Origin: a virus
Reading direction: 5' to 3' (one strand)
Virus record (IMG/VR): IMGVR_UViG_3300020205_002326
Location: 1 to 37,714 of that record
Length of the DNA stretch: 37,714 nt
Positions 1 through 37,714 of this stretch are shown one piece after another. Positions within the stretch are counted from its first letter, which is position 1. Every line of letters starts with the position of its first letter. The notes beneath the pieces are model-generated. The model was not told where the DNA came from, did not search any database, and saw nothing but the letters and a program-made list of their open reading frames with translations. The translations under genes were made by a program, and so were the position numbers.

Positions 1-48
1 GTCAAATAAATTGGTTGGAGCGAGAAAACTCTAAATATTTGTAACCTT

Positions 49-399
49 CTATTGTTTTGCTTTTACAACTCCGTCAGGAATGACAGCGAATCTGCATTTT
101 CCTTCAGGGGCGACAGGTAGTGAGATTATCTTGCACGAAGAACCCCCTTCGTATAAAACACAATTAGAACACTTGACGCCTATCTGCGCCACTTCGTTTT
201 TTGATGGATCATCATAACCAGCCCATACACCTGTGTAGTCCTGATTGAATTTACCGTACCGCTGAGTAATTTGCACCAAGGCATCCGCAAGCGCTTTTTC
301 TTCAGGGTGAAGATTGGGCATCATCGGTTTTGCCATGCTCACAACCCTCACTGGGAGCCTTGACATCAACATTTCTATAATTGATTTTTCGTTTTCCAT
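49..399 (-). CDS. Small cysteine-motif phage protein, function unknown
   Basis: A 116-residue protein, the last complete gene of the leftward operon. Its C-terminal third has a CxxC pair followed by two spaced cysteines (VKCSNCVLYEGG, SSCKII, GKCRFAVIPDG), a pattern suggesting a small metal-binding or Fe-S site. The N-terminal half is a helical segment with a YGKFNQDYTGVW stretch. I recognise this arrangement from hypothetical proteins of environmental phages but know no function. The ATG abuts the stop of the nuclease gene (TAAATG), and AAGGA lies about 10 bases upstream inside that gene, so the two are probably translated together. It follows the capsid gene and its terminator-like hairpin. 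Gene reality is well supported by spacing and motif; function is unknown. Bases 1-48 beyond its stop show nothing I can name. Confidence 0.75.
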   Translation of the reverse strand: MENEKSIIEMLMSRLPVRVVSMAKPMMPNLHPEEKALADALVQITQRYGKFNQDYTGVWAGYDDPSKNEVAQIGVKCSNCVLYEGGSSCKIISLPVAPEGKCRFAVIPDGVVKAKQ

Positions 400-807
400 T
401 TATTTTGTTTCCTTTTTGAACTCTGCCCAAGTTTTATCTCCGATACCATAATATTCTCTAGCGTTTCCCGATTGAATCATGTCAATATTTAGGCACGCTG
501 TTTTGGGGTCATCAATTTTGTCTGATGAATAGATTCTCGCCAAAACACGACCATACTTGTCGTTTTTATCGGGAATGGTATTTACGAAAACCCATTTATG
601 ATTAGTCATCCAATCCTCAACAAACTTCTTTGCTTTTAGACCCAACTCTTTTTCTTTCAAATCTTTTGTTCGTGATTCAGGGGTGTTGATGCCGTATAGG
701 CGGACACGAATTTTGTGGTGCACACTAAAACCTAGGTCAACCATCAAATCGACGGTGTCTCCGTCAACAACCCCAAGAACTGTTGCGCCATACCAAAATC
801 GCTCCAC
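400..807 (-). CDS. Staphylococcal nuclease (thermonuclease) homologue
   Basis: A 135-residue protein with the SNase fold signature in order: VVDGDTVDLMVDLG (first Ca-binding Asp), VRLYGINTPES (catalytic Arg, second Asp-equivalent region and general-base Glu) and DKYGRVLARIY (second catalytic Arg). The family cleaves DNA and RNA with Ca2+. No signal peptide is visible, so it acts in the cytoplasm or is packaged. The start is GTG, chosen because AAGGATTAACC precedes it at good spacing; it follows the stop of the DUF6321-like gene by a few bases. Its length matches the catalytic core of the family with no extra domain. A role in degrading host DNA or recycling nucleotides is possible, but position alone does not show it. 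Confidence 0.9.
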   Translation of the reverse strand: MERFWYGATVLGVVDGDTVDLMVDLGFSVHHKIRVRLYGINTPESRTKDLKEKELGLKAKKFVEDWMTNHKWVFVNTIPDKNDKYGRVLARIYSSDKIDDPKTACLNIDMIQSGNAREYYGIGDKTWAEFKKETK

Positions 808-809
808 GG

Positions 810-1571
810 TTAATCCTTGTCTTTGGAGTTTTTGTATCGTTCAAGCAATCGTCTGCCTTTTTCGGCGAGGCGAGCCGCTGATTCCCTGTCTTGTGGGACT
901 GGTTCACCCCACGCCGCGGCGGAAAGAGCAAGCCGTGTCGGGCGACCCTTTTCGTCTTTCATAGGACCTGACGGATTGGTGAAAAACCTTGTAAGGAAAG
1001 AACCCTTTCGACGCATCTTTTCTGGTGTGTCAGCACGACCCTTGACGCCCGGCTTTAAATTAGATCCCTCTGTTCTGTTGAAATGTGCACGACCAGCCGC
1101 AGTCAAACCACCTTTAGGGTCTCGTAACGGTTCAGCAGATTTCTCTTTAATGATTGGTCCACCAGCGACCCATGCGCGACATGTTCTTTTTGATGCACAT
1201 TTGAAATCAAACGCTTCGCAATATCCAAGTTCACCAGCGCTATCTATCGCTTCCCATTCATCTTGTCTTTCCCCACCGGTGACACCAGATTCAATACATT
1301 TTTTCATTGACGGAGTTTGGATAAAAAGAGAACAGTTACCGCACAGTTGTTTCTTTGCAGATGTTGTATCCACATCCCACTCTTTTGCCAACTTGCCCCA
1401 ATACTCTGTATTGGGTTCGGCGGGATTCAGTGGACCATACATTGCTGTCTTGATTGCTTTGCCTCTGTTGGCAAGATTGACTGCAATGTCCTGTGTTGCT
1501 TTTGGACATTGTTTATCGGCTTTGATGCGAACAGAAATCTGTTGCTCGGTCAAAATGTCAGAGAATTTCAT
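810..1571 (-). CDS. Cysteine-rich protein with C-terminal DUF6321-like domain
   Basis: About 254 residues. The N-terminal half carries many ordered cysteines (CPKATQDI near the start, then LCGNCSLF, KKCIESG, GYCEAF, FKCASKRTC, RAWVAGGP), consistent with a metal or Fe-S site. The C-terminal half matches a block I know as DUF6321: GGLTAAGRAHFNRTEGSNLK, TPEKMRRKGSF, GPMKDEKGRPTRLAL. The reading frame extends upstream to a GTG, but that codon lies in the distal flank of the capsid terminator, so I chose the ATG at 1571. No strong Shine-Dalgarno precedes it (a GGGAT is rather distant). It is the first gene after the capsid gene. Similar proteins are common in environmental phages; function unknown. 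Confidence 0.75.
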   Translation of the reverse strand: MKFSDILTEQQISVRIKADKQCPKATQDIAVNLANRGKAIKTAMYGPLNPAEPNTEYWGKLAKEWDVDTTSAKKQLCGNCSLFIQTPSMKKCIESGVTGGERQDEWEAIDSAGELGYCEAFDFKCASKRTCRAWVAGGPIIKEKSAEPLRDPKGGLTAAGRAHFNRTEGSNLKPGVKGRADTPEKMRRKGSFLTRFFTNPSGPMKDEKGRPTRLALSAAAWGEPVPQDRESAARLAEKGRRLLERYKNSKDKD

Positions 1572-1596
1572 AGTATTTATTATCCCACAAAACACG

Positions 1597-1634
1597 AAAC
1601 CCCCGCCCCAACCTTTCGGCTAGAGCGGGGGTTT
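1597..1634 (-). terminator. Rho-independent terminator after the capsid gene
   Basis: A perfect 10-bp GC-rich stem (AAACCCCCGC / GCGGGGGTTT) around an 18-base loop lies just past the capsid stop. On the minus strand the stem is followed by a T-rich run (TTTCGTGTTTTG). The symmetric flanks mean it could also act in the other direction, but no plus-strand gene enters here. It probably reduces read-through from the highly expressed capsid gene into the three small genes downstream. Confidence 0.8.
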
Positions 1635-1651
1635 TGTGAATTACTTAGTTA

Positions 1652-2959
1652 TTAGGATGCTGGTGCGTTATCAAATGTGACTTTGACGAACGACTCTGGT
1701 CGCTTCACAGCGAGGGCGAGGCGTTGCTCAGCAAGAATCACGATTGCGTTACGCACGAAGAAGTCTGCGTGCTGTTCGCTGATTCGGATGCTTGGTGATT
1801 CACGGTCGTAGATTTGTGCTCCCGTACCGAATGCACCGATAAGTGCTGTGCCCTCAGCAATTGCAGGGGTGTCCACGACTGGAATCCTCCACAAACGCTG
1901 TTCGCCACCCATCGCAACAGAGACTGCCACGACGTAAGCGCCGTTGCCATCTTTGCTGAGTTCGATGTCTTCCCAATCGTTCGGGTTAAGAACGATACCC
2001 GATGGCTCGTAGTAAGCCAAGAAGGAAAGGGTTGCGGCACGGCGGACTGCGTCTGCCTTGGTGTCGCTCATACCAGCAGTTTCTGAGTATGTGCCAGCCG
2101 ACCAAGAGTAGGTCTGCACACCTGAGGTGTTCAAGATACCAGTGAGGTTCTCACCAGTTCCTGAACCGTTCAAGATTTGTGCATCTTCCTGCAAACGGAG
2201 ACCGTACATCAACTCGTTGTCGATGATTGAGCGTAGTTGTGGCTCATCAGCAAGAACATTGCGGTGTGCGGCTTCCCAGTGAGCCAAGGTGCGGACAGGA
2301 GCCTGTTGACCAACGAAGGTGAACGAAGACTGAGGCTTTGCGCCGAAAGCATCACCCGAACGCTCGGCGACTGCCGCTGCGTTGTTGGTGAAGCCCGTCA
2401 TGCGGAAGTACTCAATAATCGCTGCGGTCGTGGTGCGACTTGGGAACAAGTCACGGACACGCTTCGTGCGCATTGGTGGGATAACCATTGCATCTCGCTG
2501 AATGGTTCCAAACGAGCCAGGGGTTCCTGTTGGAAGAGCCGAGTACAGATCTTTTACGCTGTAATCGCCCGACTTGTAGGGGGCTGGCATGTTTGCTGAA
2601 CCGCTAGCAAGCAACGACTTGAACTCTGCCGAAGCAAGGAACGATTCGCCGATGGTCTTGGAACGAACTTGCTGAAGTGCACTCTGCAATTCTGAAGTTG
2701 CGTAAGCGGAAGCCTGTGCTACAGAATCCTGTGGCTCCGAAGCCCACTTGTCTGCATCACGCATTGCCTCAAGGCTCTCAACGAGACCCTTGATTTCACG
2801 GATATCAGACATGTTCTTATCGAAGGCTGTCTTCTGTTCTGCTGAAACAACTACAGTTCCATCTTCAATTTTGAAGTTGTCTGCGATTGTCTTATTCTCT
2901 GCCATCTTGGCGCGCATTGCGCCTTGAAGTTCAGTTAAACGACTATTGTCAAATGACAT
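1652..2959 (-). CDS. HK97-fold major capsid protein
   Basis: 435 residues from the chosen start. The first ~90 residues are helical and charged, like the scaffold-like delta domain removed by prohead protease. The rest reads as an HK97-fold capsid protein: a GTPGSFGTIQRDAMVIPP entry segment, TTTAAIIEYFRMTGF, a long spine helix ADEPQLRSIIDNELMYGL, an ILNGSGTGENLTGIL loop, a P-domain around GIVLNPNDWEDIELSKD, and a terminal strand FFVRNAIVILAEQRLALAV. The frame extends to a GTG at 2968, but that GTG touches the AGGAG ribosome-binding site; the ATG at 2959 sits 8 bases from GGAG and is preferred. It is unusually far (about 18 kb) from the protease that should mature it. It forms the icosahedral shell. 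Confidence 0.95.
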   Translation of the reverse strand: MSFDNSRLTELQGAMRAKMAENKTIADNFKIEDGTVVVSAEQKTAFDKNMSDIREIKGLVESLEAMRDADKWASEPQDSVAQASAYATSELQSALQQVRSKTIGESFLASAEFKSLLASGSANMPAPYKSGDYSVKDLYSALPTGTPGSFGTIQRDAMVIPPMRTKRVRDLFPSRTTTAAIIEYFRMTGFTNNAAAVAERSGDAFGAKPQSSFTFVGQQAPVRTLAHWEAAHRNVLADEPQLRSIIDNELMYGLRLQEDAQILNGSGTGENLTGILNTSGVQTYSWSAGTYSETAGMSDTKADAVRRAATLSFLAYYEPSGIVLNPNDWEDIELSKDGNGAYVVAVSVAMGGEQRLWRIPVVDTPAIAEGTALIGAFGTGAQIYDRESPSIRISEQHADFFVRNAIVILAEQRLALAVKRPESFVKVTFDNAPAS

Positions 2960-3100
2960 GATTTTCACTCCTGGTGAATTGATTGGTTGGTGGTTACTTA
3001 TTTTTTATTTCGAAGACTTCGGTAAGCACCTAGTCAGTTACATTTGCTGTATTACGAGAATAACATCAAAGTAGTATCAGAAATGCAACCCCCTATGGGT
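2960..3100 (-). promoter_or_regulatory. Leader region of the capsid gene, probable own promoter
   Basis: This 141-base gap is one of the largest within the minus-strand run. It contains the AGGAG ribosome-binding site and AT-rich stretches, such as TTGATG followed 17 bases later by CAAATG, but no consensus promoter stands out. A separate promoter is expected because the capsid protein must be made in far greater amount than the large upstream proteins. That expectation is the main reason for this call. Confidence 0.3.
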
Positions 3101-5734
3101 TTACTTTGCGTGATATCGCTTTACGACTTGTGGGCAACATTTTTCGGCGTATTTGACTCCGTATTCGCCGTCGTCAAATCCTGCTCGCTTCTTGTTTGTT
3201 TTGCGGTTGCGCCATGGGTGGTCTAACGGAAGTAAATCATTGTCATCAAAATATTTGACATCTTTTGGTTTGTCGGACATCAATAGTGATAAAAACTTGG
3301 AAACACGCTTGTTTGCTGAGGTTTTGTCACCATCTTGAAGACCCCGTAGGTATATATTTTTGAGGTCTCGCAGGTTAGCCCGCTGTGTAGGTTTGGCTTT
3401 GGCGTTGTGTTGACGGACTCGCACGGCAAGGTTATTGATATCGGTGCTTGTAACTGTCGGAGGCTTCTTGCGGGCTTTGGGTACGCCCTTGAATAAAGTT
3501 ACCCCTTCCGACAATGTGCTCAGAGGGTTGTCTGAACCTTTCTTTCTGAAAGCCGAACCTTGTCGTCTTGGGTTAACCCTAGGGCTGTTATCTCCTCGGA
3601 TACCTGTGACACGGTTGTAGTCGGACACATTTGTGCAAGGCATCCAAACAAGTTTTCCATCCCGCGCCGTATAGCGACGAATGCCGATACATCCGAGATT
3701 TCGTGCACGGATACGGGCAGACTCGGGGTCACTGTAAGTATCAGGGTCTGTTGAACGGCTAACAAAGTTAACAAAACCCTTCTCCTCTACGGGTTTTTCT
3801 TTACCTTCAGACGCTTTTGGATTTTTTTGCTTCAATCCACCAAAGATAAACTGCCCAACAGGGTGATTTCTGCTCAGTATCTCCTCAAAATTGGATGATA
3901 TTTTATTGACTACGGTCAAAGTTGGTTTACGATCAACACTCTTCATAAACATTTCCAATGGAAGACGAAGAATGTCTTTTGCATTATCAGCGTCATTCCT
4001 TTCTCTCATCTCTTCATCACCAGAAATACCATTTGCTTTGGAAAAAATAAACCAAGCAGTAAGTTGTTCGGCTGCTCTTTCCATTTCATTGAATTTTGCG
4101 TACTTACTGATTTGAGGGTTTTCTCCCATTAAATCCCTGAGTGCTACAGACAAAAATTCTGCTCTGATTTTTCCGTCACGATCACCATTGTTGGCAATAT
4201 TTTCCATCAGTTTGATTCTGCTAAGAAAGTCTTTTGCTTCTTTGTCTTCAGGATTTTCCTGTACCCATTTATCTAAATTTTGAATTGCAAGAGCGTCCAA
4301 GACATGAGCAAATTCATGAACTGCTGTTGCATACCCTTTCCTATGCTGGAATTCACCAAACGGCATATCTTCTAGCGATTTCCTGATATCTTTTCTAATT
4401 TCGTCATTTGTTTTCTCGTCTCCTTTTCGCAAAGGAACTTCAAAGCGAGCACCAACTTGTTCTGGTAGATCGTTTGGATCTAAAGCATATGTGTTACTAC
4501 GAGCAATACTTAATTGGTCTTCATCATTAAAGTCGTATGCCCATGCTTTGGTGATTACGTTCATTTCTACTGTTGGGACACCAGCATCATCACGCTGTAC
4601 TCTTACAAACCCCTCATTTTCGGCGTGTGGGTCAAAATGGTCAAACATAGCCAAACGAACCACTATCTTTGATTTTTCTCCGTCAGACAAATTGATGTTG
4701 GATAAAATATCCTCCACCCCCTGCATTGCCCCATGGATTTCTGATTCCATGTTTTTGGCTTGTTCATAAAACATTGGGTACTGATTCTGTCTAAGGCTTA
4801 AGTCCTTATCCGTTTCTTTGGCGCCTCTGTTTTCCAAATATCTCCATAGTTCTTTCGTTAGTTTTATTCGTTCGTTGATAACTGAGTTTATTTTTGTAGC
4901 GCGAGCAGATACTTCTCGTGGGGATAGGTCTGGATAACTTTCCGCTATGCCTGCTTTTATTTTTTTTACTCGTTCAGTTTTTTGTTCTTTAGTTTCTTCG
5001 GCAAAATCAATTTTAATGCCGTATTTTTTCTGCATGTATTCCGTCATGCTTTTTCTCGTACTGCCGTATCTTGCCCGAGACTCTTCAGCATTGAGTACGC
5101 GCGGTATACCTCTGTCCGCATCGAGTCCACCAACAAATTTTAAAGGACCTTGCTTTAGTTTGTCCTGCAAAGTTCTTTTAACCGACCGCAACGGTGCAGG
5201 GATATTGTCTTCTCCGTCAGGACCAGTAGTGAATCCGTCACCATCACCATCAGAGTCAGATACACCGCCAATCGGGCGACCTAAAGACTTCCCCGAAAAA
5301 GAACCAGTAACCAACCCCCCGCCTGGTAAAGTTGCGATACCAGTAATAGGTTTCTCGTCAAGTTTTTCCCAACCCTTACGAGGTTTATGGTCGCAAGGCG
5401 TGTAATACCTTTTCCCCGCAAGCATCACGGTGCGAACACCACCACAACCACGAATTTTAGAAATAGACAAAGCGTCAGCACGATTTTCGTAATATGCATC
5501 AGATTTAGTTTCTAAACGCTTGGTGCGTTGAACCATCTTTGGCAAAGGTTTCTTTTTCTTGGCAGCAAGAACTTTCAGATATTCTTCTTTGCCTTTTTTA
5601 ATTGCCTCATACTCTTCATGCGAGGCGCACGGCACCCAGCCCTTTTCGGTTTCGTGTGCTCCTTGGCACCCGAGCATACGTGCGACCCGAAGAGCCTGAT
5701 CTCGAGTTGTCAAATTATCTTTTTCTTTTGCCAT
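3101..5734 (-). CDS. Putative zinc metalloprotease with cysteine-pair repeats and Ca-binding-like loop
   Basis: 877 residues. Around residue 471 there is a zincin motif (AVHEFAHVLDAL, that is HEXXH). About 75 residues later MERAAEQLTAWF offers a glutamate as a possible third zinc ligand, as in gluzincins. Three copies of a cysteine-pair unit occur: LGCQGAH...GWVPC (C23, C36), RGCGGVR...YYTPC (C97, C114) and LGCIGIR...VWMPC (near 681-698). Residues 160-168 read DSDGDGDGF, a calcium-binding-like loop. ATG overlaps the stop of the 85-residue gene (TAATG), so translation is coupled. It is the last large gene before the capsid gene. No signal peptide is seen, so secretion is unlikely; packaging in the head or a role in capsid processing are both open. 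The enzymatic call rests on HEXXH plus the distal Glu. Confidence 0.7.
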   Translation of the reverse strand: MAKEKDNLTTRDQALRVARMLGCQGAHETEKGWVPCASHEEYEAIKKGKEEYLKVLAAKKKKPLPKMVQRTKRLETKSDAYYENRADALSISKIRGCGGVRTVMLAGKRYYTPCDHKPRKGWEKLDEKPITGIATLPGGGLVTGSFSGKSLGRPIGGVSDSDGDGDGFTTGPDGEDNIPAPLRSVKRTLQDKLKQGPLKFVGGLDADRGIPRVLNAEESRARYGSTRKSMTEYMQKKYGIKIDFAEETKEQKTERVKKIKAGIAESYPDLSPREVSARATKINSVINERIKLTKELWRYLENRGAKETDKDLSLRQNQYPMFYEQAKNMESEIHGAMQGVEDILSNINLSDGEKSKIVVRLAMFDHFDPHAENEGFVRVQRDDAGVPTVEMNVITKAWAYDFNDEDQLSIARSNTYALDPNDLPEQVGARFEVPLRKGDEKTNDEIRKDIRKSLEDMPFGEFQHRKGYATAVHEFAHVLDALAIQNLDKWVQENPEDKEAKDFLSRIKLMENIANNGDRDGKIRAEFLSVALRDLMGENPQISKYAKFNEMERAAEQLTAWFIFSKANGISGDEEMRERNDADNAKDILRLPLEMFMKSVDRKPTLTVVNKISSNFEEILSRNHPVGQFIFGGLKQKNPKASEGKEKPVEEKGFVNFVSRSTDPDTYSDPESARIRARNLGCIGIRRYTARDGKLVWMPCTNVSDYNRVTGIRGDNSPRVNPRRQGSAFRKKGSDNPLSTLSEGVTLFKGVPKARKKPPTVTSTDINNLAVRVRQHNAKAKPTQRANLRDLKNIYLRGLQDGDKTSANKRVSKFLSLLMSDKPKDVKYFDDNDLLPLDHPWRNRKTNKKRAGFDDGEYGVKYAEKCCPQVVKRYHAK

Positions 5735-5991
5735 TATTTTTTGTCTTTTTTAGACGATTGCTCTACCTCTGATGCGTATGGCATAGACATCCCATATTCC
5801 TTAAACAGTTCATTGACTTTATCCTGGTTGTCCATAAGGTACAGAACCATTGATTCAATGTCCCCATCTTTCCCGTTTTCGTCTGCGTATCCGTAAGCAG
5901 TGGTAATAATTTTTGAGCGCACTTCCGCATTCTTGACTTTTGCAAATAGTTCGTTTCTGATAGAGGATTTTTGTTCTGGTGTGAGTTTCAT
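5734..5991 (-). CDS. Small charged helical protein, function unknown
   Basis: 85 residues, mostly helical by composition (MKLTPEQKSSIRNELFAKV, DIESMVLYLMDNQDKVNELF) with a lysine-rich tail. It sits in the same kind of slot as the other ~100-residue genes, just ahead of a very large protein, and its stop overlaps the start of the metalloprotease gene by one base. An AAGG at the very end of the preceding gene serves as ribosome-binding site. I do not recognise the family. A chaperone or partner role for the large neighbour is inferred from gene order only. Confidence 0.6.
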   Translation of the reverse strand: MKLTPEQKSSIRNELFAKVKNAEVRSKIITTAYGYADENGKDGDIESMVLYLMDNQDKVNELFKEYGMSMPYASEVEQSSKKDKK

Positions 5992-5995
5992 GATG

Positions 5996-8900
5996 TTAAA
6001 CCCTTACCCTTGGCGCTCTTGGTCGCCTCGTTCTTTCTACTCCTGCAACTTTTTGGTCAGCGAACTTTAGCACTCCTCCACCGAACGGAATGTTGCTCTT
6101 GAACCATTGTTTCACATATTCCGCCCTAGCCTTATCATCAACGTCATCTACAGCGAAAATAATGTCTTGATGGGAAAACTTAGTCCCACCTTCTGCTTGT
6201 TTCAGAATTGAAGCAATTCTTGCGTATTCTGTATCGTTTGATATGAGACCGCCTGCCCCAAATTCTTCGTAGAACCGCATTTCCGATTCAAGAGCCCGCA
6301 ATCTGGCTCGGTCAACTCCCCCAGATTGTTTAAAACCGACTCGAGCCCAAACATACTGTCCGTCATCCATTGCGTTCACCTTGGCTTTGGTAATACCTAT
6401 TTTACTTAAATAAAGAAAAGCATGTTGATTGTAAATGGTTTGAATGTCTGCGCCTCTGTCTAGTTTGCTTCGCACATTCATGCCTTGTTGATACACCTGC
6501 TGGTCGCCCATATAAAATAACACTCTGGAGGAAGACCCGATGCGCGCTCTAATAACTTGCCCTTCGGCGTTAACTTCATTGAATACCACTTCAACACTAT
6601 TTCCATTTACTTGCGCAACGGCGTTATAGAATTTCCCGTTTTTCCCTTTGATTAACTTGTGACTATAAGCATCTTTTACATATGCTTCCTTTTGCTGCGA
6701 TGACAAACCGCGCCATTTTTCTGGTGTCATATCTTCATAAGGAGCCCCACCCTGTGGGTATCTTTCTTTCAGGTACTTAGCAAGTTTCCCCTGCCTGCGA
6801 TTAATTGCTCCATCAATTTGCTCTTTTATTTTTGCTTTGACAGCCTGTGGGGTTGGTTTCGGAATATCAGTTGCATCAGGATTGAACTCGTATCCTTGGC
6901 TGATTCTTTCTACTGTTTTGCGCACCTCTGCATCTAGAGAGCCAAGTACCTCAATCACTCCCTCTAAATTTCCCATCTCTTGTTTGATTAAACCAATTCG
7001 TTCCATTGTCTGCACTCTGCCGGCGCCTATTTCTGCAGCACCGACACCAACAGGTTGCCTCAACTGAGAAAACTTTTCTTCCAATTGATTGTTTAGTTGT
7101 TCAAGTCTTGCTTTAGCGGTATCAATGCTTCCACCGCCGACTGAGCGCAACAAGTCTTTTTTCGCTTGAGCAATCTCAGCGTCAACTCGAGCAGGCACTC
7201 GCGCTCCAGGATCATTTCGTAATTTAGACGCAATCTCAGCAAGCCGTTTTTGATAACTTCTTAAAGCGTTTTGGCGTCCTTCATTTTGATAAAAGTTTGC
7301 TTGGTCTACAGCCAAAGAAAACTTATTTAATTTTTCTGCATCTGCGATTTCTAACAGTATTCGTTCTATTGCTTCTTCTTGTGAAGCGGTGAATTTCGCT
7401 ACTTCAATTTTGGGTGCTTTGTGCTTAAGGGCATCTGGTGCCTTCCTGACATCTTTTTTGTCTGGTGCAATAAATGGTGCGTCTATCGGGTCAACCGCTG
7501 ACGCATTGCGATTGAGAACATTTTTTTTGTGCCATGCGATTGCATCTTCACGGTTATCGAAACCCCTTTTTGTTTGAGCGGGTCGTCCATGAATAACAAA
7601 CCATTTGTTAGTGGCAATTTGCTGGTCAATTATGTCGCCGTTGTCGTGGGTAATAATCGTGTTAGGTCCTTGATTCCATCCTGCTGGCAGGGGATTTCTT
7701 GCTGCAGGAGCCGGTGCAGGTGTTATCGGTCGTTTCTCCAAATTTTCAGAAACGGGTCGTTTGCGACCTTCATTCGCTATACGAACCTCATTCCATCCGT
7801 CTCTATAACCTTCAATAATTTCCTTGACTCTTGCGACACTGAATTCTTCTGGTCCTGCGTTGGAATCCATGGTCATTCTGACGAAGTCTCTGTCGGAAAT
7901 TTCACCTCTTGCTATTGCTGTGTTTATTTTGCGTAGGTATTCTTCGGCTTGCTTCATGCTTCGACGAGCGGCTTGCACCTTCTTGTCTTTTTCTCTTGGG
8001 TCTTGAGGAAAATTGCGAGCGTCATTAACAATCATTATTCGGTCATTGGGAATGTACTCATCTCTGAGCACCTCCATAAAAGATTGGTCGCCCGCAACTC
8101 GATTAAGATTGACTTCTTGCCTTTCGTTTCGGCGCCTTGGTTGAGGCGCGGGGGGTGGCTGGCTGGGCAATCGGTCAGCAATTTCAATCTTTCTAACTAG
8201 TTCATCAAAATTACGAGCCTGTATCAGTCCTCGTTTCCGAGGGTGCGAAGCAGAAAGCCCTAGCACTCTGTCGTCTTCTCGGTCTGTTGTAATTAGCCAA
8301 TCGCCTTTTCTCCATTGTCCATTGCCAATTTGTCTAAAATCTTTTGGCGGGTTTCCAATGTCAATCAACATTCTGTCCCTTATCCGCCGTGATATCTCCG
8401 CCTCTTCTTCAATTAATCTCTCAATTCGTTGCTCTGTGTTTTCTTTGGGTTTTGGGCGACGAGGTTTAACAACTTTTGGTTCAACAACTGCCTCAGGTTT
8501 TTGGACTGGTGCTTTCGGCTTGTTCGTCGCCTCAACAACGGCACGGCGACGGCGACGAGCAGGCGCTTCACCAGTACGAGGTGCACCTGGATCCTCAATC
8601 TCTCTGTCCATTCTCCGCTGTTCCGACTCGCGAAGATTTCCGCCACGACGCCTTGCAGGTTGCCGTCTACGAGCAGGAAGAGCGGGGGCTTCACGCCTTT
8701 TCAACTCCGCCATTACTCGCTTGTAATCATCACTATCTCTGCCACCAGTAGCGTTTTCCAACTCCGCACGCATTTCTTCCAAAACTTCTGTCGGTTCGGC
8801 TGCGAGGAGATTCCTTTCTTCACGAACAGGACGAGCAGGTGCTCGCCGTCTGCGCTGTGGGCGTGGAGCATCGGGTGTTGATTCGCTAATTGCTTCAGGT

Positions 8901-9367
8901 GCGTCAACTGATGGCGGTCTCGCAGTTACTGTCCTCCGTCGCCCCCCACTGGGAGTTGATGTTTCTCCGCCGTCCAATCTTTCCGCAACACCACGCAATC
9001 CACGCTCGAGACGACCAGCGCGTGCGTCTTGGGGATTTAAACGAGCGAGAATTCTTCGTTCTCGACGGGCAATACGGCGACCCCTGCGAGCATCATCAAC
9101 ATTCTCCAACCGTGAACCAATGTCGGAAATCTGGTTAGCAATTCGTCGTGCGATACCCCAACCACAAGACCTGCCGAAACGGTCAGTAATTTGTCCGCCG
9201 TAGCGAGTCCCCACAGGGCATCGCCAGCCACCTCGACGGTTCGTTCCAGGAATAGACAAACTCGGGTCCCAAATAGCACGAACAGCCTTCACCTCATAAG
9301 ACATAGTTGAAGTGTTTCTTTCAGTTAAGAAAGATTTCGCTTTGAAGTCAACAATATTCTGGAGCAT
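5996..9367 (-). CDS. Giant putative virion effector: Cx17C N-terminal module, basic linker, coiled coil, possible GNAT-like C-terminus
   Basis: 1123 residues in five visible parts. Residues 7-21 carry the FKAKSFLTERNTS element. An IWDP segment and CPVGTRYGGQITD follow (C50 and C68, 17 residues apart). Next comes an arginine-rich helical stretch (RRGRRIARRERRILARL) and about 250 residues of Pro/Arg/Ala-rich low complexity, including GNLRESEQRRMDRE near 243-256. A middle part has two small W-containing blocks and long coiled-coil helices (about 640-840). The C-terminus has VIRARIGSSSRVLFYMG, a glycine-containing QQGMNV turn and GQYVWARVGF near residue 1005, a pattern resembling GNAT-like acyltransferase folds. 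The last assignment is tentative. AAGG precedes the start. It is the paralogue, by its first 100 residues, of the 886- and 898-residue proteins. Confidence 0.7.
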   Translation of the reverse strand: MLQNIVDFKAKSFLTERNTSTMSYEVKAVRAIWDPSLSIPGTNRRGGWRCPVGTRYGGQITDRFGRSCGWGIARRIANQISDIGSRLENVDDARRGRRIARRERRILARLNPQDARAGRLERGLRGVAERLDGGETSTPSGGRRRTVTARPPSVDAPEAISESTPDAPRPQRRRRAPARPVREERNLLAAEPTEVLEEMRAELENATGGRDSDDYKRVMAELKRREAPALPARRRQPARRRGGNLRESEQRRMDREIEDPGAPRTGEAPARRRRRAVVEATNKPKAPVQKPEAVVEPKVVKPRRPKPKENTEQRIERLIEEEAEISRRIRDRMLIDIGNPPKDFRQIGNGQWRKGDWLITTDREDDRVLGLSASHPRKRGLIQARNFDELVRKIEIADRLPSQPPPAPQPRRRNERQEVNLNRVAGDQSFMEVLRDEYIPNDRIMIVNDARNFPQDPREKDKKVQAARRSMKQAEEYLRKINTAIARGEISDRDFVRMTMDSNAGPEEFSVARVKEIIEGYRDGWNEVRIANEGRKRPVSENLEKRPITPAPAPAARNPLPAGWNQGPNTIITHDNGDIIDQQIATNKWFVIHGRPAQTKRGFDNREDAIAWHKKNVLNRNASAVDPIDAPFIAPDKKDVRKAPDALKHKAPKIEVAKFTASQEEAIERILLEIADAEKLNKFSLAVDQANFYQNEGRQNALRSYQKRLAEIASKLRNDPGARVPARVDAEIAQAKKDLLRSVGGGSIDTAKARLEQLNNQLEEKFSQLRQPVGVGAAEIGAGRVQTMERIGLIKQEMGNLEGVIEVLGSLDAEVRKTVERISQGYEFNPDATDIPKPTPQAVKAKIKEQIDGAINRRQGKLAKYLKERYPQGGAPYEDMTPEKWRGLSSQQKEAYVKDAYSHKLIKGKNGKFYNAVAQVNGNSVEVVFNEVNAEGQVIRARIGSSSRVLFYMGDQQVYQQGMNVRSKLDRGADIQTIYNQHAFLYLSKIGITKAKVNAMDDGQYVWARVGFKQSGGVDRARLRALESEMRFYEEFGAGGLISNDTEYARIASILKQAEGGTKFSHQDIIFAVDDVDDKARAEYVKQWFKSNIPFGGGVLKFADQKVAGVERTRRPRAPRVRV
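8601..8641 (-). repeat. Linker DNA repeat, copy 1 (in the 1123-residue gene)
   Basis: 41 bases matching 14862-14902 at 39 positions. They encode GNLRESEQRRMDRE in the Arg/Pro linkers of two different large proteins; both mismatches are synonymous third-codon changes. This is a shared module within otherwise divergent linkers and a possible site for recombination between the genes. Confidence 0.8.
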
Positions 9368-9371
9368 CTGT

Positions 9372-9683
9372 TTAAGCCTTAAAACTTTTTTTGCTTGGAA
9401 GTGACTTGATTCGGTTTTTATACATTTCTTCAGTTACCTGCCCGTCAGAACTGTATTGTGCGGACATTGCATTGATGCGGTAAAGGATGTATTCCATACC
9501 GCTTCCTTCTAAAGGAATCTCGTTTCGTGCCGAAGATTCTGAAAGGATTTCAATAAGTTGGTCAACAAGTTCCTTATCGGAAGCGTGTATTTCTACAAGT
9601 CCATCAATGTTTTTGCCAGCGCAAGATCCATACACTTTATTAGTAAATGGATCCATGAATTGACCTATGAAAAACTCTTTCAT
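9372..9683 (-). CDS. Small partner-type protein, function unknown
   Basis: 103 residues. It begins MKEFFIGQFMDPFTNKVYGS, a short beta-hairpin-like opening that loosely resembles the starts of the 104- and 100-residue genes elsewhere in this operon, and continues with a helical acidic part (ASDKELVDQLIEILSES). The ribosome-binding site AAAGG lies in the last codons of the preceding kinase-like gene, 5 bases before ATG. It precedes the 1123-residue gene by only a few bases. It has no recognised family. Gene order suggests a small partner of the large protein on one side of it. Confidence 0.6.
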   Translation of the reverse strand: MKEFFIGQFMDPFTNKVYGSCAGKNIDGLVEIHASDKELVDQLIEILSESSARNEIPLEGSGMEYILYRINAMSAQYSSDGQVTEEMYKNRIKSLPSKKSFKA

Positions 9684-9685
9684 GA

Positions 9686-12346
9686 TTACCTTTGATTAGT
9701 TGGAATTAGGTTGACTATCAGATCTTCGGCACTGCGAAGGTTTGCCAGACTTCGCACCATGCCATCATAAATTCTTCCTGCTCGTTCTTTACTTGAGTCA
9801 GTCTTGCTTATTTTTTGCAATCCGTCTTTTATGAATTGTTCACGACCGACAGCAAGTGTTCGTTCTGTTTGCGCAACAACCTGTCTGTATACTTCTTGAA
9901 TCCGTGCATAAACTTCACGTCTTTGCGCTGGATCCATTTGAGGTAGACCCGTGCGCATTTTTTCAATGAGGTCTGAATCCATTCTAAAACCCCGTACGTA
10001 ATTCTCAAATCCTCCTCCGTGCGCTCTCCCAGCCCAACCCAAGTCCATGGGTACAACATGCGCGAACTTTTGTCCATCTGGTGTTTCCACGACACGACCC
10101 ATCCCGTTTCCTGCGTGTCGGTCGCTAACACCGAGAATGTAATTGGCTAGAACATTGCCCAATCTTTCAGGGAAACCTTTATCAGGTAGTCCGTCTAGTT
10201 CGGATTTATTGAAGTCAAAGCCACGATTAGGGGGACCTATTATCGCCCCTTCGGGAACATCATTGTGGGCTAGAGGCACCATTATGTAAGGAGTTCCTTT
10301 TCGGATTGTTCCGAGTGGCTTGCGTACATCCGCTTCAAGTTTTCCGTCTTGAATTGCTCCGTCCTCCAAAATACCAACAGCAGCCAAGTAGTTCCACCCA
10401 ATGAGTTCGCCGACATTGTCGTAAGGTTTGGCAGCCTTAAAAACCCACCCTTGGTTAGTTGGATTTCCATCTTCGTCACGCAAAAAGTAAACTCTAGTTA
10501 CACCTACCGCCCCACCGTTGGGTGATACTTTTTTGAAACGCTTGTTCACGTCTTGTGGATCTGATGAAGCGTTTGCCTCAATAGCGATGTGCATGTATTT
10601 TGCTGGAACCTTTTGTATGTCTCCACCATTTTTTATATGGTCAATCGCTTTTTGTTCCGTATTAATCGTTCGGTCTTCTTCTGAAACAAATTTTCCGATT
10701 GGAGAGTTCCGTCTATCTATCTTCAATTTGCCATGCGCATTTTTGCTTCTAGCGAATTTACGGAAAGGAGATTTTCTTTGTCGTGGTGCTTGCGGTACTT
10801 GCGGTGTTGCTGGTGACGGTGGGGTGGTTGTTGACGGCTCTGGCGCACTTGGGAAATCTGCTGAGATGCCCGACGGTGGCGCTGCTGGTGGTCTTACTTC
10901 TGGCGGTGCTCCGCCCCCATCACCAGGTGTCACGAAACCCGCATTGTTTGGTATTGGACGGCGAGGGCGACGAGGTCGTGCTGGTCTTACGGGTCGTGCA
11001 GGCGGTGGTTCGGGAACATCATCAGGTGTTGGTCTACGAGTAGCAGAACGCCCTGCGCCTTGTGCTGTTGACTGCCTACGGCGACGACGGTTGTTTCGTG
11101 GGCGACGAGCCTGTGGTGTTGGTGGTTCAAAATCTTGTGGTGCGCTACGACCGTGAGCGTCTTTCCAAGCCTCACGAAGATTTTCTTTGTTGATTGCGTA
11201 CCATTCACGGCGAGTCAACATTCCCGCATTACCGCCAGCCAATCGAATTTCCCGAACTCGTTTTGCGTACTCGTTGTATTTTCGTAATACGTAAGGTTTG
11301 AAGTCTTCTGTTTCTCCTGCGTCGGACGCGTCTTGTGGTGTGAGTACATCAACGTTCCTCGGTCGTGGGGCGACTTCTGGGCGTGGTCTTCGTTCGGGTC
11401 TTGGGGTTGGTTCTGTTTCTGGTGTTACATCTCGTCGCCTGTTGCGCGGAACTCGTGTAGATGGCGCTTGCGCTTCTGGTTCTTCAACATTCTGGGGTCG
11501 TCGGCGAACATCATTGATGATTCTTCCGACGGTGCTTTCGTTAAATACTCGCTGCGCAAAATCTCTAGCCTCATCACGATTCGGTCGATTTCGTGGTCTA
11601 GTTGGTTTTGGGGTTGCATCACTTCCACCGTCAAGGCGTCGAGCGATGTTACGCAAACCACCCTCAACACGACCTGTTTCTGCAACACCACCAAGCCGTC
11701 TAATCATTCGAGCATTGCGGCGGTCAAGGCGACGCTTTCGTTTGTCGTCATCTCGTTGTTCTAATCTCTCACCGATGTCGGCAATTTGGTTAGCAATACG
11801 CCTTGCTATCCCCCACCCGCATGAACGACCGAATCGGTCTGTTATTTGTCCACCGTATCTTGTACCAACAGGGCATCGAAAACCGCCACGACGGTTCGTA
11901 CCAGGAATCGCCAAACCTGGATCCCAAATAGCACGAACACCTTTGATTTCAAAATGTGCCGACGAACGAGTTTGGTCGGATATGAAGGATGATGCTTTGA
12001 AAGTTAAAACATTTTTGAATTCTTCGTTAGAGAACTCAGATAACAACACTTCAGAAATAGAAAGAACGGGAAGTTTTGGTAGTTCAATTTTTTCAAGAGA
12101 CAGGTTCATGACTTTCTTTTGTAATGCTGTCCCTGATGGGCTCGGTCCTTCAATGATTTTTGATGCGTCCATTGATTGAACTAGTTCAGGTTTCGTAATC
12201 GGTGTTTTTCCGTATTCTTGACGCAAGATGACAGCAAGGTCTTTGGCAGGTTCCGACATGGGCTCAAAGGTTGAGCCGTTGGGTGTGGTTCTAACAACCA
12301 TAAATGGCGTGTTGTCACGGTTTTTGATAATGAAAACTAGGTTCAT
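9686..12346 (-). CDS. Giant putative virion effector with PI3K/HipA-like kinase-fold C-terminus
   Basis: 886 residues. The first ~80 residues (MNLVFIIKNRDNTPFMVVRT...) resemble the small partner proteins of this operon and look fused on. At 116 the FKASSFISDQT element begins, then IWDP and CPVGTRYGGQITD with C158 and C176. A basic helical region and a long Pro/Arg-rich linker follow. The C-terminal ~300 residues carry kinase landmarks: WVFKAAKPYDN (Lys near 635), GELIGWNYLA (Glu helix), YILGVSDRHAGNGM (DRHxxN loop near 742-748) and HVVPMDLGWAG (metal Asp near 767). This layout fits PI3/4-kinase-like, FAM20C-like or HipA-like folds; I cannot decide the substrate. GGAAAG lies before ATG. All catalytic positions I can place are kept, so it may be active. 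Confidence 0.8.
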   Translation of the reverse strand: MNLVFIIKNRDNTPFMVVRTTPNGSTFEPMSEPAKDLAVILRQEYGKTPITKPELVQSMDASKIIEGPSPSGTALQKKVMNLSLEKIELPKLPVLSISEVLLSEFSNEEFKNVLTFKASSFISDQTRSSAHFEIKGVRAIWDPGLAIPGTNRRGGFRCPVGTRYGGQITDRFGRSCGWGIARRIANQIADIGERLEQRDDDKRKRRLDRRNARMIRRLGGVAETGRVEGGLRNIARRLDGGSDATPKPTRPRNRPNRDEARDFAQRVFNESTVGRIINDVRRRPQNVEEPEAQAPSTRVPRNRRRDVTPETEPTPRPERRPRPEVAPRPRNVDVLTPQDASDAGETEDFKPYVLRKYNEYAKRVREIRLAGGNAGMLTRREWYAINKENLREAWKDAHGRSAPQDFEPPTPQARRPRNNRRRRRQSTAQGAGRSATRRPTPDDVPEPPPARPVRPARPRRPRRPIPNNAGFVTPGDGGGAPPEVRPPAAPPSGISADFPSAPEPSTTTPPSPATPQVPQAPRQRKSPFRKFARSKNAHGKLKIDRRNSPIGKFVSEEDRTINTEQKAIDHIKNGGDIQKVPAKYMHIAIEANASSDPQDVNKRFKKVSPNGGAVGVTRVYFLRDEDGNPTNQGWVFKAAKPYDNVGELIGWNYLAAVGILEDGAIQDGKLEADVRKPLGTIRKGTPYIMVPLAHNDVPEGAIIGPPNRGFDFNKSELDGLPDKGFPERLGNVLANYILGVSDRHAGNGMGRVVETPDGQKFAHVVPMDLGWAGRAHGGGFENYVRGFRMDSDLIEKMRTGLPQMDPAQRREVYARIQEVYRQVVAQTERTLAVGREQFIKDGLQKISKTDSSKERAGRIYDGMVRSLANLRSAEDLIVNLIPTNQR

Positions 12347-12470
12347 TGTTTACTTTCCACAGTTGAAAGACATTCGGCGAGCCCTGCAAATATCACAGTT
12401 GCTATATCGCTACATTAAAATGTTATCACTAAAAGGGCTTTACTATTTCAAACGACCTAGTGTAAATATA
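12347..12470 (-). promoter_or_regulatory. Intergenic leader inside the effector operon, possible promoter
   Basis: This 124-base gap is unusual in a run where most genes touch or overlap. On the minus strand TTGAAA is followed 18 bases later by GATAAC, a weak but possible -35/-10 pair, and GGAAAG precedes the ATG of the 886-residue gene. It may give the downstream half of the operon its own transcription start. An alternative is that it is the scar of a cassette insertion. No convincing terminator hairpin is visible. Confidence 0.3.
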
Positions 12471-12773
12471 TTATTTGTTGTTTAGTTTTTTGTGTCCAAT
12501 AGACAAAAGCATATTGTCAATCTTCTCTTTGCCAGAGCCCTCGTACTCAAAAACCTGAGTATCAAAGTATGAATACCCGTGCAACATATGCTCCAAGTTC
12601 GCTATTTTCGGCGAATTCTTTTTGGCATACAAAAAGTTTTCGTTATCAAGTTTGTCTGCCTCACGGTTTTGCGAGTAATACTTGAGGATTCCCTTGTCGT
12701 CCTCAACTATGACCAAGGGTGACGATTTAACCGAATCGTCTTTGGAGGTGATAATGGCTGCCCTCATGTTCAC
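12471..12773 (-). CDS. Small partner-type protein, function unknown
   Basis: 100 residues. It starts at a GTG that overlaps the stop of the 898-residue gene (GTGA); an ATG two codons later at 12767 is an alternative. The opening (AAIITSK...PLVIVEDDKGILKYY) parallels that of the 104-residue gene (ALVTPME...PYVLLEGDQGIFAVV): a strand, a proline, a hydrophobic strand, two acidic residues and a glycine turn. The rest is helical and charged. The pair therefore looks like divergent members of one small family interleaved with the large proteins. Function unknown. Confidence 0.6.
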   Translation of the reverse strand: MNMRAAIITSKDDSVKSSPLVIVEDDKGILKYYSQNREADKLDNENFLYAKKNSPKIANLEHMLHGYSYFDTQVFEYEGSGKEKIDNMLLSIGHKKLNNK

Positions 12774-15466
12774 AATCCTAGTATCAAATCGGCGAGTCTG
12801 CTTGGGTCAACATCGGTGATGTATTTCATTTTCCTCATGGGACGGACACCAATTCGCTCACGGGCGTTATCTCCAGCCCGTGGCTGTTGAGTCCCATCTC
12901 CTCCCGCTTTGAGGGCATCATCAACAACGTTCATGTATGGGTTTTTGCGTTCTGCTTCGCGAATAGACCTTTGGACATCTGCGATAGCGGCAACCATTTC
13001 ACGCCTGCTCAGTTCTTGGTTCTGGAACTGAGCCCGAAGCGAATTGAGCATTTCATTTCTTTTGCCACCATAATTGTGATTCATCCATGCGTTGAAGCCT
13101 GCATCATCGCCATCAAAACCTTGAAAGTCTCGTCCACCCCAATTCACATCAAATCCCAAAGAAGGGTCAATGGGGACAAATCGTTTGTTTCCATTGGCAT
13201 CAGTTGCCACAAAGAAGTTCCCATGGTGGCGGTCTCTGTTGACTATCACGAAATCCATAAGAGTTGCACGAACTCGGTCGGATGCTTTGATGCGACCCTG
13301 AATTCCCGCACCTCTTGGGCTTTCAATATCGCCTTCCGCATAGTTTGCGGCATGCTCAAAAACGATAGCCCTACCTGCTGAGTAAGGTGCGTTCCCTCTG
13401 CCTTTTTGTTTACCGTCTGTTCTCACAGCACCAATTGGCATACCGAATCGTCCTGCAATGTTGTTGCCTACAAGTTCGTGAATGTCTTCATTTTCTGCTA
13501 CGGCTCCGTTTGTATATTTCAGGAAATATTTTTTGCCAGTGACTCTGTCTTTGAATAGGAACATGTTGTCGTTGACTTGTAATGCGTTGACGCCACCACC
13601 AGCATCATTTTTCTCGAATCGACCAGTAGCCCCCGACAATGCGTCAGCAAGCAAGTCGTCTGGGACATCAGCCAAATCACCGCCTCGCTCCAAGTGCCCA
13701 ATCGCATCTTCTTTTGTGTCCAGTCCCTTGTTTCCAATGGGAACGGTTTTTATTTCTGGCAAACCGTCCTCACCAAGGCGACCAAGTTTTTCTGGCGAAT
13801 GGTCTGCTTTGGGGGCAGGTGGAGAAACATCAAATCCGCCTTCTGGTTCTGGAATATCAGGAACTGGTGCTTGAGGCACTCTTACTCGTTGCGCTCTGTC
13901 TGGTAATGGATTTCTTTGTTTGGGTTGAAAAGCAATCCCTGCGTCAACTTCAATAATGCGCAGACTTACGGCTTCTCGTTCAATTCTATTGCGCTCACGC
14001 TCAATGTGTGCTCTCGCCATGTTGGCACGAGCATCTGCTCGAGTTTGAAATCCTACATCTTTATCTTTATTCCATGCAGCAAGCGCTGTTTCAAATCTTT
14101 CATCTATTTCCTTTTGGGCTTCTTTTAATTTGTTCTGTTTTTCAACCAAAGCGTCTTTATTTTGGTTTCGCAAATTGTTGAATGCGTTCGGTTCAAACCC
14201 ATTCAAGTCTTGACGCACTAAATCAAGCATGTCAGCATCTTCGGGTTTATTAAACTCACCTTCAACATTGAACACCCTGCGAATTGGAGGCGGACCTGCT
14301 GGACGTGCTGGTGGCGCAGGCGTAGGCGTAGGCGCAGGATTACGAGCGCCACCTCTGTTCGCCAAGCCGCCTTGGTTGCCAGAGATTTTTTGGTTTACAT
14401 AATTGCCTCGCGCATTACGTTTTTTATCTTTGCCGTAATAGCGCCCAAACCTTCTTTCAAGTTCCGCTTTTTCTTCACCTTCAGGAAAATCTTTTTCACG
14501 CCAATAAGCGGTATCTGGAAGTCCTCGTTCACGGAAACGGTTACGAACATTTCTTATTGAACGCTCATCTGGCAAACTTCCACCCAAATCTCGGGCGGCT
14601 TCGGCTGCGGCGTCTGCCGTCGGATTCCAGGTTGGTGGATTTGGTATTGTTGTTGAGAGTTTTGGTGGCTCTGCTGGCTGTGGCGCAGGTTTTCTACGTG
14701 GAACTCTTGTTGGTTCGGGTTTTGCACCGTCAACAAAATCTGCTTCAGGCTTTCTGCGTACAGTTCGCTTTGCGCCCTGTTGCGTAGCGGCTCTACGTCG
14801 ACGTCTTGGGGCGTTGGGTCTAGGTGGTTCACCTGTGCGGGGTGCACCAGGTTCTACAAGTTCTCTGTCCATTCTTCGCTGTTCCGACTCACGAAGATTT
14901 CCTCGTCTCCTACGAGGAGCAACGGGGGTTCGCTCCGATATTTCCCGTGGTCTGTCTATGGTGGGATTATCAGGCAAATTAATAACTCCCCCTGTATTTG
15001 GGTCAATCATCCCGCCTAGTGGGCGCCGACGTTGAACAGGAATTCTTGGGCGCTGTTGTGGTGTTTGTCCTCCGTCAAGTGCCTCAGCAATACCTCTCGC
15101 ACCACGCTCAAGCAAACCAGGTTTCTCTTGACGAGCCAAAAGACGTTGCATACGAGCATTTCGTTTAGCAAGACGATTATTGCGTTTTCGGTCGTCAATA
15201 TTCTCCAATCGTTCGCCGATATCAGCAATTTGGTTTGCGATACGACGAGCCACACCCCAACCGCATGAACGACCGAACCTATCGGTTATCTGACCGCCGT
15301 AACGAGTACCGACAGGGCAACGCCAACCACCACGGCGATTCGTGCCTGGTATGGAAAGACTTGGATCCCATAAAGCCCTTACACCTTTTACTTCATAGTT
15401 GAAAGTGCTAGCGGTTTGTTCTGAGATGAAAGTCAAAGCCTTGAAGTTGACTTCGCTTTTTTGCAT
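12770..15466 (-). CDS. Giant putative virion effector with PI3K/HipA-like kinase-fold C-terminus
   Basis: 898 residues. Residues 7-21 hold FKALTFISEQTAS; then LWDP and CPVGTRYGGQITD with C50 and C68, numbered exactly as in the 1123-residue protein. A basic helical segment, a Pro/Arg linker (with GNLRESEQRRMDRE near 189-202) and a helical middle lead to a kinase-like C-terminus: KKYFLKYTNG (Lys near 647), ENEDIHELVGNNIAGRFG (Glu helix), FVIVNRDRHHGNFFV (DRHxxN near 747) and RFVPIDPSLGF (metal Asp near 765). The start ATG directly abuts the stop of the 579-residue gene. The family phosphorylates proteins, lipids or small molecules; which one applies here is unknown. It is not close to the 886-residue kinase outside the shared front and the catalytic motifs. 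Confidence 0.8.
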   Translation of the reverse strand: MQKSEVNFKALTFISEQTASTFNYEVKGVRALWDPSLSIPGTNRRGGWRCPVGTRYGGQITDRFGRSCGWGVARRIANQIADIGERLENIDDRKRNNRLAKRNARMQRLLARQEKPGLLERGARGIAEALDGGQTPQQRPRIPVQRRRPLGGMIDPNTGGVINLPDNPTIDRPREISERTPVAPRRRRGNLRESEQRRMDRELVEPGAPRTGEPPRPNAPRRRRRAATQQGAKRTVRRKPEADFVDGAKPEPTRVPRRKPAPQPAEPPKLSTTIPNPPTWNPTADAAAEAARDLGGSLPDERSIRNVRNRFRERGLPDTAYWREKDFPEGEEKAELERRFGRYYGKDKKRNARGNYVNQKISGNQGGLANRGGARNPAPTPTPAPPARPAGPPPIRRVFNVEGEFNKPEDADMLDLVRQDLNGFEPNAFNNLRNQNKDALVEKQNKLKEAQKEIDERFETALAAWNKDKDVGFQTRADARANMARAHIERERNRIEREAVSLRIIEVDAGIAFQPKQRNPLPDRAQRVRVPQAPVPDIPEPEGGFDVSPPAPKADHSPEKLGRLGEDGLPEIKTVPIGNKGLDTKEDAIGHLERGGDLADVPDDLLADALSGATGRFEKNDAGGGVNALQVNDNMFLFKDRVTGKKYFLKYTNGAVAENEDIHELVGNNIAGRFGMPIGAVRTDGKQKGRGNAPYSAGRAIVFEHAANYAEGDIESPRGAGIQGRIKASDRVRATLMDFVIVNRDRHHGNFFVATDANGNKRFVPIDPSLGFDVNWGGRDFQGFDGDDAGFNAWMNHNYGGKRNEMLNSLRAQFQNQELSRREMVAAIADVQRSIREAERKNPYMNVVDDALKAGGDGTQQPRAGDNARERIGVRPMRKMKYITDVDPSRLADLILGL
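14862..14902 (-). repeat. Linker DNA repeat, copy 2 (in the 898-residue gene)
   Basis: Second copy of the 41-base linker repeat (see 8601-8641), same orientation and frame. The flanking codons for PGAPRTGE are also shared, with more nucleotide differences. Confidence 0.8.
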
Positions 15467-17206
15467 TTATTGTTTCTTCCGTGCTTTTGCTAAATCGGCT
15501 TTAATGAATGTTTCGTACATCCATCGTGTGGCAGTTCGTTTTACGCCGTCAGTACCTGTGTATTCAACAAGTTTCAGTGCGTCTGGGATTCCACCAGTGT
15601 CGGCGATGAACTTGAACGCCCCTTGGGAATCTTCAGCAAAATCTTCAATATTTTTTATGATGTTGTCTTTGTTGCTTGACTCCGCCAACGAGTTAATCAT
15701 TCGTGGAAACTTGCGTTTTTCGCCAATTGTGAAAGGTCGTGAGCGCTCAATGCTGACTGTCACACCGTTGGGGGCGACGAAAGCAATCTTGCTCATTGAT
15801 GGACCACCCAATAACGCCAAATCGTCTGCTCCGATATCGGCAGGCAACTGAATAGCCCGCACCATTGCACCGTCTTCCATATCGGGATTTTCGCTAAACG
15901 AACGCAAAATTGAAGAAGGAACGACAGGGCGCAGAATTACTCCGTCTCGACGAATCATTCTTCCCTCGCCTTTTGGCGCACCTTTGAGTAGTTTGATTGA
16001 ATCAGCAACGGAGCGGTTAAATTTATCTTTTTGGAATGCGCCTGTTCTTGGTATCTGCGCCATGCGTTGAATCTGAATTGTTCTTGCTGGGTTTGGCGCA
16101 CCCTCTAATACCTCCGAAAGGTTTTCTTGTCGTGCCTGCGGTATTTTCGGTGCCGCTATTGGACGCGCTGCCCGTCTAATAAGTTCTAAAGGACCTGGTA
16201 TTTCAAACAGTTGTGCACCGCAAGTAGAAAAACGATTGTCTGTAAATCTTCCACCGAATTCAAAACCAGCAGGGCATCGTGCTTGCCTTCTGCGATTTGG
16301 TTTCAACCTACTGAGAACTCCTTGCCCACCGCCAGGAATTAGAGCGCCATACAGTCTTGAACGGATAGGCGAGGTGATTGGAGAAATATTGCCTGGCGTC
16401 AGGGCAGAGCCGATTGATTGTGCTACACGACCAGCAGTGCTGCTTGAACCGATAAGTCCTGCTTTCTCTTCCAAGCCCTCAGAGTCATCTTTCTCTACTC
16501 GATATCCTCCGCCACGCTTTTTATATTCACGAACCAGCCACGCATTCGCATAAGCGGACGGGTAAACATTGAATTTCTTTTTGGCTTCTGCTTTTACCCT
16601 TGCGTAAAGGTCGGGGTCAGTTGGGGTATTTACACTTTTGATTTCGTTTTCTTCGCAACAGGATGTCACTAAATCAGACTTCATTGTGGACACATTGATG
16701 GGCTTCTTATCCACACGAGTTTGAGAGTTTTCTGCTCGAAGTTTCCTGCTTACAGCGGAAGCAATTTGCTCAGCAGTCATGTTCATTGCTCTAGATTTTT
16801 TCACACATTTTGGATACTTACCTGAATCAGCATCTCCACGACCACAAGGTTCAAACCCCCCACCCTTTTTGGGGCGAGAGATATCAACCCATTCCTCATC
16901 AAACCATTTACCCAAACCGCCACGCTTTGTTTCGTCGCCAACAAATGTTTCTGAACCCAAACGAGAAGTGCGAGATTTCATATAAAGTTTTGCTTTGAAA
17001 TTCAGAAGGTCTCTGTCCCCGTTGAGTCTTGTTTTCCTCACCTGTGAACCATTAGTGAAAATAAATTTTGTTTTTACATTCTCGGGGTCAAAAAATAGTT
17101 CTTGTCCCAATGCGATATTCGTTCTTTTCATTTTCGTTTTTTCACGCATAGACATACGAAGTTTCCGTGCAAAATATTCAAAGCCTTGGTTGAGATGATT
17201 GCTCAT
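15467..17206 (-). CDS. Cx17C-module protein with DUF5872-like blocks
   Basis: 579 residues. An LLNFKAKLYMKSRTS element (67-81) parallels the FKA element of the paralogues. Residues 97-160 (GGLGKWFDEEWVDI, GFEPCGRGD, YPKCVKKSRAM) and 200-235 (YARVKAEAKKKFNVYPSAYA, then an AWLVREYKKRGGGY segment) match blocks I know as DUF5872, found in phages and some bacteria, with no established activity. CPAGFEFGGRFTD follows a basic RRRQAR, with C311 and C329. The C-terminal 250 residues are unrecognised and contain no catalytic motif I can identify. The start overlaps the stop of the 104-residue gene (ATGA) and lacks a Shine-Dalgarno, so it is probably translated by coupling. Here the cysteine module is central rather than N-terminal. 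Confidence 0.7.
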   Translation of the reverse strand: MSNHLNQGFEYFARKLRMSMREKTKMKRTNIALGQELFFDPENVKTKFIFTNGSQVRKTRLNGDRDLLNFKAKLYMKSRTSRLGSETFVGDETKRGGLGKWFDEEWVDISRPKKGGGFEPCGRGDADSGKYPKCVKKSRAMNMTAEQIASAVSRKLRAENSQTRVDKKPINVSTMKSDLVTSCCEENEIKSVNTPTDPDLYARVKAEAKKKFNVYPSAYANAWLVREYKKRGGGYRVEKDDSEGLEEKAGLIGSSSTAGRVAQSIGSALTPGNISPITSPIRSRLYGALIPGGGQGVLSRLKPNRRRQARCPAGFEFGGRFTDNRFSTCGAQLFEIPGPLELIRRAARPIAAPKIPQARQENLSEVLEGAPNPARTIQIQRMAQIPRTGAFQKDKFNRSVADSIKLLKGAPKGEGRMIRRDGVILRPVVPSSILRSFSENPDMEDGAMVRAIQLPADIGADDLALLGGPSMSKIAFVAPNGVTVSIERSRPFTIGEKRKFPRMINSLAESSNKDNIIKNIEDFAEDSQGAFKFIADTGGIPDALKLVEYTGTDGVKRTATRWMYETFIKADLAKARKKQ

Positions 17207-17517
17207 TTTTTTGCCGATTCTTTTGGTGCTTCAGGCTCCGCAAGTGGAGCGGGCAGGGTTGTTTTCCATTTTCTAGCCAACTGTCTTAAAAGCGCAATAT
17301 TATTGTCATCCAAAACATTGGTGCTAATACTATGATACGACATTCCAGTAGTTGCTTTTTCAATAGTATCTCTTTTGCTCATAAGCAGTTGATTGTTCAG
17401 GTTGGACGCGAATTTCGTGTCAGGGGCTACCACAGCAAAAATGCCTTGGTCGCCCTCAAGCAGAACATAAGGGATACCTGAAACCTCTTCCATTGGGGTT
17501 ACTAGGGCGTATCTCAT
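17203..17517 (-). CDS. Small partner-type protein, function unknown
   Basis: 104 residues, overlapping by four bases (ATGA) with the kinase-like gene before it and the 579-residue gene after it, so all three are translationally coupled. It opens with a beta-like segment (MRYALVTPMEEVSGIPYVLL, EGDQGIFAVVAPD) related in pattern to the 100-residue gene and to the N-terminus of the 886-residue protein. Its C-terminus is Pro/Ala/Lys rich. No database family comes to mind. The tight coupling suggests it is needed in a fixed ratio to its neighbours. Confidence 0.65.
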   Translation of the reverse strand: MRYALVTPMEEVSGIPYVLLEGDQGIFAVVAPDTKFASNLNNQLLMSKRDTIEKATTGMSYHSISTNVLDDNNIALLRQLARKWKTTLPAPLAEPEAPKESAKK

Positions 17518-19355
17518 ACGACACTCGCAACAATATTTTCCAATGCGGAATCGGCTTTTGGCTTAGGTGGTTTGACAATTATGTCAGCCAACTGTTTTGG
17601 GGTCATGCCCTGTATTTCTCTCAAGCGTTGTACTGATTTAGTCAAATTTGTTCGCAGTTCTTCAAGTTGTTCTAGTATTTCTGGTGTGAGACTGTATTGT
17701 CCGATGAGATTCCTATCAGACATCGTCTCTTCAAGTTGACTTTTTAGCCTGTCTTCCAAAGAGTCAACGTCAATCTTTTTGACATCTTCTAGAACTTTTC
17801 CTGCATCCGCAACCAGTTTGGCATGTTCGTCAACGCTAGAACCGTGACGTCGGCTGAGTTCCAACCCCAATGTGCCAGTGCTAATCATTGGGGCATATTT
17901 TTCGGCTGTGTCATTGAAATCAAAAACTTGAAAGATGAAACTATGGTCGATTGGCACAGCGTCCATTCCTTCAGATGTCTCACTGAAAAGAACATTCCCA
18001 TCATGTCTGTCGCCGTTAGCCAAAACAACGTCCATCACCTGCATATGTAAAAGTTTTCTTGTATCGGTTTTCTCAAGTTGTTCAGGACCTGCGGAAAGTA
18101 TTTTCCCGTCGTAAGAGTTGTGAACCAAATCGGTGATGACGCCCATAGATGCTGACTCGGGTGCAGTTTGAACAACACGAAGAGAGGAGGCGGGATACCC
18201 GAATTCCTCGGTTATTGAGGTTGCTAAAACTTCTTGAACTGGCTCATACCAGCGGTCTGCTCGCCCCTTGCTCAAGGGTGCTTTGCTGTGCGGAACATTT
18301 TCATCCCACATTGAAGTTCTTGAAGCATATTTAACACCAAAAAGTTGCCCAGTCTGCCTATCTCGCAAGCGATTCATTCCGACGACTCCGCCGCCAGTTC
18401 CTAGCAATTCAAATCTTTTTATTTCAGAGACGTTGCCCTCCGAATCGTAGACATCAATATTTGCAAGAATTGCGTCCAAGACGACCGTGTCACCCAATTC
18501 GTTTATTTTTCCACCGTTAGCAAGATGGGCAGAAGCCTTATCCGCTGTATCAATTTCGGGTTTTACGCTAGGCAAATCTCGGGCAATATTTTTGCCGTTC
18601 ACATCCGCTATGCCGATAGTCGGTTCAAAGTCTTTAGCCTTCGCTAAGGCATCATTTCCCTTTTTGAATCCGCTCGGAGCCTTCACGGTAGGAGGGTCAA
18701 CCTTCGGGCTCTTTTTCTTGTCTTTGCGTCTTTTGAGTGTCGCCATCAAAAAGGCTTTTGCGTCAACAGCGGCATTTGCTTTTATTTTGTCTGTGATGTT
18801 TTCTATTTGTTCTTTTTTTTCGGGGGACAGTTTGCCTCGTCTGCTAAGCGAATCTGTGGCAAAGTCAACTAGTTGAGCGCCCCCCACTCTGAATATCAAC
18901 ATACTCATCAGGGTGGAATCAGTCAGTGACCCCGAACCGTCCGCATGTAAGTAATCCAATGTTTGCAGAGCAGCCATTCCCGCTGCTTTTGCACCGTTCC
19001 TTACATTCTTTGATTTGAAAATGGTTTTTGCACCATCAATCATTTTCCCCGCAAGAGAGGCAACTTCCCTCGCTGCTGTTTCGGCACTAGGAACTAAACA
19101 GTTAGACATTTGCATATCGGTAAATTGATTTGCGTTTGGGGTGCCAGGTGGACACCTCAATTTGCCAGCAGCATCGACTATCACACCAGCGGCTCTCGCC
19201 GCTCTAACTCCGACAGAACCCAATTCGGGTTTATCTTTTATGGTCGGTCCGAGGAACCCTTTAAAAAGTAAAAGGTTTTCTTGAACTACAGCAACAGATT
19301 TTCGGTACTCTGCGACTCTTTCGTTTGCGTCAAAGGCGCGAGACGATTTAATCAT
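17514..19355 (-). CDS. Cx17C-module protein with PI3K/HipA-like kinase-fold domain
   Basis: 613 residues, with a clear AGGAG five bases before ATG. An LLLFKGFLGP element (about 28-37) sits where the paralogues have FKA. LRCPPGTPNANQFTD follows, with C68 and C86 exactly 17 residues apart. A helical middle and a lysine-rich linker lead to the kinase-like part: QLFGVKYASR (Lys near 340), EPVQEVLATSITEEFG (Glu helix), DVVLANGDRHDGNVLF (DRHxxN near 447) and AVPIDHSFIF (metal Asp near 467). A C-terminal helical tail of about 100 residues follows. It is the most divergent of the three kinase-like proteins and lacks the long Arg/Pro linker. Enzyme class is well supported by motif order; substrate is unknown. 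Confidence 0.8.
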   Translation of the reverse strand: MIKSSRAFDANERVAEYRKSVAVVQENLLLFKGFLGPTIKDKPELGSVGVRAARAAGVIVDAAGKLRCPPGTPNANQFTDMQMSNCLVPSAETAAREVASLAGKMIDGAKTIFKSKNVRNGAKAAGMAALQTLDYLHADGSGSLTDSTLMSMLIFRVGGAQLVDFATDSLSRRGKLSPEKKEQIENITDKIKANAAVDAKAFLMATLKRRKDKKKSPKVDPPTVKAPSGFKKGNDALAKAKDFEPTIGIADVNGKNIARDLPSVKPEIDTADKASAHLANGGKINELGDTVVLDAILANIDVYDSEGNVSEIKRFELLGTGGGVVGMNRLRDRQTGQLFGVKYASRTSMWDENVPHSKAPLSKGRADRWYEPVQEVLATSITEEFGYPASSLRVVQTAPESASMGVITDLVHNSYDGKILSAGPEQLEKTDTRKLLHMQVMDVVLANGDRHDGNVLFSETSEGMDAVPIDHSFIFQVFDFNDTAEKYAPMISTGTLGLELSRRHGSSVDEHAKLVADAGKVLEDVKKIDVDSLEDRLKSQLEETMSDRNLIGQYSLTPEILEQLEELRTNLTKSVQRLREIQGMTPKQLADIIVKPPKPKADSALENIVASVV

Positions 19356-19367
19356 CGCCTCTCCTTA

Positions 19368-19631
19368 TCAGTCGCTTGAATCTGACGCTTTGTTAATCGT
19401 TGACATCGGAACCACATCATCATCCTCTACTTCTTTTTTCTTAGAAGCCTTTTTAGGTTCCACTTTTTCTTCGACAACTTCTTCAACGACTACTGGTTCT
19501 TCTTTGACTTCAACCTCAACAACAGCAACCTCTACTTCGGGTGTCACCACCACAGGGGCTTGTTCTTGTTTTGTATCAAAAAGGAGCCCTGAAGTGTTTA
19601 CTGAATCAACAGGTTGATTTAGTTTTCTCAC
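19368..19631 (-). CDS. Low-complexity Val/Glu/Lys-rich small protein
   Basis: 87 residues beginning at a GTG that overlaps the stop of the PepSY-containing gene (GTGA). The middle is an alternating acidic and valine-rich repeat (EVEVAVVEVEVKEEPVVVEE) followed by a lysine-rich stretch and a serine/aspartate tail. There is no recognisable fold; it is probably disordered. A position between head-assembly genes and this charge pattern would suit a scaffolding or internal head role, but that is a guess. The antisense strand also has an open frame, which I attribute to the low complexity. Confidence 0.55.
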   Translation of the reverse strand: MRKLNQPVDSVNTSGLLFDTKQEQAPVVVTPEVEVAVVEVEVKEEPVVVEEVVEEKVEPKKASKKKEVEDDDVVPMSTINKASDSSD

Positions 19632-21115
19632 TTGTCAAAACCTGTTTCAATTTCAAGCATTTCAAGTTCCATCAAACTGCTCAAGAACTCTTTTGCTTCA
19701 TCGTCAAGGAGAGTCTTCTCTTCCGACCATTCGGCTGGAATCATGTCTTCTTTGTCAAGTTCCATTGCACGCTTCTTGATGTGTGCTTTTGCTTTTTCTT
19801 TATCTGATGCGCGACCGTAAGACATAATCGCCATCTTCAAGTCCTCTTCGTCCTTGATTGGGTAAGAGCCGTCCGCCATCGCCATTCCGCCCTTAGCCAT
19901 TTCCATGCGCTCATCTTCGCTATACATTGCCTTCAGAGCAACATCAGCCACTTCTTCGTCAATGTCAGCGGCTTCTTCGGGGTCGTATTCGTCAAAGCCA
20001 AGGATTTCTCCGTCTACACCGACATAGACATCGTATGACTTACCGTCCACGCCTTCAATTTCCACGGCGTAAGCGTCGTAACCGTCAAACATGTCTGCGT
20101 CAACAGAAACAACTTCACCTTCAATTGACTTCGTCGCAATATCAGAAGCCTCACTGAAAGAAATGACTTTTTGTCCTGGAATTGTTGCAACTTCACCAAT
20201 CAAATCTTCATTAAGAAGATGCCAGCCCATGCATTCGCCAGTTGTTCCGTCAAAGTAAGCCTCAACGGGTTTCCCATCTTTGCGTTGAACGTCAACTACG
20301 AACACGTCGACTTCATCTGCGTAGCCCGAGTCAAGAACTTTACCTGCAAACATGCTCTCAGCCAAACCCTCTACCTCTAGCAGGCTTGGCATTGTGTCTT
20401 GTTGTTCGCATCCACCTGGGCATGATGCACAAATTTGTGAACCACCTGCATAAACACGACGTTCAATTGCGCAAACAAAAGCAAGGTCGTCATAGTCTGC
20501 GGACTTGACGCCCATTGTTTCCATGCGCTTGGCACGAGCCTTTTTGCGTTGCTCCATCATTTTTTCAATTTCGCCGTACATTTTTTCTTCTTCGTCGTCA
20601 AGATCTTCTGGCATGTCTTCTTCTTCGTCGTCTTCTTCGGCAACCATTGGCATTGCTGGCTTCTTTTTCTTTTTAGGAGTAGGCATTTCTTCATCTTCAG
20701 CCATTTCCATATCTTCGTGTGCCATCTTTGCTACTTTTTCATCTGACGCGGTGACCCATTCACTCTTCTCGCCTTCGACTGGAGCAGCAACTTCTGGAGC
20801 GGCATCAGCGGGGACGGCTTCTTCGGTCTGTGTAACAGCCTTGGCTCCACACTTCCCGCAAACTTTTGCACCTGGCTTATAGCCACAATCTTTCAGTTCC
20901 AAACCTTTTGCGCATTCGATTCCGCCGTCTGCCAAAAGTTTTACTGTCGGTGTTTCGCTAGCCATGTTCGTGGACTCCTTATAGTGCATTGTTTTCGCAA
21001 TGCACCGTGATGGATTAGAGCAAACAGAGCATGGTGTCAAGCGCTTCTCGCCTGACATCAGACACTGATATTTTGCTGTTTTTTGTGGTAAACCTGTTAT
21101 TGAAGTATAACTCAT
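19628..21115 (-). CDS. Acidic head-module protein with PepSY-like domain and cysteine clusters
   Basis: 495 residues from the first ATG. An alternative ATG at 20965 has a much better ribosome-binding site (AAGGAG, 9 bases), but starting there leaves 205 untranslated bases and discards a plausible zinc-ribbon-like start (C18, C29, C32, C38), so I kept the longer form. A second cysteine cluster (CAKGLELKDC, KVCGKCGAKA) and a very acidic Asp/Glu/Met-rich region with a KKKKK tract follow. Then a PepSY-like unit: ISFSEASDIATKSIEGEVVS, a YAVEIEGVDGKSYDVYVGVD strand pair and GEILGFDEYD. The C-terminus (GSYPIKDEEDLKMAIMSYG, then DKEKAKAHIKKRAMEL) is a block I associate with actinophage capsid-maturation proteins. 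Scaffold or internal head protein is the likeliest role. Confidence 0.7.
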   Translation of the reverse strand: MSYTSITGLPQKTAKYQCLMSGEKRLTPCSVCSNPSRCIAKTMHYKESTNMASETPTVKLLADGGIECAKGLELKDCGYKPGAKVCGKCGAKAVTQTEEAVPADAAPEVAAPVEGEKSEWVTASDEKVAKMAHEDMEMAEDEEMPTPKKKKKPAMPMVAEEDDEEEDMPEDLDDEEEKMYGEIEKMMEQRKKARAKRMETMGVKSADYDDLAFVCAIERRVYAGGSQICASCPGGCEQQDTMPSLLEVEGLAESMFAGKVLDSGYADEVDVFVVDVQRKDGKPVEAYFDGTTGECMGWHLLNEDLIGEVATIPGQKVISFSEASDIATKSIEGEVVSVDADMFDGYDAYAVEIEGVDGKSYDVYVGVDGEILGFDEYDPEEAADIDEEVADVALKAMYSEDERMEMAKGGMAMADGSYPIKDEEDLKMAIMSYGRASDKEKAKAHIKKRAMELDKEDMIPAEWSEEKTLLDDEAKEFLSSLMELEMLEIETGFDK

Positions 21116-21169
21116 CTTAGTGTTTTCTTTTTACTACAAATGGAACCAACATAAAAGTGTTTTTTTTAT

Positions 21170-23308
21170 TTACATTGTGTCCATAATATTGAGCAATGCG
21201 TCAAACGCTTCTTCTGCCACATCGCTGATTTGAACTTGAACACCCTCTTCCGTTACCTCTGATTTGATTTGATAATAATCCAAAATTGGATCTAAGAGTT
21301 CTTTCATTTCGTACAGGGTGTAGTCCGAAGAAGATACGAGAAGCGTTTCTTTCTCAACTTCCGACATGGACTTTTTCTCAATATCTGAGTTTGCTCCTCC
21401 AGCGTTCAATACCTCTTTTAGTAGGTTGAACGCATTTTGCAGTTTTGCCATGTTGCGAGAATTAATGACCCGTCCTGCTTTCACCTCCATGTCCTCATCG
21501 GCATCCTTACCCATGAGTTCGGAAATAGCCGCCATCAACATCGGAATCATGCTTTGAGGAGTCATGCCCTCTCCGCCGCCACATCCGCAGTCGTGTTCTT
21601 TTTCTGAGTCGTAGTAAGGCATTTCTATGACGCCGCCCTTGTCGTCGTCGCCTTCCATCACCCAATTATCTTTATCTGCCATGTAGTTGATGAAATCTGG
21701 TTCCGAGTTCATGAACTCCTTAAGAGCCTCGTAAGCCTTTTCGTTGCCCTCATCTTCGTTCTCGAATTCAACATCTTCAAGTTGCATCTCTTCCTCACCC
21801 TTTGGCTTGTCGTCATCGGCGAGACGGGTAGCAAGTTGTTCCATCATTTCGTATCCTTTTTCCTCGCTGTCAAGGAAATCAAAGATTGATTTGAGTTCTT
21901 GTTCGTTGAGCGAATCCAAGGATTTACCTGGCTTGAGTATTGAACCCAAGCGCTCATTGAACTCTGAGTCGCTCCAATTGTTCTTCTTCAGTTTCCCACG
22001 GCAGTTTTTCATGCCTGGATGATGGCATCCTTCGTTCGGCCAGAGACCAGTTGTTTCGTGATGCAGCCAAGCACAGATGTTGCTCAGTGGGTACAACTCG
22101 GGATGGTTTGCAAGAATGACTCGGCATCGTCGGAAACCGCCTGGCTTCTTCATGATTGGGCGCCAATAGCGCAACAACTTTTCAAGGTTGCCTCTACGAG
22201 GACCATAGCCTCGTGTGCGTGCAGTGACGATTTCTTGTGGAATGATTCCACCAAGAGGGTCAGCCTTTTCTGGGGACTTTGGTTTTACGCCTGCTGGAAC
22301 TTGTGGGTCTTGCTCCATTCGGTAGCGGTCTTCAAAGCGTCGTTCGCCGTCAGAACCGCTTGGCTTGTCGCCCTCAACATTGACATATACGGTCTGCGGT
22401 TTGACTCTTGTCGGTTCGCCAATCATGAACTTGTCGTCTTCGTAATGGTAAGAAGCGCGCAGAGTGACTATTTCACCCGTTTCCCCGCGATGGTCAAAAA
22501 TGACGCTGTTGGGGTCGGACTCTCGAATTCTTACTGACCCACCGAACTTTTTTGCCAAGGCGTAGGGGAGATTTTCCCTGCGTCCCTTGTCGGGCATCGG
22601 AGCATTGACAGCGTCATCGTTGCCGTCTTCTTCTGACTCTTTGCGAGGCTTCTCTTCTTCTTCAGGCTTTTGTCTTGCCATACTGCTAGCCAAGATACGC
22701 ATAAGCAAAGAACGCCCCTGCTCAGTGAGTTTGCCTTTTTCATCTCGCATTTGAGCCTTAATGCTCTCGTTATTGTCTTGTCCCTCAAAAGATTTGATTG
22801 AAATAGTCCCAGTGAGTTGGTTTGCACCGTGAAGAACAGGGCTTGCTTCGTAAAGTTCAACTTTTTTGAGAACATTGGCTTGACGCTTGGGGTCGAAATC
22901 GGCATCTAGTGTTTTGTAGCCGATTGACCATTCTTGCTCTTCGCCAAAGAAAGCAACATCAGCAAAAGCCTGTCGTCCTCTTTCTGACTTCAGATTGAAT
23001 TGAACTTTGGCGTAGAGACCGCCAATCCCAGCGGCACGCATCTTCATGGGCAATCGAGGGTCGGACGATGGGACTTCATACATTTCAAGAACTTTGCCGA
23101 TTGGCTCATTCCAGTTGTGACCCCATACAACACGGGGTTTACGCCTCTTTAGGCTCTCGTTGAAAGCGCCAGGTACGATGATGTCACCAACAGAGTCTTT
23201 GTTCCCAATACCTGCGACGAAGCATTCAACAACACCAAGTGCTTCGTCAATATTGAATTGACCCTGCAGCGCTTTATATTGTTGTGTTTCTGATAGTGAT
23301 GTTGGCAT
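21170..23308 (-). CDS. HK97-type prohead protease with long C-terminal extension
   Basis: 712 residues from ATG 23308, chosen because GGAG lies 5 bases upstream; the frame extends 10 codons further but without a signal. Residues 20-165 are a U35/S78-type prohead protease: NKDSVGDIIVPGAFNESL, VVWGHNWNEPIG (His64), EEQEWSIGYKT (Ser128) and KKVELYEASPVLHGAN (Glu154 or Glu151). The extension contains a PRRGNLEKLLRYWRP block with an ICAWLHHETTGLWPNEGCHH cysteine/histidine cluster, an acidic stretch, and a helical C-terminus. It should trim the capsid protein's N-terminus during maturation. Typical family members are around 200-250 residues, so about 500 residues are extra. They may be a scaffold, may recruit cargo, or both. 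Confidence 0.88.
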   Translation of the reverse strand: MPTSLSETQQYKALQGQFNIDEALGVVECFVAGIGNKDSVGDIIVPGAFNESLKRRKPRVVWGHNWNEPIGKVLEMYEVPSSDPRLPMKMRAAGIGGLYAKVQFNLKSERGRQAFADVAFFGEEQEWSIGYKTLDADFDPKRQANVLKKVELYEASPVLHGANQLTGTISIKSFEGQDNNESIKAQMRDEKGKLTEQGRSLLMRILASSMARQKPEEEEKPRKESEEDGNDDAVNAPMPDKGRRENLPYALAKKFGGSVRIRESDPNSVIFDHRGETGEIVTLRASYHYEDDKFMIGEPTRVKPQTVYVNVEGDKPSGSDGERRFEDRYRMEQDPQVPAGVKPKSPEKADPLGGIIPQEIVTARTRGYGPRRGNLEKLLRYWRPIMKKPGGFRRCRVILANHPELYPLSNICAWLHHETTGLWPNEGCHHPGMKNCRGKLKKNNWSDSEFNERLGSILKPGKSLDSLNEQELKSIFDFLDSEEKGYEMMEQLATRLADDDKPKGEEEMQLEDVEFENEDEGNEKAYEALKEFMNSEPDFINYMADKDNWVMEGDDDKGGVIEMPYYDSEKEHDCGCGGGEGMTPQSMIPMLMAAISELMGKDADEDMEVKAGRVINSRNMAKLQNAFNLLKEVLNAGGANSDIEKKSMSEVEKETLLVSSSDYTLYEMKELLDPILDYYQIKSEVTEEGVQVQISDVAEEAFDALLNIMDTM

Positions 23309-23328
23309 TGTTCTCCAAAAATGTTTGT

Positions 23329-23358
23329 TTATAAACAATAAACCATTTGGAGCGCCAA
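23329..23358 (-). promoter_or_regulatory. Probable promoter for the protease-effector operon, over a 14-bp palindrome
   Basis: On the minus strand TTGGCG (23358-23353) and TTATAA (23334-23329) are 18 bases apart, ahead of the protease ribosome-binding site. The -10 lies inside a perfect palindrome, TTGTTTATAAACAA (23325-23338), which could be an operator. Together with the hairpin just upstream it suggests the portal gene and the protease gene are separate transcription units. Confidence 0.45.
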
Positions 23359-23398
23359 AAAAGGAACACTTTCAGTATATTGGGGTATTTTACTGAAA
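23356..23398 (-). terminator. Weak intrinsic terminator after the portal gene
   Basis: Directly after the portal stop, the minus strand has an 8-bp inverted repeat (TTTCAGTA / TACTGAAA) with a 13-base loop, followed 7 bases later by TTTTTT. The stem is AT-rich, so termination may be partial. It separates the portal unit from the protease unit. Confidence 0.45.
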
Positions 23399-25609
23399 CT
23401 ACTCCGAGTCAAACCCAAAACGAAGACGGCAACGACAATTGAAGGTGAGCGCGGGTGGGGCTATCGGATCTCCTGGGAATCGCAAAGTCAACCCGTCAAC
23501 GACAAATCCATCTCCGAATTTCACCGTCTTTCCTTCAAGAAATTTGTGAGCGGTGCGAACACGAGAGTCTTTTCTTGTCAGCCATGTTTTCGTGAAACTG
23601 CCTTGGCTGTCTTTGCCTGCCAGGTAGACACCGCCATTGTATGAAGACTGTGCTTCATGTTCGGCAATGTCTCGTTTGCGTTTGGATATCAATTTTAGGA
23701 ATATCGCAATCAAAGCCAGTCGCAGAAGAACCGATCTTTCTTCTTGATTTTCTTCCATCAACGCAACGGCAATAGCCGCAGCGATTTCTGCTCCTGTTGT
23801 TGTATTCGCTTCTTGAACCCTTGCTATTTGCTGTTGGGCGAGTTTCTCAACCTCTTGAGGTTCAAGAGTTACCTGCTCACTGGTTCTAGAAGCAACATAT
23901 TCTTTTGCGTCCTGATAAATGGAAATAATGATTGGCTCCAAGTCGTCCGCAAGTTGCTTGTTCCAAACCTCAGGGTCGAAAATCATGTCAACCGTCAAAG
24001 CACCTGTTGCTAACGCTTTCGCCCCTCGTTTACCAAATGCTTTCTCCATGACAACTCTTTGTTGTCTTTCAAACAAACGCTCAAGTGCTCGGTCAAGAAT
24101 TTCAGTCCACCTGTCGGTATCTGTGTCCGCCTTGGTTTCAAGTTCATTAAGGAACTTGAGTTGCATTTCGCTCTGAATCTTTTCAAACTCAGAAAGTTGC
24201 TGGTCTGGGGTCAGAGCCGCTGTTTCAGTAGGTGCTTGGGCTGGCATTTCTGGAGCAGGAACTGGTGTAGGCGGAGCAGGTTGAGGCATTTCCATAGCGC
24301 CTTCCTGCGGAGGAAGACCACCTGGTACGGCATTTGGATCAACTCCAGCCATGTCAACTGGTTGTTGTTCCTCAGGTTTAAATGGCTTCTCCGTGTTGGC
24401 GATAGGTGTGAGGTTCGGATTGGAGAGAAGACTGTCGGCAAGTTCTGATTCAACTTTTTTGCGCCCTGTTGCGTCTCGATATTCGTTCAGGCTAATCAAT
24501 CCTTGTTGAAATTCGTCCATGACATAGCGCTCTCGTTCCTGTTTAGCAAGAATGAGAATCGGAATGTCGTTGGTGTCAAAATCAACGTAGTATCTATCGT
24601 CAAGTTCGTCAAACGCACGAGCGAGAGTGTGTAGATGTGGAGCCATTGTCTCCATCCAAAAAACTCTTAGTTCTTCTGAAGCATTTGAGAAAGTTCTTCC
24701 AGCGGCATTACCAATAACGGACTCAGGGACACCAAAGGCGGCGAAGATTTCATTCTTTTGAATTTCTCGCATTTGCGTGTATGCGGCATCTCTTGGCGAC
24801 GCCGAAGTATCAACATAATCAACACCCGCCTCTGAAGCGATAACAGTTGTTGACCCTGTTTTTGAAAGGTTTCCACGGAAACGGTTTTTGAGTTCTTGTT
24901 TGTCGTCATCTTCCATGTCGCCACGAACAACCAACAATCCGCCAGGTCGCCCATCGTTCAGCAAATAGTTTCGGTTATAGAGTTTTGACAAAGTTTCCAA
25001 CTCAATTGCAATACCCGCGGACTCCATTGGGGTCATTGAAAGATACGGGTCTAATGGGTGTGGTCGTCTAATCCAACAGACATCTTCTGGCTTGAGAGTG
25101 AACTTTGTTCCGTTGCGCATATCCACTTCAAAACCTGCCACGAACTTTTTGGGGTCAGGGATTGGTGCTGTGTGTTGAGGCGGAAGAAGTTGTAGTGCAA
25201 TAATTTTTCCGTCACGAGAACGAACTTTTTCAATAAAAACACCTCTCGTGCTCATCAAGAGTTGTGCCGAGATTCTGTACCTGAACGCGAAAGAGTTTTC
25301 TCCGTCGTTGGATTTTGAGTTGAATATTTCTAGTAGCGGTTTATTATCTTTGGTTAGTTCACCTCGTTGGTCGTTGCCTTTTCGCAAAATGACAGGCAAG
25401 CGTGCTTGATTGCCTGCGATTACATCTATGCATCGAAAAACCCACGTAACTTTTTGCATACCATCTCGGTACGCTCGCTCTATGTCCCATCCATCTTTGT
25501 AAGGCTTGCCTGCTCTTTGTGTATCAAATGCAATCGGAGCGCCGGGATTGGACAAGGCTTTTTCACTGCTGTTCCTGAGATCTTTATTGTTGTTGCTGTT
25601 CCAAGCCAT
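23399..25609 (-). CDS. Portal protein fused to Mu gpF-like head morphogenesis domain
   Basis: 736 residues. Residues 1 to about 410 are an HK97-type portal: QKVTWVFRCIDVIAGNQARL, LMSTRGVFIEKVRS, QLLPPQHTAPIPD, MESAGIAIELETLSKLYNR, and the stem/crown part with MREIQKNEIFAAFGVPESVI. A Pro/Ala/Gln linker (about 415-470) leads to a helical segment and then a Mu gpF-like C-terminus: TKTWLTRKDSRVRTAHKFLE, GDGFVVDGL, RFPGDPIAPP and FNCRCRLRF. In most phages these are two proteins. The ATG overlaps the stop of the small membrane protein gene (TAATG). It forms the dodecameric DNA channel at one vertex; the MuF part probably faces the head interior or DNA path. Prediction is firm for both domains. Confidence 0.92.
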   Translation of the reverse strand: MAWNSNNNKDLRNSSEKALSNPGAPIAFDTQRAGKPYKDGWDIERAYRDGMQKVTWVFRCIDVIAGNQARLPVILRKGNDQRGELTKDNKPLLEIFNSKSNDGENSFAFRYRISAQLLMSTRGVFIEKVRSRDGKIIALQLLPPQHTAPIPDPKKFVAGFEVDMRNGTKFTLKPEDVCWIRRPHPLDPYLSMTPMESAGIAIELETLSKLYNRNYLLNDGRPGGLLVVRGDMEDDDKQELKNRFRGNLSKTGSTTVIASEAGVDYVDTSASPRDAAYTQMREIQKNEIFAAFGVPESVIGNAAGRTFSNASEELRVFWMETMAPHLHTLARAFDELDDRYYVDFDTNDIPILILAKQERERYVMDEFQQGLISLNEYRDATGRKKVESELADSLLSNPNLTPIANTEKPFKPEEQQPVDMAGVDPNAVPGGLPPQEGAMEMPQPAPPTPVPAPEMPAQAPTETAALTPDQQLSEFEKIQSEMQLKFLNELETKADTDTDRWTEILDRALERLFERQQRVVMEKAFGKRGAKALATGALTVDMIFDPEVWNKQLADDLEPIIISIYQDAKEYVASRTSEQVTLEPQEVEKLAQQQIARVQEANTTTGAEIAAAIAVALMEENQEERSVLLRLALIAIFLKLISKRKRDIAEHEAQSSYNGGVYLAGKDSQGSFTKTWLTRKDSRVRTAHKFLEGKTVKFGDGFVVDGLTLRFPGDPIAPPALTFNCRCRLRFGFDSE

Positions 25610-25785
25610 TATTCAGATCCCAACAGATACCCATAGATTCCGCAGGCGATACCGCCAGCAATAAATCCCGCGGGGGGAAATATTAAACCAGCACCTAACG
25701 CAACGCCTACGACGAATAAAAACATCAAACAGTTTGCAAGGTTGCGGCGTGTGGCGAATAATCTTAATTTACGATAAATATCCAT
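25609..25785 (-). CDS. Small membrane protein upstream of portal
   Basis: 58 residues from ATG 25785; a GTG four codons earlier overlaps the AGGTG that would be the ribosome-binding site, so I prefer the ATG. After a short basic N-terminus (MDIYRKLRLFATRRN) come two hydrophobic segments, LANCLMFLFVVGVALGAGLI and GFIAGGIACGIYGYLL, separated by FPPA, giving a helical hairpin in the membrane. It is the first gene of the leftward operon, one base overlapping the portal gene. A holin-like role or anchoring of assembling portal to the membrane are both conceivable; nothing in the sequence decides. Confidence 0.6.
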   Translation of the reverse strand: MDIYRKLRLFATRRNLANCLMFLFVVGVALGAGLIFPPAGFIAGGIACGIYGYLLGSE

Positions 25786-25797
25786 TGAGACCGTCAC

Positions 25798-25859
25798 CTT
25801 AGCAAATGAAAGACCTATTTAATACTACATTATAGATCTACCTATTTTTACGAGGGCTA
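25798..25859. promoter_or_regulatory. Divergent promoter region between head and terminase operons
   Basis: The 62 bases between the two outward-facing gene runs. On the minus strand a perfect TATAAT (25834-25829) precedes the small membrane gene, with no good -35. On the plus strand TTAGCA (25799-25804) and AATACT (25821-25826) are 16 bases apart, followed by GAGGG just before the terminase ATG. The two -10 regions lie almost back to back, so one bound factor could control both directions. Confidence 0.5.
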
Positions 25860-27164
25860 ATGGCTGACTGGGATAAAATTTTAGAATACCTTCAACCGAA
25901 GGAACCACTCTTCTGCCCTGAGGAAGCATCGCTAACTCAAAAAGTGTTTTTGCGGAGTTATTCACTTGAGGGTCTGTTCGGTGGGGCTGCTGGTGGAGGC
26001 AAGTCTTCGGCGCTACTAATGGCTGCTCTGCAATATGTTGATGTACCTGGATATTCGGCAATCTTGTTTCGTCGTACATATGCTGACTTGGCTCTTCCAG
26101 GTGCGCTTATGGATCGTTTCCGTGGTTGGGTTTCGGCACACGATGATGTGCATTGGAACGCCAATAGTTATGTAGCCACCTTCCCTTCGGGTGCCCGAAT
26201 ATCGTTCGGGTATTTGAATAACACCAATGACTATCTCCGCTACAAGGGTTCCGAGTTTCAGTTTATTGGCATGGATGAGGTGACTGAAATACGAGAGTCT
26301 GATTACAGATATATGTTCTCTCGTTTGCGTAGACCCGCCTCTGGTCCGTTGTCAAAAGTACCTTTGCGGATGCGTTCTGCCTCCAACCCTGCCCCCAATT
26401 GGGTTCGGCAACGATTTATTGTGGAGGGCAAAAATGAGTCTAGATTTTTTGTTCCATCATTTTTAACTGACAACCCAGGAATTGACGCCGAGTCATATCG
26501 CCAAGCCCTCTCGATTCTTGACCCCGTAGAGCGCAGAAGGCTTGAATTTGGTGATTGGTGGGCAACAACCCTCGGAACACTATTTGACAGGACTGATTTC
26601 CCAATTATAGATGGCGCCGATGTCCCCGAAATTACTAGTAGCGCTCGTGCTGTGCGGTATTGGGACTTGGCGGCTACTGAGCCCCATTCGGGGAATACCG
26701 ACCCCGACTGGACTGCGGGCACTTTAATGCTGTTTGACCAAGGAATTGCCTACATTATGGATGTTCGCAAAATTAGGGCTAAATCGGACAAGGTGGAAGC
26801 CTTTATTGCTCAGACTGCTCAGGAGGATGGGAAAGCCTGTGCCATCAGGATGGAGCAGGAGCCAGGCTCATCAGGGAAAGCCCTCATTGACCAATATGCA
26901 AGATATGTGGTTCCTGGTTGGGACTTGCAGGGGATACGGTCTTCGGGCGACAAAGAAACGAGGGCAAGACCGTTTGCCGCCGCCGTAGCAAATGGCAATG
27001 TTCGTCTAGTCCGTGGCAAATGGATAACTGATTGGCTTGACGAAATTTCGTCATTCCCAGAGGCTTGTACCCATGATGACCAAGTTGACTCAGCCGTAGG
27101 CGCTTTTACACATTTAACTGGATTGGGGTTGCCTCAAAGGAGAAAAGCCACTATCATCGTGTGA
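25860..27164 (+). CDS. terL: Terminase large subunit
   Basis: 434 residues. The ATPase half has a Walker A (GGAAGGGKSS, 41-50), FRRTYADLALPGALMDRF, and a Walker B FQFIGMDEVTE (Asp139, Glu140). The nuclease half has RYWDLAATEP (first metal Asp, near 266), a segment with DPDWTAGTLM, and DDQVDSAVGAFTHL near the C-terminus. It packages DNA into the prohead through the portal and cuts concatemers. GAGGG precedes ATG by 3 bases. No small terminase gene is recognisable next to it, and it is divergent from the portal gene, which it normally accompanies on one strand. Confidence 0.95.
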   Translation: MADWDKILEYLQPKEPLFCPEEASLTQKVFLRSYSLEGLFGGAAGGGKSSALLMAALQYVDVPGYSAILFRRTYADLALPGALMDRFRGWVSAHDDVHWNANSYVATFPSGARISFGYLNNTNDYLRYKGSEFQFIGMDEVTEIRESDYRYMFSRLRRPASGPLSKVPLRMRSASNPAPNWVRQRFIVEGKNESRFFVPSFLTDNPGIDAESYRQALSILDPVERRRLEFGDWWATTLGTLFDRTDFPIIDGADVPEITSSARAVRYWDLAATEPHSGNTDPDWTAGTLMLFDQGIAYIMDVRKIRAKSDKVEAFIAQTAQEDGKACAIRMEQEPGSSGKALIDQYARYVVPGWDLQGIRSSGDKETRARPFAAAVANGNVRLVRGKWITDWLDEISSFPEACTHDDQVDSAVGAFTHLTGLGLPQRRKATIIV

Positions 27165-27202
27165 GATAAACCTATACCACTAACTACCAAGGGAGTAAGC
27201 AT

Positions 27203-27454
27203 ATGAAAAAACCGCACAAGTCACCCACAAAATCACAGTTACGAACTGCCAGCAGTCAAAGCAGAGATGTAATTGCTTCATGGGTAAAAAAGTCACGAAA
27301 CAATCTTGAACTAAGCCAAGAGGGTTTGGCAGAGATTGCTGGTGTTGACCGCAAGACGATTAACAGAATAGAGAATGGTCATTTCTCGCCAAGCATTGAC
27401 ACTTTAGTGAGAATCTCCGTATCACTCAATTCAAAAATCCCTTCGCTTGTATGA
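27203..27454 (+). CDS. XRE-family helix-turn-helix regulator
   Basis: 83 residues with a single helix-turn-helix of the Cro/XRE type: LSQEGLAEIAGVDRKTINRI, then ENGHFSPSIDTLVRIS. No effector or peptidase domain follows. GGGAG precedes ATG. It lies just after the terminase, and its last bases overlap the next gene (ATGA). It could bind the divergent region at 25798-25859 or the palindromes described elsewhere, but no matching operator can be proved by eye. Confidence 0.88.
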   Translation: MKKPHKSPTKSQLRTASSQSRDVIASWVKKSRNNLELSQEGLAEIAGVDRKTINRIENGHFSPSIDTLVRISVSLNSKIPSLV

Positions 27455-27972
27455 GCAGTTGGAGCAAAGAAGCGCTTGCTAACGAGCACCTATTGCCAAT
27501 TGTCGAACTCCGTAAAGCGTTGATGGCGATTGGCGATAAGGCTCTAAGCAACCTCAACCAAGAAGATGAGCAAATTTGGTTTGACACACTTGTTCTGCTT
27601 CACGCAGTCAAGAGTGACATTTCATATCTTTTTACGCAGTACTCAAATCTGATTGCGGAAAAACTCAAAACGGACGAGGCGACGGCATCAAACGGGCAGA
27701 AAATCGAAAAGAAATCGGCGTTTGACCGCAAAGGTTGGAAGCACGAAGACCTCGCCTCCGAAGTTTTGCGCAGACTCAACGACTTGTCTGTTGACATGGA
27801 TACGGGAGAAGTTGTTCTGACTGCCGATGAGGTGGCTATGAAACTCCTTGACTACCTACAGCCGTCCTATTGGCGCATTAAAGAGTTATCAAAACTAGGC
27901 ATCAACGCAGACCAATATTGTGAAGTCGGCGAACTCAAAACAAGCATCATTGTAAGAAAGGAACAGTCATGA
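27451..27972 (+). CDS. Hypothetical protein preceding the annealing protein
   Basis: 173 residues, mostly helical: an N-terminal helical part (LLPIVELRKALMAIGDKAL, IWFDTLVLLHAVKSDISYLF) and a C-terminal charged part with a KKSAFDRKGWKHEDLASEVL motif and QPSYWRIKELSKLGI. The start overlaps the regulator's stop, and its own stop overlaps the start of the Rad52-like gene (ATGA), so it belongs to the recombination operon. I do not recognise the family; a replication or recombination accessory is plausible from position only. Confidence 0.65.
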   Translation: MSSWSKEALANEHLLPIVELRKALMAIGDKALSNLNQEDEQIWFDTLVLLHAVKSDISYLFTQYSNLIAEKLKTDEATASNGQKIEKKSAFDRKGWKHEDLASEVLRRLNDLSVDMDTGEVVLTADEVAMKLLDYLQPSYWRIKELSKLGINADQYCEVGELKTSIIVRKEQS

Positions 27973-28664
27973 ATAATGTCTATGCTCAACTGACAGAATC
28001 TTTTCCACCAGAAATGGAAAAGCGCCTGAACAAAGGTGGCGCAAACTTGGTTTATGTACCAGTTAGCGAAGTGATTAATCGCATGAACAAAGTTGTCGGT
28101 GTGGAAAATTGGTCATTCACGGTGAAGAATTGGCAACAGTTGGGGACATCAATCGTCGCTCAGGTTTCTGTTGTGGCGACAATTGAGGGAAACACCGTTA
28201 CTCGAGATGGTGTCGGTGGACAAAAAATCAAGATTTCCAAAAACGGTGAACCCGTTGACATCGGCGACGAAGTCAAGGGTGCCGTCTCTGACGCTTTAAA
28301 GAAAGCAGTTCAAACTCTTGGTATCGGCTTGTATCTTGCTCGCTCTGAAGAAGCAATTGAGATAGAGCAGGCGATGGAAGCCACCACGGTTGCCCCTTTG
28401 GCGCCCGTTATTTCTCCTAAATATTCACATTTCAAAACATTGCTTGAATCAAAGAATGAGAACAAAGCAAAGATAAAAGACTTTTGGTCTAATTACGGTG
28501 GGGGTCGCCCTGTTCCTAAGCCTTCAGAATTCACTGAAGAAGAACTTGACGCTCTCATTGCGGAATTAATGTCTTATCAGTTTGAGGGTTCGGTGGTCGT
28601 GGAGACTAAGACACCAAAGAAAACTCAATCTCCTGATATGCCACCCCGTAAAGATATTGACTGA
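27969..28664 (+). CDS. Rad52-like single-strand annealing protein
   Basis: 231 residues. The N-terminal two thirds look like the Rad52/Rad22 annealing core: YVPVSEVINRMNKVVGVENW, a strand-rich centre with VAQVSVVATIEGNTVTRDGV, and DEVKGAVSDALKKAVQTLGI, then GLYLAR, the usual closing helix of this family. Such proteins coat single-stranded DNA and anneal complementary strands in phage recombination and repair. AAGGA precedes ATG. The C-terminal ~80 residues are a helical, charged tail. It is followed two bases later by a RecB/Cas4-like nuclease, which would provide the resected ends. Confidence 0.85.
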   Translation: MNNVYAQLTESFPPEMEKRLNKGGANLVYVPVSEVINRMNKVVGVENWSFTVKNWQQLGTSIVAQVSVVATIEGNTVTRDGVGGQKIKISKNGEPVDIGDEVKGAVSDALKKAVQTLGIGLYLARSEEAIEIEQAMEATTVAPLAPVISPKYSHFKTLLESKNENKAKIKDFWSNYGGGRPVPKPSEFTEEELDALIAELMSYQFEGSVVVETKTPKKTQSPDMPPRKDID

Positions 28665-28665
28665 T

Positions 28666-29430
28666 GTGCTTAACGCCCCCGAATATCTCTCGCCAAGTTC
28701 AATAAGCACATTTCAGCAATGTCCGTATAAGTACAAACTTTCTCGGATTGACGGGCTTAAAGAACCAGCCACAGAGCACACATTGCTTGGCAATTATGTG
28801 CATTCTATCTTAGAAGAGTTTTATCGTCTTGAGCCTTCCCAACGAACGGTTATTGGTGCAAGAAATTTGTTCCGTTCAATTTGGGAACAGTATTCCGATG
28901 ATGTTGCAAACATTTATCACGGTAATAAATCTCGCATAAACGAGTTCAGATTAAGGGCTCGCTACTGTATAGAAAACTTGATGAAAATGGAACCTTCTGA
29001 CGCAATCGAGTTTGACGGTATTGAGACCGAATTAAATCATTCTGTTCTTGGTGTGCAAATTAAAGGTTTTATTGACAGGTGGGCTGTCAAAGAAGGAAAA
29101 ATAAATATTGGAGATTACAAAACAGGGAAAGTTCCCCAATTGCGATTTCGAGATGACAAGTTTGACCAATTACTTATCTATGCGGTTATCTTGTCAGAAA
29201 TTGAAGACAAGGAGATAGGGACTTTGGAGTTGCTCTATATCAAAGACGGAGTTAAACTGACCAAAGACCCGACAAAAGAAGATATAAATAGAATCAAGTC
29301 AATGTTGGTGGAAATACGAAATGCCATAGACGAACGATGCCAAACAGAGGTTTTTGAGACCAAAGTTGGGGTATTGTGCGGATGGTGTCACTTTAAACCT
29401 ATATGTCCTGCATGGAGCAAAAAGAAATGA
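28666..29430 (+). CDS. PD-(D/E)XK nuclease, RecB/Cas4-type with C-terminal Fe-S-like cysteines
   Basis: 254 residues from GTG 28666, directly after the annealing gene's stop (TGATGTG). The frame opens 84 bases earlier at a TTG, but that part overlaps the annealing gene in another frame and begins with non-homologous residues, so I rejected it. Conserved parts: LSPSSISTFQQCPYKYKL, LGNYVHSILEEFYRL, GFIDRWAVKEGKINIGDYKT (the D...DYK catalytic core) and FDQLLIYAVIL. A terminal cluster (LCGWCHFKPICPAW, with an upstream Cys in DERCQTE) fits the four-cysteine Fe-S site of AddB/Cas4-like nucleases. It probably resects DNA ends for the Rad52-like partner. Confidence 0.85.
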   Translation: MLNAPEYLSPSSISTFQQCPYKYKLSRIDGLKEPATEHTLLGNYVHSILEEFYRLEPSQRTVIGARNLFRSIWEQYSDDVANIYHGNKSRINEFRLRARYCIENLMKMEPSDAIEFDGIETELNHSVLGVQIKGFIDRWAVKEGKINIGDYKTGKVPQLRFRDDKFDQLLIYAVILSEIEDKEIGTLELLYIKDGVKLTKDPTKEDINRIKSMLVEIRNAIDERCQTEVFETKVGVLCGWCHFKPICPAWSKKK

Positions 29431-29939
29431 ACGATGAAGCATTCTCTCGACTTGTCGCAGAGGAAGTTAAAAATAAAGCAACCGAAGCACAAAAGAAATA
29501 TTTGGCAATGCCAGAAAACTTGGAGCGATGGAGACGCGCTCTGCAGTATCTTTCCCAAAACCTAGAAGAGCAAATAGTCGGTATTGACCGAGAGGAAAAG
29601 ATTCGTCTTAGTCAATATGAAAAATTGGGTGCAGAGGGAGCGATTCTTCTTGCTGAAACTTCGGCTAACTCTGCCGTCCGCAGGTCAAAGATTGACAGAT
29701 TCAGATTTTTTGTAACCGAGAAACTTGATGAGGTCACTAGATTGGCTTTGGCTGCTTCCCAGTCCGCAAATCCCACAGAAGATTTTTATCGTCGGGCTAT
29801 AACCAAATGGTGGTCGCTAATGCAAGATTTCGAGATGGAGCCGACAAAGATTGACTACGCCCTTCATGCATCATTGGATGGAAAATGGGAGTTTGAGAAC
29901 CTTACCCTAGAAAATAACTTTGACGATTTTGAAGACTAG
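29427..29939 (+). CDS. Hypothetical helical protein in the recombination operon
   Basis: 170 residues from ATG 29427, which overlaps the nuclease stop (ATGA) and has GGAG 9 bases upstream; two earlier in-frame ATGs lack this. The protein is strongly helical and charged throughout, with coiled-coil character in the middle (MPENLERWRRALQYLSQNLE, IRLSQYEKLGAEGAILLAE) and an acidic end (LENNFDDFED). I recognise no family. The acidic tail could contact a DNA-binding partner, but this is speculation. Confidence 0.65.
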   Translation: MNDEAFSRLVAEEVKNKATEAQKKYLAMPENLERWRRALQYLSQNLEEQIVGIDREEKIRLSQYEKLGAEGAILLAETSANSAVRRSKIDRFRFFVTEKLDEVTRLALAASQSANPTEDFYRRAITKWWSLMQDFEMEPTKIDYALHASLDGKWEFENLTLENNFDDFED

Positions 29940-29950
29940 GAAACGGTTTT

Positions 29951-31084
29951 TTGACTCGCCAACGACTATTTCTTGACACATCTTGTGTTGATGCGGCTAG
30001 AGAAAGACTGCGCCATGTTTACGACACTTTTGACACTGTCTGCTACCAATTCTCTGGCGGGAAAGACAGCACAGCCATAATTTATTTGGCGAAGGAAATA
30101 CATGAAGAAAGAAATCTTGGAAAAGTAAAAGTTATTTTTCGTGATGAAGAAATGGTTAGCCCGTCCGTAATCAGGTTTGTAGAAAAAGTTCGTCAATACG
30201 ACTGGGTTGACATGGAGTGGTATTGCTTACCATCAGGTCAAGAGATTTGGGTTTTGGGAAGACGGGAATATGTTTTGTTGTGGTCGCCACAACGACGGGA
30301 AGATGGGCGTCTAGTAAGAGAAATGCCCGAATGGGCTATTAGGGCGGAGAACTTTGGTCTAGACCCATCCAAACCCTGTCCTCATCTTGTTGACTACTAC
30401 ACGATGCAGGGCAAAAAAGGTAGAACCGCTTTTGTCATGGGAGTGAGGGCTAATGAATCAATGGTTAGGTATAGGTCGTGTGTGCAGAAATTGCACGAAA
30501 ACTACATTGTTTCGCCCTTTTTGTTGCCTAAATCAATACCTCTCAAGTTCGCCAAAGTTATTTACGATTGGACTACGGAAGATGTTCTCAAGTTCATTAT
30601 TGATGAGCATAAAGCAGATTATTGCGAGTATTACGACTTGGCAGAGTTGACTGGAAGCAATAGCCGAGTTGGCATACCGCTTCATTCTGTAGCCATTCGG
30701 AGAATAGGCGATGTGGTTGCAACTGAACCTGAGTTCTACGACCAACTTGTTCGTTGTTTTCCGCAGATAGATGCGCAGAGAAGGTATTGGGCTGATTTTG
30801 ATATTGAGACACTTATTTCAAACTATGCGGCGAACGGGTGGGACGGTGTTTCTGATTGCATAGACGACCACATGTTGACGCCAGGTATTCGTTTAGATGC
30901 GCTAAAGTTTGCTTCTGCTTTCCGCAAAAAGCGAACAGTAGACCCTCACGGTTTTCCCTTGGAGTACCTAATAAGAACTTTGATGTTGAATGAATTCCAT
31001 CAGTCAACCCCAACTCCTGTAGGACCCAAAACAAGAGCACACACAATGAGGCTCAAAGCCATAGAGGCAGGAGAGGATTATTAG
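29951..31084 (+). CDS. PAPS-reductase-like ATP pyrophosphatase (IbrA-like)
   Basis: 377 residues from a TTG start; AGGAAA lies about 9 bases upstream and no ATG or GTG follows before the conserved core. The PP-loop YQFSGGKDSTAIIYL is at about 33-47. VKVIFRDEEMVSPSVIRFVE and a VMGVRANESMVRYRSC segment follow, the latter typical of PAPS reductase/IbrA-type enzymes, then a YDWTTEDVLKFI motif. Such enzymes adenylate a substrate using ATP, in sulfate reduction, tRNA thiolation or DndC-type DNA phosphorothioation. No CxxC iron-sulfur pairs are evident, unlike DndC. It is followed one base later by a ParB-like gene, reproducing the IbrA/IbrB pairing. Confidence 0.82.
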   Translation: MTRQRLFLDTSCVDAARERLRHVYDTFDTVCYQFSGGKDSTAIIYLAKEIHEERNLGKVKVIFRDEEMVSPSVIRFVEKVRQYDWVDMEWYCLPSGQEIWVLGRREYVLLWSPQRREDGRLVREMPEWAIRAENFGLDPSKPCPHLVDYYTMQGKKGRTAFVMGVRANESMVRYRSCVQKLHENYIVSPFLLPKSIPLKFAKVIYDWTTEDVLKFIIDEHKADYCEYYDLAELTGSNSRVGIPLHSVAIRRIGDVVATEPEFYDQLVRCFPQIDAQRRYWADFDIETLISNYAANGWDGVSDCIDDHMLTPGIRLDALKFASAFRKKRTVDPHGFPLEYLIRTLMLNEFHQSTPTPVGPKTRAHTMRLKAIEAGEDY

Positions 31085-31085
31085 C

Positions 31086-31634
31086 ATGAACATATCAGAA
31101 GTAGAAAACAAGGTTTTGAAAATACCTTCGTGGGGAGCGACGAGCATTCTGAGACCAGAAAAAATGTTGCTTAGAATGTCCATGATTGAACACGGATGGC
31201 TTCAGCCTCTTGTCGTGAAATATTCAGACAACACAATTATTGACGGCTATCAGCGTTATCTAATTTCCATTAATGAAGAAAAGTTTTTGAAGAAACATGG
31301 CAGTTCCATCCCAGTCCTGTATCAAGATGTGGATGAAATCGATGCAATGGTTATGCATGTGAGGCTGAACAGGGCGAAGGGCTCGGTCAACTCGTATGCC
31401 TTAAGCAGGTTGGTGAAACGGATAGTCGCATCGGGCAAATATGAAGAAAACGACTTAAGTAATGTTCTTTTAATGCATGACGACGAGATAGACCTTCTGA
31501 TGTCCGACGGCTTGCTCAAGAAGAAGAATTGGCAGAAATACGAGTATTCTCGTGCTTGGGTTCCGATTGAGGTAGCAAAACCCGTGACGGAAGATTTCGT
31601 CAATATTGAGAGACCTCCTAATAAAGACCGCTAA
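31086..31634 (+). CDS. ParB/sulfiredoxin-fold protein (IbrB-like)
   Basis: 182 residues. The first ~110 residues show a ParB-like nucleotide-binding fold: LRMSMIEHGWLQPLVVKY, a NTIIDGYQRYLISINEE motif (the DGYQRY in place of the ParB GERR box) and VDEIDAMVMHVRLNRAKGS. The C-terminus is helical without an obvious DNA-binding domain. AGGAGAGG precedes ATG. It is co-transcribed with the PAPS-reductase-like gene. The two together match the IbrA/IbrB arrangement; in phages this pair is recurrent, but its reaction is not established to my knowledge. Confidence 0.78.
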   Translation: MNISEVENKVLKIPSWGATSILRPEKMLLRMSMIEHGWLQPLVVKYSDNTIIDGYQRYLISINEEKFLKKHGSSIPVLYQDVDEIDAMVMHVRLNRAKGSVNSYALSRLVKRIVASGKYEENDLSNVLLMHDDEIDLLMSDGLLKKKNWQKYEYSRAWVPIEVAKPVTEDFVNIERPPNKDR

Positions 31635-31637
31635 ATA

Positions 31638-31664
31638 TTGCCGATAGTTCTTATGTGGTAAAAT
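31638..31664 (+). promoter_or_regulatory. Extended -10 promoter for the connector and tail operon
   Basis: An extended -10 (TGGTAAAAT, with TAAAAT at 31659-31664) is preceded 15 bases upstream by TTGCCG. It lies in a 57-base gap between the ParB-like gene and the arginine-rich gene, whose ribosome-binding site AAGGAG is well placed. It probably starts late transcription of the connector and tail genes. Confidence 0.5.
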
Positions 31665-31691
31665 TCGGGTAGTCCTTTTCAAGGAGTACTG

Positions 31692-32093
31692 ATGCCACGA
31701 CCAAGATCAACAGAAGACGTTGAGTTCCGAACAGACGTAGACACTGGAGGCAATGTAGTCCGACGTGCCCGTTTCGTTCGTCGCCCTCGCCGTGTGGGTG
31801 GTCGCAATGTTCCTGGCAACGCCAGATATTACCGTCGTCGTCAGGCAGAACTAAATGCGGCACGAAGGCAACGCCGTGGTGCTGTTGCTGGCGCCCGTAA
31901 TGCCGCAAGGCGTGGGCGAGCAGCCGAGAGAACAGCACGAGGAGCGGGTCGTGCAGGTCGCAACGCAGGCAATCCACGGAATGTTACGCCAAGAGGTGGC
32001 TCTCCACGTAGGAGCGGAATCAGGGGCGCTCTTGCCCGTGTCGCTCGTGGTGTCGCTAACAGGCTCGAAAGACGCCGCAATAGTCGTCGCTAA
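31692..32093 (+). CDS. Protamine-like arginine-rich protein
   Basis: 133 residues, of which 40 are arginine and none is lysine or cysteine; Ala and Gly make up much of the rest. A short mixed N-terminus (MPRPRSTEDVEFRTDVDTGG) is followed by Arg clusters throughout (VRRARFVRRPRRVGGR, YYRRRQAEL, LERRRNSRR). AAGGAG lies 5 bases before ATG. It leads the connector and tail operon. Such composition suggests binding to DNA or RNA, possibly condensation of packaged DNA or ejection with it. The antisense frames here are open only because of the repetitive composition. It is a real gene by its start signals, but its function is inference. Confidence 0.72.
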   Translation: MPRPRSTEDVEFRTDVDTGGNVVRRARFVRRPRRVGGRNVPGNARYYRRRQAELNAARRQRRGAVAGARNAARRGRAAERTARGAGRAGRNAGNPRNVTPRGGSPRRSGIRGALARVARGVANRLERRRNSRR

Positions 32094-32109
32094 CAATCGG
32101 AGGTAACCG

Positions 32110-32985
32110 ATGGCTTTAGTGACGGTGTCCGATCTAAAGACTTACATGGATATTAGTTTTTCTAATAGGCAAGAAGACGCTGCTCAATTTGTTATTGATG
32201 GTCTTCAAAGCGAATTGGAAACATATCTGCGTAGACCCATTGAGGTTGCATCATTCGTAGAGACACACGTTCTTGAGTCTGACCATGTTGGTTTGCCAAT
32301 GAGCACAAGTCTTTTTAACGATGCGTACTCTTCAACAGATATTGACGCTGCAGGAATTATCACCTACGGCACACCACCTCCAACAATTTATTTGAAGAAC
32401 TCCCCAGTTCTTTCTGTTCAAAGCGTAACTGTTAAGAATCTTTCAGAAGTTCAACAAACTTTAGGTGAAGCACTAAAGAGGCAAGCAACAGTTAGTTCAG
32501 CAACGGTGGCGGGTTCCAATGTTACTTACACTGCTTCCAGCCACGGTATGACTGTTGGTCAAACAGTGTCCATAACAGGGATGTCCAGCAGCGCATTGAA
32601 TTTAACTTCAAAGGTGATTACTGCTGTTGCCACCAACACTTTTACTGTTGTGCAGAGTGGTCTCACAGCAGGTACTTACGCTCAGGCAGGTATCGCCAAT
32701 GCATACGGATATGACTACACAGTTCGCACATACGGCATTGATTATTACCGCGGGTACGCAAACGACAATGTGACCATAACCTACACTGCTGGTTTGGCTG
32801 GAGACGGAATCAAAATGTTTAAATTAATGATTCTTCGAGCCGCTGCTCGAGAAGTACAAAACATGCACGACGATGTTGTGGGCATCAAAGACCTTGGCGC
32901 TCGTGAAGTTGCTTTACAGGAAACGGGTTTCTTGGAAAAAGAATTGATGTCTGTGAAACGGTGGCGCAGAAACAGGATTGGGTAA
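32110..32985 (+). CDS. Head-tail connector (HK97 gp6-like) with inserted beta domain
   Basis: 291 residues. The two ends match gp6-like adaptor proteins: LVTVSDLKTYMDIS, DGLQSELETYLRRPIE and, after the insert, VTITYTAGLAGDGIKMFKLM, then ILRAAAREVQNMHDD. Residues ~125-195 form a beta-rich insertion (ATVSSATVAGSNVTYTASSH, GMTVGQTVSITGM, VITAVATNTFTVV) like a small E1-FCCH or Ig-type fold seen in viral surface proteins. It binds under the portal and forms the second ring of the neck. GGAGG precedes ATG. The insert would project outward from the neck, perhaps as decoration. Confidence 0.78.
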   Translation: MALVTVSDLKTYMDISFSNRQEDAAQFVIDGLQSELETYLRRPIEVASFVETHVLESDHVGLPMSTSLFNDAYSSTDIDAAGIITYGTPPPTIYLKNSPVLSVQSVTVKNLSEVQQTLGEALKRQATVSSATVAGSNVTYTASSHGMTVGQTVSITGMSSSALNLTSKVITAVATNTFTVVQSGLTAGTYAQAGIANAYGYDYTVRTYGIDYYRGYANDNVTITYTAGLAGDGIKMFKLMILRAAAREVQNMHDDVVGIKDLGAREVALQETGFLEKELMSVKRWRRNRIG

Positions 32986-32988
32986 ATC

Positions 32989-33453
32989 GTGCCTGGTGAT
33001 TTAAGAATCAGAATCAAGGTTGATGCCCGAGCGGCTATCGCAAGAATGAACGCTATGGAGCGTCGTTCTAGAGATTTTCGTCCTATTTTCCGTTGGGCTA
33101 AAAGGGAACTAGAAAGAGCAAATGCGGAAAACTTTGCACGGAACGGTTTGCCTGTTGGCGGATGGTCACCTCTTAAACCTCGTTACGCGGCATGGAAAGC
33201 AACAAAATTTCCAGGTGCCCCAATTATGGTGGCGTCTGGAAAACTGTTCAGGGAATTACGGTCTCTCAATGGTCCTGCGAATAGCATCAGAATGAAATCA
33301 GCAACTTTTGGTACCGATTTGGAGTATGCGAAATTCCATCAATACGGAACCACTAGGATGCCCAAACGAAAGATTGTTTACGAACCAAAGCAATTTGCTG
33401 AGCGCCTTGCAATATTGGCAGCAGATTATGTTTCAGACGGAAGAACAAGATAA
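32989..33453 (+). CDS. Tail completion / virion morphogenesis protein (Mu gpG, P2 gpS-like)
   Basis: 154 residues from a GTG three bases after the connector stop. The motif chain fits the phage virion morphogenesis family: ARNGLPVGGWSPLKPRYAAW, PGAPIMVASGKLFREL, FGTDLEYAKFHQYGTT and PKRKIVYEP. Members complete the tail or join it to the head. Strong basic N-terminus (RRSRDFRPIFRWAKREL). Its place between connector and tail terminator is the usual one. The alternative HK97 gp10-like name describes an overlapping role. Confidence 0.82.
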   Translation: MPGDLRIRIKVDARAAIARMNAMERRSRDFRPIFRWAKRELERANAENFARNGLPVGGWSPLKPRYAAWKATKFPGAPIMVASGKLFRELRSLNGPANSIRMKSATFGTDLEYAKFHQYGTTRMPKRKIVYEPKQFAERLAILAADYVSDGRTR

Positions 33454-34065
33454 ATGAGCACACCAGTAACAGACTTGATGCATGGGGCACAGTGGGCTAA
33501 GTACTACGTCAACACATATTTGAATAGCGATTTGCCGAACAGAATAAACCGCTATCGCTCAGGTTGGAATCTTGACTCAAATGAGTTGCCAACACCTGAA
33601 TTTTTCCTCACTTATGAACCGATTGCTCTTGACCACTGGCCGAGCATCATTACGGTGTGTTTATCAAGTTCACCCTTTGAGCGCATGATGCAAGGCGGAC
33701 AGGGTGACCCCTTATATAGAGTTACATACAATATGCGCACCTATATTTGGACGAAAACCGAGGGTTCTGAAGCCGTCACATTAATGCGAGATAGGTTGAC
33801 AACGGTTGTCAGGTCGGCGCTGATGGATAAACCCTGTTTGACACGATACGACAGCACATTTGATGCCGACGTAATGGTTGACGAATCTTCTATTACTGAG
33901 GAGTTTTCTGACTTAACCCTCATTAAAGGTGACAGAGTATTAGCGGGCGCTTATTTAGGCTACAATTTAATATTGAACGAAGTCATTTATAGAGACCAAA
34001 TTGCGGCTATAGATGGCTATGAAATTCAAAATTACAACATGCGCAATACGGGAGCAACTTACTAA
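33454..34065 (+). CDS. Probable tail terminator / neck protein
   Basis: 203 residues, starting directly at the stop of the previous gene. No motif is decisive, but order (connector, completion protein, this, then sheath and tube) and a strand-rich middle (YRVTYNMRTYIWTKTEGSEA) with a following helix (LMRDRLTTVVRSALMD) are what tail terminators show. The C-terminus (GYNLILNEVIYRD) is strand-like. It would cap the tail tube and sheath at the neck. Confidence 0.6.
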   Translation: MSTPVTDLMHGAQWAKYYVNTYLNSDLPNRINRYRSGWNLDSNELPTPEFFLTYEPIALDHWPSIITVCLSSSPFERMMQGGQGDPLYRVTYNMRTYIWTKTEGSEAVTLMRDRLTTVVRSALMDKPCLTRYDSTFDADVMVDESSITEEFSDLTLIKGDRVLAGAYLGYNLILNEVIYRDQIAAIDGYEIQNYNMRNTGATY

Positions 34066-34409
34066 TGGAACCAAGTTACGACAAGGTAGGTCACAAGGGG
34101 ACTCTTCGTGTTTGGAATAAAACCAAAGGGTATCTTGATGTTTCCGAAGAGGGTCATTTGTTGACTGGTGAAACTGCTGCTTGGGTTGAAGAAACCGAAG
34201 AAGTCGTTTCCCTTATTGAAGCGGGTTTACTGGAGTTGCTTGAGGGTGAAGTTAGCGCTCAAACTGCTGTAAGTCCAAAAAAAAAGAAATCTTCATCAGC
34301 ATCAACCGAGCATCCCCTAAATTCGGGCACAGAAGGTCAAGTTGCTGTGGATGAAAATAAAGAAGAACCAGAACAAATAACCACATCAAATAATGGTGTT
34401 TCTGTTTAG
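34065..34409 (+). CDS. Small tail-region protein, function unknown
   Basis: 114 residues, starting in the overlapping TAATG of the previous gene. A folded first half (GTLRVWNKTKGYLDVSEEGH, ETAAWVEETEEVVSLIEAGL) is followed by a probably disordered Lys/Ser/Glu tail. The pattern of a strand, GETAWVE and a short Leu-rich helix is common in small proteins near tail genes. No function known. It is the last gene before the sheath promoter. Confidence 0.6.
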   Translation: MEPSYDKVGHKGTLRVWNKTKGYLDVSEEGHLLTGETAAWVEETEEVVSLIEAGLLELLEGEVSAQTAVSPKKKKSSSASTEHPLNSGTEGQVAVDENKEEPEQITTSNNGVSV

Positions 34410-34424
34410 ACAGTTTAAGTAATG

Positions 34425-34430
34425 TATACT
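34425..34430 (+). promoter_or_regulatory. Possible promoter of the sheath gene
   Basis: TATACT, close to consensus -10, sits in the 62-base gap before the sheath gene; the -35 region (around 34402-34408) is poor. GGAGG precedes the sheath ATG. A dedicated promoter would suit the high copy number of sheath and tube. The -10 alone is the evidence. Confidence 0.35.
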
Positions 34431-34471
34431 CGTTTTACAGAAACTTCTCTAACCCAAATGGAGGGTGCTAG

Positions 34472-35935
34472 ATGCCCGGCGTAACAATCTCAACAGCAGT
34501 TCGTACAGGTGCAGTGAATACTGGGCTTGCTCCCGCAGCCACTTTTTTTCTTTTGGGTACGGCAGAACGTGGAAAAGGCTCTGTAGCAGTAGCCGTCACT
34601 TCGCTTGAAGATTTCGAAACAAAATTCGGAGAGCACGTAACTGGCTCTTACTCGTGGTATTCCACGAAAACCTTCTTTGAAGAAGGTGGCGCTCGAATGT
34701 ATTTCGTTAAAGTTAATGCCGCCGCTGGCGTCGCCGCAACAAAAGCACTTGTAGGGACTTCTTCTGCTGCTGGTGTAACTTTCACCGCAGTTAGCAAAGG
34801 TGTGTGGGGAAACAGTTTGGGTTTTGCTGTCACGAACAACACAACCAATTTTGATGTCACAATTACCTACAGTGGCACTACGATTTTCTCGGGAACGGGA
34901 TTTGAGGGTCTGAACGCTTTGGTCACCGCAGTAAACGCTGACGCAACCGCCGCCAACTATGTAACTTGCGCTCTGACTGCTTCTGCCGTTAATGCAACGC
35001 TGTTGGTAACTGCAGCATCTTCAGCGCCATCAAACGGTGCTGACGGCTCTGTTGCAAAATCAGATTTCATCACCGCAATTTCTTTGTTCACTGAAGAACT
35101 TGGCGCAGGCGCTGTTGCGGCACCTGGAATCGCCACAGGTGCTTCGGACAGCGCACTGTATGATGCTCTTCGCACACACGCAGCCGCAAACAATCGTGTT
35201 GCGTTGGCAGGTTTTGCTTCAACAAACACTTTGTCGCAGGCTCGTTCCGCATCAACTGGATACACAGGAACAACTTCACACGAATTTATGGCTTTCTATC
35301 ATCCGTGGGTCACAATCCCACAGGGTTCAACAACGGTTGATTTGCCACCAGAAGCGTATGTAGCCGCTGTTCGTTCTCGTACTCATAACTCCACTGGTCC
35401 GTGGAAGGCTTATGCTGGTGTCGCTTCGGAGGCGCAATTTGTTTCTGGACTAACTCAGGCAGTCAGCCGTGCGGACGCAGATTTGATGGACGAATCGTAT
35501 GTGAACCCACTGCGTTTGGTAAACGGTCGAGTTCGTATCTACGGTGCTCGTTCACACTCGTCAGTTGTTGCTCAATGGCGTTTCATTACCGCTAGGGAAG
35601 TTATCAACTACATTTCCGTTCAAGCCAATAATCGCTTGGAAAATCTTGTCTTCTCAACGATTGACGGTCGTTCAACGTTGTTTGCGAACATCATCAACGC
35701 CCTTCAGTCTGTTTTGGAGCCAATCCGTATTGAGGGCGGGTTCTACGAAGGGTTTGATGCCCTCGGTAGTCGAATTGATTACGGTTACACAATCAAGTGC
35801 GACGCTTCATTGAATCCTGTCGCTGATCTTGAGACAGGAACAATTAAGGCAAGAGTTGGTGTTCGTGTCTCAAGCGTTGGAGACAAAATTGAAGTTGATC
35901 TAATCAAATCAAATCTAACAACTGCTTTGGCATAA
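34472..35935 (+). CDS. Contractile tail sheath protein
   Basis: 487 residues. N-terminus: PGVTISTAVRTGAVN, APAATFFLLGTAERG and KTFFEEGGARMYFVKV, the standard opening of tail sheath proteins. A variable surface domain (about 90-210) rich in Ala/Thr/Ser follows. The C-terminal part has VAQWRFITAREVINYISVQA and a final strand region KARVGVRVSSVGDKIEVDLI that forms the inter-subunit mesh. This gene makes the phage a myovirus. GGAGG lies 7 bases before ATG. Confidence 0.93.
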   Translation: MPGVTISTAVRTGAVNTGLAPAATFFLLGTAERGKGSVAVAVTSLEDFETKFGEHVTGSYSWYSTKTFFEEGGARMYFVKVNAAAGVAATKALVGTSSAAGVTFTAVSKGVWGNSLGFAVTNNTTNFDVTITYSGTTIFSGTGFEGLNALVTAVNADATAANYVTCALTASAVNATLLVTAASSAPSNGADGSVAKSDFITAISLFTEELGAGAVAAPGIATGASDSALYDALRTHAAANNRVALAGFASTNTLSQARSASTGYTGTTSHEFMAFYHPWVTIPQGSTTVDLPPEAYVAAVRSRTHNSTGPWKAYAGVASEAQFVSGLTQAVSRADADLMDESYVNPLRLVNGRVRIYGARSHSSVVAQWRFITAREVINYISVQANNRLENLVFSTIDGRSTLFANIINALQSVLEPIRIEGGFYEGFDALGSRIDYGYTIKCDASLNPVADLETGTIKARVGVRVSSVGDKIEVDLIKSNLTTALA

Positions 35936-35946
35936 CGGAGGAATAA

Positions 35947-36441
35947 ATGGCTCGCCCAACACTGTTCAAAAATCTTGCTACACAACGCCAAATTGTTGGC
36001 AAGATTACGCCTTCGGAAGGCACAACGGGTCTTCCAAAATTCCCTGACTATTTCACTCAGGTTGCTGGTGGAGAAATCACCGCTTCGGTGGAGAAGGTTT
36101 ACCACGGTGGAGACTTGTTCTCTGAGACGCTTTGTGCGCCATCAGAAATTGGTGACATCACCTTGACTGGCTATGTATCAACAGATACCGCATTCCTCAA
36201 GTTGATTCAATCGTTGCGTCAGTTGGTGGGTCGTGTTCGCTATGACATTGATATCCATGTTTTTGACTGCGACATTGCGGTTCCTGGCGCAGATCGTCAG
36301 TACACCAAGGCTTTGCTTGTAGGTTTGACTGAGCCAGACGGTGACGCAACCTCGGGAACGCCAGCAACCTTTACGCTGACCTTCAGCGTCGCCACGGTTT
36401 CTGTGGGCACTGCGCCAGCAACTACCACTACGGGAGCCTAA
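35947..36441 (+). CDS. Tail tube protein
   Basis: 164 residues, immediately after the sheath with a strong CGGAGG ribosome-binding site. It has a strand-rich fold (GGEITASVEKVYHGG, IGDITLTGYVSTDTAFLKLI, VRYDIDIHVFDCDIAVPG, TPATFTLTFSVATVSVG) ending in a Thr/Ala tail, as in phage tail tube proteins. Size and order (sheath, then tube, then assembly chaperones) match. It forms the inner tube through which DNA passes. Confidence 0.85.
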   Translation: MARPTLFKNLATQRQIVGKITPSEGTTGLPKFPDYFTQVAGGEITASVEKVYHGGDLFSETLCAPSEIGDITLTGYVSTDTAFLKLIQSLRQLVGRVRYDIDIHVFDCDIAVPGADRQYTKALLVGLTEPDGDATSGTPATFTLTFSVATVSVGTAPATTTTGA

Positions 36442-36460
36442 TTTTCGGGGTTACATTTTG

Positions 36461-36474
36461 ACGGTTTGAACCGT
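36461..36474. repeat. Perfect 14-base inverted repeat before the tail chaperone gene
   Basis: ACGGTT-TG-AACCGT, a perfect inverted repeat with a 2-base centre, lies between the tube gene and the chaperone ATG at 36490. It may be an operator or a small RNA hairpin affecting translation. It covers the in-frame TTG at 36466, one reason I did not use that TTG as start. Confidence 0.5.
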
Positions 36475-36489
36475 GTTAGTGTTGCGTCC

Positions 36490-37026
36490 ATGACCAACAT
36501 TACATTCAATTCAGATGACAGCGACAGCAAAGCATCGAAGACGTCTAAGAGTTCTCAGCAGTTAGTTGAATCCGACAACGTTTTAGACCAACTCAAAAAG
36601 GTAATCAAAGAAAAAGTACGTCGTGATGACGTGTACATCGCCATCCCTGAACGACCAGGCGTAATGATTCGTGTTTCCCCAAACATCACACAGAATCAAT
36701 TGAAGGCTTGGCGCAGGAACGCTGGTGAAGAGCGCAAAGGCGGTATGGACACTTTGAAGTTCTCCACCAACTTGATTGCCGCGACTACTACTGGCATTTT
36801 GTTGAACGACGAAATTGCTACTGATGAAACTGGTGTTGAAGTTACTTTTGCTTCACCAGAAATCATGCAGATGACAGATACCACTCGCCCACATCCTGAC
36901 TGCGTTTTGGCTTTCTTTGGGCTAGAACCCCATGTTGAATCTGCGGCAGTTGCGATTATTGAGGCTGCTGGCTACGGAGACCAGGTTGACACGTTGGACC
37001 CTACGAAGAGGTCTTCCGAGAGTTAA
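36490..37026 (+). CDS. Tail assembly chaperone (G-like product)
   Basis: 178 residues from ATG 36490; an in-frame TTG at 36466 would add eight. No strong ribosome-binding site is visible for either, so the start is uncertain. The product has a Ser/Asp-rich N-terminus (NSDDSDSKASKTSKSS), a VYIAIPERPGVMIRV strand, and QNQLKAWRRNAGEER. Its position between tube and tape measure genes is that of the G/GT chaperones that coat the tape measure during tail assembly. The -1 frame is open past its stop and has no start of its own, so a second, longer product by frameshift is likely. Confidence 0.72.
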   Translation: MTNITFNSDDSDSKASKTSKSSQQLVESDNVLDQLKKVIKEKVRRDDVYIAIPERPGVMIRVSPNITQNQLKAWRRNAGEERKGGMDTLKFSTNLIAATTTGILLNDEIATDETGVEVTFASPEIMQMTDTTRPHPDCVLAFFGLEPHVESAAVAIIEAAGYGDQVDTLDPTKRSSES

Positions 37027-37199
37027 CGGACGATTTCCGCATAGTTTTAGCGGCGAGGCTTGGAGACCTCTTCAAAACCGATCCGATTCGGCTCCTTGAC
37101 AGTAGTGAAGATGAATGGGTTATACGCCTTGCATGTGCTAAAGTAATACAGACGGATAGAGAAAAACAGGAAGCGGAACAACGGAGACAAAGCCGTTAG
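36990..37199 (+). CDS. Frameshift extension of the tail chaperone (GT-like)
   Basis: The -1 frame is open from just after a TGA at 36987 to TAG at 37197 and encodes, from about 36996, GPYEEVFRELTDDFRIVLAA followed by about 47 more residues ending EAEQRRQSR. It has no ATG, GTG or TTG near its start. The frames overlap for only about 37 bases, so the slip must fall between 36990 and 37026. GGACCCT (36996-37002), where a CCT-reading tRNA can re-pair on CCC, is the best candidate by eye; it is not a classic heptamer. Confidence 0.6.
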   Translation, partial: HVGPYEEVFRELTDDFRIVLAARLGDLFKTDPIRLLDSSEDEWVIRLACAKVIQTDREKQEAEQRRQSR

Positions 37200-37247
37200 T
37201 TTTGCTGGAGCGCTCATATTCATAACCCTTAACACGGAGATGGATAC

Positions 37248-37714
37248 ATGCCAGCAGAGCGAGTAGTAATTGACATTGAAGTCAATTCTGATATTGCAAC
37301 GATTGTCGCTACTCGTCGCGCGCTTGAAGATTTAACTGACGCTCAGAGACGGTACAACCGCGAGCGAGACCGAGAACCCCGAGGTGGTGGTGGCGGTGGC
37401 GGCGGTAGTGGCGGCGACGATGACGGTAGCCGTGGCAGGCGTGGCGGGCGCGGCGGAGGTGGCGGAGGAAGACGCACTAGAGGACGCTACGACGGTTTTG
37501 GCGGTCAAGTTTTTGACTTCCGTGGTGATGCAGGAAAAATGATTTCCATGTACGGAAAACTACTCGGAGTAGTTAACAAACTTGCCATGATTTCTCTCCC
37601 ATTGATGGCTGGCGCAATGAGTGCAATCAGCCTTGCATTTCAAATGGGGACATATTTTGTAAAAATGTACAAAGCAGCAATGTCGTCTATGGCTAGTGCC
37701 GTAGGTGTTGCGTA
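37248..37714 (+). CDS. Tape measure protein, N-terminal part (runs off the window)
   Basis: 155 complete codons from ATG 37248, open to the window end. It begins MPAERVVIDIEVNSDIATIV, followed by a helical segment (LEDLTDAQRRYNRERDRE), a Gly/Arg/Asp low-complexity stretch of about 35 residues with runs of eight and six glycines, then a hydrophobic helical region (LLGVVNKLAMISLPLMAGAM, AISLAFQMGTYFVK). Position after the chaperone pair and the hydrophobic helices fit a tape measure protein, which sets tail length. GGAGATGG precedes it. Its full length cannot be judged here. Confidence 0.75.
   Translation, partial: MPAERVVIDIEVNSDIATIVATRRALEDLTDAQRRYNRERDREPRGGGGGGGGSGGDDDGSRGRRGGRGGGGGGRRTRGRYDGFGGQVFDFRGDAGKMISMYGKLLGVVNKLAMISLPLMAGAMSAISLAFQMGTYFVKMYKAAMSSMASAVGVA

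What the first reader, a model, noticed from the sequence alone, without database searches (positions are those of the whole stretch)
3101..5734. HEXXH protease with repeated LGC...PC units and a Ca-binding-like loop in the same cassette
The protein has HEFAH plus a distal Glu candidate, three cysteine-pair repeats (spacings 12, 16 and 17 residues) flanking the catalytic part, and DSDGDGDGF. The repeats lie at both ends, so they may be capsid-attachment or folding units equivalent to the Cx17C module of its neighbours. A protease packaged with kinases would extend the effector idea; alternatively it may mature the other proteins.
Basis: partly seen in the sequence, partly recalled or inferred. 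Interest (0 to 1): 0.62.

Follow-up and report, generated by a model that had tools for sequence, protein, structure and literature searches.

The report
Swappable cargo protein of phage head
The gene is a phage head-region protein with fixed cysteine-rich end modules and two slots into which related phages plug quite different enzyme domains; in this phage one slot holds a probable zinc protease, which makes it look like a swappable payload probably delivered into the bacterium with the phage DNA.

Summary
The 877-aa protein (minus strand) has HEFAH at residues 473-477, three cysteine-pair units (gaps 12, 16, 17) and DSDGDGDGF, and lies next to the major capsid gene. The LGC...PC unit is Pfam DUF3721; the C-terminal domain is a divergent DUF5824.

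Related phage contigs carry the same chassis in the same place with other contents. Some have no insert at all (275-450 aa). Others hold different domains at two fixed sites: A, between units 2 and 3, and B, after unit 3. Contents include a second HEXXH protein, an Arr-like and a DUF3626-like ADP-ribosyltransferase, and a ParB-like domain. Every insert starts with the LGxPIG...DGDGDGF leader and empty sites lack it, so the acidic loop marks the insert. One leader-plus-insert is 92.5% identical in DNA between two phages whose flanking chassis is only 47-50% identical. Inserts hold 1 cysteine in 4,117 residues.

In unrelated phages DUF3721 and DUF5824 are attached to prohead proteases. Best reading: a modular platform loading swappable effectors into the head; here probably a lethal-factor-type (gluzincin) metalloprotease, not the phage's maturation protease. 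Packaging, injection and catalysis are inferred; structure prediction was inconclusive.

The parts
3101..5734 (-). 877-aa chassis-plus-cargo protein
5618..5707 (-). Cys-pair unit 1 (C23/C36), Pfam DUF3721, residues 10-39
5387..5464 (-). Cys-pair unit 2 (C97/C114); below the Pfam threshold here, DUF3721 in relatives (three stretches each in L140 and L143)
5189..5287 (-). insert leader SLGRPIGG..DSDGDGDGF..GEDNIP, residues 150-182; present before every insert, absent at empty sites
3785..5188 (-). site A insert (cargo), residues 183-650, no cysteine, GC 39.5% against 46-50% in the chassis
4304..4318 (-). HEFAH, residues 473-477, with D480 three residues downstream
4067..4081 (-). distal ExxAE (E552, E556), candidate third zinc ligand, in register with ExxAE of eight other phage proteins
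3629..3721 (-). Cys-pair unit 3 (C682/C700), DUF3721-like, between sites A and B
3104..3502 (-). C-terminal domain (FKGVPK...DNDLLPxxHP...CC), divergent DUF5824; site B just before it is empty in the window
5734..5991 (-). 85-aa protein directly upstream, conserved whatever the cargo
1652..2968 (-). major capsid protein directly downstream
21170..23338 (-). the phage's own prohead protease (Peptidase_S78)
23399..25609 (-). portal with C-terminal Phage_Mu_F domain

Best explanation
The protein is a phage head-region chassis (three DUF3721 Cys-pair units plus a DUF5824-like C-terminus) with two permissive insertion sites. Related phages fill these with interchangeable enzyme cassettes, each starting with an LGxPIG...DGDGDGF leader. 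Shown: same chassis and locus with different or no inserts; horizontal movement of one leader-plus-insert cassette; confinement of nearly all cysteines to the chassis. Inferred: the chassis modules bring the protein into the prohead, the cargo stays in the head and is ejected with the DNA, and the cargo acts on host proteins early in infection. In the window the cargo is a probable gluzincin metalloprotease of the lethal-factor / phage-polyvalent type (ligands H473, H477, E552; base E474). It is an optional payload, not the phage's maturation protease.
For: Same-locus alleles with different cargo or none. Sharp DNA junctions: window nt 1-446 match L003 at 88%, and the match resumes at nt 1945 at 90%. 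Cassette transfer: L130 vs L032 site B cassette 92.5% nt, chassis 47-50% nt, MCP 73% nt. Leader in all 10 inserts over 100 aa of the 9 unsplit alleles scored and in none of their 8 empty sites; also present in the L026, L030, L032 and L130 inserts. Cargo GC 39.5% against 46-50%. Cys 1/4,117 aa in cargo. DUF3721 joined to a prohead-protease-like domain in Pseudomonas phage KPP23, and DUF5824 joined to prohead protease plus MCP in Roseobacter phage CRP-821. Zincin: HEFAHxxD...ExxAE in register with eight phage proteins; a profile of these nine matches lethal-factor and PPEP metalloproteases through the distal Glu. Published precedent for zincins as packaged phage effectors (PMC5512222; PMC5576092).
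Against: No proteomics or virion data. AlphaFold models are poor (mean pLDDT 39 and 45) and the fold searches inconclusive. No close homologue of the cargo was found. The profile match is driven mainly by the HEFAH helix, by which the comparison sequences were chosen; with that motif masked the score falls to noise, although the best local match is still the distal helix in register. The KPP23 DUF3721 and S78_2 matches and the CRP-821 DUF5824 match lie below the curated cut-offs.
Confidence: 0.66

Rival explanations
1. The HEXXH domain is a morphogenesis protease that processes this protein or its neighbours inside the prohead, with no role in the host.
For: Zincins of polyvalent proteins are proposed to self-process before or after packaging (PMC5512222). 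The gene lies in the head module.
Against: No other allele in the same genomic position has this domain, and many have no insert. The phage encodes an S78 prohead protease.
Confidence: 0.12
2. A polymorphic toxin system for competition between bacteria, with toxin tips and matching immunity proteins, like the MuF toxins of temperate phages.
For: Swapped toxin-like domains (ADP-ribosyltransferases, metallopeptidases) on a constant head-linked part; MuF toxins carry the same classes (PMC5576092).
Against: No cargo-specific small gene: the 85-aa upstream protein is conserved whatever the cargo and the next gene downstream is the MCP. Cargo is internal and can be double, not a C-terminal tip. No relative in the bacterial genome collection by the patterns used.
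Confidence: 0.1
3. The insert is an inactive, structural domain; the HEXXH is a relic or a coincidence and the insert only adds bulk.
For: HExxH alone occurs in 1.3% of shuffles; the structure is unresolved.
Against: HEFAHxxD and ExxAE co-occur in the right order and spacing; site A of L033 holds another HEXXH protein with the same downstream SxYA..E..AE motif.
Confidence: 0.08
4. The chassis is a virion decoration or tail-attached protein displayed outside, and the inserts are surface enzymes.
For: Cysteine confinement and acidic Ca-type loops are also common in exposed proteins; the acidic leader fits a Ca site (general knowledge).
Against: Location between prohead protease and MCP, and attachment of the modules to prohead proteases elsewhere, point to the inside of the prohead. 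ADP-ribosyltransferase and ParB-like inserts have intracellular targets (general knowledge).
Confidence: 0.04

Closest known systems
Phage polyvalent proteins (Iyer et al. 2017, PMC5512222)
   Same: Multidomain phage proteins combining zincin metallopeptidases, ADP-ribosyltransferases and ParB-like domains near virion genes, predicted to be injected; one widespread phage zincin clade has Asp three residues after HEXXH, as here.
   Different: Here a short Cys-rich chassis stays constant while whole leader-plus-enzyme cassettes come and go at two fixed internal sites, with an empty form; no curated polyvalent Pfam model scores significantly in the window protein.
MuF polymorphic toxins (Jamet et al. 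2017, PMC5576092)
   Same: Head-linked constant part joined to swapped toxin domains, metallopeptidases and ADP-ribosyltransferases among them.
   Different: The constant part is DUF3721/DUF5824, not MuF (this phage's MuF is fused to the portal); cargo is internal, sometimes double; no cargo-matched immunity gene found.
T4-type internal proteins with a capsid targeting sequence (PMC3012670)
   Same: A diverse set of packaged anti-host proteins that share only a packaging element.
   Different: The shared element is a large chassis, not a short N-terminal peptide. DUF5824 does occur in T4-like marine phages.
Lethal-factor / Pro-Pro endopeptidase / MtfA zinc metalloproteases
   Same: Order and spacing of HEXXH and distal ExxAE; profile match in solved structures.
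   Different: Overall sequence unrelated, with long extra helical segments; the predicted targets are bacterial.

Membership tests
Pfam DUF3721 (PF12518) | score above the curated cut-off | tested here: met
   45.6 bits against 27, E=5.6e-12; all 16 records of the first set above cut-off
Pfam DUF5824 (PF19141) | C-terminal domain scores above the curated cut-off | tested here: not met
   No hit for the window domain itself; its homologue in L130 (45% identity) scores 28.5 against 25, so it is a divergent relative
Gluzincin metallopeptidase (lethal-factor / polyvalent MPTase type) | HEXXH with a downstream Glu helix (third ligand) | tested here: met
   H473, H477, E552 invariant across nine aligned phage proteins; sequence level only
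Gluzincin metallopeptidase (lethal-factor / polyvalent MPTase type) | zincin fold with the ligands brought together | tested here: inconclusive
   pLDDT 39 and 45; Foldseek and VIA without reliable match
Gluzincin metallopeptidase (lethal-factor / polyvalent MPTase type) | significant family-model match of the window protein alone | tested here: not met
   Only M90 at E=0.05-0.12, below cut-off
Phage polyvalent proteins | several unrelated enzymatic domains in one polypeptide, in a virion context | tested here: inconclusive
   One enzymatic domain in the window; L002 has two different inserts and L028 an ART plus a helical insert
Phage polyvalent proteins | packaged and injected with the DNA | not testable with these tools
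   needs virion proteomics
MuF polymorphic toxins | MuF domain in the same protein | tested here: not met
   No MuF hit in the protein; the MuF domain is in the portal fusion
MuF polymorphic toxins | cargo-matched immunity gene next door | tested here: not met
   Upstream ORF conserved across all cargos; MCP directly downstream

The most novel reading that the evidence does not exclude
A general packaging platform in a clade of uncultured phages: a constant Cys-rich head chassis with two docking sites, loaded with mobile leader-plus-enzyme cassettes that recombine between phages and are injected as interchangeable anti-host effectors; the acidic LGxPIG...DGDGDGF leader acts as the hinge or release element of each cassette.
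Probability: 0.5. Interest if true: 0.76.

Novelty: new variant of a known kind. Interest (0 to 1): 0.63.

Why it matters
It shows natural cassette exchange of enzyme domains inside a head-module gene, with the empty state and single and double occupancy all observed and one clear horizontal transfer, so packaging chassis and cargo can be told apart by sequence alone. It suggests a function for two domains of unknown function (DUF3721, DUF5824), for which no paper was found in the held library, and it makes packaging testable by adding a reporter to a naked chassis. It also gives a way to find new anti-host enzymes: whatever follows the leader.

Tried and rejected
Maturation protease: rejected as main role because the domain is absent from all other alleles and an S78 protease is present. 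Acidic loop as a chassis Ca site: rejected, it travels with inserts. Cargo-matched immunity gene: looked for, not found. Close homologues of the zincin: none in viral contigs by peptide patterns, in phages by tblastn up to E=10, or in the PDB by single sequence. A looser HEFAHxxD DNA pattern gave 84 stretches, used only for motif comparison; phmmer to the cargo was not significant beyond the motif. Profile-profile alignment covered only the 19 columns of the motif, so it is circular. AlphaFold on the insert alone and on the core with eight distant homologues: low confidence; Foldseek and VIA gave no reliable match (a zinc-bound lethal factor entry appears at Z=2.4, which is noise level). Chassis in bacterial genomes: none by the patterns used. 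VIP2-type ART for the L030/L032 insert rests on motif reading and a non-significant ART-PolyVal hit (E=0.21).

Full report
OBSERVATION. The ORF 3101-5734 reads on the minus strand as 877 aa. It holds C23/C36, C97/C114, C682/C700 (gaps 12, 16, 17), CC at 866-867, DSDGDGDGF (DGDGDG from residue 162) and HEFAH at 473-477. The LGC...PC unit is Pfam DUF3721 (E=5.6e-12); three stretches score in relatives L140 and L143. The HExxH plus ExxAE combination occurs in 0.02% of shuffles, with the caveat that the motifs were chosen after seeing the sequence.

CONTEXT. The window is a 37.7-kb IMG/VR virus record. The order on the minus strand is portal fused to a Phage_Mu_F domain (23399-25609), S78 prohead protease (21170-23338), a cassette of large proteins, the finding, then the MCP (1652-2968). 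The gene is the last before the capsid gene.

THE SAME CHASSIS WITH OTHER CONTENTS. Scans of viral contigs with the whole protein, the C-terminus, the N-terminus and the middle piece gave about 20 distinct alleles; in nine loci checked, a homologous MCP follows directly. Site A lies after ...VTGSFSGK and site B after unit 3. Empty at both sites: L022/23/24 (379 aa) and the more distant L138/139, L140-142, L143, L144-146, L147/148, L149, L150-152 (275-450 aa). Site A contents: window HEFAH protein; L033 HEWSH protein; L017 DUF3626-like ART (27% identity over 218 columns to WJZ48507 of phage DSL-LC01, E=2e-11; that protein hits DUF3626 at 7e-10); L002 phrog_3170 (2e-41); L028/29/31 Arr-type ART (PF12120, 26.8 bits over the 25 cut-off); L030 and L032/34 probable ART (motif only). 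Site B contents: L001 unknown; L002 ParB-like (phrog_1033, E=7e-4); L003, L032 and L130 a small module with RSxxITEG...IPTV; L015, L028 and L030 a helical-looking domain; L026 unknown. In L030 and L032/34 the gene is split into two ORFs overlapping by four bases after the site A insert.

CASSETTES MOVE. DNA identity between the window and L003 stops at nt 446 of the gene and resumes at nt 1945 of the window gene and nt 463 of the L003 gene. Each insert begins with LGxPIG...DxDGDGDGF...DxIP or a close variant; empty sites never have it. The site B cassette of L130 and L032 is 92.5% identical in DNA although their chassis ends are 47-50% and their MCPs 73% identical; the same cassette in L003 is only 63% identical to L032 although those chassis are 70-79% identical. 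This shows horizontal movement of leader plus insert as one unit. The window insert has GC 39.5% against 46-50% in the chassis.

CYSTEINES. Each of the nine unsplit alleles scored has exactly eight chassis cysteines; fifteen inserts together have 1 cysteine in 4,117 residues, against about 40 expected from the other proteins of these loci (inserts are not all independent, and virion proteins are cysteine-poor in general). In the neighbouring large proteins at 5996, 9686, 12770 and 17514 the only cysteines are the Cx17C pair. Disulfide or zinc is not decided.

WHAT THE CHASSIS MODULES DO ELSEWHERE. DUF5824 is found with S78 protease and MCP in one polypeptide of Roseobacter phage CRP-821, in a protein close to the portal of DSL-LC01, and in proteins of T4-like marine phages and Salinibacter phages. 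DUF3721 is found N-terminal to a Peptidase_S78_2-like domain, between a head-morphogenesis protein and the MCP, in Pseudomonas phage KPP23 (both hits below curated cut-offs, with tblastn E=2e-4). The window C-terminus itself does not score as DUF5824 but is 45% identical to the L130 domain that does. A DUF3721 chassis (L143) shares its first 70 residues with the Cx17C neighbour at 9686-12346 (E=1e-10). Together these point to prohead-associated modules; this is inference from context.

THE INSERT IN THE WINDOW. HEFAHVLD is followed about 65 residues later by SKYAKFNEMERAAEQ. The SxYA..E..AE motif has a 0.1% chance per 300 residues. In an alignment with eight other phage HEFAH proteins the invariant columns are H473, E474, F475, A476, H477, D480, E552, A555, E556. 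The profile hits lethal factor (1.7e-7), Pro-Pro endopeptidase (4e-4) and MtfA (9e-3) through the distal Glu, but the comparison set was chosen by the HEFAH motif, and masking it removes most of the score. Published phage zincins have Asp three residues after HEXXH and a Glu in the second helix (PMC5512222). I therefore call it a probable gluzincin; fold prediction failed to settle it (pLDDT 39 and 45; inconclusive).

MECHANISM. Most likely the chassis enters the prohead with the scaffold or portal region, the insert rides along, and after adsorption the protein is ejected with the DNA, where the protease cuts host or defence proteins. Shown: modularity, swapping, location. Inferred: packaging, ejection, catalysis, target. 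A maturation role is unlikely because the domain is optional and the phage has its own S78 protease. An immunity-type toxin system is unlikely because no neighbouring gene was found to co-vary with cargo.

NOVELTY. Packaged multi-enzyme effectors and MuF toxins are known kinds (PMC5512222, PMC5576092), and T4 internal proteins share only a packaging signal (PMC3012670). The two-slot chassis with leader-delimited mobile cassettes and an observed empty state is a new variant. No paper naming DUF3721 or DUF5824 was found in the held library.

Noticed in passing
window 5996-9367, 9686-12346, 12770-15466, 17514-19355 (-): Large neighbours share a Cx17C module (e.g. CPVGTRYGGQITDRFGRSC) as their only cysteines and differ in the C-terminal part between related phages (HipA/PI3K-like kinases and others): probably a second cargo chassis.
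   Followed up: partly
window 5734-5991, 9372-9683, 12471-12773, 17203-17517 (-): An 85-104 aa ORF sits directly upstream of several of the large cassette genes; the first is conserved whatever the cargo, perhaps a chaperone or loading adaptor.
   Followed up: partly
L002:15582-16403 and L003:14653-15474: A free-standing 273-aa protein starts with the same LGTPIG...DGDGDGMFTLGDEDNVPI leader: the leader can also head a separate protein.
   Followed up: no
L030:8977-11618, L032:8977-11543: Chassis split into two ORFs overlapping by 4 bases after the site A insert, the second with a new start of about 46 aa.
   Followed up: no
L006 (phage DSL-LC01) 15529-25398: A 3,289-aa protein near the portal gene; by eye it has ART-like, kinase-like and DLLPxxHP segments, i.e. 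a giant polyvalent candidate.
   Followed up: no
window 15467-17206 (-): 579-aa neighbour with six cysteines including its own CPAGFEFGGRFTDNRFSTC unit; phrog_23735 at 4e-16, unknown function.
   Followed up: no
window 400-807 (-): By eye a thermonuclease-like protein two genes after the MCP, conserved in related contigs.
   Followed up: no

Follow-up and report, generated by a model that had tools for sequence, protein, structure and literature searches.

Head-operon proteins of uncultured phages join a constant Cx17C module to exchangeable C-terminal domains

The window analysed here, the whole 37,714-nucleotide stretch of IMG/VR record IMGVR_UViG_3300020205_002326, carries a head operon on the minus strand in which a run of large proteins and small ORFs lies between the portal and capsid genes. 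The upstream border of this interval is the portal protein (23399..25609), which has a C-terminal head-morphogenesis part, followed by the head maturation protease (21170..23338) and a 495-aa PepSY-containing head-operon protein (19628..21115) that marks the region upstream of the putative effectors; the downstream border is the major capsid protein (1652..2968). The 613-aa effector (17514..19355) has FKG at residue 31, a Cx17C motif at 68-86 (nt 19098-19154) and a PI3/PI4-type kinase C-terminus, and its stop overlaps by 4 nt a 104-aa ORF (17203..17517), the candidate partner of this kinase. The 579-aa protein (15467..17206) has FKA at 70, its best DUF5872 stretch at 195-243 and a central, type A Cx17C at 311-329 (nt 16220-16276). 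The next gene begins without a gap and encodes the 898-aa effector (12770..15466; FKA at 8; type B Cx17C at 50-68, nt 15263-15319; kinase-like C-terminus), which again overlaps its 100-aa candidate partner (12471..12773) by 4 nt. The 886-aa effector (9686..12346), which has an N-terminal extension of about 115 aa, FKA at 116, Cx17C at 158-176 (nt 11819-11875) and a kinase-like C-terminus, is followed by a 103-aa candidate partner (9372..9683), and the 1123-aa effector (5996..9367; FKA at 8; Cx17C at 50-68, nt 9164-9220; GNAT-like C-terminal fold) by an 85-aa ORF (5734..5991) that is likewise a candidate partner. A sixth head-operon protein, of 877 aa (3101..5734), has two DUF3721 stretches, a middle (about 190-640, including HEFAH) that varies among phages, and FKG in its conserved C-terminal part; no Cx17C motif of this kind was found in it.

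An earlier note on this DNA had claimed that the five large proteins share a signature preceded by FKA or FKG, and that the closest copies are nearly identical with codons differing mainly at third positions; all of this held. The pattern C-P-x-G-[TF]-x4-[QR]-[IF]-T-D-x5-C is found in all five (cysteines at 68/86, 311/329, 50/68, 158/176 and 50/68 in the 613-, 579-, 898-, 886- and 1123-aa proteins) and had no match when all 114 window ORFs were shuffled 2000 times. Four of the proteins (613, 898, 886 and 1123) contain no cysteines other than these two. The FK[AG] element lies upstream in 5/5, at a distance of 240 residues in the 579-aa protein. Over 73 codons, the 898, 886 and 1123 modules have 60-65 residues in common and differ at 40-48 third, 12-17 first and 4-7 second codon positions. 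An HMM built from these three modules alone recovered the held-out 579 module at E=1.4e-4 and the 613 module at just 0.018, below the inclusion threshold, and an HMM of 60 type B modules gave 1.4e-5 and 0.003, respectively; because of these weak matches, we regard 613 as the weakest member of the family. Among 16 aligned 613 orthologues, all invariant columns fall within residues 13-91, and one near-invariant column, D529, lies far from them. The AlphaFold model of the module (pLDDT 68, pTM 0.33) is too weak to interpret, and a search of PDB sequences with the module profile gave one match, at E=0.56.

The Cx17C motif defines a large protein family of uncultured phages; scanning for the pattern found it in at least 120 IMG/VR stretches and in 4 genome contigs. 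Module types were assigned with 8 of 165 proteins left unclassified. Searching 50,697 phage records by tblastn with the 613-aa protein and four module types gave no match, and the family therefore has no cultured example in that collection; two other head-operon N-termini gave no match in the same records, and with the 579-aa protein residues 49-250 alone, which lie ahead of its Cx17C, matched, in 12 records. Of 190 N-complete ORFs, 133 have an [FY]K[ASG] element by residue 150 (shuffle mean 26, maximum 39), and 26 of 149 module ORFs lack it in their first 260 residues. The position of 49 module ORFs was checked on 37 contigs, and every one falls between the portal and capsid genes. Gene order was as expected in 355 module-portal/protease and 81 module-capsid pairs, with 0 violations, counting same-strand pairs only (opposite-strand pairs were skipped) from overlapping loci that make the pairs redundant. 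The interval spans 15-60 kb, and in one contig it takes up 61.6 of 109 kb. The earlier note had expected a signature search to return genes beside head genes joined to diverse enzymatic domains, and the matches do recur between portal/protease and capsid genes in this form. Neither Phage_integrase nor Resolvase was found in any of 17 contigs of 100-160 kb, which are possibly incomplete (controls were positive in 14/14 and 10/14); this absence would no more than point to virulent phages.

Positional orthologues hold their N-terminus and exchange their C-terminal domains, which is the constant-plus-exchangeable arrangement of polymorphic toxins. For the 613 orthologues in the relatives L011 and L015, the match to the window stops at residue 206-207, and the L002 orthologue ends at 246 aa. 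The match of the 886 orthologues extends only as far as 447-506 in 7 of 10 relatives, that of the 898 orthologues in L012 and L015 only up to 361, and in L015 an 886 front is joined to a 1123 end. The C-termini differ even among close phages, in eight comparisons over six phage pairs with 579 scores of 0.91-0.99. Seven aligned 579 orthologues are conserved end to end, at 77-91% identity to the window.

The exchanged ends include several enzyme folds. The C-terminus of the 613-aa effector is a kinase (PF00454 at 4.1e-7), and this protein alone among those in the window passed the Pfam cut-off by such a match; the 898 and 886 C-termini match PF00454 below cut-off, yet align with the kinase catalytic set. 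Among 44 family kinase domains, chosen by their [DE]RHxxN motif, the metal Asp is invariant and the Lys and Glu are at least 90% conserved, and the kinase profile matched PI4K/PI3K chains in the PDB around the catalytic loop (E=8e-6). The kinase ends thus have, by sequence, PI3/PI4-type catalytic features (DRHxxN, metal Asp, ATP Lys and Glu). Matches to this profile occur in only 11 of the 17 large contigs; of 31 in all, 2 fall outside the portal-capsid interval. For the 1123-aa effector, a GNAT-like fold is predicted for the C-terminal domain (pLDDT 86.8): acetyltransferases predominate in the 50 VIA rows for the model (Z 7.9-9.9; these rows say little on residues 1-250), and the best Foldseek E value is 0.02, with none at 0.001 or better. 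The three kinase-like ends and the possible GNAT end described in the earlier note are thus upheld, the former most firmly for 613 and the latter as a predicted fold, whereas the fifth assignment, DUF5872 as the C-terminal domain of the 579-aa protein, is not: DUF5872 scores 51.5 bits there against a curated cut-off of 27.5, but its best stretch precedes the Cx17C motif and it is no C-terminal effector.

No two enzymatic activities were seen by Pfam in any one of the five window proteins. Beyond these five, a Pfam domain above cut-off was found in just 4 of 30 module ORFs scanned (26 had none). An L043 module ORF has an ADP-ribosyltransferase and an RNase_T domain, both above cut-off; L077 and L144 have NUDIX above and HipA_2 below cut-off; L011 has DUF3626 above cut-off; and two other type A proteins, in L104 and L119, had no Pfam match. 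Within the interval, a 6466-aa ORF of L169 combines two above-cut-off activities. A zeta-toxin domain occurs in a neighbouring interval ORF.

The case for a polymorphic effector system is strongest in the small ORFs that follow the kinase and GNAT effectors, a pairing that is new and was absent from the earlier reading. An ORF of 50-150 aa lies directly after 39 of 39 kinase-ending effectors, 14 of 16 GNAT-type effectors and 9 of 53 other type A proteins (kinase versus type A, p=1.4e-17, for rows that are related by descent). At three exchange positions, variation in the small ORF tracks that of the C-terminal domain (r=0.98-0.99, permutation p 0.0002-0.0006) and not that of the effector N-terminus (r -0.03 to 0.17); the per-position test omits L012 at the 613 position, where the ORF counted as small is the second half of a split kinase, and the pooled 117 pairs include it. 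In 53 effector-partner pairs, each effector C-terminal family but one keeps a single partner family. The 104-aa candidate partner of 613, for example, has a relative in the five phages that share the 613 C-terminus and was not found in L002, L011 or L015, in which that C-terminus is cut or different; L012, with its split and degraded kinase, retains a 52% relative. Cognate genes of polymorphic toxins are recognised by the same two features, a position directly 3′ and covariation with the C-terminal domain. Ten small ORFs searched against Pfam matched no family above cut-off. The small ORFs were also compared with each other and with the N-terminal domain of giant ORFs nearby; homology was dropped as a reading, given identities of 17-23% and an HMM of that domain that missed the window small ORFs.

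Two further motifs were considered. Of 41 neighbouring ORFs that lack Cx17C, 23 carry a DxDxDG pattern in their first 450 residues, compared with 0 of 149 module ORFs. The stricter DADxDGxVQEGT was found in 87 stretches and in many other proteins; of 75 new loci in which an ORF contained the motif, only 22 had a capsid, portal or Cx17C gene in the fetched stretch, and an L075 module ORF carries it further downstream. On these grounds we consider the motif broader than the Cx17C system and set it aside as an alternative constant element. EFKSL lies in the N-terminal region of the capsid protein, with FKS at residue 116, and a PSSM of 22 capsid segments scored two cargo proteins at 14.9 (best shuffle 12.8) and few others; EFKSL as an element common to capsid protein and cargo thus concerns few proteins and barely exceeds shuffles, and an FK protease site in both was kept as an idea only.

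We somewhat favor the explanation that these are head-loaded polymorphic effectors with cognate partner genes: the effectors would be expressed late, enter the prohead and pass into the next infected cell along with the phage DNA. Packaging, processing and partner function are what we infer here. The constant N-terminal part, usually [FY]K[ASG] and then Cx17C, would dock the protein to the prohead core, the portal or the protease and might be cut at the FK site, and the two cysteines may staple or fold the module. The C-terminal enzymes would modify host targets early in infection, and each small partner could bind its own enzyme and, like an immunity protein, keep it inactive in the producing cell until packaging separates the two. 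Of the polymorphic delivery logic of the earlier note, which has probable packaging into the head, the arrangement of a constant module with changing C-termini beside protease and capsid genes is borne out by the orthologue breakpoints and by the several unrelated enzyme folds, leaving aside DUF5872 as an effector.

The partners could also be read differently: it is a possibility, if a lesser one, that the small ORF acts as a chaperone or loading factor dedicated to the C-terminal domain rather than as an inhibitor, the effectors still being head-loaded. The same covariation would result, and the small ORFs are specific, with several overlapping the effector stop by 4 nt; however, a general N-terminal signal should be enough for loading, and the small ORFs occur far more with kinase and GNAT ends than with the other type A proteins, which mostly lack a recognised enzyme, although neither point is decisive. 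We consider it unlikely that the proteins are structural or assembly components (core, scaffold or decoration) whose enzymes act during assembly and are not injected. The genes do sit among morphogenesis genes, and the end-to-end conservation of the 579 orthologues and the type A proteins of L104 and L119 would suit such a role, but the C-terminal differences between close phages argue against it, and the ADP-ribosyltransferase, RNase T and neighbouring zeta-toxin domains would probably fit an attack on the host better. Least probable, in our view, are late non-virion pairs acting against superinfecting phages, with an incidental location in the head operon: an effector with a small, close or overlapping gene does look like a toxin-antitoxin pair, but such pairs need neither a constant N-terminal module nor a fixed portal-capsid position.

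Returning to head-loaded effectors, we give about an even chance to the broader picture in which apparently virulent phages, known in these collections from metagenomes only, devote 15-60 kb largely to an arsenal of head-operon effectors in which the front module is reused and enzymes travel from phage to phage together with their partners, as single cassettes. If true, exchange of an enzyme with its partner, as in bacterial competition toxins, works in phage head genes, and the arrays would be the phage equivalent of toxin-immunity arrays in bacteria, the virus particle taking the place of a secretion system. It would also provide a clear system for the old question of how phages pick proteins for the head and for the cell, and the short common module would be a testable signal, perhaps usable to load cargo into phage heads. 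The small partner genes open effector function to ordinary toxicity and rescue assays.

Several known systems resemble this one in part. Iyer et al. (2017, PMC5512222) describe the polyvalent proteins of phages and conjugative elements as large, encoded near virion genes and predicted to be injected; kinase, GNAT, ADP-ribosyltransferase, RNase and metallopeptidase domains occur in them. As for those proteins, the effector genes here adjoin virion genes. Disparate activities in one polypeptide, as expected of polyvalent proteins, were seen above cut-off in the L043 and L169 ORFs; in contrast, the window proteins have at most one recognised enzymatic domain each, one constant module and covarying small ORFs. 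The word "cysteine" occurs 0 times in the main text of that paper, which is not known to describe this module or partner pairs, and the polyvalent-protein kinases it reports are without the C-terminal subdomain, whereas the kinases here are PI3/PI4-like. The MuF toxins of temperate phages, as presented by Jamet et al. (2017, PMC5576092), have a constant head-associated N-terminus and a variable C-terminal toxin and are proposed to be loaded into the head and delivered with the DNA, much as proposed here. They differ from the present case in that here there are several effectors per operon and the Pfam and PHROG matches of the five window proteins include no MuF model; matches to head-morphogenesis PHROGs fall instead at the end of the portal protein. 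Integrase and resolvase profiles had no match in the 17 large contigs. Bxa of a Bacteroides prophage, reported as an ADP-ribosyltransferase toxin with two immunity proteins (Alexei et al., 2024, PMC11699363), is likewise a phage-encoded enzymatic toxin with cognate proteins, and its N-terminal domain recurs in combination with other toxins, but Bxa is not known to have a Cx17C module or a portal-to-capsid array. For the internal head proteins of T4 (Alt and the IPs), trimming by the prohead protease is described, and for DarB of P1, 30 N-terminal residues are reported to suffice to target cargo to the capsid, with no consensus found among the Dar N-termini (PMC9024508, PMC5694885). Unlike the Dar proteins as so described, many proteins here have one motif in common, joined to changing C-termini; the N-terminal element that they share may have a signal function like that of the DarB N-terminus.

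The five large head-operon proteins of the window, which we name by residue length (613, 579, 898, 886 and 1123), all carry the Cx17C signature at the very positions that the earlier note had read, with an FK[AG] element upstream of each; chance does not explain the pattern, which had no match in 2000 shuffles of 114 ORFs. In 613, 898, 886 and 1123 the motif pair accounts for all the cysteines of the protein. An HMM built from the three close copies only (898, 886 and 1123) recovered 579 at 1.4e-4 and 613 at 0.018, and one built from 60 modules of the same type (type B) recovered them at 1.4e-5 and 0.003. The proposed excess of third-position codon changes was borne out: across 73 codons, 40-48 third positions differ, compared with 4-7 second positions. 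DUF5872, which had been taken as the C-terminal domain of 579, instead matches upstream of Cx17C. We refer to the short constant front with this motif as the module, and to a module plus its changing C-terminal domain as an effector.

Protein searches with 898 and 579 gave 16 and 25 loci, respectively, many of the latter on contigs already found with 898, and a DNA pattern for CPxGx3GGx[FI]TDx5C gave at least 120 stretches in viral contigs. The genome collection, described as 257 Gb, gave 4 stretches with the same pattern, every contig being titled MAG; one of these loci, L164, has portal and protease matches, and another, L162, matches p495, a PepSY-containing protein encoded upstream of the effectors in the window. 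Among the matches listed, all 156 translated matches (viral and genome-collection loci) fall in open frames no shorter than 136 residues, in surroundings similar to each other. The modules fall into types A (579-like), B (898-, 886- and 1123-like), the 613 type and a C type. Searches of 50,697 phage records with 613 and with four module types gave no match; at E=1.3e-30, a structure search with the C-terminus of 1123 retrieved a close model from the proteins that bear the name uncultured Caudovirales phage. In an alignment of 60 of the 61 type-B modules, the invariant residues away from the motif are K27, R30, A31, R74 and G84. Positions in and next to the motif are invariant too, some of them because the selection pattern itself fixes them; in the FKA element, K9/A10 are conserved at 90%. 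[FY]K[ASG] is strongly enriched at N-termini, of which 133 of 190 carry it while shuffles average 26, and is missing from the first 260 residues of 26 of 149 module ORFs; a weak similarity to the capsid protein points to a possible protease site. Viral contigs gave 87 stretches with another motif, DADxDGxVQEGT, which often sits close to the N-terminus of a phage protein (L054, L143, L150 and the loci from L170 on), and in the ORFs tested the looser DxDxDG never accompanied Cx17C in the first 450 residues.

Behind the module, the C-terminal part is exchanged. Ten relatives, picked from the 16 loci minus near-duplicates, keep the gene order of the window as far as their contigs extend; L015 has one gene fewer, the front of 886 being fused to the end of 1123. 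At the 613 position, L011 and L015 match the window only to residue 206-207, L002 ends at 246 residues, and L012 is split. At the 886 position, L002, L006, L008, L009, L010, L012 and L015 match only to 447-506, L001 matches to 749, and L003 and L011 match throughout; at the 898 position, L012 and L015 match only to 361, and L009 and L010 to about 760. All invariant columns of 16 aligned 613 orthologues fall within residues 13-91, and one near-invariant column, D529, lies far from these. Among the matches listed, 165 non-redundant module proteins remained once any that duplicated another at 90% identity across 85% of the shorter protein had been removed; single-linkage clustering puts the 130 that are C-complete into 14 groups, and the largest group lumps several kinds together. 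The 613-position kinase of L012 (L012:4876-8280) occupies two ORFs with an apparently degraded DRHxGN, and a related small ORF (52%) still stands behind it. A sixth head-operon protein, of 877 residues (window:3101-5734), is conserved at both ends and variable in the middle, where HEFAH lies; its relatives are shorter, different or split.

Among the matches listed, [DE]RHxxN is present in 41 of the 165 non-redundant proteins. Beyond this motif, by which the 44 aligned kinase domains were chosen (41 module ORFs and 3 neighbours), a second Asp is invariant and one Lys and one Glu reach 90%, and the resulting profile hits PI4K and PI3K chains in the region of the catalytic loop. Only 613 among the window proteins passes the Pfam cut-off for kinase. 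The profile matches in 11 of 17 large contigs; of the 31 matches, which include fragments of a single domain counted separately, 29 fall inside the portal-to-capsid interval. For the modeled C-terminus of 1123 (pLDDT 86.8), the VIA rows are mostly acetyltransferases (Z 7.9-9.9), and the best Foldseek E is only 0.02. A Pfam scan of 30 further module ORFs placed a domain above cut-off in four: RNase_T plus ADP-ribosyltransferase (L043), NUDIX (L077 and L144) and DUF3626 (L011). Because the other 26 have no Pfam domain above cut-off, the cargo diversity is named only in part.

Judged by its terminase, portal, head protease, capsid, tail sheath and tail tube genes, the window, a 37,714-base virus record, is a myophage fragment. 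Its capsid and protease are closest, among phage records, to those of Gordonia and Brevibacterium phages (GMA6 and Cantare; capsid identity 47-49%), which makes an actinobacterial host plausible. Integrase and resolvase profiles found no match in 17 contigs of 100-160 kb, which suggests that the carrier phages may be virulent. The window also holds a gene resembling phosphoadenosine phosphosulfate reductase (window:29951-31084). In six contigs (G010, G016, G027, G028, G042 and G047) the portal profile match contains one in-frame stop and ends at about position 675 of 744, perhaps reflecting a shortened portal.

The modules have a fixed place in these genomes. Among the matches listed, 130 contigs carry a module (126 viral, the window included, and 4 from the genome collection); of six head markers, one or more lie in the fetched stretch of 82 contigs and none in that of the other 48. 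When the 46 viral contigs of those 48 were searched whole, 31 had a capsid gene, and a portal was present in 16 of the 17 then searched (15 without a capsid match and two with partial ones), so that of these 46 G040 alone lacked both. Gene order was violated in none of 355 module–portal/protease and 81 module–capsid pairs among the matches listed, counts that score same-strand pairs, skip opposite-strand ones and are inflated by overlapping loci. The portal-to-capsid interval spans 15.7-61.6 kb (median 24.4 kb) in the 40 listed contigs holding both genes, a few of them partial matches at contig ends, and all 49 module ORFs on the 37 listed contigs with checked coordinates lie inside it. The corresponding interval is 9.3 kb in GMA6 and 7.2 kb in Cantare. 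The longest, in contig G008, includes a single ORF of 6466 residues, with no internal stop, just before the capsid gene (L169:76-19476 = G008:C1:69475-88875); it has NUDIX and Zeta_toxin above cut-off near its end and a DUF3721-like N-terminus below cut-off, and its sole cysteines (10, 11, 55 and 73) form no Cx17C of the CPxG kind. A 3750-residue ORF on the same contig has a start that resembles protease by eye. The head-operon proteins of GMA6 (L017:5263-9404) and Cantare (L018:7430-10552) include an annotated ADP-ribosyltransferase and HExxH-containing proteins; by eye, they have another short motif in common, VRx5-8GxPxGTxI, which may mark a comparable constant module in cultured phages.

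The small ORF right behind an effector, its candidate partner, changes together with the effector's C-terminus. At three exchange positions, we compared the last 250 residues of the effector and the longest ORF in the following gap: of the 136 locus pairs in which each locus has such an ORF, C-terminus and small ORF were both similar in 47 and both dissimilar in 76, the C-terminus was below threshold with a similar small ORF in 13 (12 of these at 31-40% against 26-36% identity), and a similar C-terminus never came with a dissimilar small ORF. Bit scores of small ORF and C-terminus correlate at 0.99, 0.98 and 0.98 (8, 11 and 10 loci; permutation p 0.0006, 0.0002 and 0.0002), compared with 0.05, 0.17 and -0.03 for small ORF and N-terminal 200 residues, and with 579 similarity controlled for, the partial correlation over 117 pooled pairs is 0.98. 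Joint change between close phages appears in eight comparisons over six pairs, for example between the window and L001 at the 886 position. A wider set comprised the 123 of 130 listed C-complete proteins with 500 nt past the stop, a small ORF being one of 50-150 residues starting -40 to +90 nt from the effector stop. Among these matches, whose rows are related by descent, every one of the 39 kinase effectors has such an ORF behind it, as do 14 of the 16 in the GNAT cluster (the L079 case looks spurious). The other type-A proteins, the majority but not all of which have no recognised enzyme, have one in 9 of 53 cases, and the remaining proteins in 8 of 15. The 53 effector–small ORF pairs among the matches listed comprise 15 effector and 13 small-ORF families; just one effector family is paired with more than one small-ORF family, and two small-ORF families each serve several effector families. 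Ten small ORFs run against Pfam gave no family above cut-off.

These proteins combine a constant front, a changing C-terminus, a fixed place and a covarying small ORF. In what we propose as the most likely mechanism, the front part would target the effector to the prohead, the effector would be delivered along with the DNA and modify the host, and the partner would inhibit it in the producing cell. No description of the Cx17C module or of the partner covariation was found in the accessible portions of the open-licence literature, including a jumbo-phage review (PMC7824862). As far as the available text of these sources goes, polyvalent proteins (PMC5512222) and MuF toxins (PMC5576092) are the nearest ideas to these effectors, Bxa, found in a prophage, is the nearest toxin–immunity case (PMC11699363), and P1 DarB and the T4 internal proteins (PMC9024508, PMC5694885) are the nearest cases of targeting.
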